A stretch of DNA of 54,322 nucleotides, taken from the IMG/VR virus record IMGVR_UViG_3300020436_002755, positions 1-54,322 of that record, one strand, 5' to 3'. The stretch comes from a virus. Of this stretch, positions 1 through 54,322 are shown one piece after another. How positions within the stretch are numbered: the first letter of the stretch is position 1; each line of letters begins with the position of its first letter. A program made the translations under genes and the position numbers. The notes below the pieces were generated by a model, which saw nothing but the letters and a program-made list of their open reading frames with translations, did not search any database and had not been told where the DNA came from.

Positions 1-260
1 ACTGTGACTGTCATCTCAATCGGCATGAGTTCTCCTGTCACTTTCTTGATAGGTAATTTACCTTCAGTTGCACCATGTAGTGCATCTTCTATACTCTCAA
101 ACTGATGATCAGGATCTTCTTTGATCATCGTATTGAGTTCTTCTTTAGCATCGTCTGGTAGAATGTCATCTATCATCTTACCGACATGGTCTTTGGCGAG
201 GTTTTGGGCTTTGTCCATAACTAGCCCAGATACTACATTGAATAGTAGCATAGGTAACAT
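1..260 (-). CDS. Hypothetical phage protein, 5' part only
   Basis: The open frame begins at an ATG (260-258) behind a GGGGATA ribosome-binding site and runs off the left edge, so the C-terminus is missing. The visible 86 residues start with MLPMLLFNVVSGLVMDKAQN, a short hydrophobic stretch followed by a charged amphipathic region rich in Lys, Asp and Glu. I do not recognise a family. It continues the minus-strand gene train, with 8 bases separating it from the next gene upstream. The open frame and good ribosome-binding site support it as a real gene. Confidence 0.6.
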   Translation of the reverse strand, partial: MLPMLLFNVVSGLVMDKAQNLAKDHVGKMIDDILPDDAKEELNTMIKEDPDHQFESIEDALHGATEGKLPIKKVTGELMPIEMTVT

Positions 261-268
261 AATATCCC

Positions 269-676
269 CTAATTAAGTAGTGGTTGCTTTTCAACCCGTT
301 TCAGTTTTCTCAACTCATATTTTAAGAGTCTCTTAGTAATAATTTCCATCACTTTTTCAATATCTATAATACTTTTACTTTCTATTTCTTCTGCTATTTT
401 TTTACCAATCTCAGGTGTATTGTACCATGTTGATTTCCACACACCCTTGACTGTCACTGGCCATTCTTTTGGATTGTCATATACGATATTGTTGTCTTCA
501 TTTACCCATCTTAAATGCAACACCCCAATAAAACCAATCTCTTCGTTACCGAATCCTTGAACGATGTCTTTAATTCCAAGACTTTGTAAATAGGGAAACT
601 TAATATCGCAATACAGTTTATGACGAAACTGTATCTCCATTGCATGTTGTAATAATTTTCTTTCTTTGTCATCCAT
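269..676 (-). CDS. Hypothetical protein, 135 aa
   Basis: A TTG-started frame extends one codon further, but the ATG at 676-674 overlaps the TGA of the upstream gene as TGATG, which favours the ATG by translational coupling. The protein is soluble and charged: an aromatic-rich middle (about residues 40-90) and a basic C-terminal helix of Lys, Arg, Leu and Glu. No signal peptide, membrane segment or known motif is visible. It belongs to the run of small accessory genes typical of T4-like phages. Confidence 0.65.
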   Translation of the reverse strand: MDDKERKLLQHAMEIQFRHKLYCDIKFPYLQSLGIKDIVQGFGNEEIGFIGVLHLRWVNEDNNIVYDNPKEWPVTVKGVWKSTWYNTPEIGKKIAEEIESKSIIDIEKVMEIITKRLLKYELRKLKRVEKQPLLN

Positions 677-921
677 CAATTAATCTTAAATGTTCTATCA
701 ACCACTCTCAATTTCTCATCTTCATGGTCGTAAATAAATGCTTCTTTCACTGGCCCATCAATATTCTTGTCCCAGTAATCTAAAAATTGAGTAATTCTTG
801 GGTAATCAGGTTGTTGATCTCGTGTCTGCCATATAAATTCGTTGATCAAATTCAAATAATCGGGAATATAATACACTACTTGCACGGATGCAGTCGTCCA
901 TTTCTTTATTATATAAGCCAT
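676..921 (-). CDS. Hypothetical protein, 81 aa
   Basis: A strong GAGGAG ribosome-binding site precedes the ATG at 921. The product is an aromatic-rich soluble protein (many Tyr, Trp, Phe) without a motif I recognise. Its stop overlaps the downstream start as TGATG. A second frame (806-976) overlaps its 5' part, but this one has the better ribosome-binding site. Confidence 0.6.
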   Translation of the reverse strand: MAYIIKKWTTASVQVVYYIPDYLNLINEFIWQTRDQQPDYPRITQFLDYWDKNIDGPVKEAFIYDHEDEKLRVVDRTFKIN

Positions 922-976
922 CTTTACTCTCCTCTAGTTCTTGTTCTGCTTCTCTTATTTCTTCAGGTGATATCAT
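806..976 (-). CDS. Possible small overlapping ORF, 56 aa
   Basis: The ATG at 976-974 overlaps the TGA of the upstream gene as ATGA, and the frame stays open for 56 codons, beginning MISPEEIREAEQ. Most of it lies inside the 676-921 gene in another frame. The ATGA coupling and acidic helical start argue for translation. The overlap and lack of a strong ribosome-binding site argue against. It may only couple translation across the 50-base gap. Confidence 0.25.
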   Translation of the reverse strand: MISPEEIREAEQELEESKDGLYNKEMDDCIRASSVLYSRLFEFDQRIYMADTRSTT

Positions 977-1257
977 TTTCTTAATTCCTGTCTTAATTTG
1001 ATTTTTTCAACTAACTCATTTGTCATCTTCAATTGCTCAAGTTTTCTTGCAACTCTTGCTGACTTTGAATTTTTCTCTCTTTGTTCTTCTCTCTTGGCCG
1101 CTTTTTCAAAGTTTGCATACAGTCTCTTACAATGTTTCTCTATTGCTTCTGCATGTTCTTCAAACTCTCTTCTTTCAATTCCAAGTATATCAACCCAAGC
1201 ATAGTATTCCATCAAGTATTCACGAGCAGGCTTGTACTTCTCGTAATACGTTTCCAT
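973..1257 (-). CDS. Hypothetical charged helical protein, 94 aa
   Basis: The sequence is almost wholly helix-forming, with a Lys/Glu/Arg-rich C-terminal half (about residues 35-94) that looks like a coiled coil. No cysteine pairs, membrane segments or enzymatic motifs are visible. The start overlaps the end of the 2H phosphoesterase gene upstream, so the two are probably co-translated. Function unknown. Confidence 0.6.
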   Translation of the reverse strand: METYYEKYKPAREYLMEYYAWVDILGIERREFEEHAEAIEKHCKRLYANFEKAAKREEQREKNSKSARVARKLEQLKMTNELVEKIKLRQELRK

Positions 1258-1670
1258 CAGTTGTGTCGAAAGTACCTTAACTTTCCCCTTAATTTAAGAT
1301 TTAATTTCTCATGAAATTCAGGTCGCTTGATCATATCATTAGCATATGCAGGCATCACACCTTTCTTGTGTGATATCGTAATGTGAGCGGGACCTGGCAT
1401 CTGTCTTTCAAGCCCGTTTATATCTACGATGACCGCATCAATCTTATCATCACTTACGTATCTTGATGTGCTTATCGAAAAAGATCTGCCTAACATACTA
1501 TCAAGCACACCACTAACTGTTTCGCTTGGCTTATATGCTATAGTTATATGATTTGATGATTTAACTTCAAATTGGCCATGCTTTTTCACTTCTAATTGTG
1601 ATTTAGGATCTAATTCTATAGCATAATATCCGTCTATGTTCTCAATAATATAAGATGAAAATCCAATCAT
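1257..1670 (-). CDS. 2H phosphoesterase-like protein (possible Acb1-type anti-CBASS nuclease)
   Basis: This 137-residue protein carries two H-x-T motifs in the context expected of the 2H phosphoesterase (LigT/CPDase) superfamily: NHITIAY with H41 and T43, and AHITISH with H96 and T98. Two such motifs about 55 residues apart form the active site of enzymes that open 2',3'-cyclic phosphates or cut small cyclic oligonucleotides. Known phage members include T4 Acb1 (gp57B), a compact protein that degrades CBASS signalling nucleotides. Size and motif layout fit, but substrate cannot be read from sequence; an RNA-end processing role is the main alternative. It sits among small accessory genes, overlapping both neighbours. 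Confidence 0.55.
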   Translation of the reverse strand: MIGFSSYIIENIDGYYAIELDPKSQLEVKKHGQFEVKSSNHITIAYKPSETVSGVLDSMLGRSFSISTSRYVSDDKIDAVIVDINGLERQMPGPAHITISHKKGVMPAYANDMIKRPEFHEKLNLKLRGKLRYFRHN

Positions 1671-2491
1671 TTATTCATTTCTTTTGTTTTTTTCTTCATC
1701 TTATTGATATATGTACGATAAACAGAGGCGGCACTCGCTTTTCCTGCCGCTTTTGCTCTTTGCTCCATCGCAATAGCGGCTTGAATTTTGTGTGCGTGTT
1801 TCTTACCACTATTCTTTATCTTTGATACACTCGCTTTAGCATCAGCAGGTGTAGCGAATTTAAGACCGTGTATTGTGCCTTTTGGGTTTTCATCTGTATA
1901 TAAATCTGAATGTTTTTTGCTACCCGCTGGTTGCCCTGCCTTACGAGGTATTCTAGGATTACTTTCTTCTTTTAAATAATATTTGTTTTTAGGATCTGCA
2001 TCATTTGATTCATCGGGCCACCATTCTAATTCGTACTTCTCACCGTTCTCAAACATTTTTCTCATGCCAAGAATACGTTTTTCATATTCTTTTTTTGATG
2101 GTTGCACTCTCTCTGCGACAACATCAAGAACATAATTAAGAGTTGTGGCATTAGCAGTTATTGAACCACATCTCGCACCAACCTCACCTTTTAAAAAATC
2201 AATCAGAATGCTACCGCTAGATTCAGCGAGTGGTTCTGCAAACTTTTCTGGAACTTGTAAGTCAATATAACAATAAATGAAATCGTAATGTGGTGCTGGT
2301 GATCCGTGCAAAATATATTCATCTTTGATCACAATTCTTTTAAAACCATCTTTACTAAACCAGCATAATTGGCTGTTTGTCATTTCATCAGGCTTACCAA
2401 AAGTTTTTTCTAAGTGTTTAGCATAATTGACAGGCTCTTCATTTCCCCAATATGCATATTCTTCGGTCATGAATTTTACAAATGATCTCAT
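1667..2491 (-). CDS. Putative capsid-targeted protein with basic C-terminal domain, 274 aa
   Basis: The N-terminus MRSFVKFMTEE matches the T4 capsid-targeting pattern (short basic residue, small residue, aromatic, two residues, aromatic) seen on T4 internal proteins. The middle (about 15-150) is a globular domain I do not recognise. From about residue 170 to the end is a very basic region with GSKKHSDLYTDENPKGT followed by Ala/Lys-rich helices, a module recurring in phage proteins of unknown function. The ATG at 2491 overlaps the stop of the gene upstream. Predicted role by inference: a protein packaged in the head or bound to DNA. Confidence 0.55.
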   Translation of the reverse strand: MRSFVKFMTEEYAYWGNEEPVNYAKHLEKTFGKPDEMTNSQLCWFSKDGFKRIVIKDEYILHGSPAPHYDFIYCYIDLQVPEKFAEPLAESSGSILIDFLKGEVGARCGSITANATTLNYVLDVVAERVQPSKKEYEKRILGMRKMFENGEKYELEWWPDESNDADPKNKYYLKEESNPRIPRKAGQPAGSKKHSDLYTDENPKGTIHGLKFATPADAKASVSKIKNSGKKHAHKIQAAIAMEQRAKAAGKASAASVYRTYINKMKKKTKEMNK

Positions 2492-2670
2492 GCTGATCCT
2501 CCATATTTTTTTGATTTCACCTTCTTGCCTTTATGTTCTCCACCAGTTCTCTTAATTGCACCTCTTGATTTGCATGATGCTACACAAGAAAAACCTTTTG
2601 GTGAATTGCAATTGCAATGTGACATGTCTCGTTCATACATTTTTTCGCAATAACTTCTGAATGTATTCAT
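2488..2670 (-). CDS. Small Cys-rich basic protein with capsid-targeting-like N-terminus, 60 aa
   Basis: It begins MNTFRSYCEKM, fitting the recurrent N-terminal signature of this phage. It then has CNCNSPKGFSCVASCKSRG, a run of cysteines that may bind metal or form disulfides, and ends in a Lys/Gly-rich tail. The start overlaps the previous stop and its own stop overlaps the next start, so it is the middle of a three-gene coupled set whose members all carry the same N-terminal pattern. Function unknown. Confidence 0.55.
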   Translation of the reverse strand: MNTFRSYCEKMYERDMSHCNCNSPKGFSCVASCKSRGAIKRTGGEHKGKKVKSKKYGGSA

Positions 2671-3077
2671 ACTGTCAATTTCTGATTAGGTGTTTTAAAG
2701 TCTTTCTTACGCATTATTGTCTTAGCAACTAGATCTATTTCTTTTCTCTTATCGTCATATGCTAAAACAAATGGCATGTTGATGTCCGTCTGCATGTCAT
2801 GAATAACTGCTTGAGCATCATCACCCATCTTGGGAATCTTTTTACCGTGTTTTTTATATGTTTGTTTGAAAAGTCTAGTTAATTCTGCGGTATTGATAGG
2901 TTTTTGATTTCGTTTATCATTAACTCTATCAATGAAATGACGGGTAAAATTGATGTCTATATTGACCGCCTTGAAAAGACGGTCAGCATAGGTTTCGATT
3001 TGATTTAATTGTGTTTGTGTTATGTCTTCATTTATAAACAATATATCATGGCGACAAAATCTTTTAAATGTCTGCAT
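2667..3077 (-). CDS. Conserved-type phage protein with capsid-targeting-like N-terminus, 136 aa
   Basis: The N-terminus MQTFKRFCRHD again fits the capsid-targeting pattern. The rest is a soluble alpha/beta protein with a basic C-terminus ending in a KTIMRKKDFK-like segment. There is no Shine-Dalgarno site. Instead an exact late promoter sits so close (3090-3083) that transcription should begin at or next to the ATG, so translation may be leaderless. It is first of a coupled set with the genes at 2488-2670 and 1667-2491, suggesting late expression of all three. Confidence 0.6.
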   Translation of the reverse strand: MQTFKRFCRHDILFINEDITQTQLNQIETYADRLFKAVNIDINFTRHFIDRVNDKRNQKPINTAELTRLFKQTYKKHGKKIPKMGDDAQAVIHDMQTDINMPFVLAYDDKRKEIDLVAKTIMRKKDFKTPNQKLTV

Positions 3078-3082
3078 GATTA

Positions 3083-3090
3083 TATTTATA
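3083..3090 (-). promoter_or_regulatory. T4-type late promoter, exact TATAAATA
   Basis: Read on the minus strand this is a perfect TATAAATA, the sequence recognised by the T4 late sigma factor gp55. Only five bases separate it from the ATG of the 2667-3077 gene, so a normal late start site would fall on the start codon. It lies just after the stop of the small gene at 3095-3274 and would drive the capsid-targeted set downstream. Confidence 0.7.
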
Positions 3091-3094
3091 AATT

Positions 3095-3274
3095 TTACAT
3101 ATTGTTTTTCTTTTCTTGAATTTCTGCCCTACGAGACTTGGCAAGTTTTCCTATCTCGCCTAATGCTTTTCTTGCTCTGGCGGCAGATGCTTTGACACCT
3201 TTTTCCTCAAAGTTTTGATGCTCTGAAAGATAGGTTTCGTATTGTTCTACAATTTGCGTATGAAATTCTGACAT
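3095..3274 (-). CDS. Histone H1-like (Hc1-like) small protein, 59 aa
   Basis: The frame begins MSEFHTQIVEQYETY behind an AAAGGATA ribosome-binding site and ends 4 bases before the late promoter at 3090. It has an acidic helical first third, then KASAARARKALGEIGKLAK and a Lys/Arg-rich tail. This resembles the bacterial histone H1-like Hc1 family and similar small basic phage proteins that bind nucleic acid. At 59 residues it is shorter than chlamydial Hc1. It follows the bS21 gene by 12 bases. The family call rests on composition and the RxRKALxExxKLAK pattern. Confidence 0.55.
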   Translation of the reverse strand: MSEFHTQIVEQYETYLSEHQNFEEKGVKASAARARKALGEIGKLAKSRRAEIQEKKNNM

Positions 3275-3286
3275 ATTATCCTTTCA

Positions 3287-3511
3287 TTAAAATATATCAT
3301 CCCAATGTTTTTTAATCTCTTTAATCTCATTAATGAGATCTTTTGCTCGTTGTCTCTCAGCCGCCTCTCTCTTCAATTTCTTTTTGAGAGAGGGTTTTAC
3401 ATAATATCTTTTGGATTTATATGTCTCAAGAGTACCTTCAGCATTTACCAAAGACTTGAATTGAGTGAGGAGTTTTTGATTGTTTCTACCTTTACTTTTT
3501 ACACTAATCAT
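3287..3511 (-). CDS. rpsU: Ribosomal protein bS21 homologue
   Basis: The 74-residue protein has the bS21 layout: a basic N-terminal beta segment, then YYVKPSLKKKLKREAAERQR, matching the YEKPSxKRKRK...A core that binds 16S rRNA near the anti-Shine-Dalgarno helix. bS21 is the ribosomal protein most often found in phage genomes, including T4-like pelagiphages. By inference it exchanges into host 30S subunits and biases initiation. It has its own near-perfect sigma70-type promoter (3540-3568), which suggests early expression independent of the genes upstream, and a weak ribosome-binding site. Confidence 0.7.
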   Translation of the reverse strand: MISVKSKGRNNQKLLTQFKSLVNAEGTLETYKSKRYYVKPSLKKKLKREAAERQRAKDLINEIKEIKKHWDDIF

Positions 3512-3539
3512 AATATTTCACGTTAAAGTTAAAAAAAAT

Positions 3540-3568
3540 AGTATAACAAACTTATATTAGTTTGTCAA
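3540..3568 (-). promoter_or_regulatory. Sigma70-type promoter for bS21
   Basis: On the minus strand: TTGACA (3568-3563), a 17-base spacer, then TATACT (3545-3540), about 29 bases from the rpsU start. Both hexamers are at or one base from consensus and spacing is ideal, so it should be a strong early promoter read by host RNA polymerase. Confidence 0.7.
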
Positions 3569-3569
3569 G

Positions 3570-3869
3570 TTATACGTCTGTGCTTTCAGTTCTAAAACTA
3601 TTAGTTAAATCTTTCAAAGCATTATAGGCGGCAGTTTTCATCGCATCAACATCGTTTGTATCGACATCATCTGCAATTGTAACTTTAAAATGATTTGTTG
3701 CCAAGGGAGCATTATCTAAACTTCTAGCCGCCTGATTACGATAAACATTTACATTAAAATTCCAAACATTGGTTTCATTAGGCATCAAGTGATAATCATC
3801 ATTTACTTTATAATATGCATCTGGCACTTCCCAACCAAATGTACTCAAATAATTCTTCTCAATAGCCAC
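3570..3869 (-). CDS. Hypothetical protein, 99 aa
   Basis: The frame starts MAIEKNYLSTFGWEVPDAYY and overlaps the end of the membrane-protein gene upstream by 11 bases. It is a soluble, Asn/Asp/Thr-rich beta-type sequence, without a signal peptide or transmembrane segment. The composition is like small virion proteins, but I recognise no family. It ends just before the bS21 promoter. Confidence 0.6.
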   Translation of the reverse strand: MAIEKNYLSTFGWEVPDAYYKVNDDYHLMPNETNVWNFNVNVYRNQAARSLDNAPLATNHFKVTIADDVDTNDVDAMKTAAYNALKDLTNSFRTESTDV

Positions 3870-4152
3870 TTTGATCCTCCCGACCCTTCTCGTTATCTAA
3901 ATGTTTTTCCATTTCTTTATGTTCAGGATCATCTTTCTCCTTGAACCAATAATCAGTTGATTTTGCCAATACTGCTACGTAAGCACCGACCATGATATTA
4001 ATCAAGTCACGAGATGCTTGTGGTAATTCAACATAAAACAACAACCAAATGAGAAAAATAAAAGTAAGTGCTATGATAAGAGTGATTACAAATCTTGCAC
4101 CAAAGTTTAATTTTTTTCTTGCTTCAATTGACTGCATTGTTTTCCCCATCAT
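3859..4152 (-). CDS. Small membrane protein, two transmembrane segments
   Basis: Residues about 20-42 and 51-67 are hydrophobic and likely span the membrane. The tail is acidic and charged (KEKDDPEHKEMEKH). Three in-frame ATGs (4152, 4149, 4137) are available; a GGAG site fits the first two. A holin-like or envelope-anchored role is possible from size and topology, but no family motif supports it. It overlaps the iscU gene upstream by 29 bases if the first ATG is used. Confidence 0.55.
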   Translation of the reverse strand: MMGKTMQSIEARKKLNFGARFVITLIIALTFIFLIWLLFYVELPQASRDLINIMVGAYVAVLAKSTDYWFKEKDDPEHKEMEKHLDNEKGREDQSGY

Positions 4153-4534
4153 TCACTCCATCATTCTTGCTCTTATAATCGGCTATGGCCGCTTTAATAG
4201 CATCCTCCGCTAAAACACTGCAATGTATCTTAACAGGAGGTAGAGACAATTCATCAACAATCTCTGTATTGCTAAGTTTCATTGCCTCATCAATTGGTTT
4301 ATCTTTGACCCACTCTGTGGCGAGTGACGAAGCGGCAATTGCAGAACCGCAACCAAAGGTCTTGAATTTAGCATCTACAATTCGATCATTCTCTACTTGT
4401 ATCTGCAACTTCATCACATCACCGCACTCAGGCGCTCCCACAAGACCAGTACCAACGTTATTGTTAGTGGGATTAAGAGAACCCACATTTCTGGGATTTT
4501 CATAGTGATCTACTACTTTATCTGAATATGCCAT
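4124..4534 (-). CDS. iscU: IscU-like Fe-S cluster scaffold protein
   Basis: The true start is the ATG at 4534 (MAYSDKVVDHYENPRNVG), behind AAAGGA; a longer frame is an artefact. All scaffold ligands are present: C37 in GAPECGD, D39, C62 in TFGCGSA and C105 in KIHCSV. The LPPVK motif (residues 98-102), the site recognised by the HscA chaperone, is intact. At 136 residues it is IscU-sized with a short Asn/Asp-rich extension. It follows iscA with a TAATG overlap. No IscS, HscA/HscB or ferredoxin is encoded here, so it presumably works with host partners to supply clusters to phage or host enzymes. Confidence 0.88.
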   Translation of the reverse strand: MAYSDKVVDHYENPRNVGSLNPTNNNVGTGLVGAPECGDVMKLQIQVENDRIVDAKFKTFGCGSAIAASSLATEWVKDKPIDEAMKLSNTEIVDELSLPPVKIHCSVLAEDAIKAAIADYKSKNDGVNDGENNAVN

Positions 4535-4878
4535 TACATATCCTTTATTGGTGTGAAACTTTCTCCACAACCACATGAATGAAGACTTGATTTACGTCTT
4601 ATCACAAAGCCTTGTTCAACTAAATTATCATCTTGAAAATCTATGGTTGCTGATCCGATAATATTATTTAGATGGTGCTTAGACACCACTATCTCAAATC
4701 CGTGTTTTGTACTAAAAACTTCATCCAATGAGTTTCTTGCAAGTGTATCTTCTGTCTGTAAATCCCACTTCCAACCTGAGCATCCACCAGGTCTAGCACT
4801 TAAACGTAGATGCTCATGTTCTTGGATTGCATCATTTACTGCTTCACTTGCTTTTTCTGAAATGTCTATATTATACAC
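4534..4878 (-). CDS. iscA: IscA/HesB-type Fe-S carrier protein
   Basis: The A-type carrier signature is complete: C33 in RPGGCSGW and the C-terminal CGCG pair (C102 and C104). The length, 114 residues, is normal for a carrier that takes clusters from IscU and delivers them to apoproteins. The longest frame starts at a GTG (4878), but a strong promoter -10 lies on codons 2-3, so its transcript would start downstream. An in-frame ATT at 4863-4861 lies at the expected start site and may be used on a leaderless mRNA. No Shine-Dalgarno is visible. It is the first gene of the iscA-iscU pair. Confidence 0.85.
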   Translation of the reverse strand: MYNIDISEKASEAVNDAIQEHEHLRLSARPGGCSGWKWDLQTEDTLARNSLDEVFSTKHGFEIVVSKHHLNNIIGSATIDFQDDNLVEQGFVIRRKSSLHSCGCGESFTPIKDM

Positions 4879-4897
4879 TACTTTTTTTAATTGTCAA
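4870..4897 (-). promoter_or_regulatory. Sigma70-type promoter for iscA-iscU
   Basis: On the minus strand TTGACA (4897-4892), 16-base spacer, TATAAT (4875-4870): both hexamers perfect. It overlaps the longest possible iscA frame, so the real iscA start must lie downstream or the transcript must be leaderless. Confidence 0.7.
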
Positions 4898-4903
4898 GTT
4901 AGT

Positions 4904-5752
4904 CTAAAGTGCTTTCTTGAGTGCTTCTGCAAGACCCACTTTAGATTGATTCTTCTCACTTTCTATATATTTGTCAAGCAAATCGATGAGTGTATCTCTA
5001 TCTTTAAGTGACCACTTATCTGCTTCACCTACTTGAGTACCCCACATAGCAGTTACTACATCACAATTTTGTTTGTATTTGTTTGGATCTTGACCATTAG
5101 ACTTATCATATACGTCATTGTTCCAAACAAAGAAACACTCTTTATACCCTTTACCATCAGTATAAAGTTTTGCAAATGCACTCGGTACTTGCAACTGTGA
5201 CTTACCAATTCTCTTGGGTCTGTTGTTCCAAAATGCAATTGTGACATTTTCTAAACGACCATACTTGACTGCCATTTCACGTTCATGCTTCTCTAATGCT
5301 ATGAACTTATAACGATTAGCAAATGGAGTCTGCGGTACGATGTTAGCCATTGAGTATGTTGCTTTCTGATGCTTCTTGTCCCAATCATGTGAAGCATCTG
5401 ATGCACCAAAATGACCTCTATCATAACCTGTGTTTGTATAGTCTTTTGATGTTGTTCTGTAGTCTTTCTCTACACGTTTATCTGTAAAGAATGGAGGGCG
5501 TTTGTCTATGTCCTCAACTACAGTAGGTCCAGTCACCTCTACATAAACCGCAGTAGGTGACTTTCTCTCGTGATCATAACAAATAGTGAATGTATCAATC
5601 AATATTTGATCGCATTTTTCTTTCGTGAAAAACGACTTAAACGACTCTACATTTGATTTTCTAATGTCACCTTTGGTGACAAAATCGGAAGCAAATGCAA
5701 AGTTAATCCAACCACAAAATAAAATAGTAACCAATGATAATCTCAAATTCAC
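4904..5752 (-). CDS. Secreted DNA/RNA non-specific endonuclease (NUC1 family)
   Basis: Residues 1-22 form a signal peptide (charged start, hydrophobic core, FAFAS cleavage region). The mature protein has the beta-beta-alpha-Me nuclease core: DRGH at 111-114 with catalytic H114, then SMANIVPQTPFANR around 134-147, whose Asn residues hold the Mg ion. Family members (Serratia nuclease, mitochondrial EndoG) cut DNA and RNA without sequence preference. Export to the periplasm would keep it from the phage genome. It might degrade DNA entering from competing phages or released at lysis. Its start overlaps the stop of the membrane-protein gene upstream (ATGA). Confidence 0.8.
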   Translation of the reverse strand: MNLRLSLVTILFCGWINFAFASDFVTKGDIRKSNVESFKSFFTKEKCDQILIDTFTICYDHERKSPTAVYVEVTGPTVVEDIDKRPPFFTDKRVEKDYRTTSKDYTNTGYDRGHFGASDASHDWDKKHQKATYSMANIVPQTPFANRYKFIALEKHEREMAVKYGRLENVTIAFWNNRPKRIGKSQLQVPSAFAKLYTDGKGYKECFFVWNNDVYDKSNGQDPNKYKQNCDVVTAMWGTQVGEADKWSLKDRDTLIDLLDKYIESEKNQSKVGLAEALKKAL

Positions 5753-6000
5753 TTTCCCGCTCCTTGTGCTTCTGCTTGTTGTTTTGCCTGGTCGGCCGCA
5801 TTTTTACCAGAAATGAAACCAGCAATAATACCAACGATACCAGTAATTGCCATAGATAACAAATTGATTACGTCTTTATCAGGTGGGCGATTCGTCTGAA
5901 CCGCATTATAAAAATCTCCTAAAGTAATGACGAATAATAATACGATGGTACCACCTGCTAACATCATTACTATCCAATCTTTCATCTCATTTCTTGACAT
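5749..6000 (-). CDS. Small two-TM membrane protein, holin-like
   Basis: The ATG at 6000 (MSRNEMKDWIVMM) is chosen because AAAGGATCT precedes it; the longer frame would run through the 29-residue gene upstream. Hydrophobic segments lie at about residues 8-28 and 45-64, ending in a Lys/Gln/Ala-rich tail. Size, topology and charged tail are typical of holins, and a secreted nuclease follows directly. No holin family motif was recognised, so the role is inferred. Confidence 0.55.
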   Translation of the reverse strand: MSRNEMKDWIVMMLAGGTIVLLFVITLGDFYNAVQTNRPPDKDVINLLSMAITGIVGIIAGFISGKNAADQAKQQAEAQGAGK

Positions 6001-6010
6001 AGATCCTTTC

Positions 6011-6100
6011 TTAATTACAACCGCATGGGTCTTCTGGTGTGCATTCGCATGGATCACATTTACAATCCGTGCAACCGCAACATTTTTCGTCTTCTGACAT
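6011..6100 (-). CDS. Cysteine-rich metallothionein-like peptide, 29 aa
   Basis: Behind a strong AGGAGATAAA site, an ATG at 6100 opens a 29-codon frame with nine cysteines at positions 7, 8, 10, 13, 15, 18, 20, 26 and 28, giving CCGCTDCKCDPCEC. Nearly one third of residues are Cys, in C-x-C and C-x-x-C spacing like metallothionein lobes that bind Zn, Cu or Cd. It is followed after 10 bases by the next start, as in an operon. Metal binding is inferred from composition only. Confidence 0.6.
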   Translation of the reverse strand: MSEDEKCCGCTDCKCDPCECTPEDPCGCN

Positions 6101-6126
6101 TTTATCTCCTATGGTGATACCATTAT

Positions 6127-6717
6127 TTATGAAAAGAATATAACCTGAAAAGAAAATATTCCTATTGCTAATGATATACCCACAAGAAATGTCATGTAAC
6201 TGTAACGCAAATACTTAAATTTATTCGTTGCAATTACTCTACCTATACCATATATGTCACCTGTCAATGCATCCATAATTTGTGCATCGGTCATCAATCG
6301 TTTAGCGTATTCTTCTTTGTACTCTCGTATTGATATGTGAGCAAAATGCCCAAAGAATAATGGATTATAGAATGGTGAGTTTTTATCAATCTTACCTGAT
6401 TTTGTCTTTGGATAGTCTATCTTTGGCATAATTACGATGATAGCACAAACTAATGCTACAACTGAACATATACCCAATGCCATGAGAGGATATAATAACA
6501 TTTCGTTTGTAATATTTGCAACTGTGATAGAGAATACAATCGAACTGACTGTAATCATGATATTCGCTTTGGTGTCAGCCATCAATGTCAAACGCAATTG
6601 ATTATTATAATTCAATCGCAATATATTATCAACGGCAGTTCTATTCTCTGGTACTTGTTGAAACCCTACATGTGCATCTTCTTTGTGATCGAAATTTGAT
6701 AGGTCCCATTTACTCAT
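6127..6717 (-). CDS. PycTM-like (Pycsar effector domain) membrane protein
   Basis: The protein has three hydrophobic segments (about 53-70, 74-96 and 173-194). It shows the pattern I associate with the Pycsar transmembrane effector domain family: LRLTLMADTKANIM near residues 41-54, just before TM1, and further on FFGHFAHISIREY and GDIYGIGRVI leading into a final membrane segment. In bacteria such proteins are membrane-disrupting effectors switched on by cyclic CMP or UMP. No cyclase or phosphohydrolase gene adjoins it. A phage copy could be a decoy, a superinfection-exclusion protein or a lysis regulator. The family call is from memory of the motif. Confidence 0.6.
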   Translation of the reverse strand: MSKWDLSNFDHKEDAHVGFQQVPENRTAVDNILRLNYNNQLRLTLMADTKANIMITVSSIVFSITVANITNEMLLYPLMALGICSVVALVCAIIVIMPKIDYPKTKSGKIDKNSPFYNPLFFGHFAHISIREYKEEYAKRLMTDAQIMDALTGDIYGIGRVIATNKFKYLRYSYMTFLVGISLAIGIFSFQVIFFS

Positions 6718-7180
6718 CTTCGTTTCCGTGTCTTATGAAATACTCAAAGTTATAAGCCCACAATGATTCATGAATAAGTTTTGCTCCGTTGCTCGTATGA
6801 AACTTTTTAGCCATTTCTGTTTTTGGTGAGAGTGTTATAAATCTCTCATGTTTATTTTCTATCACCAATTGAGCCAATGCAGTATTTAGTATTTGTCTTC
6901 CCATACCTTTTTGGTGAGACCATACACTATAAAATATCGCTTTGCTACCACCCTTACTAGCACCGCCCCAATGATATTCAGTGAGCAATTGTTCCTCACT
7001 GTCTGGTATTATTCTTGATGTATGCATACAAATGGCGGCAATTAACTTATCTGGCTCACCATAGTAAAATACTCTTGCTCCATTTTTCAATCTTAAAGCA
7101 GGTACGATATGTTTTCTTACAGGATCTGTTTCAATTATTTTACCCACTTCCTGTACGTGAGTTGCTTCTTTTAGCATCAT
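6710..7180 (-). CDS. GNAT-family N-acetyltransferase-like protein
   Basis: The 156-residue length and the central segment YSVWSHQKGMGRQILNTA, which fits the acetyl-CoA-binding Q/R-x-x-G-x-G loop and following helix, suggest a GNAT fold. The C-terminal part (TLSPKTEMAKKFHTSNGAKL) resembles motif B, where the substrate end of GNAT enzymes closes. The substrate is unknown. It overlaps both neighbours by a few bases, so it is co-translated with the PycTM-like protein downstream. Confidence 0.6.
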   Translation of the reverse strand: MMLKEATHVQEVGKIIETDPVRKHIVPALRLKNGARVFYYGEPDKLIAAICMHTSRIIPDSEEQLLTEYHWGGASKGGSKAIFYSVWSHQKGMGRQILNTALAQLVIENKHERFITLSPKTEMAKKFHTSNGAKLIHESLWAYNFEYFIRHGNEDE

Positions 7181-7779
7181 CTCTTGTTGAATCCTATTCG
7201 TTTGTAATCTCTATCTTCATGATATTGATAACCGTCTAATTCTATATCATTCTCATTCCATACTGGTATGATTTCTGTATATTCACCCATGTCTTCATTT
7301 GCTCGTAGATGAACTTCAATCAATTTGTCACCTATAAACTCACAATTAATACAATCATAATCACCTTTCAACTCACTTAATATCGTAGGATAATCTACAA
7401 CATCATCAACCTTTATCCATTTTTTAAACTTCCATAATGGTTCATGAAACTCTCTGATACCTTCAGTTGTCAATCCTTGTTCGTATGTCCTGCTCTTCTT
7501 ATTGAGATTAAAATCTACACTCAAATGCCTACCATCAAATATCTCACACCAAAAATGCCCAGGTGGCAATTCTGTCGTTTCTTTCTCAATGTGTCTAAAC
7601 TCTGCTCCTCTACTCATACCAGCAAGATTGACACACGGTCTTACTATGTATATACCTGGTTCAGGCACCCACATATCAGCAGGGCCACAATTGTATCCCA
7701 ATTTAGTTGATAAAATGCACTTATCAAATATCCATAAGTCATCTTTATGACAACTTATCCATGCTTCATCATCCTCCAT
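7177..7779 (-). CDS. Hypothetical protein, possibly ATP-grasp-like, 200 aa
   Basis: The segment YIVRPCVNLAGMSRGAE near residues 44-60, the PPGHFWCEIFDG segment and the late EFIGDKLIEVHLRAN stretch resemble the nucleotide- and metal-binding parts of ATP-grasp-like phage proteins. This is a weak, pattern-level resemblance and I do not assign a reaction. The protein is soluble, rich in Trp, Asp and Glu, and lies between a lipoprotein lipase and a GNAT gene with overlapping ends. Confidence 0.45.
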   Translation of the reverse strand: MEDDEAWISCHKDDLWIFDKCILSTKLGYNCGPADMWVPEPGIYIVRPCVNLAGMSRGAEFRHIEKETTELPPGHFWCEIFDGRHLSVDFNLNKKSRTYEQGLTTEGIREFHEPLWKFKKWIKVDDVVDYPTILSELKGDYDCINCEFIGDKLIEVHLRANEDMGEYTEIIPVWNENDIELDGYQYHEDRDYKRIGFNKR

Positions 7780-8500
7780 GTCGTGAAAGAACCTTTTTGT
7801 ATTCTTTTATCGAATGATCTCTCGCATCAATTTTTGTTACATCACCAATAGGATGATCTTCATCCCAATCGAGAGTTTGTGCATCTATTCTTATGCCCCA
7901 ATGAACATATGGAAATGGCGGAAGAAATGGAACAGGATCGTTTTCAAGATAAACTCTAAAATGACCATCTGTCCAGAGTTGTTTTGTTATTACTGCTGGT
8001 GACCCAAAACTATAAATTTGCACTTCATATGCATCATCTTCAAGCCAAAGCCCTATTATTTGTGCTATGGCACCACCAAGAGAATGACCAGTGAGAATTA
8101 CAGTTTCTTCTAAAGCATGATTTTCTATAATTTCTTCTCGTATTTTTTCGGCGGCATCTCTGAAACCTCTGTGAATATCGACCCCAAGTTTTTTGTCGTA
8201 GAAGGGACGAAAGTCGAGATCTGATAGAACATTTCTACCATTGTTAGTGCCACGAATGCTAATAATAGTGACACCACGATCTTGAACCACATTATATGCG
8301 AATTCATTATCTGCTATCTCCTTACCTTCATCGTAGATTCTCTCGCAATATGTTGCCATCTCAACAAGAACTTCTACACCTACTGGTATATTTTCTTTTG
8401 TGCCGTTCGCTCCGCCCATACTCAAAAATTGATTTGTAGATACACAGGATGTAAATATGAATAATATGAATCCTAGGCTAATCTTTCCAAGATGTTTCAT
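7769..8500 (-). CDS. Lipoprotein class 3 lipase / esterase
   Basis: The start is placed at the ATG at 8500 because it opens a lipoprotein signal: MKHLGKISLGFILFIFTSC, with lipobox cysteine C19. The alpha/beta-hydrolase core follows: ILTGHSLGGA with nucleophile S140, acid D188 in NDPVP and H229 near the C-terminus, the triad of class 3 lipases. It would be anchored in the envelope and could hydrolyse membrane lipids. In a phage this fits membrane disruption at lysis or remodelling during infection. It overlaps the membrane-protein gene upstream by 23 bases. Confidence 0.75.
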   Translation of the reverse strand: MKHLGKISLGFILFIFTSCVSTNQFLSMGGANGTKENIPVGVEVLVEMATYCERIYDEGKEIADNEFAYNVVQDRGVTIISIRGTNNGRNVLSDLDFRPFYDKKLGVDIHRGFRDAAEKIREEIIENHALEETVILTGHSLGGAIAQIIGLWLEDDAYEVQIYSFGSPAVITKQLWTDGHFRVYLENDPVPFLPPFPYVHWGIRIDAQTLDWDEDHPIGDVTKIDARDHSIKEYKKVLSRHGG

Positions 8501-8783
8501 TCTCTTCTTTCTTCTTCCAAGTTGCAACTCCGAGTATGCCTGCAAATGCTATATGAAACATACCGCCCATCTGTAATGTTAATGGTTCCCATCGTGTAGC
8601 ATCACAAACCAGACCTTTATCGACCATTTTGTGGCAATAGGATTCCATTCTCATATTCCACATTAATGGAGCAACAAAAAAATCGGTGAAGCATAGAAAA
8701 AGATAAAGCAATCCAGCCCAGTCTTTCCAATACCGATTAATAGTGTAATTTATACCGCTATTCGTCTTCTCTATATTTTCCAC
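8478..8783 (-). CDS. Small membrane protein, possible holin
   Basis: The longest frame starts inside the upstream gene. The GTG at 8783 after a GAGAAG sequence is a more likely start but is not certain. Two hydrophobic segments flank a loop with two Cys. The C-terminal part (RWEPLTLQMGGMFHIAFAG) resembles small membrane proteins of marine phages sometimes annotated as holins. It lies directly before the lipase gene, so a joint lysis role is conceivable but inferred. Confidence 0.45.
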   Translation of the reverse strand: MENIEKTNSGINYTINRYWKDWAGLLYLFLCFTDFFVAPLMWNMRMESYCHKMVDKGLVCDATRWEPLTLQMGGMFHIAFAGILGVATWKKKEENETSWKD

Positions 8784-8997
8784 GTACTTCTCGCTGAAGG
8801 ATTCCCCATTCAAGATCTTGACAAAGAACATCTAATCTAATCAGGTCTTTACGTAGTCTAGTGACCTGTCTTACAATCTCATTTCGCCCTTTGTGTGTCT
8901 CTGGCAAAACATCATATACTTTCTTTGCTAACTCAATCAGAGATGGTAAATCCTTGAGCAATTGTACTTCTCTTCTAATCTGCTCTTCTGTTCTCAT
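8758..8997 (-). CDS. Hypothetical charged helical protein, 79 aa
   Basis: MRTEEQIRREVQLLKDLPSL starts a nearly all-helical Lys/Arg/Glu/Leu-rich protein likely to form a coiled coil. It has no cysteine motif, signal or membrane segment. It starts 4 bases after the stop of the lipoprotein gene upstream and overlaps the membrane-protein gene downstream. Function unknown. Confidence 0.55.
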   Translation of the reverse strand: MRTEEQIRREVQLLKDLPSLIELAKKVYDVLPETHKGRNEIVRQVTRLRKDLIRLDVLCQDLEWGILQREVRGKYREDE

Positions 8998-9001
8998 GAA
9001 A

Positions 9002-9874
9002 TTATTTAGATAAAATTATCTTCAATGTTTGACTATCTGCACTACAACTTTTACCAACTCCTCCCCAATTTCTATTGCCTATCAATGGTCTGATTGTATA
9101 TCCTATGTCTGTAGATTTTAGACAAGCACAATCTCTTCTCTGTCTATCAAATGCACTTAATTCAAGCCCCCACCCACATTTACCTATTGTCCAGTACATA
9201 CCATCACAATATAAACCATAGACCTCAAATGATGCGTTGTCTTTATTTCTCAAAAAATCATTAATGAACGTACTATTTGTACAAGAGGTCATATTATCAG
9301 GATTACCTATTGAGATATTATCCCAGGTCTGACTTGATGCATTATCCCAAAAATCTTTATAAGTCTGTTGTTGTGTCTGTGTTGGAATTACATTTCTTGT
9401 AAAGTTATCTGACCAAGAGAGTATTGTTGTGACTGTTGTTTCTATCGTTTCATTATCAATCGTTTCAACCTCTTCAACAGGATAATCAGGGTTGATATCA
9501 ACAGAAATAGTAACAGTCCTGGTTGGAGGGCTATTAAATGAGACAGTAAAAGGGTCTGAAACTCCAGATTCATAGTGTATCTTTGGATGATCAAATGTAT
9601 AGTTTTTGTATTCCACTTCAAGATTCACATCTATTGGAACTAATACAGTTCCTGTCATAGAATTATTTAATACTGTAGAATCGTAAATATATTTTTCAAG
9701 CACATCTCTTACATTAATGTGATGACTTGAAGTTAATACAGGTCGAGCACCTGTTCTATATCTTGGTTGTGATTGCTGATGCTCATAATTTAACGTAACT
9801 TTTACGTCTTCTTCTTTTTGACCCTCACAAGCAATTAAAAATAGAATAAGAAGACTATTTAAGAGGAGGCGCAT
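9002..9874 (-). CDS. Lipoprotein with Cys-rich C-terminal domain
   Basis: The ATG at 9874 opens MRLLLNSLLILFLIACEG, a lipoprotein signal with lipobox LIAC; GGTGG lies upstream. The first two thirds are Thr/Ser/Asn-rich beta-type sequence. From about residue 190 the protein carries seven cysteines in a compact domain with GKCGWGLE, CACLK and GNRNWGGVGKSC, suggesting a disulfide-stabilised surface domain. It could be a superinfection-exclusion lipoprotein or a host-surface modifier; neither is shown. It overlaps the binding-protein-like gene upstream by 20 bases. Confidence 0.55.
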   Translation of the reverse strand: MRLLLNSLLILFLIACEGQKEEDVKVTLNYEHQQSQPRYRTGARPVLTSSHHINVRDVLEKYIYDSTVLNNSMTGTVLVPIDVNLEVEYKNYTFDHPKIHYESGVSDPFTVSFNSPPTRTVTISVDINPDYPVEEVETIDNETIETTVTTILSWSDNFTRNVIPTQTQQQTYKDFWDNASSQTWDNISIGNPDNMTSCTNSTFINDFLRNKDNASFEVYGLYCDGMYWTIGKCGWGLELSAFDRQRRDCACLKSTDIGYTIRPLIGNRNWGGVGKSCSADSQTLKIILSK

Positions 9875-11336
9875 ATAATAATCCACCTTCTGTGTATAGT
9901 TTATTGTATCCTCTTTTGAGCCCTAAATCAGTATTCGGACCTACATGTTTCTCATAAATCTCTTCATAATTACCAAGTTGTTTAATTATCTCTATACTCC
10001 AATTGGATGCAAGCCCAAGTTTGGCACCTAAGTTATCCGTTTCTGGTGTGTTACCATTTCTCTCACCCATAAATCTCTGTATCACAGGATCAATATTCTC
10101 CATATAATCATCTATGTTCTGTGATGTAATATCCAACTCCTCCGCTAAAAATAAAACATTAACTGTCCATCTTGTTATGTCAGACCATCTTTGGTCTCCA
10201 TATTTTACTGCTGGCCCTAATGGCTCTTTTGATATGATCTCTGGTAATATTACATGTCGTTCAGGATGTTGAAATCGTGCTTTATGCCCTGCTAATGCAG
10301 ACATATCTGTACCATACATGTCGCAATCGTTGTCAAGATAATATAACTTTGGACTATCTGTTGGTGGTATTGCTACGGGTACAAAATTAATCTGCCATTT
10401 ATCAAAAAAATCTCTAATGTTCTGAGCGGCCGTAGAACCTGTATTGAAACAGACTCTTGCATTCATCATATCTTTTGCACTCTTTACACCAAGATTCTTA
10501 CGTACCATGAAACCTTGACCATCATAAAACACTGTTGGCAAAAATTCTATTCTCCAATCAACATCTCTAGAAAATGTCCATGTTGTCGTTGCAGATAAAA
10601 TATCAATTGAACCATCAAATAATCTCTCAAAACGTGTTCTACCATTGATAGGAATAAACTTTATCTTTGTCTTGTCAAGAAATAGTGCTACTGCAAATGC
10701 TCTACAAATGTCTATATCAAATCCATACCATCCTGCTGGCTGGCCATCATGTCTTTTAAGAAATTCCTCACTAAATCCTGGTGTGTCAGCATAAGTTCCA
10801 CATACTACATAACCTCGTTCTTTAATACGATTGACTGTTGATTCATAGGTAGGTTTATACTCATCACCAACTACATACATGTCGCCCATGTGCTTTTGTT
10901 TATGTTGCTCTTCTACCTTTTTAAGTCGTTCTAATTCTTTTTTGAGTGCATCGAGTTCGTCTTTTGCTATGATTGAATTAACTTCAGGTTCTGTCTCGTT
11001 GTCAGGTGGGGGATTGAGAGACATCATCTCTCTGTAATTAATACCGTCTTCGTTAAATTGTCGTTCTGGTTTATGCATGGATGGCAAAACAAAGGTCTGA
11101 CCTTTTTCTACATTACGATCCCAATCACGATCACCTGTTGCTTTTTCCATCTCATAAAGAAAATCACCTCGCTCAGTATAACCTGCAAGTTTCATCATCG
11201 CACCAATATCAAGACGATTTCTTATGGTAAATTGTGCTTCTATTTCTATCATGTTTTGAGATCCTTGGAGCACATATCCTTGCGATATGCCAAGTATCCA
11301 AAACATGGTAATCATAGCGAAAAAGATTTTGATCAT
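9855..11336 (-). CDS. AapJ-like amino-acid binding protein fused to a novel N-terminal region
   Basis: The ATG at 11336 overlaps the cytochrome-gene stop as TGATG. Residues 1-22 are a signal peptide. Residues about 25-165 are an unrecognised region ending in a Lys/Glu coiled coil. From about 170 the sequence follows the periplasmic general amino-acid binding protein (AapJ/BztA, SBP_bac_3): VVCGTYADTPGFSEEF, GFDIDICRAFAVALF, an RFERLFDGSIDIL segment and a C-terminal WTVNVLFLAEELDI part. No AapQMP transporter subunits are present. It may hijack a host permease, soak up amino acids or use the fold as a ligand sensor. At 493 residues it is much longer than the usual ~340. Confidence 0.75.
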   Translation of the reverse strand: MIKIFFAMITMFWILGISQGYVLQGSQNMIEIEAQFTIRNRLDIGAMMKLAGYTERGDFLYEMEKATGDRDWDRNVEKGQTFVLPSMHKPERQFNEDGINYREMMSLNPPPDNETEPEVNSIIAKDELDALKKELERLKKVEEQHKQKHMGDMYVVGDEYKPTYESTVNRIKERGYVVCGTYADTPGFSEEFLKRHDGQPAGWYGFDIDICRAFAVALFLDKTKIKFIPINGRTRFERLFDGSIDILSATTTWTFSRDVDWRIEFLPTVFYDGQGFMVRKNLGVKSAKDMMNARVCFNTGSTAAQNIRDFFDKWQINFVPVAIPPTDSPKLYYLDNDCDMYGTDMSALAGHKARFQHPERHVILPEIISKEPLGPAVKYGDQRWSDITRWTVNVLFLAEELDITSQNIDDYMENIDPVIQRFMGERNGNTPETDNLGAKLGLASNWSIEIIKQLGNYEEIYEKHVGPNTDLGLKRGYNKLYTEGGLLYAPPLK

Positions 11337-11797
11337 CACTTGAGAACCCTATAAATGTTCATGAGTTCTTCATCTGGCAAAGGGGTTGCCATTGTGTAAT
11401 ATTTTTGATGACCTATTGTCATGAATGCTTTGAGGTCTGCGAAACTAGGATAAGTTCCTTGGAGCCCAGATATTAAATAATCTGGTTCAAGGTGACATGT
11501 AGAGCATTCATTACCCTTTGCAAACACTCTCGTTGCCGCCTTGTATCTTTCGCTTGTAACTAAGACTGATGTAAGATCTTTCTCAATCCACTCAACCTTC
11601 TCTTCGATACCAGGAATGACTAGAAATAACAAATATACTAGCAATCCTATTGTTATGAAGATAAAGGTTTTAAGACTTTTTACCGCATCAAAAGTATCTT
11701 CTTCAATCTTTTTGACAGGCTCAAATCTAACCTCTCCTCCTTCTGTTTCTATTTCTTGACCAACACCTTCTGGCTCTTTATTTTTTTGCTCAGCCAT
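11336..11797 (-). CDS. Membrane-anchored monohaem c-type cytochrome-like protein
   Basis: The ATG at 11797 follows GGGG at seven bases. Residues 1-42 are acidic and cytoplasmic; 43-63 is one transmembrane helix, placing the C-terminus in the periplasm. There a CSTCH motif (C98, C101, H102) fits covalent haem c attachment, and M126 or M136 could be the distal ligand. Haem attachment would need the host cytochrome c maturation system. The domain is very short (about 60 residues after the motif), so it could also be a stripped relict. It overlaps the amino-acid-binding fusion downstream, suggesting co-expression in the envelope. Confidence 0.6.
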   Translation of the reverse strand: MAEQKNKEPEGVGQEIETEGGEVRFEPVKKIEEDTFDAVKSLKTFIFITIGLLVYLLFLVIPGIEEKVEWIEKDLTSVLVTSERYKAATRVFAKGNECSTCHLEPDYLISGLQGTYPSFADLKAFMTIGHQKYYTMATPLPDEELMNIYRVLK

Positions 11798-11824
11798 CGA
11801 CAAACCCCTTATTCAAAAAATTAT

Positions 11825-12169
11825 TTACTTTTTGCCTACCTCGGATAATTTAGCCGTTATTTGTTGTGAAAACCATTTAAGTACGATTGGAATACTCACA
11901 TTTGAGGTCAGACCAAATAAGAATCCTACAGGATATTTGTAGGAATCATATGCTTGTGCTTGTGGCACGTTATTAAACACTACTAGAATTAAAAGAAATC
12001 CTGAGACTGACATTCCCAGATTGATAAGTAAATCGAAAATTATCATTACAATTTTCCCATCATATTTTTCTTTGTGATCTTGACGGTAGTTAAAAAGAAA
12101 GATCCAAAAAGATGAGAAAAGTATTATTCCAATCATAATTAAATTCATAGAGTTAAATATCTCTTCCAT
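11825..12169 (-). CDS. Small membrane protein, three transmembrane segments
   Basis: Hydrophobic stretches at about residues 8-28, 41-65 and 80-98 and a short basic tail indicate a small polytopic membrane protein. AAAGGTG precedes the ATG. Size and topology fit a 3-TM holin-type protein, but no diagnostic motif is seen. It is the first minus-strand gene left of the only plus-strand unit. The 105-base divergent gap up to 12274 has an isolated TATAAT-like hexamer on the minus strand (12236-12241) without a good -35. Confidence 0.55.
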   Translation of the reverse strand: MEEIFNSMNLIMIGIILFSSFWIFLFNYRQDHKEKYDGKIVMIIFDLLINLGMSVSGFLLILVVFNNVPQAQAYDSYKYPVGFLFGLTSNVSIPIVLKWFSQQITAKLSEVGKK

Positions 12170-12273
12170 ATATCACCTTTGTAATTGTTGTTGAATTTTT
12201 CCGTCCATGGAGAGTTTCGTAATATTTATTTACTTATTATATATCCTTCACGGATTTCTGAAATTCGTAAAGT

Positions 12274-12281
12274 TATAAATA
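12274..12281 (+). promoter_or_regulatory. T4-type late promoter, exact TATAAATA, plus strand
   Basis: A perfect TATAAATA lies 25 bases before the ATG of the asparagine-synthetase-like gene, with a GGAAAGGA ribosome-binding site (12293-12300) between. It is the only exact plus-strand late promoter I found and starts the only plus-strand unit in the window. Confidence 0.75.
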
Positions 12282-12306
12282 CAAAAGAAATTGGAAAGGA
12301 CAAATA

Positions 12307-13188
12307 ATGACATCGTTGATTGACCCTCATGATTTCACCGCAGTAACCTCAAAACTCAGACAATTCTTTCAAGACAAAAATTTCGTAGAAGTTCATACGC
12401 AAAATCGTTTATCGATTCTTGCCGCCTGTGAAGATCCTACTACTGTCACTACGTATGAGTATGGAGGTACTATATGGCCACTACCTCAAACAGGACAAAT
12501 GTGGCTTGAATATGAACTTCTAACAAGACCTGATATCAACGGTTGTTTCTGTGTAAGTACAAGTTACAGACAAGAACCCAATCCAGTTGCAGGCAGACAC
12601 GAATTAATCTTCCCAATGTTTGAATTTGAGATGCCTGGCACGTTTGATGATATGCTCAAAATGGAAGATGAACTATGCACATATTTAGGATTTAAATGCG
12701 ACCATGAAAGAGCCCGATTAACGGATCACTTTCCTGGTGGCAACTATTTAAGTATGTGCGGTAAATATACTGCTTCTGATAACACTCTCACCAATAAACA
12801 TGAAGCAGATATGTATAATGAGTATGGAGACGTATTTTTCCTCACACACTTTCCCTATCACACTTCACCATTTTGGAATATGAAAAAATCACCTGTTAAG
12901 GGTTCAACAGGCAATGACGTTGCATATAAATGTGACGTTATTATTGGCGGAATGGAAACGATTGGTAGTGCAGAGAGAGCAGATGATGTCGATGAAATGA
13001 GAGAACAATTTCACACTATTTCGGATGGCGGATATGCTGATTTGCTTTATAATTTGTTTGGAAAAGAGAGAGTTCTCAAAGAATTGGACGAGTTTCTAGC
13101 ACATGATTTCATGCCTCGTTTTGGTGGGGGTATTGGTGTAACTCGTATGATTAGTGGTATGAAAAAAGCGGGATTACTTGTTGATTGA
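12307..13188 (+). CDS. AsnRS-like catalytic core / archaeal-type asparagine synthetase A
   Basis: A 293-residue class II aminoacyl-tRNA-synthetase core. Motif 2 is at STSYRQEPNP (R88-E90), followed by HELIFPMFEFEMPG; motif 3 is FGGGIGVTRM (273-281, R280). VFFLTHFPYHTSPFW parallels the active-site strand of AsnRS/AspRS. The anticodon-binding OB domain is absent. A lone AsnRS-like core of this size matches archaeal asparagine synthetase A paralogs (about 294 residues), which make Asn from Asp, ATP and ammonia. An enzyme charging an unusual RNA is the alternative, because a tRNA-like element follows 57 bases downstream on the same strand. Confidence 0.75.
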   Translation: MTSLIDPHDFTAVTSKLRQFFQDKNFVEVHTQNRLSILAACEDPTTVTTYEYGGTIWPLPQTGQMWLEYELLTRPDINGCFCVSTSYRQEPNPVAGRHELIFPMFEFEMPGTFDDMLKMEDELCTYLGFKCDHERARLTDHFPGGNYLSMCGKYTASDNTLTNKHEADMYNEYGDVFFLTHFPYHTSPFWNMKKSPVKGSTGNDVAYKCDVIIGGMETIGSAERADDVDEMREQFHTISDGGYADLLYNLFGKERVLKELDEFLAHDFMPRFGGGIGVTRMISGMKKAGLLVD

Positions 13189-13245
13189 AGTAGTAATTCT
13201 ATTGAATCTTTATGTTGCCTATTTGATTATAATGAACTAACACAC

Positions 13246-13342
13246 TCTGGGGTGGCGAAAAAAGAGAGTTCAACTCTCGTGGCAAACGCATTCCGTTGTT
13301 GGCGGTCATAATCTGAAGGTTCGAATCCTTCCCCCAGAGCCA
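13246..13342 (+). tRNA. Unusual tRNA-like RNA, candidate tRNA-Asn(GUU) with D-loop hairpin insert
   Basis: The ends are canonical: a perfect 7-bp acceptor stem (TCTGGGG 13246-13252 with CCCCAGA 13332-13338), discriminator G and encoded CCA (13340-13342), and a perfect T arm (GAAGG, TTCGAAT, CCTTC at 13315-13331). A 3-bp D stem (GCG 13255-13257, CGC 13287-13289) encloses an oversized D loop containing a hairpin GAGAG-TTCAA-CTCTC (13264-13278). The anticodon arm is irregular: CCG/CGG around a 7-base loop reading GTT (Asn), extendable by A-U pairs past a 4-base bulge, with G at position 37. A discriminator G suits tRNA-Asn. A weak TATAAT is at 13228-13233. Confidence 0.6.
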
Positions 13343-13351
13343 GACAAAGAA

Positions 13352-13759
13352 CTATTTATAAGGCATTTGAAATAAAGCATTGATCCAAGTTTGTGGTTTA
13401 TTTCTTGCAAACACAACCCAACCAAAATAATTTGGTTTTCTATTTCTAAAATACTGTTCAGTAAATTCCTCAAACGAACCACCTGTAGTCAAAACATCGT
13501 CACAAATGAGATATGGGTCTTCATCGTGATTACCAGTGGCATATTCATTTAAGTGTCTGCCTAGTTCAACACCACCTCTTGGTATGCCTATGGCGGCACA
13601 AAATGGTCGTGTCTCATGCTCCATAATCATTCTTGCAATACACTTCCATTCATTAGGAAATATTGCATCACATTCAATCTTCCAGTGTAATTCACCACCA
13701 GAATGACCTATAAAGTCTTCTTCAACAAATAAATAATTTTCTCTTACATGAAAACTCAT
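13352..13759 (-). CDS. Phosphoribosyltransferase, orotate-PRTase-like, short
   Basis: The PRPP-binding loop YLICDDVLTTGGSF (around residues 83-96) is a clear type I phosphoribosyltransferase motif. IGIPRGGVELG earlier provides the pyrophosphate loop. At 135 residues it is much shorter than PyrE (about 210). It directly follows pyrF with an ATGA-type overlap, suggesting orotate to OMP, then OMP to UMP, but another nucleobase cannot be excluded. It is the last gene of the long minus-strand operon and ends 9 bases from the tRNA-like RNA transcribed toward it. Confidence 0.7.
   Translation of the reverse strand: MSFHVRENYLFVEEDFIGHSGGELHWKIECDAIFPNEWKCIARMIMEHETRPFCAAIGIPRGGVELGRHLNEYATGNHDEDPYLICDDVLTTGGSFEEFTEQYFRNRKPNYFGWVVFARNKPQTWINALFQMPYK
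13353..13360 (-). promoter_or_regulatory. Late-promoter-like TATAAATA at the end of the PRTase gene
   Basis: An exact minus-strand TATAAATA overlaps the last codons of the PRTase gene. If active, it would transcribe antisense through the tRNA-like RNA and the synthetase-like gene, or add a late start for 11825-12169. Position inside a coding end makes chance occurrence plausible. Confidence 0.35.
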
Positions 13760-14406
13760 AAACTTCCTTTTATCTTCACTAAAACTTCATTAGGGTTTTC
13801 TGCTTCTGTTACAGTTCTACCTAGAATTATCGTACTCGCACCCTCATCTTTTGCTTGTTTAGGTGTTCCTGTACGTGCTTGACCAGACGTTTCTTTCTCA
13901 AATACTATACCAGGACAGATGTAACGAAATGCACTTGGTCCAGTAAAATCAAGTGATTTGATTGTTCTTAAATCTGTCACAGGACATACGAGGTCTTGAA
14001 AATTATTATTTCTAAGTTTAGCCATACATTGTGACCAGACATTATATGATATGTCTCTCAGTATTCCACGTTCTGCTTCAGGACTCCATGATGTAAGTGA
14101 TACGACACCAACTAACTTTATTTGATCTGATATTTTTTTAAGTCTCTCAAATACCTCGTGACTATTATGAGCATTGATAGACACCATTGTGCCGCCACGA
14201 TCTATGACTTTTTTGACAACTGTTTCAACTGTATTAGGTGTGTCCCATAACTTAAAATCAACAAACAATTCTTTCTTCCAACTATCTGGCCATGCTACAA
14301 TCTCATCCCATAGTAGATGATTTATTTTAAAACCATCAACATAGTCTTTGATTCTCTCTGCAAGTTCTAATGATTTTTTTGTCTCAAGTGATACGAGTAT
14401 TTTCAT
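13756..14406 (-). CDS. pyrF: Orotidine 5'-phosphate decarboxylase
   Basis: A complete 216-residue OMP decarboxylase. The catalytic D-x-K-x-x-D is in FVDFKLWDTPNT (D50, K52, D55), and the C-terminal phosphate-binding region reads QARTGTPKQA with the following ILGRTVTEA. It converts OMP to UMP, the last step of pyrimidine synthesis. The start overlaps the stop of a 29-codon frame upstream and its stop overlaps the PRTase start, so the pair works as orotate to UMP if the PRTase is PyrE-like. PRPP synthetase lies two genes upstream. Confidence 0.85.
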   Translation of the reverse strand: MKILVSLETKKSLELAERIKDYVDGFKINHLLWDEIVAWPDSWKKELFVDFKLWDTPNTVETVVKKVIDRGGTMVSINAHNSHEVFERLKKISDQIKLVGVVSLTSWSPEAERGILRDISYNVWSQCMAKLRNNNFQDLVCPVTDLRTIKSLDFTGPSAFRYICPGIVFEKETSGQARTGTPKQAKDEGASTIILGRTVTEAENPNEVLVKIKGSL

Positions 14407-14492
14407 AACATTCCATAACTATCCCACGTTGCGATTATGTAATAAGTGCCGTAGATGCACAATGAATGAAACAGAAACATTGTAAGTGTCAT
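14403..14492 (-). CDS. Small membrane peptide, 29 aa, coupled at both ends
   Basis: The ATG (14492-14490) overlaps the SGNH-gene TGA as ATGA and the TGA (14405-14403) overlaps the pyrF start as ATGA. The 29 residues form one hydrophobic, aromatic-rich segment beginning MTLTMFLFHSLCIYGTYYII, likely one membrane helix. The double overlap is the main reason to think it is translated. It could only serve to carry ribosomes to pyrF. Function unknown. Confidence 0.4.
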   Translation of the reverse strand: MTLTMFLFHSLCIYGTYYIIATWDSYGML

Positions 14493-15226
14493 TGATATAT
14501 GTACCTAAATTCATTATCTGTTCTCGGTTCGAAAATCTCTGATCTTTTACCACCATAAAAATAATTTGCAATTATATTATACATGATCTCATGATCTTCT
14601 TTATAAAAATGATTTTTACATTTGACAGGAGTATTTCCATAATCTCTACCGTATGCTGATAAAGTATTTGAATACAGTTTAAATTGATCATCGTTGAGTT
14701 CTGTTAGTTTAAATATGTATTCATCATTTTTACATGATTCGAGTGTTACCGTATTTAAATCAACGGTAAAACAAACAAAAACAATAATTTTTACATTATG
14801 TAGCATTGAAATGCATTTGAGTGTCATGATATTTTTATAATTTAAATGATATAATTCATCACTCATAAAATTATAAAACGACTTTGTTTGTTTTTTGTAT
14901 TGAAAAAAATATCTATAAAGAGAATTACCAATTAATGCAAACTCACCAAACTCTTTAGCATGACTCTGTTCCTCTAGAAAGTCAAAATTTAATCTAAATG
15001 GATTAGATAATAAAAAAACTATTTTTGCATGTTCGTCATTGCAAATGTCATTATGATTTTTCCAAAATAACTTAAAATGATCGATTGGACCAATCGCTCC
15101 AATACAATAATTATTTACCTTTTCATGTTTAGTCAATAGAGAATACCAACAATCTGTGTTAGCAACTACATCATCATGAGGTGACTGTCTTGGATCACCG
15201 TAACTATCACCAAATATGTAAATCAT
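14489..15226 (-). CDS. SGNH/GDSL hydrolase-like protein
   Basis: The N-terminus MIYIFGDSYGDP carries the block I G-D-S motif with the nucleophile serine at residue 8. The C-terminal HFYKEDHEIMYN segment could supply the catalytic Asp-x-x-His region. Interior blocks are less clear, including NYCIGAIG for block II. These enzymes cut esters of lipids, sugars or nucleotides. There is no signal peptide, so a cytosolic substrate is likely. It overlaps prs upstream by four bases, placing it in the nucleotide operon. A virion-associated sugar esterase is the alternative. Confidence 0.6.
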   Translation of the reverse strand: MIYIFGDSYGDPRQSPHDDVVANTDCWYSLLTKHEKVNNYCIGAIGPIDHFKLFWKNHNDICNDEHAKIVFLLSNPFRLNFDFLEEQSHAKEFGEFALIGNSLYRYFFQYKKQTKSFYNFMSDELYHLNYKNIMTLKCISMLHNVKIIVFVCFTVDLNTVTLESCKNDEYIFKLTELNDDQFKLYSNTLSAYGRDYGNTPVKCKNHFYKEDHEIMYNIIANYFYGGKRSEIFEPRTDNEFRYIYQ

Positions 15227-16149
15227 TCGAATAAAACTGATATAGATTCGTCATGATGCACTCTACGAATTGCTTCTGCAAATAGTTTGCTTACAGATAA
15301 AACTTTGATTTTCTTATTATCATATTGAGGTATAGAATCAGTGATGGTCAGCCCACCCATGCTCGATTCGTTGATCGTTTTCATCCCTCCGTTGCTTAAT
15401 ACGCCATGTGTTATATACGCTTGCACTTCTTCCGCTCCATTTTTCAAAAGAGCATCGGCGGCTTTGACTAATGTTCCACCTGTATCCACTATATCGTCTG
15501 CTATTATGCATTGTTTTCCTTTGACGTTTCCGATTACGTTCATTGCTTCACTTTCATTCGCTTTATCTCTGCGTTTGTCAATGATAGCAATGTCCAGATT
15601 GAGTTCTTTTGCAATAGATCTTGCTCTTGGAACACCACCTGCATCAGGTGATACAATCAATGCATTTCCATTACTCACCATTGGTCGTTTCATTAAATCT
15701 TTGGCGAACAAAGGTTTAGACCTCAAGTCATCTACAGGAATATTAAAGAATCCTTGTATCTGACCAGCATGTAAATCCATAGTCATTACTCTGTCAGCAC
15801 CAGATATCTGAATCATATCTGCTACTAATTTTGCGGAAATTGGTGTTCTAGCGGCGGGTTTTCTATCTTGTCTAGCGTAACCATAATAAGGCATGATAGC
15901 CGTAATACGACCTGCACTTGCTCTTTTACATGCATCAATGAGAATCAACAATTCCATGAGATTGTCATTTGCAGGATTACAAGTGCTTTGTATAATGAAA
16001 ACATCCTCACCACGTATGTTTTGACTGATTTCGCAAAATATTTCCCCATCTGCGAATCTTTGTAGTCTTCTTTCTGTGAGGGCAATGCCTGCATGGTTAG
16101 AAATATGATTTGCAAGCAGTTTATTAGAATTACCAGATAATAAAATCAT
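15223..16149 (-). CDS. prs: Ribose-phosphate pyrophosphokinase (PRPP synthetase)
   Basis: Full length (308 residues) and close to class I bacterial enzymes. It has the ATP-binding RxxxxR region around QRFADGEIFCEI, the ATP/ribose part MPYYGYARQDRKPAAR, the Mg-binding MTMDLHAGQIQGFF, and the PRPP loop CIIADDIVDTGGTLV. It makes PRPP from ribose 5-phosphate and ATP, the substrate of both phosphoribosyltransferases in this operon and the entry to UMP synthesis. It starts directly at the end of the oxygenase gene upstream. A phage copy would lift PRPP supply for genome replication. Confidence 0.92.
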   Translation of the reverse strand: MILLSGNSNKLLANHISNHAGIALTERRLQRFADGEIFCEISQNIRGEDVFIIQSTCNPANDNLMELLILIDACKRASAGRITAIMPYYGYARQDRKPAARTPISAKLVADMIQISGADRVMTMDLHAGQIQGFFNIPVDDLRSKPLFAKDLMKRPMVSNGNALIVSPDAGGVPRARSIAKELNLDIAIIDKRRDKANESEAMNVIGNVKGKQCIIADDIVDTGGTLVKAADALLKNGAEEVQAYITHGVLSNGGMKTINESSMGGLTITDSIPQYDNKKIKVLSVSKLFAEAIRRVHHDESISVLFE

Positions 16150-17025
16150 TTAATAACTCTGTTGTAATCTCCATAGTAGGTACTCATATGAAGATATTGG
16201 TTCATATTTATCAGGTTCTTTTGTTAAATTTTTGACAATCGTATCTTTGTTTGGACCGACAAAGTACGGCATAGAATATCTTGATTGATCAAGAACATTC
16301 ATCACTCTATGAGGTGTAGAAACGTATCTATCATTTGTCCATCTCTGAAACATGTCAGCAATATTCACTACTACGCTATTTTCTATTACTGGCACTTCAA
16401 TCCACTCACCATCAATGGTTTTGACAAATAGACCACCACAATCTTGAAAACGAAATAGCATAGTGAATGTATCATAATCTGTATGCTCATTACCTCTCAT
16501 TTGTTTGTCTTCTACAGGACCTTCATACTTTGGATAGTGTATTATTCTCGCAGTAGTCGTACCGTAAAGATGTTTTTCAACAAGATATCCATATGGTAAT
16601 CCTAATGCAAACTCAAATCTTTCTAAAAACTTGAAAGACAAATAACGCATTATACGTTCAATCTTCTCTGCTTGTGTGCGAAACAATGTTATCTCAGTAG
16701 GCCAGTATTTGTCATCCATATCATACGGAGCCTTCCAGTTGTATGCTTCTTTGAGATCACCAGGTCTGTCTGGATGTAACCATTCAGACTCCATCTCAGA
16801 ATAACCTAAGTTCTGTTGAACACCTGAATATTTGTATTTGTTTTTAACTTCTAAAGGTAGGTCAAAAAACTCTTTGATGAGATGTTCCCATACTATAAAG
16901 TCAGTTGTATATTGTTCATATACATTTGTGACAATAGCGAAACCTATTTCTTTAAATGCCGTATCTAACTTGCGAGATACGGCAATATCCATTTCACTAA
17001 AATCAATTATCGGTATTTTGGTCAT
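16150..17025 (-). CDS. 2-oxoglutarate/Fe(II) oxygenase, isopenicillin-N-synthase-like
   Basis: A 291-residue member of the DIOX_N/2OG-FeII_Oxy group. Iron ligands are visible as H181 and D183 in NEHTDYD and H239 in STPHRVM. R249 and S251 in RYSMPYF bind 2-oxoglutarate. The N-terminal IPIIDFSE start is typical. Fungal thymine 7-hydroxylase belongs to this same group, so a pyrimidine substrate fits the surrounding PRPP, PRTase, OMP decarboxylase and transporter genes. This link is inference, since many other substrates are known. It lies between prs and the propeller protein, overlapping the latter by ATGA. Confidence 0.8.
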   Translation of the reverse strand: MTKIPIIDFSEMDIAVSRKLDTAFKEIGFAIVTNVYEQYTTDFIVWEHLIKEFFDLPLEVKNKYKYSGVQQNLGYSEMESEWLHPDRPGDLKEAYNWKAPYDMDDKYWPTEITLFRTQAEKIERIMRYLSFKFLERFEFALGLPYGYLVEKHLYGTTTARIIHYPKYEGPVEDKQMRGNEHTDYDTFTMLFRFQDCGGLFVKTIDGEWIEVPVIENSVVVNIADMFQRWTNDRYVSTPHRVMNVLDQSRYSMPYFVGPNKDTIVKNLTKEPDKYEPISSYEYLLWRLQQSY

Positions 17026-18053
17026 ACTGCTTCAGGATAGCGGTGTGCCTTAAAGCACGAATTATGTTTGCCAGTAATAAACTTATTTAGAGGTTCAGGA
17101 TATTCTGCAAAGTCAGGTATTACATACTCCCATACTGTCTCACCTTCTGGTGTTACCTCAAAGATTCTGCCAAATGCACTTTCACATATCATCGTATTAT
17201 CATTCCACAATCTCTGTACGCTACCCATGTATGGTGAGAAAAATGCTGGTGGCATCTCATCAGCATACGACCATACTAATTCTTTAGTCTTTATATCATA
17301 TTCTACGATACGTGAATGATGTATAGATGATGGACGAATGTTACCATTATCAAAACAGATTAGCGTTCCGTCAGGTGTGATAGATGGGTCATGTTGTTGT
17401 GCTACAAGAGGATACTTCAACTCCCACTCTATGCTCTTCGTTTCTTTATTGACTGCAATGATACCAGATGTTGTTCGCAAACTTAAATATACTAATTTAC
17501 CATGCTGATACACACCATTTATCATCGGCCAATGATCATCATTAAAACACTCATGTATCGGCCAGTCTTCTTGTTTTAGATGCTCCCATGCTCTCCATTC
17601 CCATACGACTTCACCTTTACGATTTACTTCTCGCACAATATCTGATTGTTTGTCCCACTTTCTTACTGGTACATCTGCGGCGGCCGCATATAAGATGTGA
17701 CCATTTGGTAGCCATTGTGCATCATGGTGATGATACATGTCTTCATATTCCCAGACAACATCACCACCTGGTGTCACTTCCATAAAATGACCACCATGCC
17801 AGATATCCCAAGCAGGATACAGGTGTGCAGATCGTTCATTACTTCCATTGTATCCGAGATTACCATGGTTAAGAATGACTGCATCTCTGCCTGGGCGAAT
17901 CGGTAGATTCCATTCGTGTTCAACATCACCATGCATGTTGATCAACACTACACGACCATTTCCTGTCTGCGGTGCAAAGAGTGTAAAACCTCCTGCACTC
18001 TTCTCTTCGTTGTAATATGTTACATCTAATTTTCTTCGTTCAATTGTTGTCAT
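17022..18053 (-). CDS. Arylsulfotransferase-like beta-propeller protein
   Basis: The 343-residue sequence repeats blades of the type GEVVWEWRAW, GETVWEYVIP and KELVWSYADE, each with a Trp-Glu strand end, as in the ASST family of six-bladed propellers. His-rich loops (YHHHDAQWLPNGH and IHHSRIVEYD) could hold the active-site His of bacterial arylsulfotransferase. Classical ASST is periplasmic, but no signal peptide is present here, so a cytosolic propeller with another function is possible. The gene overlaps the permease and oxygenase genes on either side. Confidence 0.6.
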   Translation of the reverse strand: MTTIERRKLDVTYYNEEKSAGGFTLFAPQTGNGRVVLINMHGDVEHEWNLPIRPGRDAVILNHGNLGYNGSNERSAHLYPAWDIWHGGHFMEVTPGGDVVWEYEDMYHHHDAQWLPNGHILYAAAADVPVRKWDKQSDIVREVNRKGEVVWEWRAWEHLKQEDWPIHECFNDDHWPMINGVYQHGKLVYLSLRTTSGIIAVNKETKSIEWELKYPLVAQQHDPSITPDGTLICFDNGNIRPSSIHHSRIVEYDIKTKELVWSYADEMPPAFFSPYMGSVQRLWNDNTMICESAFGRIFEVTPEGETVWEYVIPDFAEYPEPLNKFITGKHNSCFKAHRYPEAV

Positions 18054-18811
18054 ATCATTGCACTTTCATGCCACTTTCGCATTAATAAATGTCCGATTGT
18101 TGATACTGTCATGAAGAATAGAAACCCTAACGTGGTTGCTGACAATATCAAAGCCATAACTAATGGTGTCTCTAACTCTGCTTGTGCGTATATAATTTGC
18201 ACACCAAGCCCACCATCTTCACTACCCGAACCTATTATAAACTCACCAACGATTGCACCTATGACTGATAGCCCTGCTGATATTCTCATACCTGCTATGA
18301 TATTAGGTATGGCGGCAGGGAATCTCAACTTAAAGAATGATACCATCTTTGATGCTTTATGCATATCAAATAACTCTACAAGATTTATAGATGTAGATTT
18401 GAGCCCTAGTAATGTATTGTTGATGATAGGAAATAAAGATATAATCAAACTAATTATGATGACTGATCTCTCCTCAAACCCAAACCATAATACAATTAAT
18501 GGAGCAACTGCAACTACTGGTACGGTTTGTAATAGAATAGCATAAGGATATAGACTACGCTCAAGCATTTTAGATAGACTCATAGTTGTCGCTACTAAAA
18601 TACCTATTGTGATTGCAAGAAGATATCCTATTAATGCTTCTCTAAAAGTAATAATAGCACCTTGAAGTATAATTGTAAAGTCATTTATGAATGCTTTTGC
18701 AACTGTCATCGGCCCTGGCAAAAGAAAAACTAAATCATATATTTTTGCACCGACTGACCAGACTGCAAGAAATAAAACGAGAACAAGTATTGGTGGCAAT
18801 ATATTTTTCAT
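18050..18811 (-). CDS. ABC transporter permease, NitT/TauT (SsuC/ThiX) type
   Basis: A 253-residue inner-membrane protein with about six hydrophobic helices and the BPD_transp_1 coupling (EAA-type) loop near LFDMHKASKMVSFFKLRFP followed by AAIPNIIAGMRIS. Its relatives form homodimers with SsuB/TauB-type ATPases and NMT1-type binding proteins, importing sulfonates, taurine, nitrate or pyrimidine precursors. The matching ATPase (19143-19859) and binding protein (19866-20801) are in the same operon, so a complete importer is encoded. The substrate cannot be read from the permease. Confidence 0.85.
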   Translation of the reverse strand: MKNILPPILVLVLFLAVWSVGAKIYDLVFLLPGPMTVAKAFINDFTIILQGAIITFREALIGYLLAITIGILVATTMSLSKMLERSLYPYAILLQTVPVVAVAPLIVLWFGFEERSVIIISLIISLFPIINNTLLGLKSTSINLVELFDMHKASKMVSFFKLRFPAAIPNIIAGMRISAGLSVIGAIVGEFIIGSGSEDGGLGVQIIYAQAELETPLVMALILSATTLGFLFFMTVSTIGHLLMRKWHESAMI

Positions 18812-19152
18812 TGTACTCCACCAATAAAGACTTGAAAATTATTTCCATATGAAATCACACAATATGATTCATATGTTGGATGATATTCAATAATAGTATA
18901 AGTTCCTGATTCAGGATTTACATACATGTCAATTGAGACTACTACTGGTTTTTTTGCAAGTCCTGTTTCATTTCTTACTTTTGTAAATTGATTAGCCTTA
19001 AAAATTAAATCTTCTTTTTTATCTCTAATTGCTCTGAATGTCTCTTGTTCGTCTGCACATATTATTGGTTTGTCATTCCATTCACCTGCTGATACACAAA
19101 CTGTTGCGAATAAACACAATATAACAGAGAATATTTTTTTTGTTATTTCCAT
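18808..19152 (-). CDS. Small secreted protein, 114 aa
   Basis: Residues 1-22 form a signal peptide ending near VCVSAGE. The mature part has two cysteines (C31 near PIICADEQ and C98 near ESYCVIS) that could form a disulfide. Small periplasmic proteins of this shape are common in marine phages, with no known role. It is wedged between the ATPase and permease genes with overlaps on both sides, so it may be a transporter accessory subunit. Confidence 0.55.
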   Translation of the reverse strand: MEITKKIFSVILCLFATVCVSAGEWNDKPIICADEQETFRAIRDKKEDLIFKANQFTKVRNETGLAKKPVVVSIDMYVNPESGTYTIIEYHPTYESYCVISYGNNFQVFIGGVQ

Positions 19153-19859
19153 GTTCTCAACTTTCCAGATATGTCATTGACTATCTTAGTGAATGTTGCT
19201 TTTGATCGTAATGATTGATTTCTTTTCTTGAATGGTATATCAACGACATGCGTAATCTCACCTGGTCGTGGCGACATTACAATCACTTTATTGGAAAGAT
19301 ACACGGCTTCTGCTACATTGTGTGTCACTAATATAGCGGTAAATTTGTCTTGATTCCAGAGTTCGTGTATTTCTTCTTGTAGAACTTCTCTTGTGAGTTC
19401 ATCTACTGCGGATAGGGGTTCGTCAAGAAGCAGAAAGTCAGGTTTAAGCACCAATGATCTCGCTAATGAAAGTCTCATCTTCATGCCACCAGATAGTTGA
19501 TGAGGATAACTTTTCTCAAATCCAGTTAGCCCGACTTGCTCTAATGCTTTTTCTGCTCTGATTTGACGTTCTATTTTGTCAATCTTCTCTAATTCCATGA
19601 GAAGTTCAACATTCTTCTGCACTGTTCTCCATGGAAGCAATGCAGAATCTTGAAAGACAAAGGCACCGCTTGTGTCTTGTTTATTCACGATGCCCTCTGA
19701 AGGAGTCACTAAACCTGCAATTATTCTCAATAATGTAGATTTACCACAACCTGAAGGTCCAACAATAGTTACAAATTCACCCTTGCTAATACTAAAATCA
19801 ATCTTTGATAGAGCATGAACATCATCAAAGTGTTTAGTGACTCCTTGTATGTCAATCAT
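19143..19859 (-). CDS. ABC transporter ATPase, SsuB/TauB/ThiZ type
   Basis: A complete 238-residue ATPase: Walker A GPSGCGKST (34-42), Q-loop VFQDSALLPW (the ALLPW form typical of nitrate/taurine/sulfonate importers), signature LSGGMKMRLSLAR, Walker B FLLLDEP, D-loop LSAVDE and switch His in VTHNVAEA. It hydrolyses ATP to power the adjacent permease. It lies seven bases after the NMT1-type binding-protein gene and overlaps the small secreted-protein gene. Confidence 0.9.
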   Translation of the reverse strand: MIDIQGVTKHFDDVHALSKIDFSISKGEFVTIVGPSGCGKSTLLRIIAGLVTPSEGIVNKQDTSGAFVFQDSALLPWRTVQKNVELLMELEKIDKIERQIRAEKALEQVGLTGFEKSYPHQLSGGMKMRLSLARSLVLKPDFLLLDEPLSAVDELTREVLQEEIHELWNQDKFTAILVTHNVAEAVYLSNKVIVMSPRPGEITHVVDIPFKKRNQSLRSKATFTKIVNDISGKLRTWK

Positions 19860-19865
19860 GATATA

Positions 19866-20801
19866 TTACTTGAAACAACCCTTCTTAAATGAGGTATCAT
19901 ATGACGAATGTGGATCAAAATCAGCAGGCAATACATTCACCTCTTTCATTTGATTTGCAAGTTCTACCCATCTATTAGGATCTTGACAACCAATCTTACT
20001 CCAGTCTTTAGGAAGAAAATCTCTCTTCATAAGTTCCAAAGCATTATTATGAATTTCAGCATTCACTTTCTTACTCTTTGAGAGAATAAAATCTCTTGTT
20101 GGTTTTGGATCAATAAGAGATTTAGGAAATGAAATGCTCAACCTATCAACTACTGCCTGTACGAGTTCAGGATTTTCTTTGATAAGTTTATCAGTTGTGA
20201 ATAATACACTATATGGTCTGTATCCAAGACTCTCTACAGTAATTTGTTCATTAGCAACACCTTTCGCATCAAGTCTTGCTGGCAGAAAAAGTGAATAACC
20301 TTGCTGAAATTGTTGTGGAGTTCTTGCGAACAATCCAAGATCACCAGTTAAAGGAAATTCTTTTACTGCATTCAACTGATATGTGTGTTTCACCCACTTC
20401 CAATATGTCACACCCATCTTAACTGCAAATGGTCTCCCATCAAGATCTTTAACAGAATTGACACCTGTGTTTGGATGAAATACAAGAGTGTAAGGTACAT
20501 GATTAAGACTCACAAAAATACCTTTGAGCCCTGCACCTTTTGCATTAGCCAACATCACACTATCGGATGCTTGTAGTCCAAACTCAACTGAACCAGCCGC
20601 CACTTGTGCGGTTGTATTGACTTTAGGACCACCTGATTTGATTACGATTTTCACATCGTCATGATACTCATTATCGAACTGGGCTTGCCAGTATCCACTC
20701 TGATTTCCTTGTGGAAACCAGTCCATGAGTAAAGTTACTTCTTTTGCATAAGAAGCACCAGCCAAAAGAATGACTGAAAATAACGCAATTAATTTTTTCA
20801 T
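19866..20801 (-). CDS. NMT1/THI5-like periplasmic binding protein (ABC importer)
   Basis: Residues 1-19 are a signal peptide (MKKLIALFSVILLAGASYA). The mature start TLLMDWFPQGNQSGYW has the NMT1/SsuA fold beginning seen in ThiY, which binds thiamine pyrimidine precursors, and in sulfonate binders. GSVEFGLQASDSV and LVFHPNTGVNSVKDL follow as expected. At 311 residues it is normal length. It supplies substrate to the permease and ATPase next to it. Gene context with PRPP, PRTase and OMP decarboxylase genes points to a nucleobase or pyrimidine-like ligand, by inference. Confidence 0.82.
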   Translation of the reverse strand: MKKLIALFSVILLAGASYAKEVTLLMDWFPQGNQSGYWQAQFDNEYHDDVKIVIKSGGPKVNTTAQVAAGSVEFGLQASDSVMLANAKGAGLKGIFVSLNHVPYTLVFHPNTGVNSVKDLDGRPFAVKMGVTYWKWVKHTYQLNAVKEFPLTGDLGLFARTPQQFQQGYSLFLPARLDAKGVANEQITVESLGYRPYSVLFTTDKLIKENPELVQAVVDRLSISFPKSLIDPKPTRDFILSKSKKVNAEIHNNALELMKRDFLPKDWSKIGCQDPNRWVELANQMKEVNVLPADFDPHSSYDTSFKKGCFK

Positions 20802-20809
20802 TACAACTC

Positions 20810-21880
20810 CTATTTAACAGGGAAAGGTGATGTTACACCCTTCACAAAAAATTGCATGGTTTCTAATTCAGGTCTCTTAATCACACCAGCAGGAATTTTA
20901 CCTCCATCCTGTTGTGTTACTCCTTCTGAAAAAGGATACCATGTATCAAGTTCATCGTTGATCCAATTCATTTTTACTGTCTCAACTTTATTCACAACTT
21001 CACCAGGTACATTTTTACCCCACGGTGATAGACCAACACAATTCTTCTCAATACCCCAATTCCATCTCTGACCTGTAGTAAGTTTTCCTTGACTATAAAG
21101 ATCAGCAATGTGCTTGTACAATACATTCCAATTAAACATCATACCTGTAATGTAACTATTAGGACCGAACTGTCCCATTGGTGCATCATTACCCATGCTC
21201 CATACACCATCAGTTTTCTCTGCAAGAGTAACTACAGATGGCGAATCAGTTGTGGTAAAGAGAATGTCATTACCCTGATCTACAAGAACTTTGGCGGCTT
21301 CCATATCTTTGGGTGGATCAAACCATGAGTTAATCCACACGATCTCAACTTCAATGTCAGGATTTACAGATTGAGCACCAATAGTTAATGCGTTGATGTT
21401 ACGAATAATCTCTGGAATTGGGTGCGAACCTACAACACCAATCTTATTCGTCTTCGTCATCATACCGGCGGCAATACCTGTTAGATAACGTGCTTGAAAG
21501 GAATGACAAACATAATTATCAAGATTCTTGTCATTACCTTTGTACCCTGTGGCATGTAAGAAGAATGTCTTCTTATTTTTTTCAGCGGCCCTTACCATAG
21601 GCTCCATGAATCCAAATGATGTACCGAAAACAATATCATGTTTTCTTGCGAGTTTCTTGAAAACTCTTTCACTATCTGCTTCAGGAACAGACTCTACACC
21701 CTCAACTTTATAACCATGTTTTTCTAGAGAGTGAAACCCTTGATGATGTCTCATCGACCAACCTCCATCATTTGATGGACCTACAAGAACAAATCCGATT
21801 GAAACATCTTTTGCATAGGCATAGCCTAGCATAGTCGTACTCAGGACGAGTACGCTGAGGAACGATACCAACTTATTCAT
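20810..21880 (-). CDS. BMP/PnrA-family periplasmic binding protein
   Basis: The ATG at 21880 is chosen because GGAAGGAG precedes it and it opens a signal peptide (MNKLVSFLSVLVLSTTMLGY). The mature protein follows the BMP (basic membrane protein, Med/PnrA) fold: SIGFVLVGPSNDGGWSMRHH near the start, DIVFGTSFGFMEPM, GIAAGMMTKTNKIGVVG and ILFTTTDSPSV. Characterised relatives bind purine nucleosides or nucleobases. Their usual permease type is not encoded here, so it may use a host transporter or share the nearby one. It lies eight bases before the NMT1-like gene. Confidence 0.82.
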   Translation of the reverse strand: MNKLVSFLSVLVLSTTMLGYAYAKDVSIGFVLVGPSNDGGWSMRHHQGFHSLEKHGYKVEGVESVPEADSERVFKKLARKHDIVFGTSFGFMEPMVRAAEKNKKTFFLHATGYKGNDKNLDNYVCHSFQARYLTGIAAGMMTKTNKIGVVGSHPIPEIIRNINALTIGAQSVNPDIEVEIVWINSWFDPPKDMEAAKVLVDQGNDILFTTTDSPSVVTLAEKTDGVWSMGNDAPMGQFGPNSYITGMMFNWNVLYKHIADLYSQGKLTTGQRWNWGIEKNCVGLSPWGKNVPGEVVNKVETVKMNWINDELDTWYPFSEGVTQQDGGKIPAGVIKRPELETMQFFVKGVTSPFPVK

Positions 21881-21901
21881 ATTCTCCTTCCGAGAAAGCA
21901 A

Positions 21902-21927
21902 AGCGGTAAGTCTTCCACCTCACCGCT
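21902..21927 (-). other. Stem-loop between BMP gene and membrane-protein gene
   Basis: AGCGGT and ACCGCT arms (6 bp) flank a 14-base loop, just upstream of the BMP ribosome-binding site; TTTGCTTT follows on the minus strand. The loop is too long and the tail too mixed for a confident terminator. It could be a weak terminator, processing site or leader structure. Confidence 0.3.
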
Positions 21928-21939
21928 AATAATTAATAA

Positions 21940-22167
21940 TTAGGCACTTGGTTTAGAATAAATGCCCCACAATACCCAAACGGCAACTAATCCAACGAGT
22001 CCTTCGCTTCCGAGTTGCTTCACGATTCCTACTACAGAACCCACTACATCAAGACCAATAAATGGTACGGCGGCTCCGAATAGGATTTGTAGCACCACTC
22101 CGAGTGCTATAAGTGCTAAACCGATTTCTGTGATGGACCTGATCCATCCAAGAATTTTATCTATCAT
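21940..22167 (-). CDS. Small membrane protein, two TM segments, 75 aa
   Basis: Hydrophobic segments at about residues 13-36 and 50-70 with an amphipathic N-terminus (MIDKILGWIRSITEIG) mark a small membrane protein. The Gly/Val-rich repeats (GLDVVGSVVGIV and GSEGLVGLVAVWVL) resemble short proteins of T4-like marine phages with no assigned role. Position between a PRTase and the binding proteins suggests a transport accessory or unrelated envelope role. Confidence 0.6.
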   Translation of the reverse strand: MIDKILGWIRSITEIGLALIALGVVLQILFGAAVPFIGLDVVGSVVGIVKQLGSEGLVGLVAVWVLWGIYSKPSA

Positions 22168-22179
22168 TTTTTCTCCTTG

Positions 22180-22653
22180 TTAAACTGGCGAATTCCACCA
22201 ACCCTCCCACGGAAACATAATCCAAGTGTCAGTAGAATCCTTTGCCATTTCATTGACATAATATGTTGGCTCAAAGTCACATTCATTGTTCCACCATAGA
22301 CTCGCAAATCTCACATCAACTGGCAACTCCAGTGGTGAATTTTTGCGAGGACCTTTAATGAAACCTTGCATTCTTTGAAATGTTTCTCCCGAGTCACATA
22401 TATCATCAACAATTAAAACCCTTTCATCGGTGGGTTTCGGCAAATAGTCTTCCCATTCAGGAAAATCTCTTAATGACGATTTAACAGGTTTAAACGGTTT
22501 CTTGAACCAATGAGATAACATAACACCAGGGGTAAGACCACCTCTGGATAATCCAACAATCACATTTGGGTCGAATTTGTCAAGAACAATGTCTCTTGCA
22601 AGTACATTTACATCCCTTCTCATTTCTTCCCAACTATACCATAATTTATTCAT
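22180..22653 (-). CDS. Purine-type phosphoribosyltransferase (Gpt/HPRT-like)
   Basis: The PRPP loop RVLIVDDICDSGETF (around 78-92) and the early VIVGLSRGGLTPGVMLS loop define a type I PRTase. The late segment DTWIMFPWEGWW matches the W-x-x-F-P-W-E end of xanthine/guanine/hypoxanthine PRTases, in which aromatic residues stack on the purine. At 157 residues it is Gpt-sized. It would turn an imported purine base and PRPP into the nucleotide. It is the first recognisable enzyme of the import/salvage operon. Confidence 0.8.
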   Translation of the reverse strand: MNKLWYSWEEMRRDVNVLARDIVLDKFDPNVIVGLSRGGLTPGVMLSHWFKKPFKPVKSSLRDFPEWEDYLPKPTDERVLIVDDICDSGETFQRMQGFIKGPRKNSPLELPVDVRFASLWWNNECDFEPTYYVNEMAKDSTDTWIMFPWEGWWNSPV

Positions 22654-22661
22654 GATAATCC

Positions 22662-23030
22662 TTAATCGACTTGTATATCTCTCGTTATATCTTTAATTTT
22701 TTCGATTTGTTTTGTAATGATTTCGTCACGTTTAGGCCAGTAAATATAATCTTTATCTGGATTTTTCATCAAATTATACAATAGAGGTAAAATAAGTTTC
22801 TCTACTTTAAGCATATCTTCCACATACTTTTCTTCAAGATACTCTTTTTTGTAATTGATTTCGTTGATAGCGGAATCTATCTTTTTTTCTAGATTGGAGA
22901 GTGATTCTGATTTTGCTTCGACTTCTACAATTTTCTTTTCGACCTCAGTCGTTTTTGCTTTGTATTCTTCATCATCTACCGCAGAAAAACCAAAATCAAA
23001 ATCTGCGTATTCTTCAGGTATTGTTGCCAT
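22662..23030 (-). CDS. Coiled-coil hypothetical protein, 122 aa
   Basis: MATIPEEYADFDFGFSAVDD begins an acidic start, followed by a long Lys/Glu heptad region (about 22-75) and a C-terminal MKNPDKDYIYWPKRDE segment. This layout is familiar from T4-like marine phages, where it has no known function. The gene overlaps the RuvC-like gene upstream by 17 bases. Confidence 0.6.
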   Translation of the reverse strand: MATIPEEYADFDFGFSAVDDEEYKAKTTEVEKKIVEVEAKSESLSNLEKKIDSAINEINYKKEYLEEKYVEDMLKVEKLILPLLYNLMKNPDKDYIYWPKRDEIITKQIEKIKDITRDIQVD

Positions 23031-23586
23031 AGGCGTGTCCGTACTTTGCTATGTAATAACTATCAACTATGTCTGTGATAGGATTATTTAGTTTAATGTT
23101 AAATTCGTCTAATAGGTTTCTATTAGTCTCATCAGTGAATGCATCATACATTTTTTCTTTGTTAGCATTACCTTTGGTTGTAGCGTATTTTTTAATAACG
23201 GTGGGTGCAATCATCTCGTATTTGATTCCCCATTTTGTGAGTGTGTCTTTGAGTATTGCCATATTCTCTGCTATGTGAAATACTCTACCAGTGGCGGCAT
23301 ATGCGTAGTCTTCTATATATGCTTTCGGTCTTTCTGGGCTTATTGCCGTAATGGAACAGTCAATCACCCAGTTTGCAAGACCGTGATACCTCTGCAAATC
23401 AGTTTCCCAAGCAGGATATATGTCAGTTTTTACGCTCCGAATCTCGGCCCATTTTGATCGTTGTCGTTCATTACTCGCCAAACAAAAATGAGTACAAGAA
23501 CCAAAACTATAATTCCACTTATCGTTTCCATTGTATAATGTTATTGCAGGACTGGTTAGTGAATAATCAATCCCAATTATCTTCAT
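23014..23586 (-). CDS. RuvC-like Holliday-junction resolvase / RNase H-fold nuclease
   Basis: The RNase H-like fold shows GIDYSLTSPAITLY at residues 4-17 (first catalytic Asp), YIEDYAYAATGRVFHIAE (second acid) and a C-terminal ITDIVDSYYIAKYG (last acidic site). The PTVIKKYATTKGNANKEKM segment parallels RuvC's K-x-x-x-T-G-x-G-x-A-x-K DNA-binding part. It would cut branched recombination DNA before packaging, the job of endonuclease VII in T4. Length (190) is close to RuvC. It overlaps both neighbours. Confidence 0.75.
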   Translation of the reverse strand: MKIIGIDYSLTSPAITLYNGNDKWNYSFGSCTHFCLASNERQRSKWAEIRSVKTDIYPAWETDLQRYHGLANWVIDCSITAISPERPKAYIEDYAYAATGRVFHIAENMAILKDTLTKWGIKYEMIAPTVIKKYATTKGNANKEKMYDAFTDETNRNLLDEFNIKLNNPITDIVDSYYIAKYGHAYGNNT

Positions 23587-23713
23587 CTTCTTCTGGTGTT
23601 TCTACGTAGGCACCGCAAAAAGGACAGTGTGATGGCGTTCTATGACTGGTCCATGTAACTATGTAATGCTCACCACACTCTATGCAATCGAAATCCTTTT
23701 CAATCTCGTTCAT
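23567..23713 (-). CDS. Zinc-ribbon small protein, 48 aa
   Basis: The ATG at 23713 overlaps the end of the 23700-23945 gene, and the stop lies inside the RuvC-like gene start. The frame has CIECGEHYIVTW and HCPFCGAYV, two C-x-x-C knuckles about 20 residues apart as in zinc ribbons, then an acidic tail. GGAGAAA lies about 9 bases upstream of the ATG. It fills an otherwise empty stretch, and the cysteine pattern supports it being real. It may be a nucleic-acid- or protein-binding adaptor. Confidence 0.6.
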   Translation of the reverse strand: MNEIEKDFDCIECGEHYIVTWTSHRTPSHCPFCGAYVETPEEDEDNWD

Positions 23714-23945
23714 TTGCAGGTTTCTCCAACTCCCTGTATCTTCTTAATAAGTGATAACAATGTTTAAGTCCGTCAGAATAACATTTAAGTCGTTCTGGCA
23801 TGACCAAGTGATTAAGGTCTGGTTTAGGGTTTCTTCTTACTTTTTCTCGTAAGTTAGAAACCCTTTTCATTTCATCTTCAACTTCATCCATGATCTCCGC
23901 TAGGAGATTATCCGCATAGTGTTCTGGAACCATTGACATATCCAT
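23700..23945 (-). CDS. Hypothetical charged helical protein, about 80 aa
   Basis: In-frame ATGs exist at 23945, 23939 and 23933, all overlapping the gene upstream, and none has a strong ribosome-binding site. The product is highly charged and helical with a conserved-looking MPERLKCYSDGLKHCYHLLR segment. No domain recognised. Part of the small-gene run before the ribonucleotide reductase. Confidence 0.5.
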   Translation of the reverse strand: MDMSMVPEHYADNLLAEIMDEVEDEMKRVSNLREKVRRNPKPDLNHLVMPERLKCYSDGLKHCYHLLRRYRELEKPANERD

Positions 23946-24111
23946 CGTATTCAGCCTTATAATGATGTAATTTTTCTCGCAATTCTTTTATCTTCATTGC
24001 ATTATATAGATGTGATGGTACCACAAGTTCTTCTGTGAGTAAATCTTCATAATATTTGATAGTCTGATGCAATTCATCTTTCTCAGTCAATGCATCTGAC
24101 AATACTCGCAT
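23908..24111 (-). CDS. Hypothetical protein, 67 aa
   Basis: MRVLSDALTEKDELHQTIKY starts a helical protein with a LxxKxxxLREKLHHY-type amphipathic helix. The ATG lies at the stop of the ribonucleotide reductase gene (overlap at 24111), so it is probably translated after it. Function unknown. Confidence 0.5.
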   Translation of the reverse strand: MRVLSDALTEKDELHQTIKYYEDLLTEELVVPSHLYNAMKIKELREKLHHYKAEYDGYVNGSRTLCG

Positions 24112-26042
24112 TAGATATCCACCACTTCACAACCACCGTCGGCGGCACAAGCCAATTCTTGTGCTCCAGCAGTAAAGTCTTGCTCCTCGTATTTAGACAA
24201 CTGTGACCAATCAACATTTTTTGGCATTGCTTTCAATGCTTCTTCATACTCTTCTTTAGTACAATCTTGATATGGTGCTTGTCTGTATGTATGCTCACTA
24301 AAAGGTAGGAATGAGATACCACTGATACTGTCAAAGTTTTCCCATACCCAGTTACCAACTTCCATCCACTCATGCTCTTTGACAGAAATCGTTACTGATG
24401 GTTTATGCTCACACCAATGTGTCTGATACTTCTGCCAAAGTTCAAGTTGCTCTTTTGCAGTCATATCTTGTCTGAATACTGCATTCTTTGGACTCTGCAT
24501 AGGAAATGAAAACACGGTTGTATGTTGTGGTTTCATTACATCTGCTTCGTTTGGAAACCCTGCATCTTTCATAAACGCACACAAAGGATCTTTATTGTCT
24601 GCACGTACAGTTCTGATGTAGTATGGATTATGTCTTGCATGAATACCTGATGCAGAATCAACTAACTGGCTGACCGTTCCGCTTGGCTTAACGCATGTGA
24701 TGGCGGCAGACTGTGGAATGTCAAGTTTATCTGCAAACTCTTTGTTTGTTACAACCGCTTCTTGTTTAAGATCTTCTAATAGTTGTTCAAGATTACCTTT
24801 CTTGCCATTGGTAATCGAATTGTCCATTATTCCTGTGAGAGAAACTCCCAAGAGTCGTTCTTCATCGCAGTTTCGTTTCCACTCTCTGGAGAGGTATTTG
24901 AAACTTGTGAGGGTTGATTGAAATGTGCCAAGGATAGTCGCAATCCTAACTTTCTTGCGTAGTGATTCGGCAGTGTCCCGTCCTCTGACAACGACTTCTG
25001 AAAGGTTGCAAAACTCTCTGCTTCTAAGTATGATCTCACTGCAGGGATTAGTTCCAAAGTCATCTCTTGGTTCTCTTCTGATTTCTTCTTCATTGTTTAG
25101 ACTCTCTACTTGTCTTCTGGCCGACATACTGTTATAGATTCCACGCTCCCCCGATTTAGAATCGTAGAGGGATAGCCACTCTCGCATGAAAGTCCCAATG
25201 TCTGGCTTTTCTTTATAATTAACCGAATTATTGGCGAGGGCTCGTTGAGGATTATTCTCCCACCACTGTCCCGACTTAGCGTGTCGCATTGACTCATCTT
25301 GTAAGTTTGACAGGCTGATGAGAGCAGACCTGCGAACACCACCAACAACAACAATCTCAGCAATTTTACATACAATGTCATGTGCTTCTACCGATTTAAG
25401 TTTGCGTCCAGCGGCATTCTGAAAAGTATTTATAGTGAATTTGAATAATTCTTCAAGGGGTTCTGGACCAGAGGCTCTTCCTCCGAATGTTTTAAGAGGC
25501 GTCCCTGCCGGTCTTACGTTTGACAAATCCCATCTTGGTATTTGACCTTGCCACACTAATGATAGCAATTCTTTATATGCTTTTGCCCAACCAAGTTTAG
25601 AATCTGCAACAATAATGGTCGTATCTGTTTCATGAAATTCTTCTGCTACTGGTGGCAATTTATTCACATATTCTTCTTCTACCGAGAACCCTACACCTGT
25701 ACCATTCATGAGAATATAGAGTATTTCATCAAAAGATCTTGGAGTATCTACCTTAACATACGAACAATTATATCCTGCAACATTTTCCTTTTTGAGTGCT
25801 TCACCTGCGGTCATCAAACATCTCATGCTAGGCATGACATCTAGATTAGTGATAGCCTCTCTCATATCTGCCTCTAACCCATTTTCTAATTTAAAACTAT
25901 GTTTAGTATCTAATTGTTCTTTGAAAAAATTGATGAATCTATCGACTGTTTCTTCCCAAGATTCTCTACGTTTCAATGCATAATTCCATCTGGCGTAGCG
26001 TGATAAATGTATAAAAGATTGGTACTCGGTAGGTAGAGGCAT
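24111..26042 (-). CDS. Class II (B12-dependent) ribonucleotide reductase, monomeric RTPR type
   Basis: The 643-residue protein has the features of the Lactobacillus-type ribonucleoside-triphosphate reductase: reducible cysteines C93 (GYNCSY) and C345 (FCNLSEV), thiyl-radical C334 with E336 in NPCSEI, and the C-terminal redox pair C632/C638 in LACAADGGC. It reduces ribonucleotides to deoxyribonucleotides using adenosylcobalamin, needing neither oxygen nor a second subunit. It depends on host or environmental cobalamin. Its products feed the nearby thymidylate synthase and polymerase. Confidence 0.9.
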   Translation of the reverse strand: MPLPTEYQSFIHLSRYARWNYALKRRESWEETVDRFINFFKEQLDTKHSFKLENGLEADMREAITNLDVMPSMRCLMTAGEALKKENVAGYNCSYVKVDTPRSFDEILYILMNGTGVGFSVEEEYVNKLPPVAEEFHETDTTIIVADSKLGWAKAYKELLSLVWQGQIPRWDLSNVRPAGTPLKTFGGRASGPEPLEELFKFTINTFQNAAGRKLKSVEAHDIVCKIAEIVVVGGVRRSALISLSNLQDESMRHAKSGQWWENNPQRALANNSVNYKEKPDIGTFMREWLSLYDSKSGERGIYNSMSARRQVESLNNEEEIRREPRDDFGTNPCSEIILRSREFCNLSEVVVRGRDTAESLRKKVRIATILGTFQSTLTSFKYLSREWKRNCDEERLLGVSLTGIMDNSITNGKKGNLEQLLEDLKQEAVVTNKEFADKLDIPQSAAITCVKPSGTVSQLVDSASGIHARHNPYYIRTVRADNKDPLCAFMKDAGFPNEADVMKPQHTTVFSFPMQSPKNAVFRQDMTAKEQLELWQKYQTHWCEHKPSVTISVKEHEWMEVGNWVWENFDSISGISFLPFSEHTYRQAPYQDCTKEEYEEALKAMPKNVDWSQLSKYEEQDFTAGAQELACAADGGCEVVDI

Positions 26043-26051
26043 TTTTACTCC

Positions 26052-26867
26052 TTATTTTAACTTCTCTAAAAATTCTTTTGATTCTCTTTCTGATAAACCA
26101 TATTTAGACATAACCCAACTTCCATTAAGATTCTCTTTTATAATTTTCATCTCTTTTGCGGAAAATGTTTTTGAGTTAAGAATATAGTCTTCAAAGGCTT
26201 CACAACAAATAGGAAATTCTGGTTTTACCAATTCGTACATTGCACTGGCATAATCTTGTATCTCTTTTTGTGCGTGAGCATCCATACGTAATTTAGCAAA
26301 ATGAAAAAAGTTGTTCAAATCTATTTTCCAAATACATTCTGTGTAATTAGAAACTGGTAAAACTGTTCTTGCAAGTTCTCTCGCAATACCCTTAAACCCT
26401 TCATAAAATCCATCTAATGGGTTTGGCGTGGCAATTTGTCTATAACACTCTTTTGCTTGATCTGTTACTGCAACCATGCGTCCAAGAACCAACATTTTAT
26501 TATTTTCGTCTAAGTCTTTACCACGACCTTGATTATTTGATGATGATTGTTCTTGTACATCGGCTTCAGCAGGCAAATAAAACTCATCACTCATTATAGA
26601 GTAACGGCCAGAGTATTCGTTTATGTTAGCAGTCCTATGTCTAACAAGTTGTCTCATCACGAATATTGGTAGTTTGATATGAAACTTCACTTCACACATC
26701 TCAAATGGTGATGTATGTTTGTGTCTCATCAAATAACGAATTAGATTCCTTGTTTGGCTTACCTTCCGTGTCCCTTCACCGTAACTAATTCGGGCGGCAT
26801 TTTCGACTTCCTCATCATTGCCCATCACTTCTAATAACTTCACAAAACCATGCTTATGTATTTTCAT
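26052..26867 (-). CDS. thyX: Flavin-dependent thymidylate synthase ThyX
   Basis: The ThyX motif lies at residues 76-90: RHRTANINEYSGRYS, matching R-H-R-x-x-x-x-N-E-Y-S-G-R-Y-S, whose Arg and Ser residues bind dUMP and FAD. At 271 residues it is normal length. It methylates dUMP to dTMP using methylene-tetrahydrofolate and reduced flavin. It overlaps the primase gene by four bases and lies nine bases before the ribonucleotide reductase. dUTPase at 53258 would supply its dUMP. Confidence 0.9.
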   Translation of the reverse strand: MKIHKHGFVKLLEVMGNDEEVENAARISYGEGTRKVSQTRNLIRYLMRHKHTSPFEMCEVKFHIKLPIFVMRQLVRHRTANINEYSGRYSIMSDEFYLPAEADVQEQSSSNNQGRGKDLDENNKMLVLGRMVAVTDQAKECYRQIATPNPLDGFYEGFKGIARELARTVLPVSNYTECIWKIDLNNFFHFAKLRMDAHAQKEIQDYASAMYELVKPEFPICCEAFEDYILNSKTFSAKEMKIIKENLNGSWVMSKYGLSERESKEFLEKLK

Positions 26868-27877
26868 ATTTTATATTCCAACATTTTTGTTTTCGCAACT
26901 AGACCAGAATAAACATTATTTTTCAACTCACTTATAACATCTATTCCACCTAAAATCATATCATTAATATCTTTATGCTCTATGTACCGAGGCCATATGA
27001 CAATCTTATGTTGTCTTTCGATTGTCGCTTCCATCTTCTTAATCGTTTCACGGTTTCTTCTTTCATTATCATAAACGAATATCAGTTCTTGATTAATGAA
27101 ATGTTTTATTGCTGAAACTAAATCACCACCTGCAACTGCGATACAATTTTCAATGAACAAGGAGTCAATCGGACCTTCGACTACATAAATTGGCTTACTT
27201 ATATCAACTCTATCAAGACCATAAATTTTGGGGTATTGTTCATCAATTCTTACAGTAATATATCTCAGATCCGATTGACCAAGGGCTCGTCCTTGAACGG
27301 CAAACATCTTCCGTGATTTATCAAAGAAAGGAATTACTAACCTCGGCTCCTCATAAAGATGCTTATATATATCATCATTGGAAATTTCAAGTTCATGAAC
27401 AAATGACTTAAAATTTTCTGCATAGAATAAATTTCTATGATGCTCTTTCGGTATGCCTCTCTTTATCACATACTCTTTACAGTAATGCTCATCGTCTAGT
27501 GAATTGACTGAATCTAGTTTTTGTAATGGTGATGAATCATTGGAAAACTTCGGAGTCTCAAACTTAAACTCAGGTTTTTCTACTGGTGAAAATGTAGAGG
27601 CATTATTAGTGTAACTCTCCATAATATATTGATTATGAAGGGTTGGATTAAGTTCCTTGATAAGATTTGCAAGACTCATACTCGCAGAACAATTATGACA
27701 TCGATAGAATAACATATTTTCTCTACGATAAACATAGCCTCTGGCTTTATGTTTTTTCGTTTGAGAGTCACCGCAAATAGGACATCTGAAATTATACAGA
27801 TCATCTCTCTTACGTGTAAAACGTTCTAATTGTCCTGAAAGCAAATTGACGTATTTTTGATCAATGTATATACTCAT
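26864..27877 (-). CDS. gp61: DNA primase, T4 gp61-like
   Basis: An N-terminal zinc finger (C32, C35, C60 and C63) recognises the priming site. The TOPRIM core follows at YVVEGPIDSLFI (231-242), with a conserved FVYDNERRN acidic site further on. The 337-residue length matches T4 gp61. It synthesises RNA primers on lagging-strand DNA together with helicase gp41 (46658-48112). The end overlaps thyX and the start overlaps the PLP-enzyme gene. Confidence 0.85.
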   Translation of the reverse strand: MSIYIDQKYVNLLSGQLERFTRKRDDLYNFRCPICGDSQTKKHKARGYVYRRENMLFYRCHNCSASMSLANLIKELNPTLHNQYIMESYTNNASTFSPVEKPEFKFETPKFSNDSSPLQKLDSVNSLDDEHYCKEYVIKRGIPKEHHRNLFYAENFKSFVHELEISNDDIYKHLYEEPRLVIPFFDKSRKMFAVQGRALGQSDLRYITVRIDEQYPKIYGLDRVDISKPIYVVEGPIDSLFIENCIAVAGGDLVSAIKHFINQELIFVYDNERRNRETIKKMEATIERQHKIVIWPRYIEHKDINDMILGGIDVISELKNNVYSGLVAKTKMLEYKI

Positions 27878-28728
27878 TTCACTCTATTGTCCCAGATTTT
27901 TGAGAAACATAGTCTATTTGTATTACCACCTCTATTATATTCATCATATAAATTTTTTGTATCAATGCCAAAGATAACAGAACTTGATGGTTCGACATCA
28001 AGTTCATCACACATTTTTTTCTGTTTTGATCGATATTTGTTAAGCAACCACTTGTTGTCAAATTTACCTATGAATTGCTGACCATAACCTATGCTATAAA
28101 GATTGATGTATTTGTTTTGATTATAAGCAACCATTGTATCATCATATAATGTTTTGTCAAGTCTTATTCCTATTCTGTCATATTCTAATGGAAATACTTT
28201 GCTCATTGAAGTTGTAACGGTCTCTATGCAATCAAAGTTAAGATTCAATTGTAGATCTGTCAAATTAATATATGCTAAGTCAAGAAGCACTGGTATTTTT
28301 TTCTCATCACATTTGCTCAATATATTATAAAAACCTACTGGTACATTGCCTGTGTCAGAAAAAGGACAACTCATTATGACAACATCATTCACTTCTAATG
28401 GTTCTTCATCTATCCATGTGACACCAGAAAAATAGTTTCTACTCGCTATCTGATGATAAAAATATTCACCTTTTAATATACGCAATCTTCTCGTATGGTG
28501 CTTCAGATAAAATTTGTCGAATGTTTCGGTGGTTCCTTGACTAAAACTCAAATGAGGAAATAGATCAAAATCTTTTTGATTAATCCAATCTTTATAATCA
28601 TTTAGAAACTCAATAGGATCACCTTGCATATGTTTTTGTTGAAGTCTAAAATTTAATGACTCCTCATCATAGATGCTCCAAGCACCTCCATATCTTTTTT
28701 CTTTCAGATGCGGTAATGTTTTATTCAT
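27874..28728 (-). CDS. PLP-dependent aminotransferase-like protein
   Basis: The start is set at the ATG at 28728 (MNKTLPHLKEKR), which overlaps the upstream stop by eight bases; the longer frame would overlap that gene by about 90 bases. The fold-type I PLP pattern appears as LSFSQGTTETFDKFY, VPVGFYNI...PVLLDLAY (the Asp that pairs with the pyridine nitrogen), and TSMSKVFPLEYDRIGIRL, with a candidate Schiff-base lysine. At 284 residues it is shorter than usual aminotransferases (about 380). Paired with a 2OG oxygenase upstream, it may modify an amino acid or amino sugar; substrate unknown. Confidence 0.6.
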   Translation of the reverse strand: MNKTLPHLKEKRYGGAWSIYDEESLNFRLQQKHMQGDPIEFLNDYKDWINQKDFDLFPHLSFSQGTTETFDKFYLKHHTRRLRILKGEYFYHQIASRNYFSGVTWIDEEPLEVNDVVIMSCPFSDTGNVPVGFYNILSKCDEKKIPVLLDLAYINLTDLQLNLNFDCIETVTTSMSKVFPLEYDRIGIRLDKTLYDDTMVAYNQNKYINLYSIGYGQQFIGKFDNKWLLNKYRSKQKKMCDELDVEPSSSVIFGIDTKNLYDEYNRGGNTNRLCFSKIWDNRVK

Positions 28729-29239
28729 AGCATGTGAGTTGTAAAGTGTATCTGTTTTCAGTACCCAAGTTAAAGGCGGCATGTAATGTCTCACCTTTCC
28801 ATTGAACAAAACAACCTTTTGTGTAATTTGTAATCACTTCATTTTCTATTTGTATGTAATGACCTGGAATGTAATCTTGCATAAAAATTATTATTCTCGT
28901 TATACTTCCAGAACTATCTAGATTGTAAATTTTCTTAAATTTATTGTACGGGTCTTTATGAAGAGGAAGAATCATCCCTGGTTGCAATCTATGAAAACCA
29001 GGTGTTATAACTTTATATCTCTTAAATGGTTCTAGTTTCATTATTTCATCAACGAAAGAAGGCATAACATTAGGTAAAAAATATGCATCATTACCTAGTA
29101 CATGTTTATATCTTTCGTGATGATAATGATCGAAAGAGGGATTAATTTGATATGTTGGAACAAAACGAAAATCAAGATTCTCTATCTCATCGATGGACCA
29201 ATCTATTTTATTAAAATTGTAAAATTTAATATCATCCAT
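28721..29239 (-). CDS. Fe(II)/2OG oxygenase, Asp/Asn-hydroxylase-like
   Basis: With the ATG at 29239, iron ligands are H94 and D96 in LPLHKDPY and H153 in GETLHAAFNL, and R163 in ENRYTLQL can bind 2-oxoglutarate. This is the compact cupin-type arrangement of aspartyl/asparaginyl hydroxylases and small phage oxygenases. A GTG two codons earlier is part of the promoter region. The ATG lies seven bases after a perfect -10, with no ribosome-binding site, suggesting a leaderless message. It overlaps the PLP-enzyme gene, forming a two-gene unit. Confidence 0.7.
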   Translation of the reverse strand: MDDIKFYNFNKIDWSIDEIENLDFRFVPTYQINPSFDHYHHERYKHVLGNDAYFLPNVMPSFVDEIMKLEPFKRYKVITPGFHRLQPGMILPLHKDPYNKFKKIYNLDSSGSITRIIIFMQDYIPGHYIQIENEVITNYTKGCFVQWKGETLHAAFNLGTENRYTLQLTCYE

Positions 29240-29245
29240 AGACAC

Positions 29246-29273
29246 ATTATATACTAAAAAATCAAAATGTCAA
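29246..29273 (-). promoter_or_regulatory. Sigma70-type promoter for oxygenase / PLP-enzyme genes
   Basis: TTGACA (29273-29268), 16-base spacer, perfect TATAAT (29251-29246) on the minus strand. The expected start site is at or next to the A of the ATG at 29239, so the mRNA is probably leaderless. The -35 lies right at the end of the small gene upstream. Confidence 0.7.
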
Positions 29274-29274
29274 G

Positions 29275-29421
29275 TTATAGACCAACCTGCTTCATTACTA
29301 TAGTAAGTTCTTCTTCACTAATTCTATTGTCTTTTGCGTACTTATAGAGAGGCGCTAGATCTCTCGTTTTAGTTTTATTTTTGAGTGACAGTGCCAATTT
29401 CACGAGATCATTGTTTTGCAT
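29275..29421 (-). CDS. Small basic hypothetical protein, 48 aa
   Basis: An ATG at 29421 opens a 48-codon frame beginning MQNNDLVKLALSLKNKTKTR and ending EEELTIVMKQVGL. The C-terminal part looks like a short helix-turn-helix-type pair (DLAPLYKYAKDNRISEEEL), which might be regulatory, but this is only suggestive. It overlaps the gene upstream by 14 bases and ends at the promoter for the oxygenase pair. It fills the otherwise empty stretch. Confidence 0.5.
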   Translation of the reverse strand: MQNNDLVKLALSLKNKTKTRDLAPLYKYAKDNRISEEELTIVMKQVGL

Positions 29422-29623
29422 ACTCTAACTCTTCTACTTCACTATTCAGAGCAAGTTTAGCAGACATTTTATCAACTGTTTCTGAAATATGTTTTACTTC
29501 AGTCTTGACAGTTGCAATGTCTTCTTTGAGTTCTACTACATTAACGAGACTCCAACCAACAATACCAATGATTGCAACAATCATCGGTGTAACAACCATC
29601 TGTAATAGAGTCTCGTGTGTCAT
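29408..29623 (-). CDS. Small single-TM protein with coiled coil, 71 aa
   Basis: The ATG at 29623 (MTHETLLQMVVTPM) is preferred to a TTG five residues earlier that overlaps the upstream gene. Residues about 9-28 form one transmembrane helix, followed by a heptad-like coiled coil (VELKEDIATVKTEVKHISE). The layout, short N-out helix plus coiled coil, is like spanin-type or phage membrane anchor proteins, without further proof. Confidence 0.5.
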   Translation of the reverse strand: MTHETLLQMVVTPMIVAIIGIVGWSLVNVVELKEDIATVKTEVKHISETVDKMSAKLALNSEVEELEYAKQ

Positions 29624-29627
29624 TTCT

Positions 29628-29981
29628 TTATCCAATACTATTTACCATCTTTAATAAACTTTTACCCATGGCAATAGCATCATTTACTTTTTCTACGGCG
29701 GCATCAACTTCTGCATCAACATCGATATCACCACCTAAACCCAACTCAGTCATTGAATATTTAGCAAGTTCTACAATTTCATCGACAGATAAATCTTCAA
29801 TTTCAGGGAGAACTTCATCAATATTTTCTACTGCAGGAGCAATTTTTTTGAGTGGATCAACAAAGTTTTTTGCATCGTACCAATCGAAATCACCATCTGC
29901 TAAACTAATTTTAATTGCATTAGCCATACTGAATACAAACGCTAATACCTCTCTTGTTTCTTTAACTCCTCTTTCAGACAT
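29628..29981 (-). CDS. Hypothetical acidic protein, 117 aa
   Basis: MSERGVKETREVLAFVFSMA opens a helical, strongly acidic protein rich in Asp, Glu and Val (VDAEVDAAVEKVNDAIA near the end). No signal or membrane segment. The GAGAAATAA ribosome-binding region fits the ATG. It begins the cluster of virion-type genes to its right. I do not recognise the family. Confidence 0.55.
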   Translation of the reverse strand: MSERGVKETREVLAFVFSMANAIKISLADGDFDWYDAKNFVDPLKKIAPAVENIDEVLPEIEDLSVDEIVELAKYSMTELGLGGDIDVDAEVDAAVEKVNDAIAMGKSLLKMVNSIG

Positions 29982-29992
29982 TTATTTCTCCA

Positions 29993-30934
29993 TTAAGAAT
30001 ATGAATTTAATTGTGTGCCACTGACATCAAATATTTTTGGCACATACGTATCACCTTCAGATACAATTTTATTTCCTGTCATTAGAACAAAATCTCCATT
30101 TGCATAAAGTTGCAAATTATCTTGACCAACAGAAAACTTATAAATGTCACCAACAGAATCTCCTGCAGTTGTGCCTGTCCAAGTAATTTGAATACCTAAT
30201 TCAATATCTAATGCAGATGCAGACATATCAAAATCGGAACTATAATTATTATTGTTATTGCTCCATGCCCATTTATGTGGTGTCGTTGATACATTTGTTG
30301 TTTTGACATAATATGTTACAGGACTAGGACCACCTGTATAAGTTCCACTGACTGCAAAATCAGATGTTGCTGGCGAACCAACCGAAGTGTGCATTGAAAC
30401 TGCACTAATGTCACCACCATCATTTGTTCTAAAAATTAATCTTCCTTTAATATCGGCACTCGATCCAGGATGATTCACTTCTATTTCAGCCATCTTATGT
30501 GGTGTAGATAATGTTGTTAATGGTACTATAATGGTCGATTGCCATGCATCGTTTAATGTATGACCTGTCGTTGCTCCCCACAAAATTGTTACACCCTCAT
30601 CTAAATTTTGAGGTCCGTCACTTCTCATTTCAATATCACTTCCATTATACGATGAGCCTCCATCGTCACTATATTGAAATGAATCTGGTGTGCCAGTTGC
30701 GGTTACCTTAACTCTGTAATTTTTTGTTGAACCACCGGTGTATGTTCCACCAAAAGTTGCATCATTAAGACCTGTTCCTGTTACTTGAGAAGTTGGTCCT
30801 ATGCCATTAGTGACATCGTTAAAATCATTTTCCCCGTCTTTAAATCCATAGAAAGTGATTTTATTTTGTCTAGCACCATCCGTATCACCCTCATCTGGAG
30901 ATAAAAGTTCTAAATTTTGTCTTATTACTGCCAT
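29993..30934 (-). CDS. Virion protein with two tandem beta repeats
   Basis: The 313-residue protein is Thr/Ser/Gly/Asn-rich, typical of phage tail or fibre proteins. Two copies of a domain are visible: GTYTGGSTKNYRVKVT at about 62 and GTYTGGPSPVTYYVKT at about 197. Each is followed by a W/F-x-x-S-D/N-N-N-x-x-Y stretch and an ITWTG or ILWGATTG segment, so a roughly 75-residue unit was duplicated. It follows the fibre genes in the same direction and is probably a fibre or decoration protein. Confidence 0.6.
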   Translation of the reverse strand: MAVIRQNLELLSPDEGDTDGARQNKITFYGFKDGENDFNDVTNGIGPTSQVTGTGLNDATFGGTYTGGSTKNYRVKVTATGTPDSFQYSDDGGSSYNGSDIEMRSDGPQNLDEGVTILWGATTGHTLNDAWQSTIIVPLTTLSTPHKMAEIEVNHPGSSADIKGRLIFRTNDGGDISAVSMHTSVGSPATSDFAVSGTYTGGPSPVTYYVKTTNVSTTPHKWAWSNNNNNYSSDFDMSASALDIELGIQITWTGTTAGDSVGDIYKFSVGQDNLQLYANGDFVLMTGNKIVSEGDTYVPKIFDVSGTQLNSYS

Positions 30935-30941
30935 TTAACTC

Positions 30942-31169
30942 CTAAACATTTTTTGGTGTATTTTCTGGATATGAATCGCCAACCTCTGGCATACTCATAT
31001 CATGCAAATTAGGTCCTGCAGGAACACAACCTCCTAATTCGTTGTGCATCACAAAACCTTCAGGACATTTTCCGTTTTCTGGAGGTAATCCTCCTGTTGA
31101 GTATTCTAATGTCGATGAACCTTCAGTTCTTTTTTTCGAGTTCTTAATGAAAGTTTTGAATCCCTGCAT
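30942..31169 (-). CDS. Small protein with capsid-targeting-like N-terminus, 75 aa
   Basis: MQGFKTFIKNSKKRTEGSST fits the recurrent N-terminal pattern (M, basic or polar, small, Phe, two residues, Phe) found on several head-region genes. The rest is Pro/Gly/Asn-rich with three cysteines (C35, then GGCVPAGP). It overlaps the gene upstream by 26 bases. Function unknown; packaging into the head is inferred from the N-terminus only. Confidence 0.5.
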   Translation of the reverse strand: MQGFKTFIKNSKKRTEGSSTLEYSTGGLPPENGKCPEGFVMHNELGGCVPAGPNLHDMSMPEVGDSYPENTPKNV

Positions 31170-31890
31170 TTTCTTTACCGTATTTTAAATAAAGCATTGC
31201 ACCTGTTAAACTATCTTTGATTATAATTGCTTTACCAGGATTTGCTCTGCCATATGCTCTAATTTCTTGACCTATCTCGTCATTACCAACATAATTTTCA
31301 TATTTAGCATATTTTTTCTTACCAAATCTTGCTTTCATAAAAACATTAGGATCTACCGTAAAAACTTCTGACCCTGCAAATTTTTCTCTCTTTTTCTTTT
31401 TTTGTGCCGCCGTAATTCCTGGTGGCTCTCCATCAGGACCGACACCAATTCCTGCTATATTACCACCACCTGCATCTAATTCTTTAAGATAATTTTCTCT
31501 CAATGTTATTTGTTCTTTAACCAACTGTACATCATTCTCATCAGTTTTCATAAATTTAAAAAATTCTTCTTGAAGAAAACTTTGATCATGATAATGTCTA
31601 TATGATAAATCTTCTTTTAATAAAAACAGAGCCGCCGCAAATGTAGCAAATTTAGATCTACCACCTGGTACTTTGCCTAGTATTTTTTTAAGATTGAAAA
31701 TCATCGTATCTGTAATTGTGTAAGCCTCTTTTTCCTCTGTGGATTTTAGTGTGCTTCTTCTCTTTAATACTTTTCCTTTTTCATCAATAATACCCAATCT
31801 ATATGCATCCGTTTTGTCAAAAGGTGTTGTCAATTTTGTCAAAAATTGATATGCAAAATATATGTTACCTGCTGACTTTAAAAGTGACAT
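31144..31890 (-). CDS. Conserved-type phage protein, virion-assembly region, 248 aa
   Basis: An N-terminal helical part (FLTKLTTPFDKTDAYRLGII, then a long amphipathic region) is followed by a Gly-rich linker GIGVGPDGEPPGITAA and a basic C-terminal domain with DEIGQEIRAYGRANPGKAII. The layout resembles proteins found near structural genes in marine T4-like phages, whose role is uncertain. It abuts the 31890-32282 gene. Confidence 0.55.
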   Translation of the reverse strand: MSLLKSAGNIYFAYQFLTKLTTPFDKTDAYRLGIIDEKGKVLKRRSTLKSTEEKEAYTITDTMIFNLKKILGKVPGGRSKFATFAAALFLLKEDLSYRHYHDQSFLQEEFFKFMKTDENDVQLVKEQITLRENYLKELDAGGGNIAGIGVGPDGEPPGITAAQKKKKREKFAGSEVFTVDPNVFMKARFGKKKYAKYENYVGNDEIGQEIRAYGRANPGKAIIIKDSLTGAMLYLKYGKENAGIQNFH

Positions 31891-32282
31891 TAGATTTTCC
31901 TTAACTCTTCCGCTATTTCAAGATTTAATGAAATGTCAGAACTAATTACAATGCGACCATTGATAGAATCTATACTATCAGGCATGTATTTTAAAAAAAT
32001 TAAAAATGTTTTTAATTCGCTCCAGTATTCTTCTGGAATTTTTAAAAACAATATTCTTGTTAAAACTTCTACAGGAAAAACATTTCCAAGCATAATAATA
32101 TGATTAAGCATCAACCTTGTTTTTAACTCTCCTGTTTTCTTATATCGATTTAATAAACGTTTAATATATTTAATAATTTTTAAATCGTTATAAAAATCTT
32201 GTTCGCTTAAACATTGAGCATTATCATAAAATTTCATTGCAAATAGGATAAAATTTTGTTCCGTAATGTCATCAAATTTCAT
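31890..32282 (-). CDS. Conserved-type hypothetical protein, 130 aa
   Basis: A helical protein with LSEQDFYNDLKIIKYIKRLL and HIIMLGNVFPVEVLTRILFL, a pattern I associate with small proteins near the structural genes of marine T4-like phages. No enzymatic residues or membrane signals. It overlaps the coiled-coil gene upstream by four bases and abuts the gene downstream. Confidence 0.55.
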   Translation of the reverse strand: MKFDDITEQNFILFAMKFYDNAQCLSEQDFYNDLKIIKYIKRLLNRYKKTGELKTRLMLNHIIMLGNVFPVEVLTRILFLKIPEEYWSELKTFLIFLKYMPDSIDSINGRIVISSDISLNLEIAEELRKI

Positions 32283-32515
32283 GATTCAGATGGAACCATT
32301 AATGGTTTTTTGTTTTTTTTAAGTCTGTCTGCTTTTTTATTATCTTCTTTTTCAGACTCTACAAAAAAACTACAGGTCTGTATGGCACCATCTAACATAA
32401 AACTTTTGTTTTTCAAATTCTCAAGTTCTAACTCCATTTGAGCAATTGTTTTAACAATTGTCTCTTTGTCTTTCAATAATCTATTCAATTCATTTTCTAA
32501 TAATTCAAGATGCAT
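32279..32515 (-). CDS. Small coiled-coil protein beside fibre gene, 78 aa
   Basis: MHLELLENELNRLLKDKETI starts a heptad-rich coiled coil through residue 50, with LDGAIQTCSFFVE in the middle and a Lys-rich tail. Its layout parallels the 37140-37415 protein (coiled coil plus L-x-GA-x-x-x-L), which flanks the fibre genes on the other side. A role as fibre chaperone or connector is inferred from position. Confidence 0.5.
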   Translation of the reverse strand: MHLELLENELNRLLKDKETIVKTIAQMELELENLKNKSFMLDGAIQTCSFFVESEKEDNKKADRLKKNKKPLMVPSES

Positions 32516-32524
32516 AATACTCCA

Positions 32525-35500
32525 TTATTCAGTTTCTATAAATTTTTCTCCTGTAAAATCTTCTAATTTTCTTATCATTCGTTCCATATTTATTCTTGTA
32601 ACTTTTCCTGTTTTCACATTTCGTGAAAAGAATTCCCATTCTCCATCTTTATTATGTGGTCCTAATTGAGTTTCGTTACCACCCTCGTCCATTGTATGAA
32701 TGTGAGTCTCACCACTCACATCTTTTGCATACAGATACGCTTGTCCATCTGGTAATGATGTTGGTGCTACTCCGTTACCAATAGTTAAGACATTATTTGC
32801 AGTTGCTCCTATATCAGATGTGCTTGTGCTTGTTGAACCAATGCTAACAGATCTTATTTTAAGATTCAAATCATCAGCCGTATAATCATAGAAAATTCGA
32901 TTATCAGTAACGGTACCAGGCATTGTAACATTTGCATTAAATGTTGTATTGCCAAAAACTGTTAATTTTTGTCCAATATTCACACTTTTAGCAATACCTG
33001 CACCACCAGTGACTTTTAAAGCACCTGTAGTATTTGAAGATGAAGTTGTAGTGCCTGATATAACAACATTAGCAACTTTTATTTGACCAGGTTTTGACCC
33101 ATCTAAAACAGTAAAATCTACTCTATTTTCAGAATCGGTATGAATAAATCTTTCTGCTTGTGTTTGACCTTCAGTTCCACCAGCGGCAATTTGCAATTTA
33201 TTAAGAATCGCAGTAGTTACTCCTGTTATACCATCGAGTACGTTAAGTTCAGCGGCAGTAGATGTAACCAATGTACCATTTAATTTCAATCCATTCGATG
33301 ATCCGTCATGACCTGCAACATCTAAGTCTTTGGCAGATGCAATTGTAACTGCTGATGTAGTTGCAGAAACCGTTTCCTGAAAATTTTCTACGGCTGATAG
33401 ATCGGCGGCCGATAATGTTGCAGAAATGCCATCGAGAACATTTAATTCAGCCGTTGTAACTGTAGCATCATCCAATATATTAAGTTCAGCGGCGGTGGCA
33501 GTGACCATTGTTGATCCTAAGACCAATCCCTCATCTGTGCCATTGTGGTTGGTTACTTTCAATTCTGCTCTAAATTCAGAATCATTTGACACAAGCACTG
33601 TACCTGCAACATCTAATGATGCACCTGGTGATCTTGTGTTAATACCTAGACGCCCATTAGAATCTCTCACAAAAACATATTGTGATGCACTACTACCTAA
33701 TTTAACTCCAGCATCAGAGGCAACAGATGTATTTCCTGCTATCACAACATTTGCAGATGAATCACTTGTAATTGAATGATTACCAATATCAAGAACCCCT
33801 CCTAATTGTGGAGTAACATCATCTACTAAATCCACCATATTCACACCTGTACCAGATGAGAACACTAAATTTCCTGAAATCAAACGTAAAAACTGTCCGT
33901 TAGAACCTGCAGTATTAGGAAGATTATATGCATCACTCACTCTTATTACACCATTTGCGAGACCCCCATAAGTACCTAAATTGATGACACCATTTGCAGA
34001 TGAAATTTGCGTACCATCAAGTATCATATCACCACCAAAAATCATACCAGTGCTATTACTTGCTAATCTATCGGATGCTAAATCTTCTAGTAAAAAAGAT
34101 CCATTATCAGTACCACTATCAGATGCCGTACCATCTTCCAACAATAATGTACCTTCTGTTGATGTGGTATCGTTGATGGTCATTTGTGCGCCAAAATTTA
34201 TTGATTTACCATCTTTTACATATACACTTTCACCTGCAATTAAATGTTGTTCAAGGTCTATATTTACATTAGAAAATAATTCATTTCTTTTAGTATCTAA
34301 CTTTATAAATTCTGACGTACTATTAGAATTCAATACAACGTCACCATTTGCGTGAAATGTCATGGCAACACCTGCAGAAGATGTACCTACAGTAATATTT
34401 GCACCTAGAAATACATTACCTGCAATATTAGCGGTTCCTGACATTTCAACATTTCCTGAAATATTTACGGAACCACCAAGATTAGTGTTTGCACTTGTTG
34501 TAACAAGTGTAGTATTCGATGTGAATTGAGGTAAAGTCGTATTTGCAGTTACTACTAAATCAGTTCCAGCGATTGTTGTTTTTGTTGCATCAATTGTTGT
34601 ATTTGCTGAACTAATTTTGGTATTTGCTCCTTCAATAAAAAGATTTGCAGTAACATTAGCGGTTTGACCTGCGAGAGTTGTATTTGCAGATGTATTTAAT
34701 GATGTTGTTGTTATAGTAACTTTTGTCGCTGAACCAATAGTAATTTCACCATCTGCGTTTGAGTTAATAAACTCTGTATCATCTCTTAATTGAAGAGATT
34801 TGTCTGTTGAAATTTTAACGTTATCAGTAAAATTACCAAATGATCCAGATACATTTCCAGTAGCGGTCACATCTCCAGAAGCATTTACATTACCTGTTGC
34901 AATCACATCATCAACGTATAAAAATCTATATCTATCAGTATTTGTTCCTAAATCATGTGTAGAGTCAGCGGATGGAATAAGAGATGAACCCAAATCAGCA
35001 TTAAATTGAACTGTATCAGAGTCAGAATCACCTAATGTTACAGTACCACCATCAGCAGTTATATTACCGTTAGCATGTATGTTTCCATGAACTGTTAAGT
35101 TACCACCAACTCTTACATTTTTCTTAACACCAAGACCACCAGCAGTTACAATTGAACCTGTAGTATTTGATGTTGATTCTGTTGTATCGGTAACATTAAC
35201 ATTACCTGCAACCGATAAATCATCTCCAATCGAAGTGTTTCCAGTTGTCGTAATGTTACCTTTTACATAAACATTTGCAACACCTGATGGTTCTATATGA
35301 ACATTAGCACCTGTTATGTTTAAATTTGCAGTTAATGTAGTATTGGCTGTGATGTAATTATTAGTGCCTGTTATATTAACATTTGCACCACTCATGGTGA
35401 CGTTTGAAGATACAACAGTATTTGTACCTTGCAAAGTTGTGTTTGATGAAGAAATTGTATTACTCGCATCAATAGTCAGAAGTGCAGTGTCAGCACCTTT

Positions 35501-36256
35501 TGGGTTTCCAGCACCAGATGTAACTCCGAGTGCAACATTGCCAAAGAAAGTTGCATTAGCATTAGATGTCAGATTTGCACCGTTGAATAAACTTAATGCA
35601 CCTGTTTGCGTTAAATTTGCTGAGGATGAAAGATTTGATGATATAGTTGTATCTGTTCCAGCGATTAAAGTATTACTTGTAATATGAGTATTACCTGAAT
35701 TAATAACTGTATTCGTTGAATCTGAATGAACAATTAAATTTGCTTTTAATGTCGTATTTGCATCAACTGTTAAATCTGTTCCATTGACATAAACATTTGC
35801 TCCTGTCGTTGTCAAATTTGCAGATAATGTTGCATTAGCACTCAATTCAATCGCACCAGAATGCCCAACAATTTTTTGAACATATACATCTTTCCATGAT
35901 GCAGTAGAATTTCCTATGTCATATGTGATTGTTGTATCTGGAGTTATATTTGAACTAAGATTTGTAATCGCACCATTACCAGTTAATGTAAAAACACCAT
36001 TAACTGATACATTACCATCAACAATAAGATTTTTAGTTACACCTACACCACCTTTAAAAACTACACTTCCTACCGTAGAATTAGAAGCCGCCGTAATATT
36101 AGCGAAAACAGTTTGAGGTTCAACGTTAGAGAAAAATTTTTCTATCGATATTTTTTTATTTGTAGGCGTTCCTGCAGGGTCATCCACTACCAGCAAGATA
36201 TCATCCTTGCTGATAGTGGTCATTGCAGTAAGACCTGATATGCGTTTATCTGCCAT
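32525..36256 (-). CDS. Long tail-fibre protein, 1243 aa
   Basis: Residues 1-45 (MADKRISGLTAMTTISKDDI through NKKISIEKFF) form a virion-attachment-type domain shared with the next fibre gene. The body is hundreds of residues of N/T/S/A-rich repeats with NTT-x-x-ANL and SANTT-type units, fitting a beta-helical or beta-prism trimer shaft. TAAELNVLDG-type repeats, typical of marine phage fibres, occur near residues 920-1040, and TTGALKVTGGAGI-type units recur. The C-terminus (about 1200-1243) is a compact charged domain that may be the tip or a trimerisation element. This is the likely receptor-binding fibre. Confidence 0.8.
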   Translation of the reverse strand: MADKRISGLTAMTTISKDDILLVVDDPAGTPTNKKISIEKFFSNVEPQTVFANITAASNSTVGSVVFKGGVGVTKNLIVDGNVSVNGVFTLTGNGAITNLSSNITPDTTITYDIGNSTASWKDVYVQKIVGHSGAIELSANATLSANLTTTGANVYVNGTDLTVDANTTLKANLIVHSDSTNTVINSGNTHITSNTLIAGTDTTISSNLSSSANLTQTGALSLFNGANLTSNANATFFGNVALGVTSGAGNPKGADTALLTIDASNTISSSNTTLQGTNTVVSSNVTMSGANVNITGTNNYITANTTLTANLNITGANVHIEPSGVANVYVKGNITTTGNTSIGDDLSVAGNVNVTDTTESTSNTTGSIVTAGGLGVKKNVRVGGNLTVHGNIHANGNITADGGTVTLGDSDSDTVQFNADLGSSLIPSADSTHDLGTNTDRYRFLYVDDVIATGNVNASGDVTATGNVSGSFGNFTDNVKISTDKSLQLRDDTEFINSNADGEITIGSATKVTITTTSLNTSANTTLAGQTANVTANLFIEGANTKISSANTTIDATKTTIAGTDLVVTANTTLPQFTSNTTLVTTSANTNLGGSVNISGNVEMSGTANIAGNVFLGANITVGTSSAGVAMTFHANGDVVLNSNSTSEFIKLDTKRNELFSNVNIDLEQHLIAGESVYVKDGKSINFGAQMTINDTTSTEGTLLLEDGTASDSGTDNGSFLLEDLASDRLASNSTGMIFGGDMILDGTQISSANGVINLGTYGGLANGVIRVSDAYNLPNTAGSNGQFLRLISGNLVFSSGTGVNMVDLVDDVTPQLGGVLDIGNHSITSDSSANVVIAGNTSVASDAGVKLGSSASQYVFVRDSNGRLGINTRSPGASLDVAGTVLVSNDSEFRAELKVTNHNGTDEGLVLGSTMVTATAAELNILDDATVTTAELNVLDGISATLSAADLSAVENFQETVSATTSAVTIASAKDLDVAGHDGSSNGLKLNGTLVTSTAAELNVLDGITGVTTAILNKLQIAAGGTEGQTQAERFIHTDSENRVDFTVLDGSKPGQIKVANVVISGTTTSSSNTTGALKVTGGAGIAKSVNIGQKLTVFGNTTFNANVTMPGTVTDNRIFYDYTADDLNLKIRSVSIGSTSTSTSDIGATANNVLTIGNGVAPTSLPDGQAYLYAKDVSGETHIHTMDEGGNETQLGPHNKDGEWEFFSRNVKTGKVTRINMERMIRKLEDFTGEKFIETE

Positions 36257-36284
36257 AGTCCTACTTTAACTTAATGTTGCTCTA

Positions 36285-37067
36285 TTACGATTGTACAGTA
36301 AAATTCGTATTAGAGGTTGCTAAAAGCCAATAATCAGTTCCATTTATTTTACATCTAACTCTTGTATTAGAACCAGTATCTGCACAATTAGCAGAAACCA
36401 AGACATTATTGTTACTTGCTTGATGAGCATTAACTACAGTATTAGCGGCATATGTACTACTGACATAACCAGCAACGTTAGATCCTAACTCAAAAAGATA
36501 TCGAACAGGATATGCTTGTGGTTGATAAGCGGCGGAATTACCACCACCGTCATCTAAACAAATAAAAGCATCTGGCTTCACTGCACGATCACCACTGGAA
36601 TCAGCCATATGAACTTTAATACCATATGCTCTTGCAGTACCAGCACCGTATGAGGTTCTAATTGAACTTGTATCAGCACCGTTTGTTATATCAACTTCTG
36701 CCATCACACCTGCTACTACACCAGTAACATTAGCAAATGCGCCTTGAACATTAGCAGTAAATTTTGAACCATATAAAAATTGAACGGTTCTTTCAGTTGA
36801 TGATGTTTTTGTGAAGTTTGTAACAGACGAAATCGGTACAGTTTCACCAGATGTGGCATCATTACCAACATTTTGTGTCGCTTTAATAAATGTTCTACCT
36901 GAACTGTCACCAGAATTGGTCACATGATTTAAATTTCCAAAAAGATTGAAAACTGAGACTTTTTTATTAACTGGACTACCTGTAGGATCATCTACGACAT
37001 GTAAAATATCAGCAGATGCTATGCCGGTCGAGAGATCCGTCAAGGCAGTCATTTTCTTATCAGCCAT
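36285..37067 (-). CDS. Short tail-fibre protein sharing N-terminal domain with the long fibre
   Basis: The ATG at 37067 (MADKKMTALTDLST) is used because it aligns with the long fibre's start; a longer frame adds ten unrelated residues. Residues 1-45 closely match the long fibre's first 45 (ILHVVDDPTGSPVNKKVSVF against the equivalent segment there). The remaining 215 residues are a different beta-rich domain with Asn/Thr/Val. The two genes thus have a common attachment module with separate ends, likely by duplication or module exchange. 28 bases separate them. Confidence 0.7.
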   Translation of the reverse strand: MADKKMTALTDLSTGIASADILHVVDDPTGSPVNKKVSVFNLFGNLNHVTNSGDSSGRTFIKATQNVGNDATSGETVPISSVTNFTKTSSTERTVQFLYGSKFTANVQGAFANVTGVVAGVMAEVDITNGADTSSIRTSYGAGTARAYGIKVHMADSSGDRAVKPDAFICLDDGGGNSAAYQPQAYPVRYLFELGSNVAGYVSSTYAANTVVNAHQASNNNVLVSANCADTGSNTRVRCKINGTDYWLLATSNTNFTVQS

Positions 37068-37121
37068 TGTTACTCCAAAGAGAGTGTTGGGACTCAACCA
37101 AGACTGTTCATATTATAAAAG

Positions 37122-37147
37122 AAAAGTAAAAGGGATGTTTTACTTTT
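37122..37147 (-). other. AT-rich stem-loop at the end of the coiled-coil gene
   Basis: AAAAGTAAAA and TTTTACTTTT arms (10 bp) around a GGGATG loop overlap the stop of the 37140-37415 gene; on the minus strand CTTTTATAAT follows. It may be a weak terminator or a transcript-stabilising hairpin between the head-region genes and the fibre genes. AT-rich palindromes also arise by chance in such a genome. Confidence 0.35.
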
Positions 37148-37415
37148 CCTCGTTTTCTTGTTTTGTCTTCACACTATTTTCGTTTAATAATTGGTCTAGA
37201 ACTACTCTAGCACCATGTAATCCACTTAATTCATAACGAATAGTTTCTTCTAATTTATTTAGTTCTTCTTTCTGTCGGCCGATGCGATCCAACTCGTTGG
37301 ATTGTTCTTCGAACATTGCATCGACCTCATTTTTTTTATAAACTAAAATTTCAATCAACTCATTATTTGTATATGTTTTATCAACTGTTTTTAACAATGA
37401 AATATTGTCATCCAT
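37140..37415 (-). CDS. Small coiled-coil protein beside fibre gene, 91 aa
   Basis: The first 30 residues are mixed. Then MFEEQSNELDRIGRQKEELN begins a long heptad coiled coil, with LSGLHGARVVLDQLL at about 64-78. It resembles the 32279-32515 protein in size, coiled coil and LxGA element. It directly precedes the short fibre gene. A chaperone or structural connector role is inferred from context. Confidence 0.5.
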   Translation of the reverse strand: MDDNISLLKTVDKTYTNNELIEILVYKKNEVDAMFEEQSNELDRIGRQKEELNKLEETIRYELSGLHGARVVLDQLLNENSVKTKQENEEK

Positions 37416-37440
37416 TATATCTCCATAATAATATTAAAAA

Positions 37441-37740
37441 TTAAGAATCAGGAAAATCTGAATCTTCCAAGTCTGTGCTTGAATCAATTGCTACGCATAC
37501 AAGTGGCTCATAAAACGTACTTGTTGATGCGGTGGCAGTACCTTCGGCATATCGTGTTTTTGTTCTTTTTGCAACAAACCCTTGATGAATGACACCTTTA
37601 CCGGCGGCACTCGCTACGGCGGCTTCTGTAGCATCAACACCAAAAACATCTGACTTTCTAGTGCCTACAGGTGCGTTGGAATCTGTAACCAAAAATTTAG
37701 GTTTTCCTGCATCTGTATCTTTATTTGTAAAAAGAGGCAT
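37441..37740 (-). CDS. Small virion protein, 99 aa
   Basis: MPLFTNKDTDAGKPKFLVTD opens a Thr/Ala/Ser-rich beta-type protein with an acidic end (DSSTDLEDSDFPDS). The pattern resembles small structural proteins of marine T4-like phages encoded near the neck and head genes. No hydrophobic or catalytic features. TAAGGAGT fits its ribosome-binding site. Confidence 0.6.
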   Translation of the reverse strand: MPLFTNKDTDAGKPKFLVTDSNAPVGTRKSDVFGVDATEAAVASAAGKGVIHQGFVAKRTKTRYAEGTATASTSTFYEPLVCVAIDSSTDLEDSDFPDS

Positions 37741-37748
37741 TTTACTCC

Positions 37749-37940
37749 TTAACTAAATTTATTTTTATATTTTTCATAGGCTTCTGGTGAAGCGAAACCC
37801 TGATCTGACCATTCTGAACTTGCTACAACTTTTGGTGCAGGCTTAGGTGCTGGAGCAGGCTTAGGTGCTGGTGCTACAGGCGCTGGTGCTACATCCTCAA
37901 TAGTTGCGGACTTTACTTCTGTTTTTTTGGCTTTTGCCAT
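37749..37940 (-). CDS. Small Pro/Ala-repeat protein, 63 aa
   Basis: The ATG at 37940 (MAKAKKTEVKSA) is preferred over a longer frame. Residues about 17-40 are imperfect PAPAPKPAP-type repeats, a rigid extended linker, followed by a short folded tail SSEWSDQGFASPEAYEKY. The arrangement suggests a tether between partners in the virion or assembly pathway. It lies two bases downstream of the HAD-type enzyme gene. Confidence 0.5.
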   Translation of the reverse strand: MAKAKKTEVKSATIEDVAPAPVAPAPKPAPAPKPAPKVVASSEWSDQGFASPEAYEKYKNKFS

Positions 37941-37941
37941 A

Positions 37942-38460
37942 TCATCTCCCAAATCCAATATTAATTAATTGTTTAACAGAATTTTTTGCATTAAAAGGTG
38001 TATGTAAGACACCTATACCACCATTATCTCTCCATTCTTTAATATTTTTTGGATGATCATCAATCAAAACGTTACCTCGACCATCTCTTCCGTCAGTTGC
38101 AAAGTGTTTTTTATCTTGTCTTTGCACGGTATATACTCTTGATTCATCTATTTTAAGATATTTCTTACACCATTTTTTTTTATCTATTGAAGCCTTTTCA
38201 AAACTAGATCTAGGGGCGGCTGTTAATATGTATGGGTCAAATTTTCGTATGAAATTCCATAAGACTCTATAATCAGGCATTGGTGGAAGATTGAAAAAGA
38301 AATCAGGTTGATTATCTAGAATAGACCATCGTGTTTCTCTATTTGCTTCACGAAAATCAACACCAAGGGCATCGGCCGCTCCCCCTAGGAAATCGACCAA
38401 TACCATGTCCATATCGCAATAGATTTGAGGTTCGTCAAATTCTCTTAGCAAGTTCTTCAA
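37942..38460 (-). CDS. HAD-family phosphatase, 5'(3')-deoxyribonucleotidase-like
   Basis: The HAD motifs are in order: motif I YCDMDMVLVDF (nucleophile Asp16 and Asp18), motif II ILTAAPR, motif III around FEKASIDKKKWCK, and motif IV LIDDHPKNIKEW. The 172-residue size fits the 5' nucleotidase subgroup that dephosphorylates deoxynucleoside monophosphates or polynucleotide ends. It could balance nucleotide pools or trim DNA ends. It overlaps the large head-region gene upstream by 26 bases. Confidence 0.65.
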   Translation of the reverse strand: MKNLLREFDEPQIYCDMDMVLVDFLGGAADALGVDFREANRETRWSILDNQPDFFFNLPPMPDYRVLWNFIRKFDPYILTAAPRSSFEKASIDKKKWCKKYLKIDESRVYTVQRQDKKHFATDGRDGRGNVLIDDHPKNIKEWRDNGGIGVLHTPFNAKNSVKQLINIGFGR

Positions 38461-41122
38461 TATTTGCTCTCATTTGATCCATCATGCCTCCAGTAGTATA
38501 TTTTTTAGCATACTCTTCAGCATATTGACCTGGTGAAATTTCTTTAACTGTACCTTCGGTACCTGCACTATCTCCAATTACGAATGAATTTTCTGCAGTT
38601 GTAACATTTACTCCAAATTCTTTGACCATTTCTACAAATTGATCCATATCCGTATTAGGTCCAAAGAATTGAATGACATCTTCTTCGCAGATTGTTGCAA
38701 GAGGTCCATGCTCGTATTCTAATCTCATCTTACCAGATTCGCCAATCGGAAACATCTGAAAACTTTCAGGATGTGTTACAGAAATACCCATCATGTAACT
38801 CACCATGTCCTCAAATCTCTTAAACATATCTTGACTATTAACGACAACTGAACTTTCTTTAATTAAATTATTAGGTTGTCCAGGAGTAACTTGTTGATAT
38901 TTTTTAGCGAGTTTATCTGTTCCGTCTTCGCCAGCACCACCTTGACCATCAGCAACGACTTTATTACGCTCAAGTCTTCTGCTCTCTTGAATTTTATTCA
39001 ACTTACTGACAGTTTTTGAGACTTCTTCACTTTTTTCGGTTTTTTTCTGCATATTCTTCTTAGCAATTGCTTGTTGAAGTGCAGGTGGTAATTTTTTTTG
39101 ACCTGATGTCAGTTCTTCATTTGCGAGATCTGTTTTTTGATAACCTTGAGATGCTTTTTTATCTCTTAGTTTCTTAAACATATCTACACGTTTTTTAACA
39201 CTGCCCTTATCCATAGACATACCCATACCCATATGTGCTTCGTCTTGTTGCTCTTTTTCAGCCTTTTCTTTTTCATCTTGTGCAGATTGAATCTTTTGCG
39301 TTTTTGCTAACTTTGCTTTAAAAGCATCAGTTGCTTGCTTAATTCTTTTCTTGTCTGGTGAATGTCTCTTAATTGTACCACCTGCTCTTTTATAGGCGGC
39401 AATTTTATCAGCATATGCTGACTCAACTTCATTAATCTCATTACCTTCTTTGTCATCATGAGGTATTGGCTCACCATTCGCATCTTTTTCATGATGATCT
39501 ACTAAATCAACAACCTGAATCTGCTCATCACGAGACATAGAAAGATATGTTTGTGCAAGCATATCAGCAGATGTAAAAGCACCATCAGACATCGTGTTAA
39601 GTTGATGCTCTTCTTTCATACCTGTTTTACGCTTGCCCATTGCTTTTGCAATCGCTTTTCTGCGTTTCATAAGGTAGTTATCAGATGAATCCTTATCACC
39701 ATCATTATCGACATCACCATCTTCTTGGCCGACAGGATCCATTTTTTCGTTTGTTGGAATCATTTTAGTCTCCTCTGGAATTACTTCCTCAATATACATA
39801 TTGAGTTCGTATCGTTTGTTATCTAGGTTTGCAACCTGGACATGTAGTTTTTGCTTCTTGTCCGTACCTAGGATATAACGATTTGTTTTACCGCTAGAAG
39901 GTTTTCTTGGACCTGTTGCAACTTTGTTGTCGATATCATCTTTATCGACTGTGTATCCTCTTTTCTTTGCAACTGCATAAGCATGTTGCATAGCAGATGA
40001 GAAATCTTTATGATAGAGTTGGTAATCAGACTTTCTTGCTTCATCTAATCCTGCTCTTTCTCTTTGTTTTTTCTCTCTTTCCTTTTTCTCGGCTTGAGCA
40101 GTTTTTCTATTAGCATAAGGTGGTATTTTCATGTCATATGCTTCATCATGAATATCATAATTCATATTCAAGTAATTATCAAATGAAGGTGAAAGTCCCT
40201 TATATTGTTTCATTATTTGTTTTGGAAATGTGCGGTTCATCATATCAAGTACAAAATCTCTTGGGTCTGTATCACCTTCGATATCTTTCGCACCTGGCAT
40301 AATACCAGCCATTGCTTTCTTTGCAATATTCTCAAAATATGATTTATCAATACCACCACTTCTATCAGAGTATCCTTTTAGTTTTGCACCAAATGCCATG
40401 AGATCTCTTTTTGCATTTTCTTCAAGTGCTTGATTGTGTGCATGATCAAACTCTTCTTTACTAAGAGTTTTCTTGATAGAGTAATCAGCAAATTTTTGTG
40501 CTTGTTGTGCTTTTTTCTTTGCTCTCTTAGGATCTGATACTGACATTTCTCCTCTACTTTTTCGATCTGCTTTATCCATTGCACGATATGCCATGTCACC
40601 TGACATTTCTTTCACTGGTTTTCCTCCCTGAGAGATTATACCTTTATGACCTTTTTTGTTCATAGAAGCAAGATGAGATTTTGCATCATCATGACTGTCA
40701 AAACTTTTAACTGTGATTTTACCAAACTTTGTCTTAGCAGTTTTTACATCGTACTTCTCGCTAATCTTAGTATCTTTCATTTTAGGTTTAGTATTCACTT
40801 TTTCTGCTTTCCTTTCGAGTTTGGTCTCACTCTCTTTTTCTTCTTTTTCTTTTTTTAGAATGCTTCTAATACGCTCCACTTCATCTTTAGAAAATTTTGC
40901 CATTGGATTACCTTTATCTTCTGGAGGAGGCGGAGCCTGTGCCTGTTGTTCCTCTTCTTTAGGTGCTCCATTAGCATCACCATTACCGTTTCCATTGGCT
41001 TTGGCTTCTTTTTCTTTTTTCTTTTTATCGTCAGGGTTTTCACCTTTTTGATAATGATGAACATGGATATCTCCCTGTTCTTTCATTTGTGAAAATGGTC
41101 CGTCATGAAGTGTATTAAGCAT
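38435..41122 (-). CDS. Large low-complexity head-associated protein, 895 aa
   Basis: The N-terminus carries LNTLHDGPFSQ, and LNTMSDGAFTS recurs at about residue 505, so a short element is used twice. Between them lie Lys/Glu-rich helices and a run DVDNDGDKDSSDNYL (about 467-482) with calcium-binding EF-hand/dockerin character. The last about 150 residues form a compact domain beginning MFKRFEDMVSYMMG. Composition (Lys, Glu, Asp, Met) is like T4 scaffold and core proteins. Its place among capsid-targeted proteins fits a prohead core or packaged-protein role, inferred. Confidence 0.5.
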   Translation of the reverse strand: MLNTLHDGPFSQMKEQGDIHVHHYQKGENPDDKKKKEKEAKANGNGNGDANGAPKEEEQQAQAPPPPEDKGNPMAKFSKDEVERIRSILKKEKEEKESETKLERKAEKVNTKPKMKDTKISEKYDVKTAKTKFGKITVKSFDSHDDAKSHLASMNKKGHKGIISQGGKPVKEMSGDMAYRAMDKADRKSRGEMSVSDPKRAKKKAQQAQKFADYSIKKTLSKEEFDHAHNQALEENAKRDLMAFGAKLKGYSDRSGGIDKSYFENIAKKAMAGIMPGAKDIEGDTDPRDFVLDMMNRTFPKQIMKQYKGLSPSFDNYLNMNYDIHDEAYDMKIPPYANRKTAQAEKKEREKKQRERAGLDEARKSDYQLYHKDFSSAMQHAYAVAKKRGYTVDKDDIDNKVATGPRKPSSGKTNRYILGTDKKQKLHVQVANLDNKRYELNMYIEEVIPEETKMIPTNEKMDPVGQEDGDVDNDGDKDSSDNYLMKRRKAIAKAMGKRKTGMKEEHQLNTMSDGAFTSADMLAQTYLSMSRDEQIQVVDLVDHHEKDANGEPIPHDDKEGNEINEVESAYADKIAAYKRAGGTIKRHSPDKKRIKQATDAFKAKLAKTQKIQSAQDEKEKAEKEQQDEAHMGMGMSMDKGSVKKRVDMFKKLRDKKASQGYQKTDLANEELTSGQKKLPPALQQAIAKKNMQKKTEKSEEVSKTVSKLNKIQESRRLERNKVVADGQGGAGEDGTDKLAKKYQQVTPGQPNNLIKESSVVVNSQDMFKRFEDMVSYMMGISVTHPESFQMFPIGESGKMRLEYEHGPLATICEEDVIQFFGPNTDMDQFVEMVKEFGVNVTTAENSFVIGDSAGTEGTVKEISPGQYAEEYAKKYTTGGMMDQMRANIEELAKRI

Positions 41123-41130
41123 TTTTTCTC

Positions 41131-41523
41131 CTACCAGGCTTTACAACTCCAGTACCTTGCTTTTGTGCGTGGTCCTGGATTGTCGCAGTTATGGCGAGCC
41201 CGAAATGATTTTCTTCTCGCTGGAATATTTTTCTTTATTGTCATATTTTTATCGCCAAAATTAACTTTGACAACTTTACCTTTTTCGTTTCTGACAAAAA
41301 CTTTTGATTTTTTAACATCACCAGCCATAGGTTTTCCAAGTTTAACTTTTCTGCCTTGATATTCTGCTTCATCAAGTTCTGCATCCTCTAATTCAACTTC
41401 TTCAGACTTTGAACCTGCAGGTACGCAATTAGGGACCATTCTATCTCCCTTCTTCTTCATACCTCGTTGAACGTAACCTGTCCAACATTCGTCAAATTCG
41501 CAATAATTCTTGAAACTTTGCAT
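41131..41523 (-). CDS. Capsid-targeted basic protein with Cys motif, 130 aa
   Basis: MQSFKNYCEFDECWTGY fits the capsid-targeting pattern. A linker with acidic residues (DAELDEAEYQ) leads to a C-terminal basic domain ending RARHNCDNPGPRTKARYWSC, a module I recall from other phage genomes without a function. Four cysteines (two in the N-part, two at the end) could bind metal. It lies between the large head-region protein and a second targeted protein. Confidence 0.55.
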   Translation of the reverse strand: MQSFKNYCEFDECWTGYVQRGMKKKGDRMVPNCVPAGSKSEEVELEDAELDEAEYQGRKVKLGKPMAGDVKKSKVFVRNEKGKVVKVNFGDKNMTIKKNIPARRKSFRARHNCDNPGPRTKARYWSCKAW

Positions 41524-41530
41524 GGCTTCC

Positions 41531-41848
41531 TTATTTCTTAATTAATCTCTTACCACCCTTTTTAATCGATGAAACGAGAATTGGTTTCCCCTTGCGATCA
41601 GCATTTGGGTCATGTTTTCGTTTTGCCTTAGCGGCGGATGCTTTCTCTTTTTTTGAAAGTCTTGCTCTTGTTTTATTTGACATACATTTTGGTTTTGGAC
41701 CGTCTCCTTTTCCATCACCATCTTTGTCATCTCTGGCACAATCACCAACAACTTCACCTTTAGTATTCACCCTCTTCCATCCACCATCGGGATGAGATTT
41801 ACTAAACCAGTTTCTCAAATCTTCGTGAAAGTGAATGAAAGATCTCAT
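41531..41848 (-). CDS. Capsid-targeted small basic protein, 105 aa
   Basis: MRSFIHFHEDLRNWFSKSHP carries the same N-terminal pattern, followed by GWKRVNTKGEVVGDCARDDK, an acidic Gly-rich DGDGKGDGPKPKC segment and a strongly basic Lys/Arg/Ala tail. The composition suits DNA binding or packing against DNA in a head. The module resembles small phage and prophage proteins with no known role. Confidence 0.55.
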   Translation of the reverse strand: MRSFIHFHEDLRNWFSKSHPDGGWKRVNTKGEVVGDCARDDKDGDGKGDGPKPKCMSNKTRARLSKKEKASAAKAKRKHDPNADRKGKPILVSSIKKGGKRLIKK

Positions 41849-42045
41849 TATTCTTTCCTCCAGCCACCGCCTTTACCCTTATACCATTTGGCGGCCCATC
41901 CATTTGCATAAGCGGATGGATATACATCAAACTTTGATTTTGCAAGTGCTTTTGCTCTCGACCAAAGTTTAGGATTTGTTGGTACGTTTTTTTCTTCTAA
42001 TGTTTGAGGTTCTAAACCAAAATAAACGTCTTTAAAATTTTTCAT
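41848..42045 (-). CDS. Capsid-targeted small protein, YPSAYANGWAAKWY type, 65 aa
   Basis: MKNFKDVYFGLEPQTLEEKN starts with the targeting-like pattern. The C-terminal SKFDVYPSAYANGWAAKWYK followed by a Gly/Lys-rich end is a signature I recognise from many phage genomes as a small protein of unknown function. It lies between two longer head-region genes, start overlapping the end of the next gene by one base. Confidence 0.55.
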   Translation of the reverse strand: MKNFKDVYFGLEPQTLEEKNVPTNPKLWSRAKALAKSKFDVYPSAYANGWAAKWYKGKGGGWRKE

Positions 42046-42053
42046 TTTGTTCC

Positions 42054-44060
42054 TTATAAACTTGTATATAATCCTGTAACTTCTGTAAATACATCTCTTA
42101 ATGCCTCTGCATATACACCAGTTACAGAACGAACTACTTTGTAATCTAATTTTCGTATTCTACCAAAATCCATTTTATATGTATCATCTGGCATCAATGT
42201 AATTTTAACATGATTAATGCCTTTTGAATTTTTACCTATTCTCATGTGCAATGACTTTTCTTTCTGATCAACCATAAGATTTTTAGCACCTGTCATCGCA
42301 ATAAATTTACCACCCCCTAGTTGTTGTAAAAGTGTATTAGCATCAAAATCATATTCTTCTTTCATTTTGCTAAGATGCTTCTCGACTCTTTTAGATTGAG
42401 CCATGTGCATTTTTGATGCATTTTTTAATTCTTTAGCGACCTTTTTTAAATCATTATCTTCGTTCATTGATTTTTTTCTTAGACCTTTGATACGTTTAAC
42501 CAGATCACTTTCACTCTGTACTTTTTTCGGCAACCCCTTATGCTTTGTGCCTGCAAAATCTTTAACATCTTTTTTGCTCATGTCTTGAGCCGCCTTTTCT
42601 GCTTCTGGTGATCCACTTGCTTCACCTTTTTGTATTGCTCTGACAAGACCAAAGAATTTCTGTTGTTGCTTTGATACTGCTTTTTCTTGAATATCCTCTT
42701 TCAATAACTCATTCCACATACCAACTCTAAGTGAAACATAGTTAGGTCTAATATTTCCAAAATCAATATTTTTCTTATCCAGAATTTTTGCATCGGGGTA
42801 AAACTGCTTGGCAACATGATCTCTAAAATCATTAGGAATCGTACCTATCACCCTCATAGACTTACCAGTACCAACTTTAGATGCTCTTACATCAGTATTC
42901 CATTTTGATTTCATGTACTTTTTTAGTTCATTGGCAGTTGCTTCATCAAGACTTTCTTGTACAGGTTCTCTATCGGTAAATCGTTTATCTCTTGGTGTTG
43001 CTCGTTTTACTGTCACTCTATTTCTATCAGCAGATGATCTAAATCTCATTTTTTCTTTTTGTTTAGTTCTGGCCAAACTATCTGTTTTTGTCTGATATCT
43101 TCCTGTTGGTGTGCTTACAACAACATCAGTGGCCTCATTCATTTTCATCCATTCCTTAAACTGCTCATCTGTATCGTCTATATTTTTATGTTCAAGAAGA
43201 TGAGTATTCACTTTTTGCATAGCATATTGCTCTTTTACCTGCCCTATTTCATGACCAAGTTTATATTGCTTTATTGCTTTTTCGTAAATAGATTTTAATA
43301 TTTGTAAAGAAATACCAGAAACTTCTGCTTTTTTCTTTAACACATCCATTATATCTTCATCTATATCTTCTCTCTTAAAAATATCTTTGAATGTTGATGA
43401 TTTCATAGTGACCTTTTCTGGTATAATTTCTTTTTGTACTTTGATTTTTTCAGATAGTGCTTGTAATTTAAGACCTTTACGTATTTCATTGAACAATGAT
43501 TTTGCATCTTTATCATTCAATCCTGGCAGACCCTTTGCAAACTCATCAAATTTTCCTTGAACTGCAAACCCTCTCAACTTTGATGCTGACATACCTGATA
43601 TACCTTCAGCATCAGGATCTCTATCACCTGCTGACACAACATCTATCGAATCGAAATTATAAAAACCGTGAGGTTTATCTTGATTGTTATATTGTTTTAG
43701 AAGTTTGCTAAAATCATTTACTCTATCTGACCCTACAACCATAATTAATTTTTTATAACCTTTGCTATAAAGAGATGAAGCGGCGTGGAGTGCGGTGGGC
43801 TCTTTTGGAAAGGTTCTAGCATTCACATCTCTACCAAACATCTTTTTGGCATAGTGAATTTTTCGCTCAAAAGGTAATGGATTCTTTTTAGCATCTTGAC
43901 TTGAACTAAGATACACAAACCAATCAGCAGAACTTCTACTAGCAACATTCTTCAACTTATTGAGAAGTTTTTCGTGTCCAATAGTAGGAGGATTCATTCT
44001 ACCAAATGTAAAAACTGCGGTTCTTCCTTCTAGTTTTTCGTGTAAATCTTTAAGTCGCAT
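42054..44060 (-). CDS. Nucleotidyltransferase-like head-region protein, 668 aa
   Basis: The N-terminal about 195 residues carry a cytidylyltransferase/adenylyltransferase pattern: FTFGRMNPPTIGHEKLLNKL with a T/H-x-G-H nucleotide-binding site, and GMSASKLRGFAVQGKFDEF in place of the I-S-x-x-x-x-R motif. This resembles NMN adenylyltransferases and similar enzymes. The rest is Lys/Glu-rich with long helices and a C-terminal domain (about 580-668). The first residues (MRLKDLHEKLEG) are only loosely like the targeting pattern. A late-type AATAAATA five bases before the ATG suggests expression with the packaged set. Substrate unknown. Confidence 0.6.
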   Translation of the reverse strand: MRLKDLHEKLEGRTAVFTFGRMNPPTIGHEKLLNKLKNVASRSSADWFVYLSSSQDAKKNPLPFERKIHYAKKMFGRDVNARTFPKEPTALHAASSLYSKGYKKLIMVVGSDRVNDFSKLLKQYNNQDKPHGFYNFDSIDVVSAGDRDPDAEGISGMSASKLRGFAVQGKFDEFAKGLPGLNDKDAKSLFNEIRKGLKLQALSEKIKVQKEIIPEKVTMKSSTFKDIFKREDIDEDIMDVLKKKAEVSGISLQILKSIYEKAIKQYKLGHEIGQVKEQYAMQKVNTHLLEHKNIDDTDEQFKEWMKMNEATDVVVSTPTGRYQTKTDSLARTKQKEKMRFRSSADRNRVTVKRATPRDKRFTDREPVQESLDEATANELKKYMKSKWNTDVRASKVGTGKSMRVIGTIPNDFRDHVAKQFYPDAKILDKKNIDFGNIRPNYVSLRVGMWNELLKEDIQEKAVSKQQQKFFGLVRAIQKGEASGSPEAEKAAQDMSKKDVKDFAGTKHKGLPKKVQSESDLVKRIKGLRKKSMNEDNDLKKVAKELKNASKMHMAQSKRVEKHLSKMKEEYDFDANTLLQQLGGGKFIAMTGAKNLMVDQKEKSLHMRIGKNSKGINHVKITLMPDDTYKMDFGRIRKLDYKVVRSVTGVYAEALRDVFTEVTGLYTSL

Positions 44061-44065
44061 GTAAA

Positions 44066-44073
44066 TATTTATT
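44066..44073 (-). promoter_or_regulatory. Late-promoter-like AATAAATA
   Basis: On the minus strand, AATAAATA lies exactly five bases before the ATG of the nucleotidyltransferase-like gene, the same spacing as the exact late promoter at 3083-3090. It overlaps the TAA stop of the upstream gene. There is no well-placed Shine-Dalgarno, so a leaderless late transcript is possible. Confidence 0.45.
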
Positions 44074-44464
44074 ATCCTTCGTAGGCTACGAGTTCGTTAT
44101 TTTCACCAACGTAAAATCTTTTACCTTTATGCTCAACGATAGTATGAGTAGCCTCAAAGGCTTCCTTCTTCATTTTTTTGCCTTTTTTGACTGTCTGCAA
44201 AACTCTCTGATACACTTCTTTATTATCCATGATGAGTTTCAGAAGTTTATCAAAAATTCTCATCACCATCATTCGTTGTGGCAATGTAGGCGTTTTACCA
44301 TCATCAAGATCTTTCATGAGTTTCGTGAATAACGCAAGTTCATCTTTTGCGATAAGACCTTGAGTGGCTAATCTTCTCAATCGTGTATCTACACCTTCAG
44401 ATAAAGTGATATCAATCATTTTACCGTTGAGCGTTTCAAGCAATTGTTTTTCTTGATCTAACAT
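44072..44464 (-). CDS. Conserved-type hypothetical protein, 130 aa
   Basis: A helical protein with LRRLATQGLIAKDELALFTK, LPQRMMVMRIFDKLLKLIMD and a short C-terminal beta strand pair (HKGKRFYVGENNELVAYEG). The overall layout resembles small proteins near structural genes of T4-like marine phages. No enzymatic features. It abuts the ligase-like gene upstream. Confidence 0.55.
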   Translation of the reverse strand: MLDQEKQLLETLNGKMIDITLSEGVDTRLRRLATQGLIAKDELALFTKLMKDLDDGKTPTLPQRMMVMRIFDKLLKLIMDNKEVYQRVLQTVKKGKKMKKEAFEATHTIVEHKGKRFYVGENNELVAYEG

Positions 44465-45703
44465 TTATGCTCCCTTTGACCAGTTTTTGGCGGCATTAAA
44501 ATTCTGTCTTGAAAACTCAAGACGATCTACCAGTTTCACATACTGGTCAGATTTTAACTTATCTACTGCAACAAATCCTTCAGGATTTGTCACTCTAAAA
44601 CCATCATCATCTTGTATAAAAGTTTTTGTCATAGTTTTTACTTGTTCTAATTTTCTCAATATCAATATTTTACAGGCGATTAACATATTTTGCATTTCAA
44701 AAATTTGTGTTAATTGTCTTATGTTTGTTTGAAAAAACTTTAAAAATTCTTTTTGTGCCTGTTGCTTTCTTATTCTTGCTTTTTCAGTTTTTAATTTATT
44801 TAATTCTTTTTCAAATTTTTGCTTTAAATATAAAATCAATCCTCTTGCGTGTGCTTCAGGGTTTTCTATCGGACGCCCTTCTCTTATTTTAGTATTTGTA
44901 TATGCTTTAATTTGTATATTCACGTCCTTATGATTTTGAATATATTTAAGTATATTCGGATTTAATTGTCTAAATAATCTTCCAGCACCCGATAGAATTC
45001 CTGTTATTTGTGCCGTTTCTTTTTCGGTCATAGATGCTGAACCGCTCACATCTTCATATTCTGCATCTCTAAACCATACATCAGGTGTATCAGTCATTTT
45101 TGATACATCAACGTCAAAACTTGCATTCATATCTGGTAAAGTATCTCCATTATATTTTGTATGAAACACTATACCCATTTTTGACGTTTTTATTTGTTTT
45201 GCCAAATCACTGTTTTTTGGTATAGCATATACTATAGTGTTCGGCTTAAACGTAATATATTCAACACCATCAATAGTTTCATCTTGCAAATCATCTTGGC
45301 TATACATCATATCACCTTGAATCACTCCTTGAATGTTTAATTTAGGTAAATGTTCAAGTGCTAATTTAAGTTTTTTATTTAATCCTTCTGCAGGATGATT
45401 TCTATCAATATCAGTTGGAGTATAATTTAATTTAGCATCTTTGTTAAAGATGCCTTTTGTACCAACAAAAAACTTATTATTTTCAGGATTTTTTCCTGCA
45501 AAAATAGCAGGCGCACCATCCCATTTAACGGTGATGCGAACCTGCTTTCCGCTTTTTGTAGAACCTGCAAGCATATCTCTCAATCCCCTGAGAAAATTTA
45601 TTGCTTGCCGTGTTCCATCAACTCCATTATTAAGAACCTCATCTTCAATGTGTTCTAGATGTAAGTTCTTTTCTTCAGTTATATATTGTTTGAAACTATG
45701 CAT
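44465..45703 (-). CDS. Capsid-targeted ligase-fold (nucleotidyltransferase) protein, 412 aa
   Basis: The start at 45703 (MHSFKQYITEEKNLHLEHIE) gives a clear capsid-targeting-like N-terminus; the longer frame adds four residues. At residue 60 the sequence VKWDGAPAIFAG matches motif I of DNA/RNA ligases and capping enzymes (K-x-D-G), with K60 as possible AMP-carrying lysine. IQGDMMYSQDDL and GIVFHTKYNG fit later nucleotidyltransferase motifs. Long Lys-rich helices follow. It may be a packaged ligase acting on injected DNA or RNA; the substrate and activity are unproven. Confidence 0.6.
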   Translation of the reverse strand: MHSFKQYITEEKNLHLEHIEDEVLNNGVDGTRQAINFLRGLRDMLAGSTKSGKQVRITVKWDGAPAIFAGKNPENNKFFVGTKGIFNKDAKLNYTPTDIDRNHPAEGLNKKLKLALEHLPKLNIQGVIQGDMMYSQDDLQDETIDGVEYITFKPNTIVYAIPKNSDLAKQIKTSKMGIVFHTKYNGDTLPDMNASFDVDVSKMTDTPDVWFRDAEYEDVSGSASMTEKETAQITGILSGAGRLFRQLNPNILKYIQNHKDVNIQIKAYTNTKIREGRPIENPEAHARGLILYLKQKFEKELNKLKTEKARIRKQQAQKEFLKFFQTNIRQLTQIFEMQNMLIACKILILRKLEQVKTMTKTFIQDDDGFRVTNPEGFVAVDKLKSDQYVKLVDRLEFSRQNFNAAKNWSKGA

Positions 45704-45728
45704 TTTTCCACGCAACTCGTTTCAAACT

Positions 45729-45736
45729 ATTTATGT
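45729..45736 (-). promoter_or_regulatory. Late-promoter-like CATAAATA
   Basis: CATAAATA on the minus strand, one base from TATAAATA, lies 25 bases before the ATG of the ligase-like gene and three bases after the stop of the secreted-protein gene. CATAAATA is a common variant of late promoters in T4-like phages. Confidence 0.5.
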
Positions 45737-45739
45737 TTA

Positions 45740-46384
45740 TTAAAGATTCAATATTGTAGAATTTTGGCAGGAATCAACTGGATTTGAGAAGTTGAAATCA
45801 TCAAAACCGGCAGAAGTACAATAAGAAGCATTTTGCTGACCAGCGAATAAATCTTCTATCGAGATTGCATCGCCATTATTACAGATGCTTCTTACTTTCC
45901 AACAAATCCATTCTGGATGACCAATATCTCTCAAATAAACGTATGATGATAGATAATGAGGCAATTCAACTTTCATTGAATTTAATTTTTGTTTTGTTCT
46001 GATACCTGATTTGAATTCTGTAAAATCAGTTTTTTGTACAACTTCTACAGTTTCTTCTTTTACAAGTTCAGTTTTGCAATCAGGACAATCACCTTCTACA
46101 GTCATTTCACAACCCATAGGATCGTTACATGTCTGTACTATTTTAGATTCTTTGACTGTTCTTCGTTGCCATTCTGGTTCTTCTTTGACAGAAGATGATA
46201 AGACAACTTTTGGTTCTGTTTTTTCTAGAGGTCTAAGCATTGGTTCTTTGCCTGGCTCATATGTAACAAGCCATTCTTGACCGTTCATTTCAATAATTTT
46301 TGTTTCTGTCGCAAGTGATTGCTCATACAGAAATGGGATGCCAAAAAACAATGTTACAAGAATTATTAGTATGAATCGTAGCAT
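45740..46384 (-). CDS. Secreted Cys-rich hypothetical protein, 214 aa
   Basis: MLRFILIILVTLFFGIPFLY starts a signal peptide or anchor. The mature part has pairs TCNDPMGC and DCPDCK in a Glu-rich stretch, and C-terminal cysteines around WICWKVRSIC and ASYCTSAG. These suggest a disulfide-bonded periplasmic or surface protein. AAAGAGG precedes the ATG. A promoter at 46440-46468 with a leader hairpin drives it. Function unknown. Confidence 0.5.
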   Translation of the reverse strand: MLRFILIILVTLFFGIPFLYEQSLATETKIIEMNGQEWLVTYEPGKEPMLRPLEKTEPKVVLSSSVKEEPEWQRRTVKESKIVQTCNDPMGCEMTVEGDCPDCKTELVKEETVEVVQKTDFTEFKSGIRTKQKLNSMKVELPHYLSSYVYLRDIGHPEWICWKVRSICNNGDAISIEDLFAGQQNASYCTSAGFDDFNFSNPVDSCQNSTILNL

Positions 46385-46404
46385 ACGACCTCTTTGATTA
46401 GGTT

Positions 46405-46426
46405 AATAAAAGAGAGATAATCTCTC
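46405..46426 (-). terminator. Intrinsic-terminator-like hairpin
   Basis: On the minus strand GAGAGA-TTA-TCTCTC then TTTTATT: a 6-bp stem with 3-base loop and U-rich tail. It sits between the 46446 gene and the secreted-protein gene and starts only about seven bases after the expected start site of the promoter at 46440-46468, so it may be a leader attenuator. Confidence 0.55.
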
Positions 46427-46439
46427 ACTCACAGGATAT

Positions 46440-46468
46440 ATTTTATCAAAAAGTGTCGATAGTGTCAA
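46440..46468 (-). promoter_or_regulatory. Sigma70-type promoter before leader hairpin
   Basis: TTGACA (46468-46463), 17-base spacer, TAAAAT (46445-46440) on the minus strand, overlapping the end of the 46446-46661 gene. It precedes the hairpin and the secreted-protein gene. Confidence 0.55.
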
Positions 46469-46661
46469 GTATTTTCTTTAGACCATCACCTGTAATTTCA
46501 TAATCTCCGATTTTTTCAGAAACGTTTTCATCATCTTTGAAGACTTTGAGATCACCTTCATAATTTTCATTTTCTTGTAATCCAACGAGAATTACACTAT
46601 AACCTTTATATTCAATTGTCATTGAGAATGGCTCACCAGGAGCAGATGATACTTTTATCAT
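46446..46661 (-). CDS. Hypothetical protein, 71 aa
   Basis: MIKVSSAPGEPFSMTIEYKG begins a small soluble beta-rich protein with an acidic KVFKDDENVSEKIGDYEITG middle. The start overlaps the helicase gene stop (ATGA). The type is familiar from the replication cluster of T4-like marine phages, without an assigned role. Its 3' end contains a promoter for the next gene. Confidence 0.55.
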   Translation of the reverse strand: MIKVSSAPGEPFSMTIEYKGYSVILVGLQENENYEGDLKVFKDDENVSEKIGDYEITGDGLKKILDTIDTF

Positions 46662-48112
46662 GAGAAATTAAACTCCGCAAATTCTTTCTTGAATTTCATT
46701 TTACCTCCAGTTGCTTTATCGAATGATGGCTCATCGTCATCTTCTTTCCATGGAGCGTTAAATTTACCTTTTTTTGTTTTATTTTCTGCCATGCGATCTA
46801 TCAAATCATCTTGTGCAGATTCTTCAAGATCGTATAACTTCATTTTAGCACGATCAATACCAATAACAAATCTCTTTGATGATGTTGGATCGTTATATCT
46901 ATTCTTGAGTTGTTTGACCAACATTTGACCAAGACCTTCAAGTTCTTCAGTAGATATCAAAGCGAACATCAAGTCGGCAGTTGCAGGAAGACCGAACGAT
47001 TCAGATGTATCTTCAAGACCTACATCTGTACTTGTGAAACCTGAACGTGTGGTCTGCGTGGCTGACACAATTGGCACATCATATTCTACTGCCATGCCAC
47101 GCAGTTCTTCAGCAATGGATTTTATGAATGTATAAGAATTTACATTCGCACCTTGCTTCAATCTTGCAGATGAACAAATGTTGAGATAATCAACAAAAAT
47201 AATCTGCGGAACAAATTGTCTTTTGAGTTTCAATTCACTCAATAAATTACGAAAATGATTTGTATTAGCGGCGGCAGTCGGATACTCTTTGACAATCAAT
47301 TTACCGTCTGTCACTTTACTTATACTTGCGACTTTTCTATCATATAAATCTTTTGGCAATTGTTTCAGATCATCAAGTGTAATGTTCATCAAATTTGCAT
47401 CAATTCTTTCTGCAATCTTTTCTTCTGCCATCTCAAGTGTGATATACAAGACATTCTGACCTTGAGACAAACAACTGGACGCCATGTGACACATGAACAA
47501 AGACTTACCTACACCAGTGCCTGCAATCGCAATATTGAGAGTTTTGTTCGGCAGACCGCCATTTGTAATCTTATTGAAATATTCTAAATCAAATGGTATT
47601 CGTTGTTCAATTTGATGATATGATTCGTATCTTGCTTCAGCATCTTCAATATAATCATGACCGATGTGAGGATCAAAACAGACTGCAAGTGCATCAGATA
47701 AAATTGCAGGTATCGCACCTTTGTCTTTCTCTGTTTTCTTTTGACCATCAATAATTGAAATAGATTCTAGAACTGCATTATAGATTGCTTTATCTTGACA
47801 AAATTGTTCGGTAGTGTCAATGAGCCATTCTGTTTCTGATTGCTCATTCTTATTAGTCTCATAAACATTAAGTCTTTCTATGAGACCCTTGAACTGGTCT
47901 TCTTGTAATTTAGAATTTTCATTAAGTTCGATTACAAGAGATTCCTTTGTTGGTGATACATTATATTTCTGAATAAATTTATTGATTTCCTCAAACAGAA
48001 TTTTATCTGTGTGTTCAAGAAAATAATCATTCTTCAGATATGGTAATGATTTTCTGACAAAATCATCATTGTATAATAGGTTCCTTAAAATCGTATCTTC
48101 TATTCTTTCCAT
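46658..48112 (-). CDS. gp41: Replicative DNA helicase, T4 gp41 / DnaB type
   Basis: The RecA-like motor has Walker A IAGTGVGKSLF (about 196-206), Walker B in IIFVDYLNI and the arginine-finger region near KNRYNDPTSSKRFVIGID, which fits the hexameric DnaB/gp41 family. Length (484) matches T4 gp41. It unwinds the fork and couples with primase gp61. ATG at 48112 or GTG at 48118 are both possible starts; neither has a clear Shine-Dalgarno. It overlaps the small gene upstream by 47 bases, giving tight coupling. Confidence 0.9.
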   Translation of the reverse strand: MERIEDTILRNLLYNDDFVRKSLPYLKNDYFLEHTDKILFEEINKFIQKYNVSPTKESLVIELNENSKLQEDQFKGLIERLNVYETNKNEQSETEWLIDTTEQFCQDKAIYNAVLESISIIDGQKKTEKDKGAIPAILSDALAVCFDPHIGHDYIEDAEARYESYHQIEQRIPFDLEYFNKITNGGLPNKTLNIAIAGTGVGKSLFMCHMASSCLSQGQNVLYITLEMAEEKIAERIDANLMNITLDDLKQLPKDLYDRKVASISKVTDGKLIVKEYPTAAANTNHFRNLLSELKLKRQFVPQIIFVDYLNICSSARLKQGANVNSYTFIKSIAEELRGMAVEYDVPIVSATQTTRSGFTSTDVGLEDTSESFGLPATADLMFALISTEELEGLGQMLVKQLKNRYNDPTSSKRFVIGIDRAKMKLYDLEESAQDDLIDRMAENKTKKGKFNAPWKEDDDEPSFDKATGGKMKFKKEFAEFNFS

Positions 48113-48413
48113 CCTCACTTTCGGTTACTTCGATGTTTTCTTGTATTACTTCAATAAGAATATCTCCGATAAGAGTTTCAAACTCTTTACCTTCTTCATC
48201 GGCATATTGTTTATTGACAATTTCTTCAGGAATTTCAATTATATCATATTCAAATTTGTATGTCAATGTGCCGTCATCATTAGCATTTTCATTGACACCA
48301 AATTTATTATATTTGTAAATTACATCTTTAAATTTACCTTCTGTTATTTGAAAGACTTGTTGATCATCACTGTCATTCTGTGGATTCGGTACTATCTGGT
48401 ACCACTTCTTCAT
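48066..48413 (-). CDS. Hypothetical protein between uvsX and gp41, 115 aa
   Basis: The ATG at 48413 ([15 protein letters not shown]) lies within the end of uvsX; a longer frame is available but would overlap it by about 90 bases. The protein has a beta-rich first half ([16 protein letters not shown]) and an acidic C-terminal helix ([18 protein letters not shown]). The same position is filled by similar small proteins in other marine T4-like phages. Role unknown, possibly in replication. Confidence 0.55.
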
Positions 48414-49428
48414 CGACTGATTTTGTTCCATATAAAAACTTTTCTTTACAGAAATCGTCAATTTTTTTCATGACATCTTCTGTAAAATATTTTTCAGGTT
48501 GTTGCAAAATTTGCTTGCCAAACATTTTTGATCCATCTGGCAACTCAAAACGTGTAGAGACTTTAGTAAAGATACCTGCTTCTTCAGCAAGTTCAAGCAT
48601 ACCATACCATCTATCTAAACCTTTGTCATATGTGACAAGAGCATCTACCATTTTATTTTCCACTGTCAATCTAGACTTGTGATTTTTACAGTGAATAATA
48701 TTACCAATAACTTCTGTTCCTTCTTTCTCTTTTCTCTTTGAGAGAAAAACAATATTGCTTGATGCGTAATACAACCCTGTACCACCACCCATCACTTGTT
48801 GAGGAAACATTACACCTACTTGTGAATATGTATGATTTGTAACAAGCATAGGAACTTTTGCTTTACCTGCTTTGAGTGTCAATACTCTAAATGCTCCTTT
48901 TACAAGGGCGGCTCGTGTCATATCTTTTGTCTCTTTACCATCAGCAATGTCAGTCAATTCTTTTGATGTAGATAGCATACCTAGACTATCAAGACAAATC
49001 ATCATAGGTTTGCGTTCTTGATCAGCAAGATATTTGTCTAGAATTTTTGTTGATTGATGTGCAAACTCTTGTATTGATGCGACTGGTAACATAACCATAC
49101 GAGAAGAATCGATACCTCTCTTCTCTATCATGTCTTTTGTTATTGCAGATTCAGACTCAAAGTAAAGAACACCACCGTCAGGGTTATCTGACAAAAACTG
49201 TTTGACAATACCCAATACGAAAAATGTTTTTCCTGTAGCCGATTCTCCAGCAAAGGCGGTAATCTTGTTTCCTGGAAGCCCGCCATAGATACTTCCCGAT
49301 AGTAAAGCATTGAGAGCATAACTACCGGAATCGATAAAGGATTCAACATCACCTGCTTCAACACCATCAGCAACCAATCCAGCATATTCATTTCCTGTCT
49401 CCTTAATCATGTCTGTCAAAAAACTCAT
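48373..49428 (-). CDS. uvsX: UvsX recombinase (RecA/Rad51 family)
   Basis: Walker A GESATGKT (61-68), a long RecA-type core with [11 protein letters not shown] (Walker B) and the DNA-binding loop region near [19 protein letters not shown]. Length 351 is close to T4 UvsX (391). It coats single-stranded DNA and drives strand exchange, needed for recombination-dependent replication and repair. It lies right after gp43, ten bases downstream, and overlaps the next gene by about 40 bases. Confidence 0.92.
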
Positions 49429-49437
49429 AACAACTCC

Positions 49438-51957
49438 TTAAACAAAAAAATTATCAATTGTATATCTCTTTTCATAGTCCCAACCTACGCAATTCAATAT
49501 ATCTTTCAACGGATCAAGAAATGTTTTCTCAAATTGCGTATCGTAGTCAATAAATTTATGTAAATCAAATTCAGCAGGCAATGTGTTACCCATACTGATA
49601 ACTGTATCACCTACTGGATTTGGTGTTTTAAGATACGAAAACTTTATCTTCTCACCCTCTTGAATGATCTGATATTTCTTCGTAAGTTTATGTTGCTTCA
49701 GCAAATTATTATGTATAATCGTGCCTTTCACATGTATTGGTGTTCCTTTCTTGTACAACATCGTTGCATCACTATACTTTGCAATACCTTTGACTGAACG
49801 AGGAAACGCAACATCTTCAGGTGGTAATGCCTCAAATTGATTACGAAAACTTTCAACAAATGCAATCATATCATCTTCTGTATCGTTCATCAAAATCTTA
49901 TATGCATCAGCAAGTTTTTGTCTCACAATAGCAGGTGTTGAAGATTTGACTGATTCAAGACCTTTAACTTTAATTTTAGGCTTCTCAAATCGCACACCCT
50001 CACTATCATGTACATTAATGATATAGTGTTTCTTACCAGTCCAGATTGCTCTGTCAGCAAGAACCTCACGTTTCATGAACATCTTTTGCTGATATGCATT
50101 CATGTATTCACGCAAACCATTGAATGATCTGTCAATACATTCTTGTACTTTACCTTCACATACTTTGTCAAGAAAGTCAATTACCTTTTTCTTGTCGCTT
50201 GTATCATCGAATACACTCTTAACAAGATCTTCAAGATTAACATAGATCGAATCTGTATCAGATGCAATGACATAATCTTTATCTTCTGTTTTGAGTATTC
50301 TGTTTAGATATTCATTCACATCTCTCTCAACCCATCTGGTAGATAACTGACCACCAGTTGTAATTGCTTCTGCACATCTCACATCAAAGAAACGAAAATA
50401 CTGATTACCCAAAGCACCATAAGCAGAATTAAGTTGAATCTTTCTAGCCATCTGCATGTTGTCAAGTCTTGCAACTTCCTTAGATAATCTTACACGTTCA
50501 GACGGATTCTTTTCATTTTCATATAGTTGTTGAGTTTCAAGCATTTGCTTCTTGAACTTGGATCTCTCATTATACATACGCTCCATCATAGCAGGCAGAA
50601 ACCCTTGCATGTCTCTGCGAAAATGATAGCCATTTGCGGCCATGCTCAAGTTCTGTCTCTTGCAATATGATGTATTCATTTCTCTACCGAGAAGTTTATC
50701 AACTGTTACTGCTTGTGGTGGATAATCAAGAACCATCGTTTCAGGTGACACATTATACTGCATAATCAAATGCGGATACAAACTATTCAAGTCAAATGAT
50801 ACAACCCAGTTGTATGCACCAGGTTCTGGTTCTTTCACATAAGCACCTTCATATGGATTGTCTTTGAAAGTATCTTTCTTTGGTGGTAGTACAATACCTT
50901 TGCCACGCAATTCATTATATATCAAAGTGTCCCACATTCTTACTTGTGTGAAGACATCTGTGAAATTTACTTTTGCATCATATGCAAGAACAACTGCGGT
51001 CTCAATCAACTTTAGTTTGTCTTCAAGTTTATCTACAAGATCAACGTCTTTCACGTTGTAATCCATAAACTTCTGAAAGTCTTGTTTATACAATTGATGC
51101 AGATTGTCAAACTCTGAATAGTCTAATTTACGCTCACCAAGTTCTACGTGTGCGATATGATCAAGTCTGTAATTTTCTTGTTGTGTATATGTGAATTTAC
51201 GATAGAGGTCAAGATAGTCAAGTGTGGCGGCACCAACCAACTCAAATGCTTGTTGTTCTCGTGTGCCACCAAAACCCATTTGATTGACTGTTCTCTCACT
51301 CACAAACTTCCACGGCGACAATCTCTGATATTCAGGTTTATCAAACAACCGATTTATACGATTGACAAGAAACGGTATGTCAAAAAACTTTACATTCCAA
51401 CCAGTCACAATATCAACATCAAGTTTTTCCCAGAATGAAAGAAACTCTTGTAACATGTGAATCTCATTAGAGCATCGTACATATGTTACATTCTCATCGC
51501 TTGGTGTATATTCACCACAACCAAAAGAATAAAATTTTCCTTTGACTTTTACAGTAATTGATATGACTTCTTCTGACGCAATTTGTGGATCAGGAAAACC
51601 ATTCTCTGAACCAGTCTCTATGTCAATATTCGCAATGCTGATTTGATTGATATCATAGTAGATATCGTTAGGAAAGTTATCAGCAATAAAACAATAATGA
51701 AAGTTTGTATTGCCGTAAATCTTGAAGTTATCTACACCCTCGTACTTGCGAATGAAATCTCTTGCTTCGTTAATAGAACCGCATGGAACTTCTGATACGT
51801 TCTCACCCTCAAGGGTTTTCCATTTAGATTCTTTTGCTGAAGGGATGAATAGGGAAGGGTTGTAATCTACTTTTTGTTTGAAGTGTCGGCCTTTGTCATC
51901 TATACCACGATAGAAGATCTGACCTTTTACATTTTGGACGTTAGTATAAAAACTCAT
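49438..51957 (-). CDS. gp43: DNA polymerase, T4 gp43 (family B)
   Basis: A complete 839-residue family B polymerase. Exonuclease motif ANIDIETGSE (about 110) and the late exo residues near DYNVKDVDLV; polymerase motif A SFDLNSLYPHLIM (about 385-400), motif B KIQLNSAYGALGNQ and motif C IASDTDSIYV (about 565). It replicates the genome with proofreading. There is no visible Shine-Dalgarno; an out-of-frame ATG five bases upstream overlaps the start region (see findings). RegA, encoded upstream, represses such starts in T4. The promoter is at 52011-52039. Confidence 0.95.
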   Translation of the reverse strand: MSFYTNVQNVKGQIFYRGIDDKGRHFKQKVDYNPSLFIPSAKESKWKTLEGENVSEVPCGSINEARDFIRKYEGVDNFKIYGNTNFHYCFIADNFPNDIYYDINQISIANIDIETGSENGFPDPQIASEEVISITVKVKGKFYSFGCGEYTPSDENVTYVRCSNEIHMLQEFLSFWEKLDVDIVTGWNVKFFDIPFLVNRINRLFDKPEYQRLSPWKFVSERTVNQMGFGGTREQQAFELVGAATLDYLDLYRKFTYTQQENYRLDHIAHVELGERKLDYSEFDNLHQLYKQDFQKFMDYNVKDVDLVDKLEDKLKLIETAVVLAYDAKVNFTDVFTQVRMWDTLIYNELRGKGIVLPPKKDTFKDNPYEGAYVKEPEPGAYNWVVSFDLNSLYPHLIMQYNVSPETMVLDYPPQAVTVDKLLGREMNTSYCKRQNLSMAANGYHFRRDMQGFLPAMMERMYNERSKFKKQMLETQQLYENEKNPSERVRLSKEVARLDNMQMARKIQLNSAYGALGNQYFRFFDVRCAEAITTGGQLSTRWVERDVNEYLNRILKTEDKDYVIASDTDSIYVNLEDLVKSVFDDTSDKKKVIDFLDKVCEGKVQECIDRSFNGLREYMNAYQQKMFMKREVLADRAIWTGKKHYIINVHDSEGVRFEKPKIKVKGLESVKSSTPAIVRQKLADAYKILMNDTEDDMIAFVESFRNQFEALPPEDVAFPRSVKGIAKYSDATMLYKKGTPIHVKGTIIHNNLLKQHKLTKKYQIIQEGEKIKFSYLKTPNPVGDTVISMGNTLPAEFDLHKFIDYDTQFEKTFLDPLKDILNCVGWDYEKRYTIDNFFV

Positions 51958-52010
51958 GCATTAAATTTTGTATATCTATATTGATAGGGACTCCCAATTT
52001 GATCTAGTTT

Positions 52011-52039
52011 ATCATAACACAAAAGTATGTGCTTGTCAA
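52011..52039 (-). promoter_or_regulatory. Sigma70-type promoter for gp43
   Basis: On the minus strand: TTGACA (52039-52034), 17-base spacer, TATGAT (52016-52011), about 54 bases before the gp43 ATG. The 154-base gap 51958-52111 holds this promoter, a small GGG-AGT-CCC hairpin and the leader; no gene is seen there. Confidence 0.65.
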
Positions 52040-52111
52040 TCCAAGTTCGTTTGGATTGAAAAGCACCTATTAAAAATAAAAACTGTAAGTATGTTTTCCA
52101 ATATAATGTTT

Positions 52112-52576
52112 TTATGGTTTCCATGGCAAATACTTGCCTTTTGTTTTTTGATTTATAATTAATCCATTATGGCGATTAGAACCATCATTTCTATACGAAC
52201 AATGGACCCACCCACTATTAGGGTCGCCCTCTGGATCGTGAAATTCTAGTATAATCTGGTCAAAATCACAGTTCTTATAAACCCATGTCGCTAATTCTTT
52301 ATTTGATAGTCCATTAATTTCAAAATCGGCGGCTTGGCCTTTTGCATGTTGTGATTTACCTGAACTTCCCACTGCTTCACATAATTTAACTGACCTGAAT
52401 CCAGAGTTGATACGGACTGCTTTACCGAAATGCTCTCTGACAGGTTGAAGAATATGGCAACAAAGATTTGTTAATGCGACAACTTCTTCTACCGTAGGTT
52501 CGTTTGGTATATTTCTACGAATAGCGGTATCTGAAAATGTCATTTCTTTTAACGAAAAATTCTTTGTCAGTTTCAA
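52112..52576 (-). CDS. Peptidase M15-type endolysin (D-Ala-D-Ala carboxypeptidase fold)
   Basis: The peptidase M15 metal site is visible: H77 and D84 in QHAKGQAADFEI and H125 in GWVHCSY, with the SGFRS segment at 58-62. About 154 residues, no signal peptide, so it needs a holin to reach peptidoglycan. It would cleave peptide cross-bridges during lysis. The start is a TTG at 52576 six bases behind AGGAG, just downstream of the hsp20 terminator; the next ATG would remove 11 residues. Confidence 0.8.
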   Translation of the reverse strand: MKLTKNFSLKEMTFSDTAIRRNIPNEPTVEEVVALTNLCCHILQPVREHFGKAVRINSGFRSVKLCEAVGSSGKSQHAKGQAADFEINGLSNKELATWVYKNCDFDQIILEFHDPEGDPNSGWVHCSYRNDGSNRHNGLIINQKTKGKYLPWKP

Positions 52577-52587
52577 GTTTTGCTCCT

Positions 52588-52613
52588 AAAAAAGGCGGTC
52601 CGAAGACCGCCTC
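52588..52613 (-). terminator. Rho-independent terminator after hsp20
   Basis: On the minus strand AGGCGGTC-TTCG-GACCGCCT (8-bp stem with a stable UUCG loop) followed by six T residues: a textbook intrinsic terminator six bases after the hsp20 stop. The endolysin ribosome-binding site begins directly after the T-run, so some read-through or processing is needed to express it, unless a separate promoter exists. Confidence 0.88.
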
Positions 52614-52618
52614 AAAAG

Positions 52619-53104
52619 TTATACTACTTTGTGATCTACAACTTTCACTCCATCATTGATTGGAATTTCACGAGGTTTCTTTTCCTCAGGAATTACTCTT
52701 TCCAAGTCAATAGTAAGAAGCCCGTTATACAGGTCTGCACCCTTCACAACTACATCGTCGGATAGGGTAAATCTACGAGAAAATTGCCTCTTCGCAATTC
52801 CACGATGAAGGAAGTCATTTCCTTCCTCTTTTTCAGAGGGAACGGTCTTAATTGAAAGTGTGCCGTCCGCCACTTCTACCTGTAATTCGTCTTTAGAGAA
52901 TCCAGCGAGTGCCATCTCTATTTGATACGCAAACTCACCAGTTTTTTTGATGTTATATGGAGGGTATCCTGTGCTTGCAGTAGCACCAGAATCAACATCA
53001 AATAGACGAGAGAAAAAAGAGTCAAATCCAACACTTGCTTGGAATGCTCTTTCAAAGTCTCGGATGTTTTGTGGGAATGTTATAGACATTTGACTATTCA
53101 ACAT
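52619..53104 (-). CDS. hsp20: Small heat-shock protein Hsp20 (alpha-crystallin family)
   Basis: The 161-residue protein has an N-terminal SITFPQNIRDFERAFQASVG-type segment, an alpha-crystallin domain (about 50-140) with the characteristic VADGTLSIKTVPSEKEEGND stretch and VKGADLYNGLLTIDLER, and the I-x-I-type end EIPINDG. Such chaperones hold unfolded proteins. T4-like marine phages typically carry hsp20 between regA and 43, as here. AGGAGATA precedes the ATG. Tandem early and late promoters and two leader hairpins lie upstream. Confidence 0.88.
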   Translation of the reverse strand: MLNSQMSITFPQNIRDFERAFQASVGFDSFFSRLFDVDSGATASTGYPPYNIKKTGEFAYQIEMALAGFSKDELQVEVADGTLSIKTVPSEKEEGNDFLHRGIAKRQFSRRFTLSDDVVVKGADLYNGLLTIDLERVIPEEKKPREIPINDGVKVVDHKVV

Positions 53105-53160
53105 AATTATCTCCTATATTAGCGAGATTAGTTTTGGAGTTACGCAATGGCTAACTCCGT

Positions 53161-53205
53161 GTGGCAATATGCCACAAAAAGAGGTGCCCTAAATTGGCAC
53201 ACCTC
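53161..53205 (-). terminator. Leader hairpins of hsp20: terminator-like stem and second stem
   Basis: On the minus strand, GAGGTG(T)GCC, AATTTA, GGGCACCTC then TTTTT (53205-53176), followed by a second perfect stem GTGGC-ATATT-GCCAC (53175-53161). The first is intrinsic-terminator-like, close to the promoters at 53222-53261. It could end dUTPase transcripts, or act as an attenuator or stabiliser of the hsp20 message. Confidence 0.55.
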
Positions 53206-53221
53206 ATAACAACTATAATTC

Positions 53222-53229
53222 TATTTATA
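53222..53229 (-). promoter_or_regulatory. T4-type late promoter for hsp20, exact TATAAATA
   Basis: Perfect TATAAATA on the minus strand, five bases downstream of the sigma70-type -10, so early and late transcription can start within a few bases of each other. It lies about 118 bases before the hsp20 ATG. Confidence 0.65.
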
Positions 53230-53233
53230 AAAA

Positions 53234-53261
53234 ATTATACCACAGATTTCGGATTTGTCAA
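53234..53261 (-). promoter_or_regulatory. Sigma70-type promoter for hsp20
   Basis: TTGACA (53261-53256), 16-base spacer, perfect TATAAT (53239-53234) on the minus strand. It overlaps the last codons of the dUTPase gene. Confidence 0.7.
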
Positions 53262-53809
53262 GTCCCTGTAGAACCAAATCCACCATCTCTGTCAGTCTTT
53301 TGTTTTGGTCTTTCTTGAATTTTTTCAATAGAATAATATTCTGTTCTTCTTAATTCTGCTTGTGCTATTCTGTCACCATGACATACTTCTAAAGCATCAT
53401 GGCCTATATTAATCATAATACAATTACATTCTTCTACGTAATCTTCATCTATGATACCTACATTATTTGCAGTAATTAATCCATTCTTTAATGCATTACC
53501 AGAACGAGGATGAACTTTGATATAATACCCAGGAGGTATATCAAAAATAATACCTGTCGGTATAAGATATCTCCACTGAGGTATCATATCAATACAATCT
53601 GTATCTAATATTATTTCTTTTTTATGACCATATTGATTGTATGCCATGATATGTTCGCCTCTTCTCAAATAAGCATTGAGGTCAAAACATGCTGATTTTT
53701 CTGTTGCTAATGCTGGTATTTCAACATCATTGTGCAAACGAAAAACACCTAATTTTTGTTGTATTTTAATAGAATCCACGGTACTCCAATAATCAACTGA
53801 ATCGCCCAT
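53258..53809 (-). CDS. dut: dUTPase (deoxyuridine 5'-triphosphate nucleotidohydrolase)
   Basis: The ATG at 53809 is chosen; a TTG six codons earlier overlaps regA more. The trimeric dUTPase motifs are ordered: motif I ACFDLNAYLRRGE (motif-I-like), motif III HPRSGNALKNGL with NNVGIIDEDY, and the C-terminal motif V RDGGFGSTGT that closes on the nucleotide. It removes dUTP, preventing uracil in DNA, and provides dUMP for ThyX. It follows regA by one base, and the hsp20 promoter overlaps its end. At 183 residues it is a little longer than the usual ~150. Confidence 0.85.
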   Translation of the reverse strand: MGDSVDYWSTVDSIKIQQKLGVFRLHNDVEIPALATEKSACFDLNAYLRRGEHIMAYNQYGHKKEIILDTDCIDMIPQWRYLIPTGIIFDIPPGYYIKVHPRSGNALKNGLITANNVGIIDEDYVEECNCIMINIGHDALEVCHGDRIAQAELRRTEYYSIEKIQERPKQKTDRDGGFGSTGT

Positions 53810-53810
53810 G

Positions 53811-54209
53811 TCAGGACTTTTTGCCAATATTATATTTGGGAGTAAGAGTCCATTCGTCTTTCTCTGAAAAAGACAATATTTTTAATTGATTGAGAGAAAC
53901 AACAGGATCTTTTGTTCTTTCTGGATCAACTATACTCAACAATTCCCACTCTGCTAAAAGATTTGTAATTGTATTTCTTCTAGCAATATCATTATCTGAA
54001 AAATTTGTAGGCTTACCATCTAAAGCAAACAATTCTTTGAAATGTACAATATAATATTTCTGTTGTTTGTGTAAAATGTGACAAGACTGAAATAGTGTTT
54101 TGTCTTTACGTGAGGCAACGCCAATGCGTGTTAGCGTTTCTTTTATTTTTAAAAAGTCATCCGATTCTTTAATATTGACTTCGATCATTTGATCAACGCC
54201 ATAGGTCAT
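53811..54209 (-). CDS. regA: RegA translational repressor
   Basis: Strong likeness to T4 RegA: IEVNIKESDDFLKIKETLTR, then KTLFQSCHILHKQQKYYIVH and KELFALDGKP, ending DEWTLTPKYNIGKK. RegA binds AU-rich start regions of early mRNAs, including its own and replication genes, and blocks initiation. The ATG at 54209 overlaps the upstream TGA as ATGA; the ATG at 54188 (MIEVN) matches the T4 start, so either may be used. Order gp62-regA is as in T4. Confidence 0.9.
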   Translation of the reverse strand: MTYGVDQMIEVNIKESDDFLKIKETLTRIGVASRKDKTLFQSCHILHKQQKYYIVHFKELFALDGKPTNFSDNDIARRNTITNLLAEWELLSIVDPERTKDPVVSLNQLKILSFSEKDEWTLTPKYNIGKKS

Positions 54210-54322
54210 TTCACTCCTTTCATTCCGCCCTTATCTAAAACTATTTTCATCTGCTCTATATCTTCGGTTGTCAATAAGGGTAAAACTTCTTTTGCTCGTT
54301 TAATACTATAACCATAAAATTC
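54206..54322 (-). CDS. gp62: C-terminus of clamp-loader subunit, T4 gp62-like (partial)
   Basis: The frame enters from the right edge and ends at 54206 with 38 residues: EFYGYSIKRAKEVLPLLTTE and a charged end. The YGYS-x-x-x-A-K/R-E-x-L pattern and the position directly before regA fit gp62, the small clamp-loader subunit, following the T4 order 45-44-62-regA-43. Too short for certainty by sequence alone. Confidence 0.6.
   Translation of the reverse strand, partial: EFYGYSIKRAKEVLPLLTTEDIEQMKIVLDKGGMKGVK

Follow-up and report, generated by a model that had tools for sequence, protein, structure and literature searches.

De novo pyrimidine synthesis is usually described as universal in starting from carbamoyl phosphate and aspartate. 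Paralogues of aminoacyl-tRNA synthetases that function in metabolism and tRNAs that are non-proteogenic are each already known kinds of molecules, the staphylococcal tRNA-Gly, which acts as an amino acid donor for peptidoglycan, being an example of the latter. In the cyanophages P-SSM2, P-SSM5, and P-SSM7, an enzyme annotated as a "tRNA ligase" adjoins an annotated tRNA-Asn, and no paper that links the two, or that describes an alternative pyrimidine route, was found in the open-licence literature. To our knowledge, a dedicated tRNA-like RNA, an AsnRS-derived enzyme, and pyrimidine synthesis have not been brought together in any described system. Among the metabolic paralogues, the archaeal asparagine synthetase AS-AR is a paralogue of AsnRS (PMC3532385).

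The sequence analysed was IMG/VR record IMGVR_UViG_3300020436_002755, a stretch of 54,322 nt referred to throughout as the window, and the piece under study extends from position 12,274 to 13,342. Provided in Table 1 are the features of the locus. The enzyme gene and the RNA form the only plus-strand unit, as had been noted in the preliminary description, and this is consistent with the ORF table of the window. The PRPP synthetase encoded nearby supplies the co-substrate for the phosphoribosyltransferase. Lying between the genes for PyrF and PRPP synthetase, at positions 14489-15226, is an ORF of 245 amino acids; a DHODH-like identity was considered for it and rejected, given that neither Pfam nor NCBIfam yields a match and that it shows no homology to the DHODHs that were identified. 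A 2OG-Fe(II) oxygenase with DIOX_N is encoded at positions 16150-17025, adjoining the PRPP synthetase. Its relatives occur near the enzyme/RNA pair in 11-13 other viral loci, and it may possibly have a role in the pyrimidine pathway. Host-type genes that are unusual for a phage occupy positions 17022-21901 and 7769-11339, and include those for a sulfonate/taurine-type ABC permease, ATPase, and binding protein, BMP-type and family-3 binding proteins, an arylsulfotransferase-like protein, and a class 3 lipase. A search with PADLOC for phage defence systems gave no match.

Table 1. Features of the enzyme/RNA unit and of the neighboring pyrimidine-related genes in the window
Feature	Position	Strand	Basis
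T4-type late promoter element TATAAATA	12274..12281	+	exact match, 5' of the mini-AsnRS gene
mini-AsnRS, 293-aa AsnRS-like class II catalytic core	12307..13188	+	Pfam PF00152, PDB profile, class II residues, AlphaFold/Foldseek
tRNA-like RNA with Asn identity set (U1-A72, GUU, G73, CCA) and G37	13246..13342	+	covariance, conservation in relatives, linkage to enzyme
Hairpin inserted in the D loop of the tRNA-like RNA, GAGAG-TTCAA-CTCTC	13264..13278	+	sequence
GUU anticodon triplet in loop UUGUUGG, G at 37	13298..13300	+	sequence; family conservation
Phosphoribosyltransferase-like protein, orotate PRT candidate	13352..13759	-	Pfam PF00156 E=3e-5, under gathering score
Orotidine 5'-phosphate decarboxylase (PyrF)	13756..14406	-	Pfam PF00215 E=1.5e-21; TIGR01740 89.4 bits (cut-off 92.3)
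PRPP synthetase	15223..16149	-	NF002320 457 bits, above cut-off of 297

The unit had been credited with an exact late promoter of its own. Whereas the element is present, it occurs five times in the window versus 6.0 times expected by chance, and it gains meaning only from its enrichment in relatives: TATAAATR lies 70 nt or less 5' of the enzyme gene in 29 of 84 of them as compared to 1.05% of random positions, an enrichment of ∼30-fold. Late expression of the unit is likely on this basis. Such timing is unusual for nucleotide metabolism and counts against a role in pyrimidine synthesis.

The sole Pfam match of the enzyme is to PF00152 (class II D/K/N), with an E-value of 2.3e-19, and it spans residues 12 to 285 of the 293 in the chain, thus leaving no room for an anticodon-binding domain. 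Indeed, the N-terminal OB-fold domain that would serve this purpose is absent, and the predicted model begins at the catalytic core, such that the original assignment as an AsnRS-like class II core devoid of an anticodon domain is borne out. The AlphaFold model has a pLDDT of 89, and its Foldseek matches are the catalytic cores of AspRS and AsnRS. Arg 88 and Glu 90 of the motif 2 RxE signature, the catalytic Glu 217, Gly 277, and the motif 3 Arg 280 are invariant in 35 viral sequences and are among the positions that are more than 97% conserved when viral and cellular enzymes are pooled. Both Glu 106 and Leu 67 align with AsnRS residues at positions which we take to be the Asn/Asp discriminators. 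In profile searches against the PDB, AsnRS ranks first (3.5e-12), followed by AspRS and then by archaeal asparagine synthetase A (3p8t, 4.7e-4). Of the two likenesses that had been put forward, namely to AsnRS and to the P. abyssi asparagine synthetase A, the first is therefore upheld and the second is weak. None of the curated family models reaches its cut-off on the enzyme: TIGR00457 (asnS) gives 27.3 bits versus 342.6, and the asparagine synthetase models, NF005053 (17.6 versus 322) and NF005055 (15.3 versus 389), score lower than do those for AsnRS. The corresponding family in PHROGs, 29758, is listed without an assigned function.

The 5' end of the RNA lies 57 nt past the stop codon of the enzyme gene. 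The acceptor stem (13246-13252/13332-13338) is formed by seven of seven possible base pairs, the D stem (13255-13257/13287-13289) by three of three, and the T arm (13315-13331) by five of five, followed by the discriminator G at 13339 and the CCA at 13340-13342. The anticodon loop, TTGTTGG, extends from 13296 to 13302 and sits on a stem that is weak in the window RNA (3/5 pairs). All of the anatomical features that had been recognized by eye, including the perfect acceptor and T arms, the encoded CCA, the discriminator G, the GTT loop, the hairpin inserted in the D loop, and the length of the gap to the enzyme, are present. With its 5-bp hairpin the D loop is 29 nt long, and a D loop of this type is found in one of 61 distinct family RNAs.

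In searches of the region with standard tools, the window RNA was called by neither ARAGORN nor Rfam at its gathering threshold. A covariance model of the family gives a single match in the 54-kb window, at 13246-13339 with an E-value of 2.2e-13, although the window RNA belongs to the 44 RNAs on which the model was trained and the match is thus partly built in. Conservation of the stems is evident in the alignment of these 44 RNAs: pairing holds in 99.7% of the stem cells, and 17 of the 20 pairs covary, with changes on both sides. Both values are far above those for shuffled and slid controls, and no shuffle equals them. This pairing covers the four helices of the cloverleaf, and T8, the D-loop G-G, and TTCGA are near-invariant (alignment A3). 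Most members of the family have a tRNA-Leu-like D arm and a variable arm of 13-39 nt; in the subgroup to which the window RNA belongs, the variable region is 5-7 nt and the anticodon stem is reduced. Except for the D-loop hairpin, the window RNA is almost identical to the RNAs of L023, L029, and L043. An additional relative (L010) encodes an enzyme that is 95% identical to that of the window, yet its RNA has a long variable arm, and RNA types thus seem to have been swapped between close relatives. In the 735-kb genome of the huge phage L005, a tRNA-like stretch (TTGGCGA...TCGCCAA, loop TTGTTAG) lies 5' of the enzyme gene at positions 3836-3930. It is also partly present in L288 and is unmatched by the family covariance model.

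Asparagine identity resides in the anticodon and G73, the anticodon is what a non-discriminating AspRS recognizes, and U1-A72 singles out tRNA-Asn for amidation (review PMC9976931). As can be seen in the distinct family RNAs, U1-A72, G73, and G34-U35 are each invariant (61/61) and U36 is nearly so (60/61), and hence all of the determinants for charging with asparagine (PMC9976931) are fixed. The CCA is encoded in most of the RNAs. The positions that face the ribosome are relaxed: U33 is found in 51 of 67 pair RNAs and A37 in only four of 67, whereas the ordinary tRNAs of the same loci, a comparison set that excludes two members of the pair-RNA family, retain U33 in 93 of 93 cases and A37 in 21 of the 22 with anticodons ending in U. 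In the window RNA, U33 is kept and position 37 is a G. This combination fits a molecule that would be charged rather than used for decoding. In one family member (L066, positions 3859-3958), GUC (Asp) replaces GUU, with U1-A72 and G73 being kept.

More than 600 stretches in IMG/VR match the enzyme, which occurs in hundreds of marine viruses and is nearly always followed by the RNA. In 77 of the 82 viral loci whose sequence extends far enough past the enzyme gene, the RNA is located just 3' of this gene, usually 5-20 nt past the stop codon, which it overlaps in some phages. In three loci (L042, L048, and L088) it starts 18 nt before the stop codon, which falls within the D loop, and as a consequence the acceptor and D stems also encode the C-terminus of the protein. 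When all of IMG/VR was scanned with a pattern for the RNA only, the enzyme gene was found directly upstream and on the same strand in 111 of 111 informative contigs among the matches listed; among these, the RNA is obligately linked to the enzyme. That relatives keep the two together is thus confirmed from both sides, and the suggestion of a dedicated pair gains support from the lack of any RNA without the enzyme among the matches listed, the covariation of the stems, and the fixed asparagine identity positions. Enzymes without the RNA, which had been named as evidence against such a pairing, do exist in cells and in a few viruses, and it follows that the enzyme does not need the RNA everywhere, but the viral loci overwhelmingly carry both.

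Of the 150 enzymes placed in a tree, 77 make up a single marine-phage clade (SH-aLRT 96) that includes 63 RNA-linked rows. Outside of this clade, virus L213 has a class II RNA with GTT 1 kb 3' of the enzyme gene. It is one of three loci (with L242 and L270) that were initially scored as RNA-less and in which the covariance model identified the RNA. Four seemingly cellular loci that carry the RNA (L087, L088, L108, and L131) probably represent phage contigs within MAGs; the three included in the tree, L088, L108, and L131, are positioned in the phage clade. Three additional MAGs (L100, L111, and L134) likewise fall in the phage clade. No relatives were found on plasmids, and a scan for distant viral relatives with L006 gave none.

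Stand-alone homologues with amino acid sequence identities of 50-60% are encoded by Patescibacteria, Bacteroidota including Aureispira, Pasteurella atlantica, Alphaproteobacteria, Dependentiae, and DPANN MAGs. No RNA adjoins these cellular enzymes, except on contigs that look viral. The covariance model, when applied to whole cellular genomes, matched ordinary Leu-type tRNAs, and a D-arm-plus-GTT pattern was employed instead; in 30 carrier genomes it returned noise at the level of the controls and no special RNA. The RNA is thus unneeded for the chemistry unless an ordinary tRNA-Asn serves in its place. Approximately 80 near-invariant positions are common to the viral and cellular enzymes, which suggests that their chemistry is probably the same.

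The pyrimidine context of the enzyme, which was missed in the preliminary description, changes its likely function. The commonest cellular neighbors belong to the OPRT/OMPDC family (24 of 80 loci) and to DHODH (18 of 80), as confirmed with Pfam on examples. On the complete chromosome of Pasteurella atlantica, the genes for DHODH, the enzyme, PyrF, and a phosphoribosyltransferase are clustered, and CarB, PyrB, and PyrC were not found. Of the 30 carrier genomes, many of which are reduced or are incomplete MAGs, PyrB is above its cut-off in one, CarB in three, and OMPDC in 23, as compared to 14 of 14 controls in each case. The absence of PyrC (TIGR00857 in 1/30 and TIGR00856 in 0/30 carriers) is weaker evidence because these models exceed their cut-offs in only 11/14 and 1/14 controls, respectively, and some carriers retain weaker PyrC-like genes. 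Within the order of Aureispira, PyrB is present in 219 of 249 genomes and is missing from eight of eight enzyme carriers versus 22 of 241 others, with a Fisher p-value of 1.8e-8 that overstates independence because the genomes are related and the loss of ATCase is phylogenetically clustered. The enzyme and ATCase are anticorrelated. About half of the carrier genomes, 14 in number, have no good match to AsnRS; in these, asparagine is probably formed on the tRNA via the indirect route.

Pyrimidine genes also lie beside the pair in phages. In loci L290-L294, a DHODH gene is positioned 66 nt 5' of the enzyme gene and the RNA directly 3' of it. In the window, as in its nearer relatives, a phosphoribosyltransferase and an OMP decarboxylase are encoded beside the pair, and the window also has a gene for PRPP synthetase nearby. 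Homologues of the window phosphoribosyltransferase have the enzyme and OMPDC as neighbors in phages and have the enzyme as a neighbor in Pasteurella atlantica and other bacteria. The association with pyrimidine genes is thus seen independently in cells and in phages. A pyrimidine gene within 3-4 kb of the pair is lacking in most phage loci, and P-SSM2 and P-SSM7 are not among the phages with a window-like OMPDC; where no pyrimidine gene lies nearby, the DHODH, OPRT, and OMPDC of the host could take over.

We infer from these observations a late-expressed module of two parts, an AsnRS-derived enzyme and a tRNA-like RNA, in which the enzyme would feed pyrimidine synthesis with no need for carbamoyl phosphate, and the RNA would serve this enzyme as a dedicated asparagine carrier that is excluded from the ribosome. 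The probability of this reading as a whole is roughly 0.45. Its parts differ in strength. It is quite likely, judging from gene neighborhoods and missing genes, that the enzyme supplies the substrate of DHODH, in place of ATCase and for the most part CPSase. That the amino acid employed is asparagine seems somewhat favored, given the AsnRS-type core and the asparagine identity of the partner RNA. The notion that the phage RNA carries asparagine for the enzyme and is kept off the ribosome is more tentative, falling slightly short of even odds. The RNA would have retained the set required for charging (U1-A72, G73, GUU, the L-shape, and CCA) and lost U33/A37. Because the phage enzyme has no anticodon domain, a host enzyme probably reads the GUU, presumably the host AsnRS or a non-discriminating host AspRS together with a GatCAB that reads U1-A72. 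An asparagine donor or carrier role for a charged RNA, one of the two functions initially proposed, remains the best fit in light of the dedicated pair and the fixed identity positions, with the RNA-free enzymes of cells weighing against it.

With respect to the chemistry, the product would be an early pyrimidine precursor made from asparagine without carbamoyl phosphate or ATCase, most likely dihydroorotate, formed from asparagine, bicarbonate, and ATP with subsequent ring closure. There are precedents for such chemistry. Dethiobiotin synthetase closes a ureido ring via a carbamate. The AsnA core activates the β-carboxylate of aspartate (PMC3532385). The specific prediction that asparagine, bicarbonate, and ATP yield dihydroorotate, with the asparagine amide becoming N3 and bicarbonate providing C2, is rather doubtful as written. 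Equally speculative is a general tRNA-dependent route in which asparagine-derived dihydroorotate would arise without carbamoyl phosphate, ATCase, or dihydroorotase, the asparagine being delivered by the RNA in phages and possibly by tRNA-Asn in cells. The products would then pass to DHODH, orotate PRT, and OMP decarboxylase, whether phage- or host-encoded.

The alternative that survives best, although it is unlikely, is an orthogonal AsnRS/tRNA-Asn pair for late translation, in which charging blind to the anticodon would allow the loop to mutate and escape host anticodon nucleases while GUU reads asparagine codons. Mutation of the anticodon loop has been proposed as a means by which phage tRNAs evade host tRNases (PMC10264068), and the retention of GUU in 60 of 61 RNAs amidst varying flanking positions, the late expression, and an enzyme that has kept all class II catalytic residues without an anticodon domain would suit such a pair. 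The ordinary tRNAs of the same loci, however, keep the U33 and A37 that the pair RNAs do not, the cellular homologues with the same active site belong to pyrimidine clusters that lack the RNA and appear to take the place of ATCase, and phage DHODH and OMPDC genes are also found beside the pair. Less probable still is that the enzyme makes pyrimidines from a free amino acid and that the RNA is a regulator, chaperone, or charging sensor that tunes it to the Asn-tRNA state of the host. Whereas the function of cellular enzymes without a linked RNA, the lack of RNA without the enzyme among the matches listed, and the overlap of the RNA with the enzyme stop codon in some phages would agree with this, the strict conservation of A72, G73, and GUU and the mostly encoded CCA point to aminoacylation and not to binding alone. 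The least probable explanation, and the other function initially proposed, is that an archaeal-type asparagine synthetase provides free asparagine for use by a phage tRNA-Asn: the architecture is that of the P. abyssi AS-AR, an AsnRS-like core without an anticodon domain that is matched at 4.7e-4, but it fits less well since the asparagine synthetase models are far under their cut-offs and below those for AsnRS, the RNA has lost the features of a translating tRNA, and the synthesis of asparagine leaves both the pyrimidine clustering and the absence of ATCase and CPSase unexplained.

If the pair does function in pyrimidine synthesis with the RNA as carrier, it would represent a new entry into the de novo pathway and would explain how UMP is made without CarAB and PyrB in many Patescibacteria, some Bacteroidota, Pasteurella atlantica, and intracellular bacteria. 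Phages would be able to bypass the feedback-controlled first pyrimidine steps of the host, and the RNA would be a rare example of a non-translating tRNA dedicated to metabolism.

A comparison with known systems places the locus as follows. With the class IIb AsnRS the enzyme shares the catalytic core, motifs 2 and 3, and the residues that align with Glu 106 and Leu 67. It differs in having no anticodon-binding domain, in the location of its gene in pyrimidine clusters, in its score far below the asnS cut-off, and in a partner RNA with a tRNA-Leu-like class II body. In both the archaeal AS-AR (3p8t) and the bacterial AsnA, an AsnRS/AspRS-derived core without an anticodon domain has been recruited to metabolism (PMC3532385); the sequence match to these is weak, however, and the enzyme described here has a phage-linked RNA and appears to replace ATCase rather than to supply asparagine. 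It is presumed to act before DHODH, OPRT, and OMPDC, at the point in the pathway that PyrB and CarAB occupy, but its fold is unrelated to that of PyrB, and carbamoyl phosphate is apparently unused given that CarB is also missing in most carriers. Like the staphylococcal tRNA-Gly, the RNA appears to have been kept for charging and excluded from translation, yet it belongs to viruses, has an obligate link to a single aaRS-like enzyme, and is tied to nucleotide synthesis. Finally, the T4-GC 194 "tRNA ligase" and tRNA-Asn of P-SSM2, P-SSM5, and P-SSM7 (PHROG 29758) represent the same enzyme family, at 54-55% identity, and the same RNA, although the two have been annotated apart, the first being called a tRNA ligase and the second an ordinary tRNA-Asn.

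Follow-up and report, generated by a model that had tools for sequence, protein, structure and literature searches.

Phages are thought to draw their nucleotides mainly from host DNA degradation and from synthesis, and cyanophage PstS, a phage-encoded periplasmic binding protein for phosphate, is the product of a single gene and relies on host permeases. Few pathways in marine viromes are more virus-enriched than those of purines and pyrimidines, in which context pyrE and rpiB are discussed, and in aphotic viromes enriched ABC-transporter and nucleotide KOs have been read as uptake plus synthesis (in the parts of PMC4022391 and PMC5504273 available to us). The methylophage Melnitz, a marine T4-type phage, has a 2OG-Fe oxygenase gene listed between recA and dnaB (in the available part of PMC9004378). 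Here we describe a viral gene run, recurrent among related uncultured marine phages, for which comparison of sequences supports a real, conserved cassette that would pair uptake with PRPP-dependent charging, amid nucleotide metabolism.

The window (the whole stretch of DNA analysed, 54,322 nt) contains 13 intact open reading frames packed at 13352-22653, all on the minus strand, as are all features given below. Two small ones, at 21940-22167 (75 aa) and 18808-19152 (114 aa), were passed over in the first-pass annotation, which had assigned 11 family labels; nine of these were recovered with Pfam and NCBIfam, and the labels SGNH hydrolase and PyrE-like PRTase were not. The junction gaps, from the low-coordinate end up, are -4, 82, -4, 0, -4, -4, -4, -10, 6, 8, 38 and 12 nt, so that genes overlap or touch at 7 of the 12 junctions. 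The RNR, ThyX and dUTPase genes claimed for the phage are present in the window, which also encodes a T4-type DNA polymerase, a UvsX-like recombinase, a DnaB-like helicase, a phage translation repressor and an endolysin; these five rule out host DNA mis-called as virus. Terminator-like sites number 14 in 11500-24500 (5.7 in shuffles), and a predicted terminator-like stem with a T-run just past PRT2 (13264..13278) probably marks its 3' boundary. Sigma-70 sites are not enriched (48, versus 51.5 expected from shuffles), and the T4 late-promoter pattern was found five times, versus 6.0 expected.

The run is probably, as the best explanation we have for it, a phage nucleobase capture-and-charge cassette. 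A BMP-family binding protein would gather purine bases in the periplasm for a host BMP-type permease, and an NMT1-type binding protein, served by a dedicated ATPase and permease, would import a second small ligand, likely a pyrimidine-like base. A phosphoribosyltransferase, PRT1, would trap purine bases as NMPs with PRPP made by the phage PRPP synthetase (Prs); OMP decarboxylase (PyrF) and the short PRT2 may feed UMP; a 2OG oxygenase and an ASST-like protein may modify a base or derivative; and the NMPs would then supply the RNR, ThyX and dUTPase that the phage encodes. The families, gene order, active-site and pocket residues and recurrent nucleotide genes are seen in the sequences themselves.

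PRT1 (22180..22653; 157 aa; PF00156 45.7 bits) is a purine-type, GpT/XGPRT-like phosphoribosyltransferase with the PRPP loop DDICDSGET. Its best profile matches are the purine PRTases 1vdm, GpT-1 and GpT-2, and Foldseek returns the same families from a structure model of moderate confidence (pLDDT 71.8); a purine-PRTase fold, predicted to be nucleobase-directed, is well supported. PRT1 reaches no NCBIfam purine-PRTase cut-off (best 37.6 versus 138 bits). In its base-contact loop, all 15 alignment rows have Asn where the 6-oxopurine PRTase 1vdm has a Lys that we take to be important for base contact, and this replacement counts against the cassette reading. Next in the run is tm75 (21940..22167), a 75-aa hydrophobic protein recurrent between PRT1 and BMP, with one hydrophobic segment by a simple hydropathy scan and no significant family match. 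A predicted 9-bp stem-loop (21902..21927), terminator- or attenuator-like with a weak T-tract, separates tm75 from BMP.

The BMP/PnrA-family periplasmic binding protein (20810..21901; PF02608 158.8 bits, cut-off 24.1), whose homologues suggest that the true start is the ATG at 21880, is a predicted purine-base binder. Its best solved relatives by profile are 3s99 (adenine) and 6pi5, AtzT (guanine). In the available part of its description, AtzT contacts guanine through Y45, S97, F98, E165, W194, N218 and N220 (PMC6834077); the window protein retains S97, F98, E165 and W194 as S95, F96, E164 and W193, has W48 for Y45, and has D219 for N220, as in adenine-bound 3s99. Six of these seven pocket positions thus hold the same residue, a conservative replacement (Y to W) or the residue of 3s99, and N218, replaced by T, is the sole position differing in kind. 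With guanine/adenine-pocket residues kept, the prediction of a nucleobase ligand for BMP is well supported. Of 509 plasmid records matching BMP, eight from near the top of the list were fetched as a sample of bacterial BMP loci. The seven annotated ones come with two permeases, and six of them list an ATPase as well, whereas the phage loci were found without such a permease. Purine-catabolic neighbours occur in three of the seven (xdhABC/NCS2; xdhABC/guaD/puuD; allantoicase/HpxO), triazine genes in one, and neither in the other three.

The NMT1/THI5-type binding protein (19866..20801; PF09084 59.5 bits), the ATPase (19143..19859; PF00005 113.4 bits; Walker A, LSGG and Walker B) and the permease (BPD_transp_1, 18050..18811; PF00528 93.8 bits) adjoin in the window as a complete ABC importer set; between ATPase and permease lies orf114 (18808..19152), a small protein with no family match over cut-off that is missing from many relatives. 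For this system the proposed importer stands, and BMP is an orphan: seven BMP-type permease queries (E 1e-3) matched nothing in 128 sources, which comprise the window and 127 loci (some sharing a contig). Two BMP-type ATPase queries gave weak matches in 11 and 44 of these, the strongest of which (25-27% identity) fall on the NMT1 ATPase gene. Because NMT1 alone is accompanied by a permease and an ATPase, the run holds one complete system and one orphan binding protein, which, lacking a phage permease, probably docks on a host permease.

By profile, the best solved relatives of NMT1 are the thiamin-binding protein 4nmy and THI13/THI5; Foldseek agrees, from a model of modest confidence (pLDDT 67.8), and the fold is nearer to thiamin/HMP binders than to TauA/SsuA. 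From these relatives the second ligand would most likely be a pyrimidine-like base. These same relatives, together with ThiY by fold, might also indicate import of an HMP-like thiamin-pyrimidine precursor for a vitamin-auxotrophic host; HMP auxotrophy is a trait of SAR11. We give this idea little credence: the neighbours of NMT1 are PRTases and nucleotide enzymes, no thiamin gene occurs among the cassette proteins scanned (a part of the open reading frames), and a TPP riboswitch is ruled out, since the window has no Rfam match at gathering thresholds.

The ASST-family propeller protein (17022..18053; PF05935 94.7 bits, cut-off 24.2) aligns H221 with the His of 3elq corresponding to E. coli ASST His436, presumably the catalytic, sulfuryl-transferring residue; 4p04 has N there. 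N179 and R193 are invariant over 19 rows. At the position of His356, in a weak stretch of the 3elq alignment, the window protein has no His. No signal peptide is apparent from its sequence. Bacterial relatives were examined at nine of the 12 best loci, taken from 41 plasmid records with a match (three same-genus records and 29 below 29% identity were left out). At a Variovorax locus (L130), msuE lies close to ASST-NMT1 together with genes for three LLM oxidoreductases and for acyl-CoA dehydrogenases; a Streptomyces ASST relative (L138) has LLM and NtaA/DmoA-type genes nearby, along with one for an acyl-CoA dehydrogenase; and a Salipiger locus (L133) has an arylsulfatase. These organosulfur neighbours count against the cassette reading. 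With the retained His and the SsuA/TauB/SsuC-type families matched by NMT1, ATPase and permease, all below cut-offs (46.2 versus 163.5 bits for NMT1 and SsuA_fam), they could point to two modules in one operon, BMP-PRT1-2OG-Prs-PyrF for nucleotides and NMT1-ATPase-permease-ASST for scavenging organosulfur (sulfonate or sulfate-ester) for a sulfur-limited host. We judge this rather unlikely: the NMT1 profile and fold favour thiamin/HMP binders, ASST adjoins an NCS2 uracil-xanthine permease in three of the nine bacterial loci, and nucleotide genes lie near NMT1 in every viral cluster counted below. The ligand signals of NMT1 are split, the fold pointing to thiamin/pyrimidine binders and some bacterial neighbours to organosulfur genes. 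ASST homologues also occur in Chloroflexi (33 matches, spread over 24 of 294 genomes); the 11 loci inspected hold 31-47% paralogues and a twelfth one of 27%, with no other query gene within their 3-4 kb.

The nearest solved relative of the 2OG-Fe(II) oxygenase (16150..17025; PF03171/PF14226) is thymine dioxygenase 5c3p (E 2.9e-59). Of the 12 thymine-7-hydroxylase residues compared, it retains ten, including the metal/2OG site and pocket residues F292, Y217, N87 and R190; E122 is changed to N and N294 to G. Among the pocket residues, N87 alone is missing in each of the three non-T7H relatives compared, and the case for thymine specificity is therefore weak, which again tells against the cassette reading.

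Farther downstream, Prs (15223..16149; NCBIfam NF002320 457 bits, cut-off 297; motifs present) and PyrF (13756..14406; PF00215 77.8 bits; D-x-K-x-x-D; profile to 3tr2, E 1.2e-24; just below the TIGR01740 cut-off, 89.4 versus 92.3) have predicted nucleobase/nucleotide roles that are well supported. PRT2 (13352..13759), a short PRTase-like protein whose gene shares 4 nt with pyrF, has the invariant residues D87, D88, V89, T91, T92 and G93. It falls below the PF00156 cut-off (23.8 versus 26.3 bits), has no NCBIfam match, and matches orotate PRTase by profile at E 0.021 in the PRPP-loop region only, and the PyrE-like label was not confirmed. UMP synthesis requires a working orotate PRTase; PRT2 is a candidate for that step, and its uncertain assignment is a further point against the cassette reading. 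The 245-aa protein (14489..15226), previously called an SGNH hydrolase, matches nothing in Pfam, even at E<=10, or in PHROGs; a 43% relative occurs in locus L006.

A search of marine phage sequences for the same gene order, as the first-pass annotation had suggested, found it on many contigs; the order is not unique to the window, a single-contig artefact is ruled out, and the recurrence makes the arrangement more than chance. NMT1-ATPase-permease-ASST is kept in all 21 related IMG/VR loci long enough to show it (beside NMT1: ATPase 25/25, permease 21/21, ASST 21/21), with a PRTase and/or BMP gene ahead of it in 16 of 22. BMP relatives occur at 219 places, the best 80 of which were kept for analysis. 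In 47 of 62 loci (26 of 36 clusters), PRT1 precedes BMP by <=1.2 kb on the upstream side. A nucleotide gene lies <=9 kb from NMT1 in 15 of 15 clusters, a count ascertained by picking queries near the cassette. In a less biased scan of 17 whole records selected for length and variety (anchored in G008 on the ASST end position), 28 of 31 PF00156 domains (PRTases and Prs) lie <=10 kb from the cassette, versus 10.6 expected. One 178-kb record (G004) has BMP with no PRTase match, a point against the cassette reading. BMP, NMT1, PyrF, PRT1 and PRT2 have no relative above 35% identity in 50,697 GenBank phage records. The sole bacterial match of the NMT1 profile, a Chloroflexi MAG (L129) with the order ThyX-RNR-...-PRT1-BMP-NMT1 as in phages, is probably a mis-binned phage contig. 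Among 14 cassette contigs tested, four carry the gp23 capsid gene; each of these has BMP, and the three longest (134-178 kb) are among them. The gene is on none of 11 in a second set (G011 common to both), and on none of the 14 NMT1 contigs, which are fragments, over both sets.

Sister cassettes encode, each over its NCBIfam cut-off, GMP reductase, adenylosuccinate synthase (PurA), adenosine deaminase, aspartate carbamoyltransferase, RpiB and APRT-type PRTases. A PurZ/Z-genome reading of one PurA (L103) is ruled out (PurA 556 bits; PurZ 133, cut-off 300). Placement varies, near RNR or between a gp43-like polymerase and UvsX, as do insertions (PEPCK, isocitrate lyase, ExbB-like), and the PEPCK and isocitrate lyase genes count against the cassette reading. 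Such variation might mark a hypervariable island of unrelated metabolic genes whose adjacency is functionally meaningless, which we find improbable given the fixed order downstream of NMT1, the PRTase clustering, and the filling of one slot by BMPs of different lineages and by Prs of two types. The same two insertions, with the catabolic operons around some bacterial BMP and 2OG relatives (for 2OG, four fetched from near the top of 266 plasmid records), would suit imported nucleobases being mainly burned for nitrogen or carbon rather than built into phage DNA. This too seems a long shot: PRTases, Prs, PyrF, PurA and ATCase run the anabolic way, and adenosine deaminase (L040) is the sole catabolic-looking base enzyme among the cassette proteins scanned.

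Some cassettes carry a 377-aa polytopic membrane protein. Wherever the contig extends beyond it, an APRT-type PRTase comes next, a pairing also found in Fusobacterium and Subdoligranulum. The membrane protein has no relative in Pfam, PHROGs or PDB, and its constant neighbour makes it a candidate new nucleobase permease family. The phage BMPs are not a single clade (p-AU 0.0106). A broader form of the capture-and-charge reading, which we hold to be quite possible but short of probable, is that marine T4-like phages run their own modular nucleobase uptake, with at least three unrelated parts (BMPs of more than one origin, the NMT1 importer plus ASST, and the 377-aa protein) swapped in one slot and each coupled to PRPP charging; through this coupling, uptake would be pulled by phosphoribosylation, and infected cells would be net nucleobase sinks.

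If the capture-and-charge reading is true, import plus charging is a third nucleotide source for phages, extracellular bases, and infected marine bacteria are a sink for dissolved purines. The cassette yields precise and cheap predictions, on what two binding proteins bind and on which substrate one unusual PRTase uses, and it draws attention to a candidate permease family, so far undescribed, with relatives in two bacterial genera.

A phage nucleobase uptake-and-charging module is apparently unreported; we did not find one described in the literature. The cassette shares with known phage nucleotide auxiliary genes the same pathways and the uptake-plus-synthesis reading, but the virome studies concern gene-count enrichments, and the parts available to us report no phage operon joining binding proteins, a complete importer, PRTases and Prs (PMC4022391, PMC5504273). 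Melnitz places its 2OG gene between recA and dnaB, as several relatives here do, a likeness by position alone, and no binding protein or PRTase is reported in the available part of its description (PMC9004378). Fungal thymine-7-hydroxylase is the best solved relative of the 2OG protein but differs at E122 and N294 (available part of PMC4787775). AtzT and the Brucella protein 3s99 belong to the same family as the phage BMP, which keeps most of their guanine/adenine contacts (available part of PMC6834077). In bacterial operons of Variovorax, Alloyangia (L131) and Pantoea (L132), ASST likewise adjoins an NMT1-type importer or NCS2 permease, but no PRTase or PRPP synthetase is annotated around it. 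Cyanophage PstS offers the same reliance on host permeases that we propose for BMP, but it serves phosphate with one gene, whereas the cassette would serve purine bases and adds a complete second importer.

The phage cassette on the minus strand at 13352-22653 is real and recurrent, and the capture of purine bases coupled with PRPP charging appears, on the sequence comparisons, to be the best-supported part of its reading. The window (35.6% G+C over the 54,322 bases of this IMG/VR virus record) encodes a DNA polymerase (phrog_262) whose best match is in Synechococcus phages (53% identity), along with a UvsX-like recombinase, a DnaB-like helicase, a phage translation repressor, Hsp20 and an endolysin; the phage RNR, ThyX and dUTPase claimed by the first-pass annotation are all there as well. 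The run that it described was borne out as 13 packed ORFs, with 7 of the 12 junctions overlapping or abutting and a further 3 spanning 12 nt or less. A stem-loop lies ahead of the gene for BMP (one of two predicted periplasmic binding proteins) and a terminator-like stem with a T-run (13264-13278) lies 3' of the final gene, and co-transcription of the run is plausible. Elsewhere, the window carries a phage-encoded Pycsar effector family protein at 6127-6717 on the minus strand (PF18967 PycTM, E 1.2e-21), with relatives at 56-72% identity in L004, L006/L085 (one contig), L025, L055 and L070. A second recurrent minus-strand block (9855-12169) encodes a 494-aa family-3 solute-binding protein (PF00497) and two small proteins, one of 155 aa with a CSTCH haem-c-like motif and one of 114 aa that is membrane-like; the three genes also occur together in L004, L006, L025 and L070.

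A search for the same gene order in other viral contigs, the check that had been proposed, found it to recur across IMG/VR. The scans gave 219 BMP relatives (the best 80 of which were analysed), 9 loci of PyrF (OMP decarboxylase), 27 loci of NMT1, the second binding protein (28 by profile), and 19 loci of the propeller protein ASST (29 by profile). Among the best 80 of the 219 BMP loci, the purine-type phosphoribosyltransferase (PRTase) PRT1 lies within 1.2 kb upstream of BMP in 47 of the 62 with enough upstream sequence; within 2.5 kb 3' of BMP, the 60 with enough sequence carry the 2OG-Fe(II) oxygenase (35), the NMT1 importer (9), the short PRTase-like protein PRT2 (6), a gp43-like match alone (5) or no query gene (5). 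Clustering these 80 loci at 95% gave 44 clusters, with PRT1 upstream in 26/36, and downstream, over 33 clusters, the oxygenase in 18, NMT1 in 5, PRT2 in 2, a pair formed by a 377-aa membrane protein and PRT3 in 2, and none in 6. The NMT1 loci (20 clusters) include the ATPase (25/25), the permease (21/21), ASST (21/21) and the oxygenase gene (14/18), and BMP or PRT1 is upstream in 16 of 22. These counts define a core order of PRT1-(tm75)-BMP-NMT1-ATPase-permease-ASST-2OG, where tm75 is a 75-aa hydrophobic protein. BMP often occurs with no importer, and the importer sometimes with no BMP; PRPP synthetase (Prs), PyrF and PRT2 form a tail that is less constant than the core. In the GTDB collection, one contig of a Chloroflexi MAG (L129, PAAV01000031.1) carries the phage gene order and is probably mis-binned phage DNA.

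The BMP family profile has as its top solved relatives Brucella 3s99, modelled with adenine, and the guanine-binding AtzT, for which the available text of PMC6834077 gives KD values of 110 nM for guanine and 2.5 uM for adenine. The AtzT contacts S97, F98, E165 and W194 correspond to S95, F96, E164 and W193 in the window BMP, the stacking Y45 becomes W48, N220 becomes D219 (as in 3s99) and N218 becomes T. Eight bacterial loci were fetched through BMP matches, seven of them annotated (L141 has no annotation); their neighbours include xdhABC and NCS2 (L139), xdhABC, guaD, 8-oxoguanine deaminase and puuD (L140), allantoicase, HpxO and a nucleoside deaminase (L149), and triazine genes (L148), and three have no clear purine context (L150, L151, L152). 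All seven annotated loci have two permease genes beside or near BMP, and none of the 128 phage-locus sources yielded a BMP-type permease. Cyanophage PstS docks on a host permease, and by analogy we infer that the phage BMP may do the same. A single clade of phage BMPs was rejected (p-AU 0.0106, with several branches open and long branches flagged); one phage group adjoins Paroceanicella, whose gene sits in a xanthine operon.

Profile and fold both place PRT1 among the GpT/XGPRT-type purine PRTases, and its exact base is uncertain because Asn replaces the base-loop Lys of 1vdm (15 of 15 rows). A scan for PF00156 over 17 whole records (1.29 Mb, including the window) found 31 domains. For 28 of them a BMP, NMT1 or ASST anchor is no more than 10 kb away, where the area covered predicts 10.6; the 178-kb record G004, with a BMP and zero PF00156 matches, is a counter-example. 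The earlier Prs and PyrF labels are secure, and PRT2 is weakly predicted to be a PRTase. It lies within 22 nt of pyrF in 10 of 18 pyrF matches and within 1.7 kb in 5 more (it was not found near the other 3), and the pairing is seen in both PyrF groups (38-39% and 72-93% identity); mainly because of this repeated pairing, orotate is considered as its possible substrate. On the opposite strand beside PRT2, in the window (12307-13188, plus strand) and in many relatives, is a stand-alone class II tRNA-synthetase-like core (PF00152; phrog_29758, function unknown), for which an asnA label had no NCBIfam support.

A 377-aa polytopic membrane protein (L012:10279-11412 and 24 further loci, on 20 contigs; also L153 and L154) is 85-100% identical to the L012 copy across the 25 loci, and an APRT-type PRTase follows it in 23, the contig stopping inside its gene in the other two (L028, L030). 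It has no relatives in Pfam, PHROG or PDB and no matches in GenBank phages; its two plasmid-collection relatives, in Fusobacterium (41%) and Subdoligranulum (47%), each have a relative of that PRTase immediately downstream (44% and 48%, respectively). This protein is a candidate for a new nucleobase permease family.

For NMT1, the top relatives by sequence are a thiamin-binding protein and Thi5/THI13, and by fold these and ThiY rank above TauA/SsuA (model pLDDT 67.8); the Trp of the 4nmy D-W-x-P-x-x-N stretch is retained in the alignment. ASST has a His at the position of the E. coli ASST (3elq) His, where entry 4p04 has N. Bacterial ASST of the same subfamily adjoins a transporter in all nine loci fetched (NMT1/NrtA-type ABC in five, NCS2 uracil-xanthine permease in three, a TTT binding protein in one), and in Variovorax (L130), one of those five, NMT1, ATPase and permease are 45%, 57% and 58% identical to the phage proteins. 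A nucleobase-like ligand is favoured by the replacement of the ABC importer by NCS2 beside bacterial ASST, and an organosulfur one by the presence, close to some of these loci, of msuE, LLM oxidoreductases, acyl-CoA dehydrogenases and an arylsulfatase. We lean toward a pyrimidine-like base.

The closest solved relative of the 2OG oxygenase is thymine dioxygenase (E 2.9e-59). Of the thymine-7-hydroxylase residues given in the available text of PMC4787775, it retains H214, D216, H271, R286, S288, Y194, R190, F292, Y217 and N87, with E122 changed to N and N294 to G. Three other relatives lack N87 yet share much of the remaining set, and thymine is therefore a lead rather than a finding. Four bacterial relatives lie beside BMP transporters and an amidase (L143), beside pseudouridine/nucleoside genes (L144, L145) or, in Nostoc (L142), in an uninformative context. 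In other phages, two further, distinct 2OG-type oxygenases occur between permease and ASST (L012:14494-15246 and L103:12409-13302).

Initially unknown genes within sister cassettes could later be assigned by NCBIfam bits against cut-off: GMP reductase (L102, 511 versus 397) and aspartate carbamoyltransferase (L102, 297 versus 237), PurA (L103, 557 versus 402), adenosine deaminase (L040, 440 versus 419), RpiB (L108, 174 versus 139) and APRT-type PRTases (L012, 231 versus 143; L096, 171.5 versus 170); a dihydroorotate-dehydrogenase-like protein (L103, 67 versus 269) falls far below. Several inserted ORFs had zero matches. PEPCK, isocitrate lyase and an ExbB-like gene are also present and are unaccounted for by the nucleotide reading; PEPCK/isocitrate-lyase-family genes lie at L006:18319-19539 and L022:14598-15875.

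We compared five proteins with 50,697 GenBank phage records (tblastn). BMP matched 14 (at most 34.8% identity; ten of the records are named 'Bacteriophage sp.', nine of those human faecal), NMT1 2 (21.9%), PyrF 9 (best 29.9%), PRT1 21 (best 33.8%) and PRT2 none; in contrast, a relative of the window polymerase is present in 2,581. Close relatives of the five thus seem confined so far to uncultured viruses. A literature search, mostly at title and abstract level and hence a weak absence, found no phage operon joining a BMP or NMT1 importer with PRTases, and the available portions of accounts of pelagimyophages (PMC7029224) and a methylophage (PMC9004378) describe no comparable cassette. Within the literature searched the operon itself is, as far as we have seen, unpublished, and the cassette is apparently undescribed, as had been suggested. 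Marine viromes are enriched in purine/pyrimidine pathways and ABC transporters (PMC4022391 and PMC5504273, in the text available), so that phage-aided uptake combined with nucleotide supply has already been published as a general idea.
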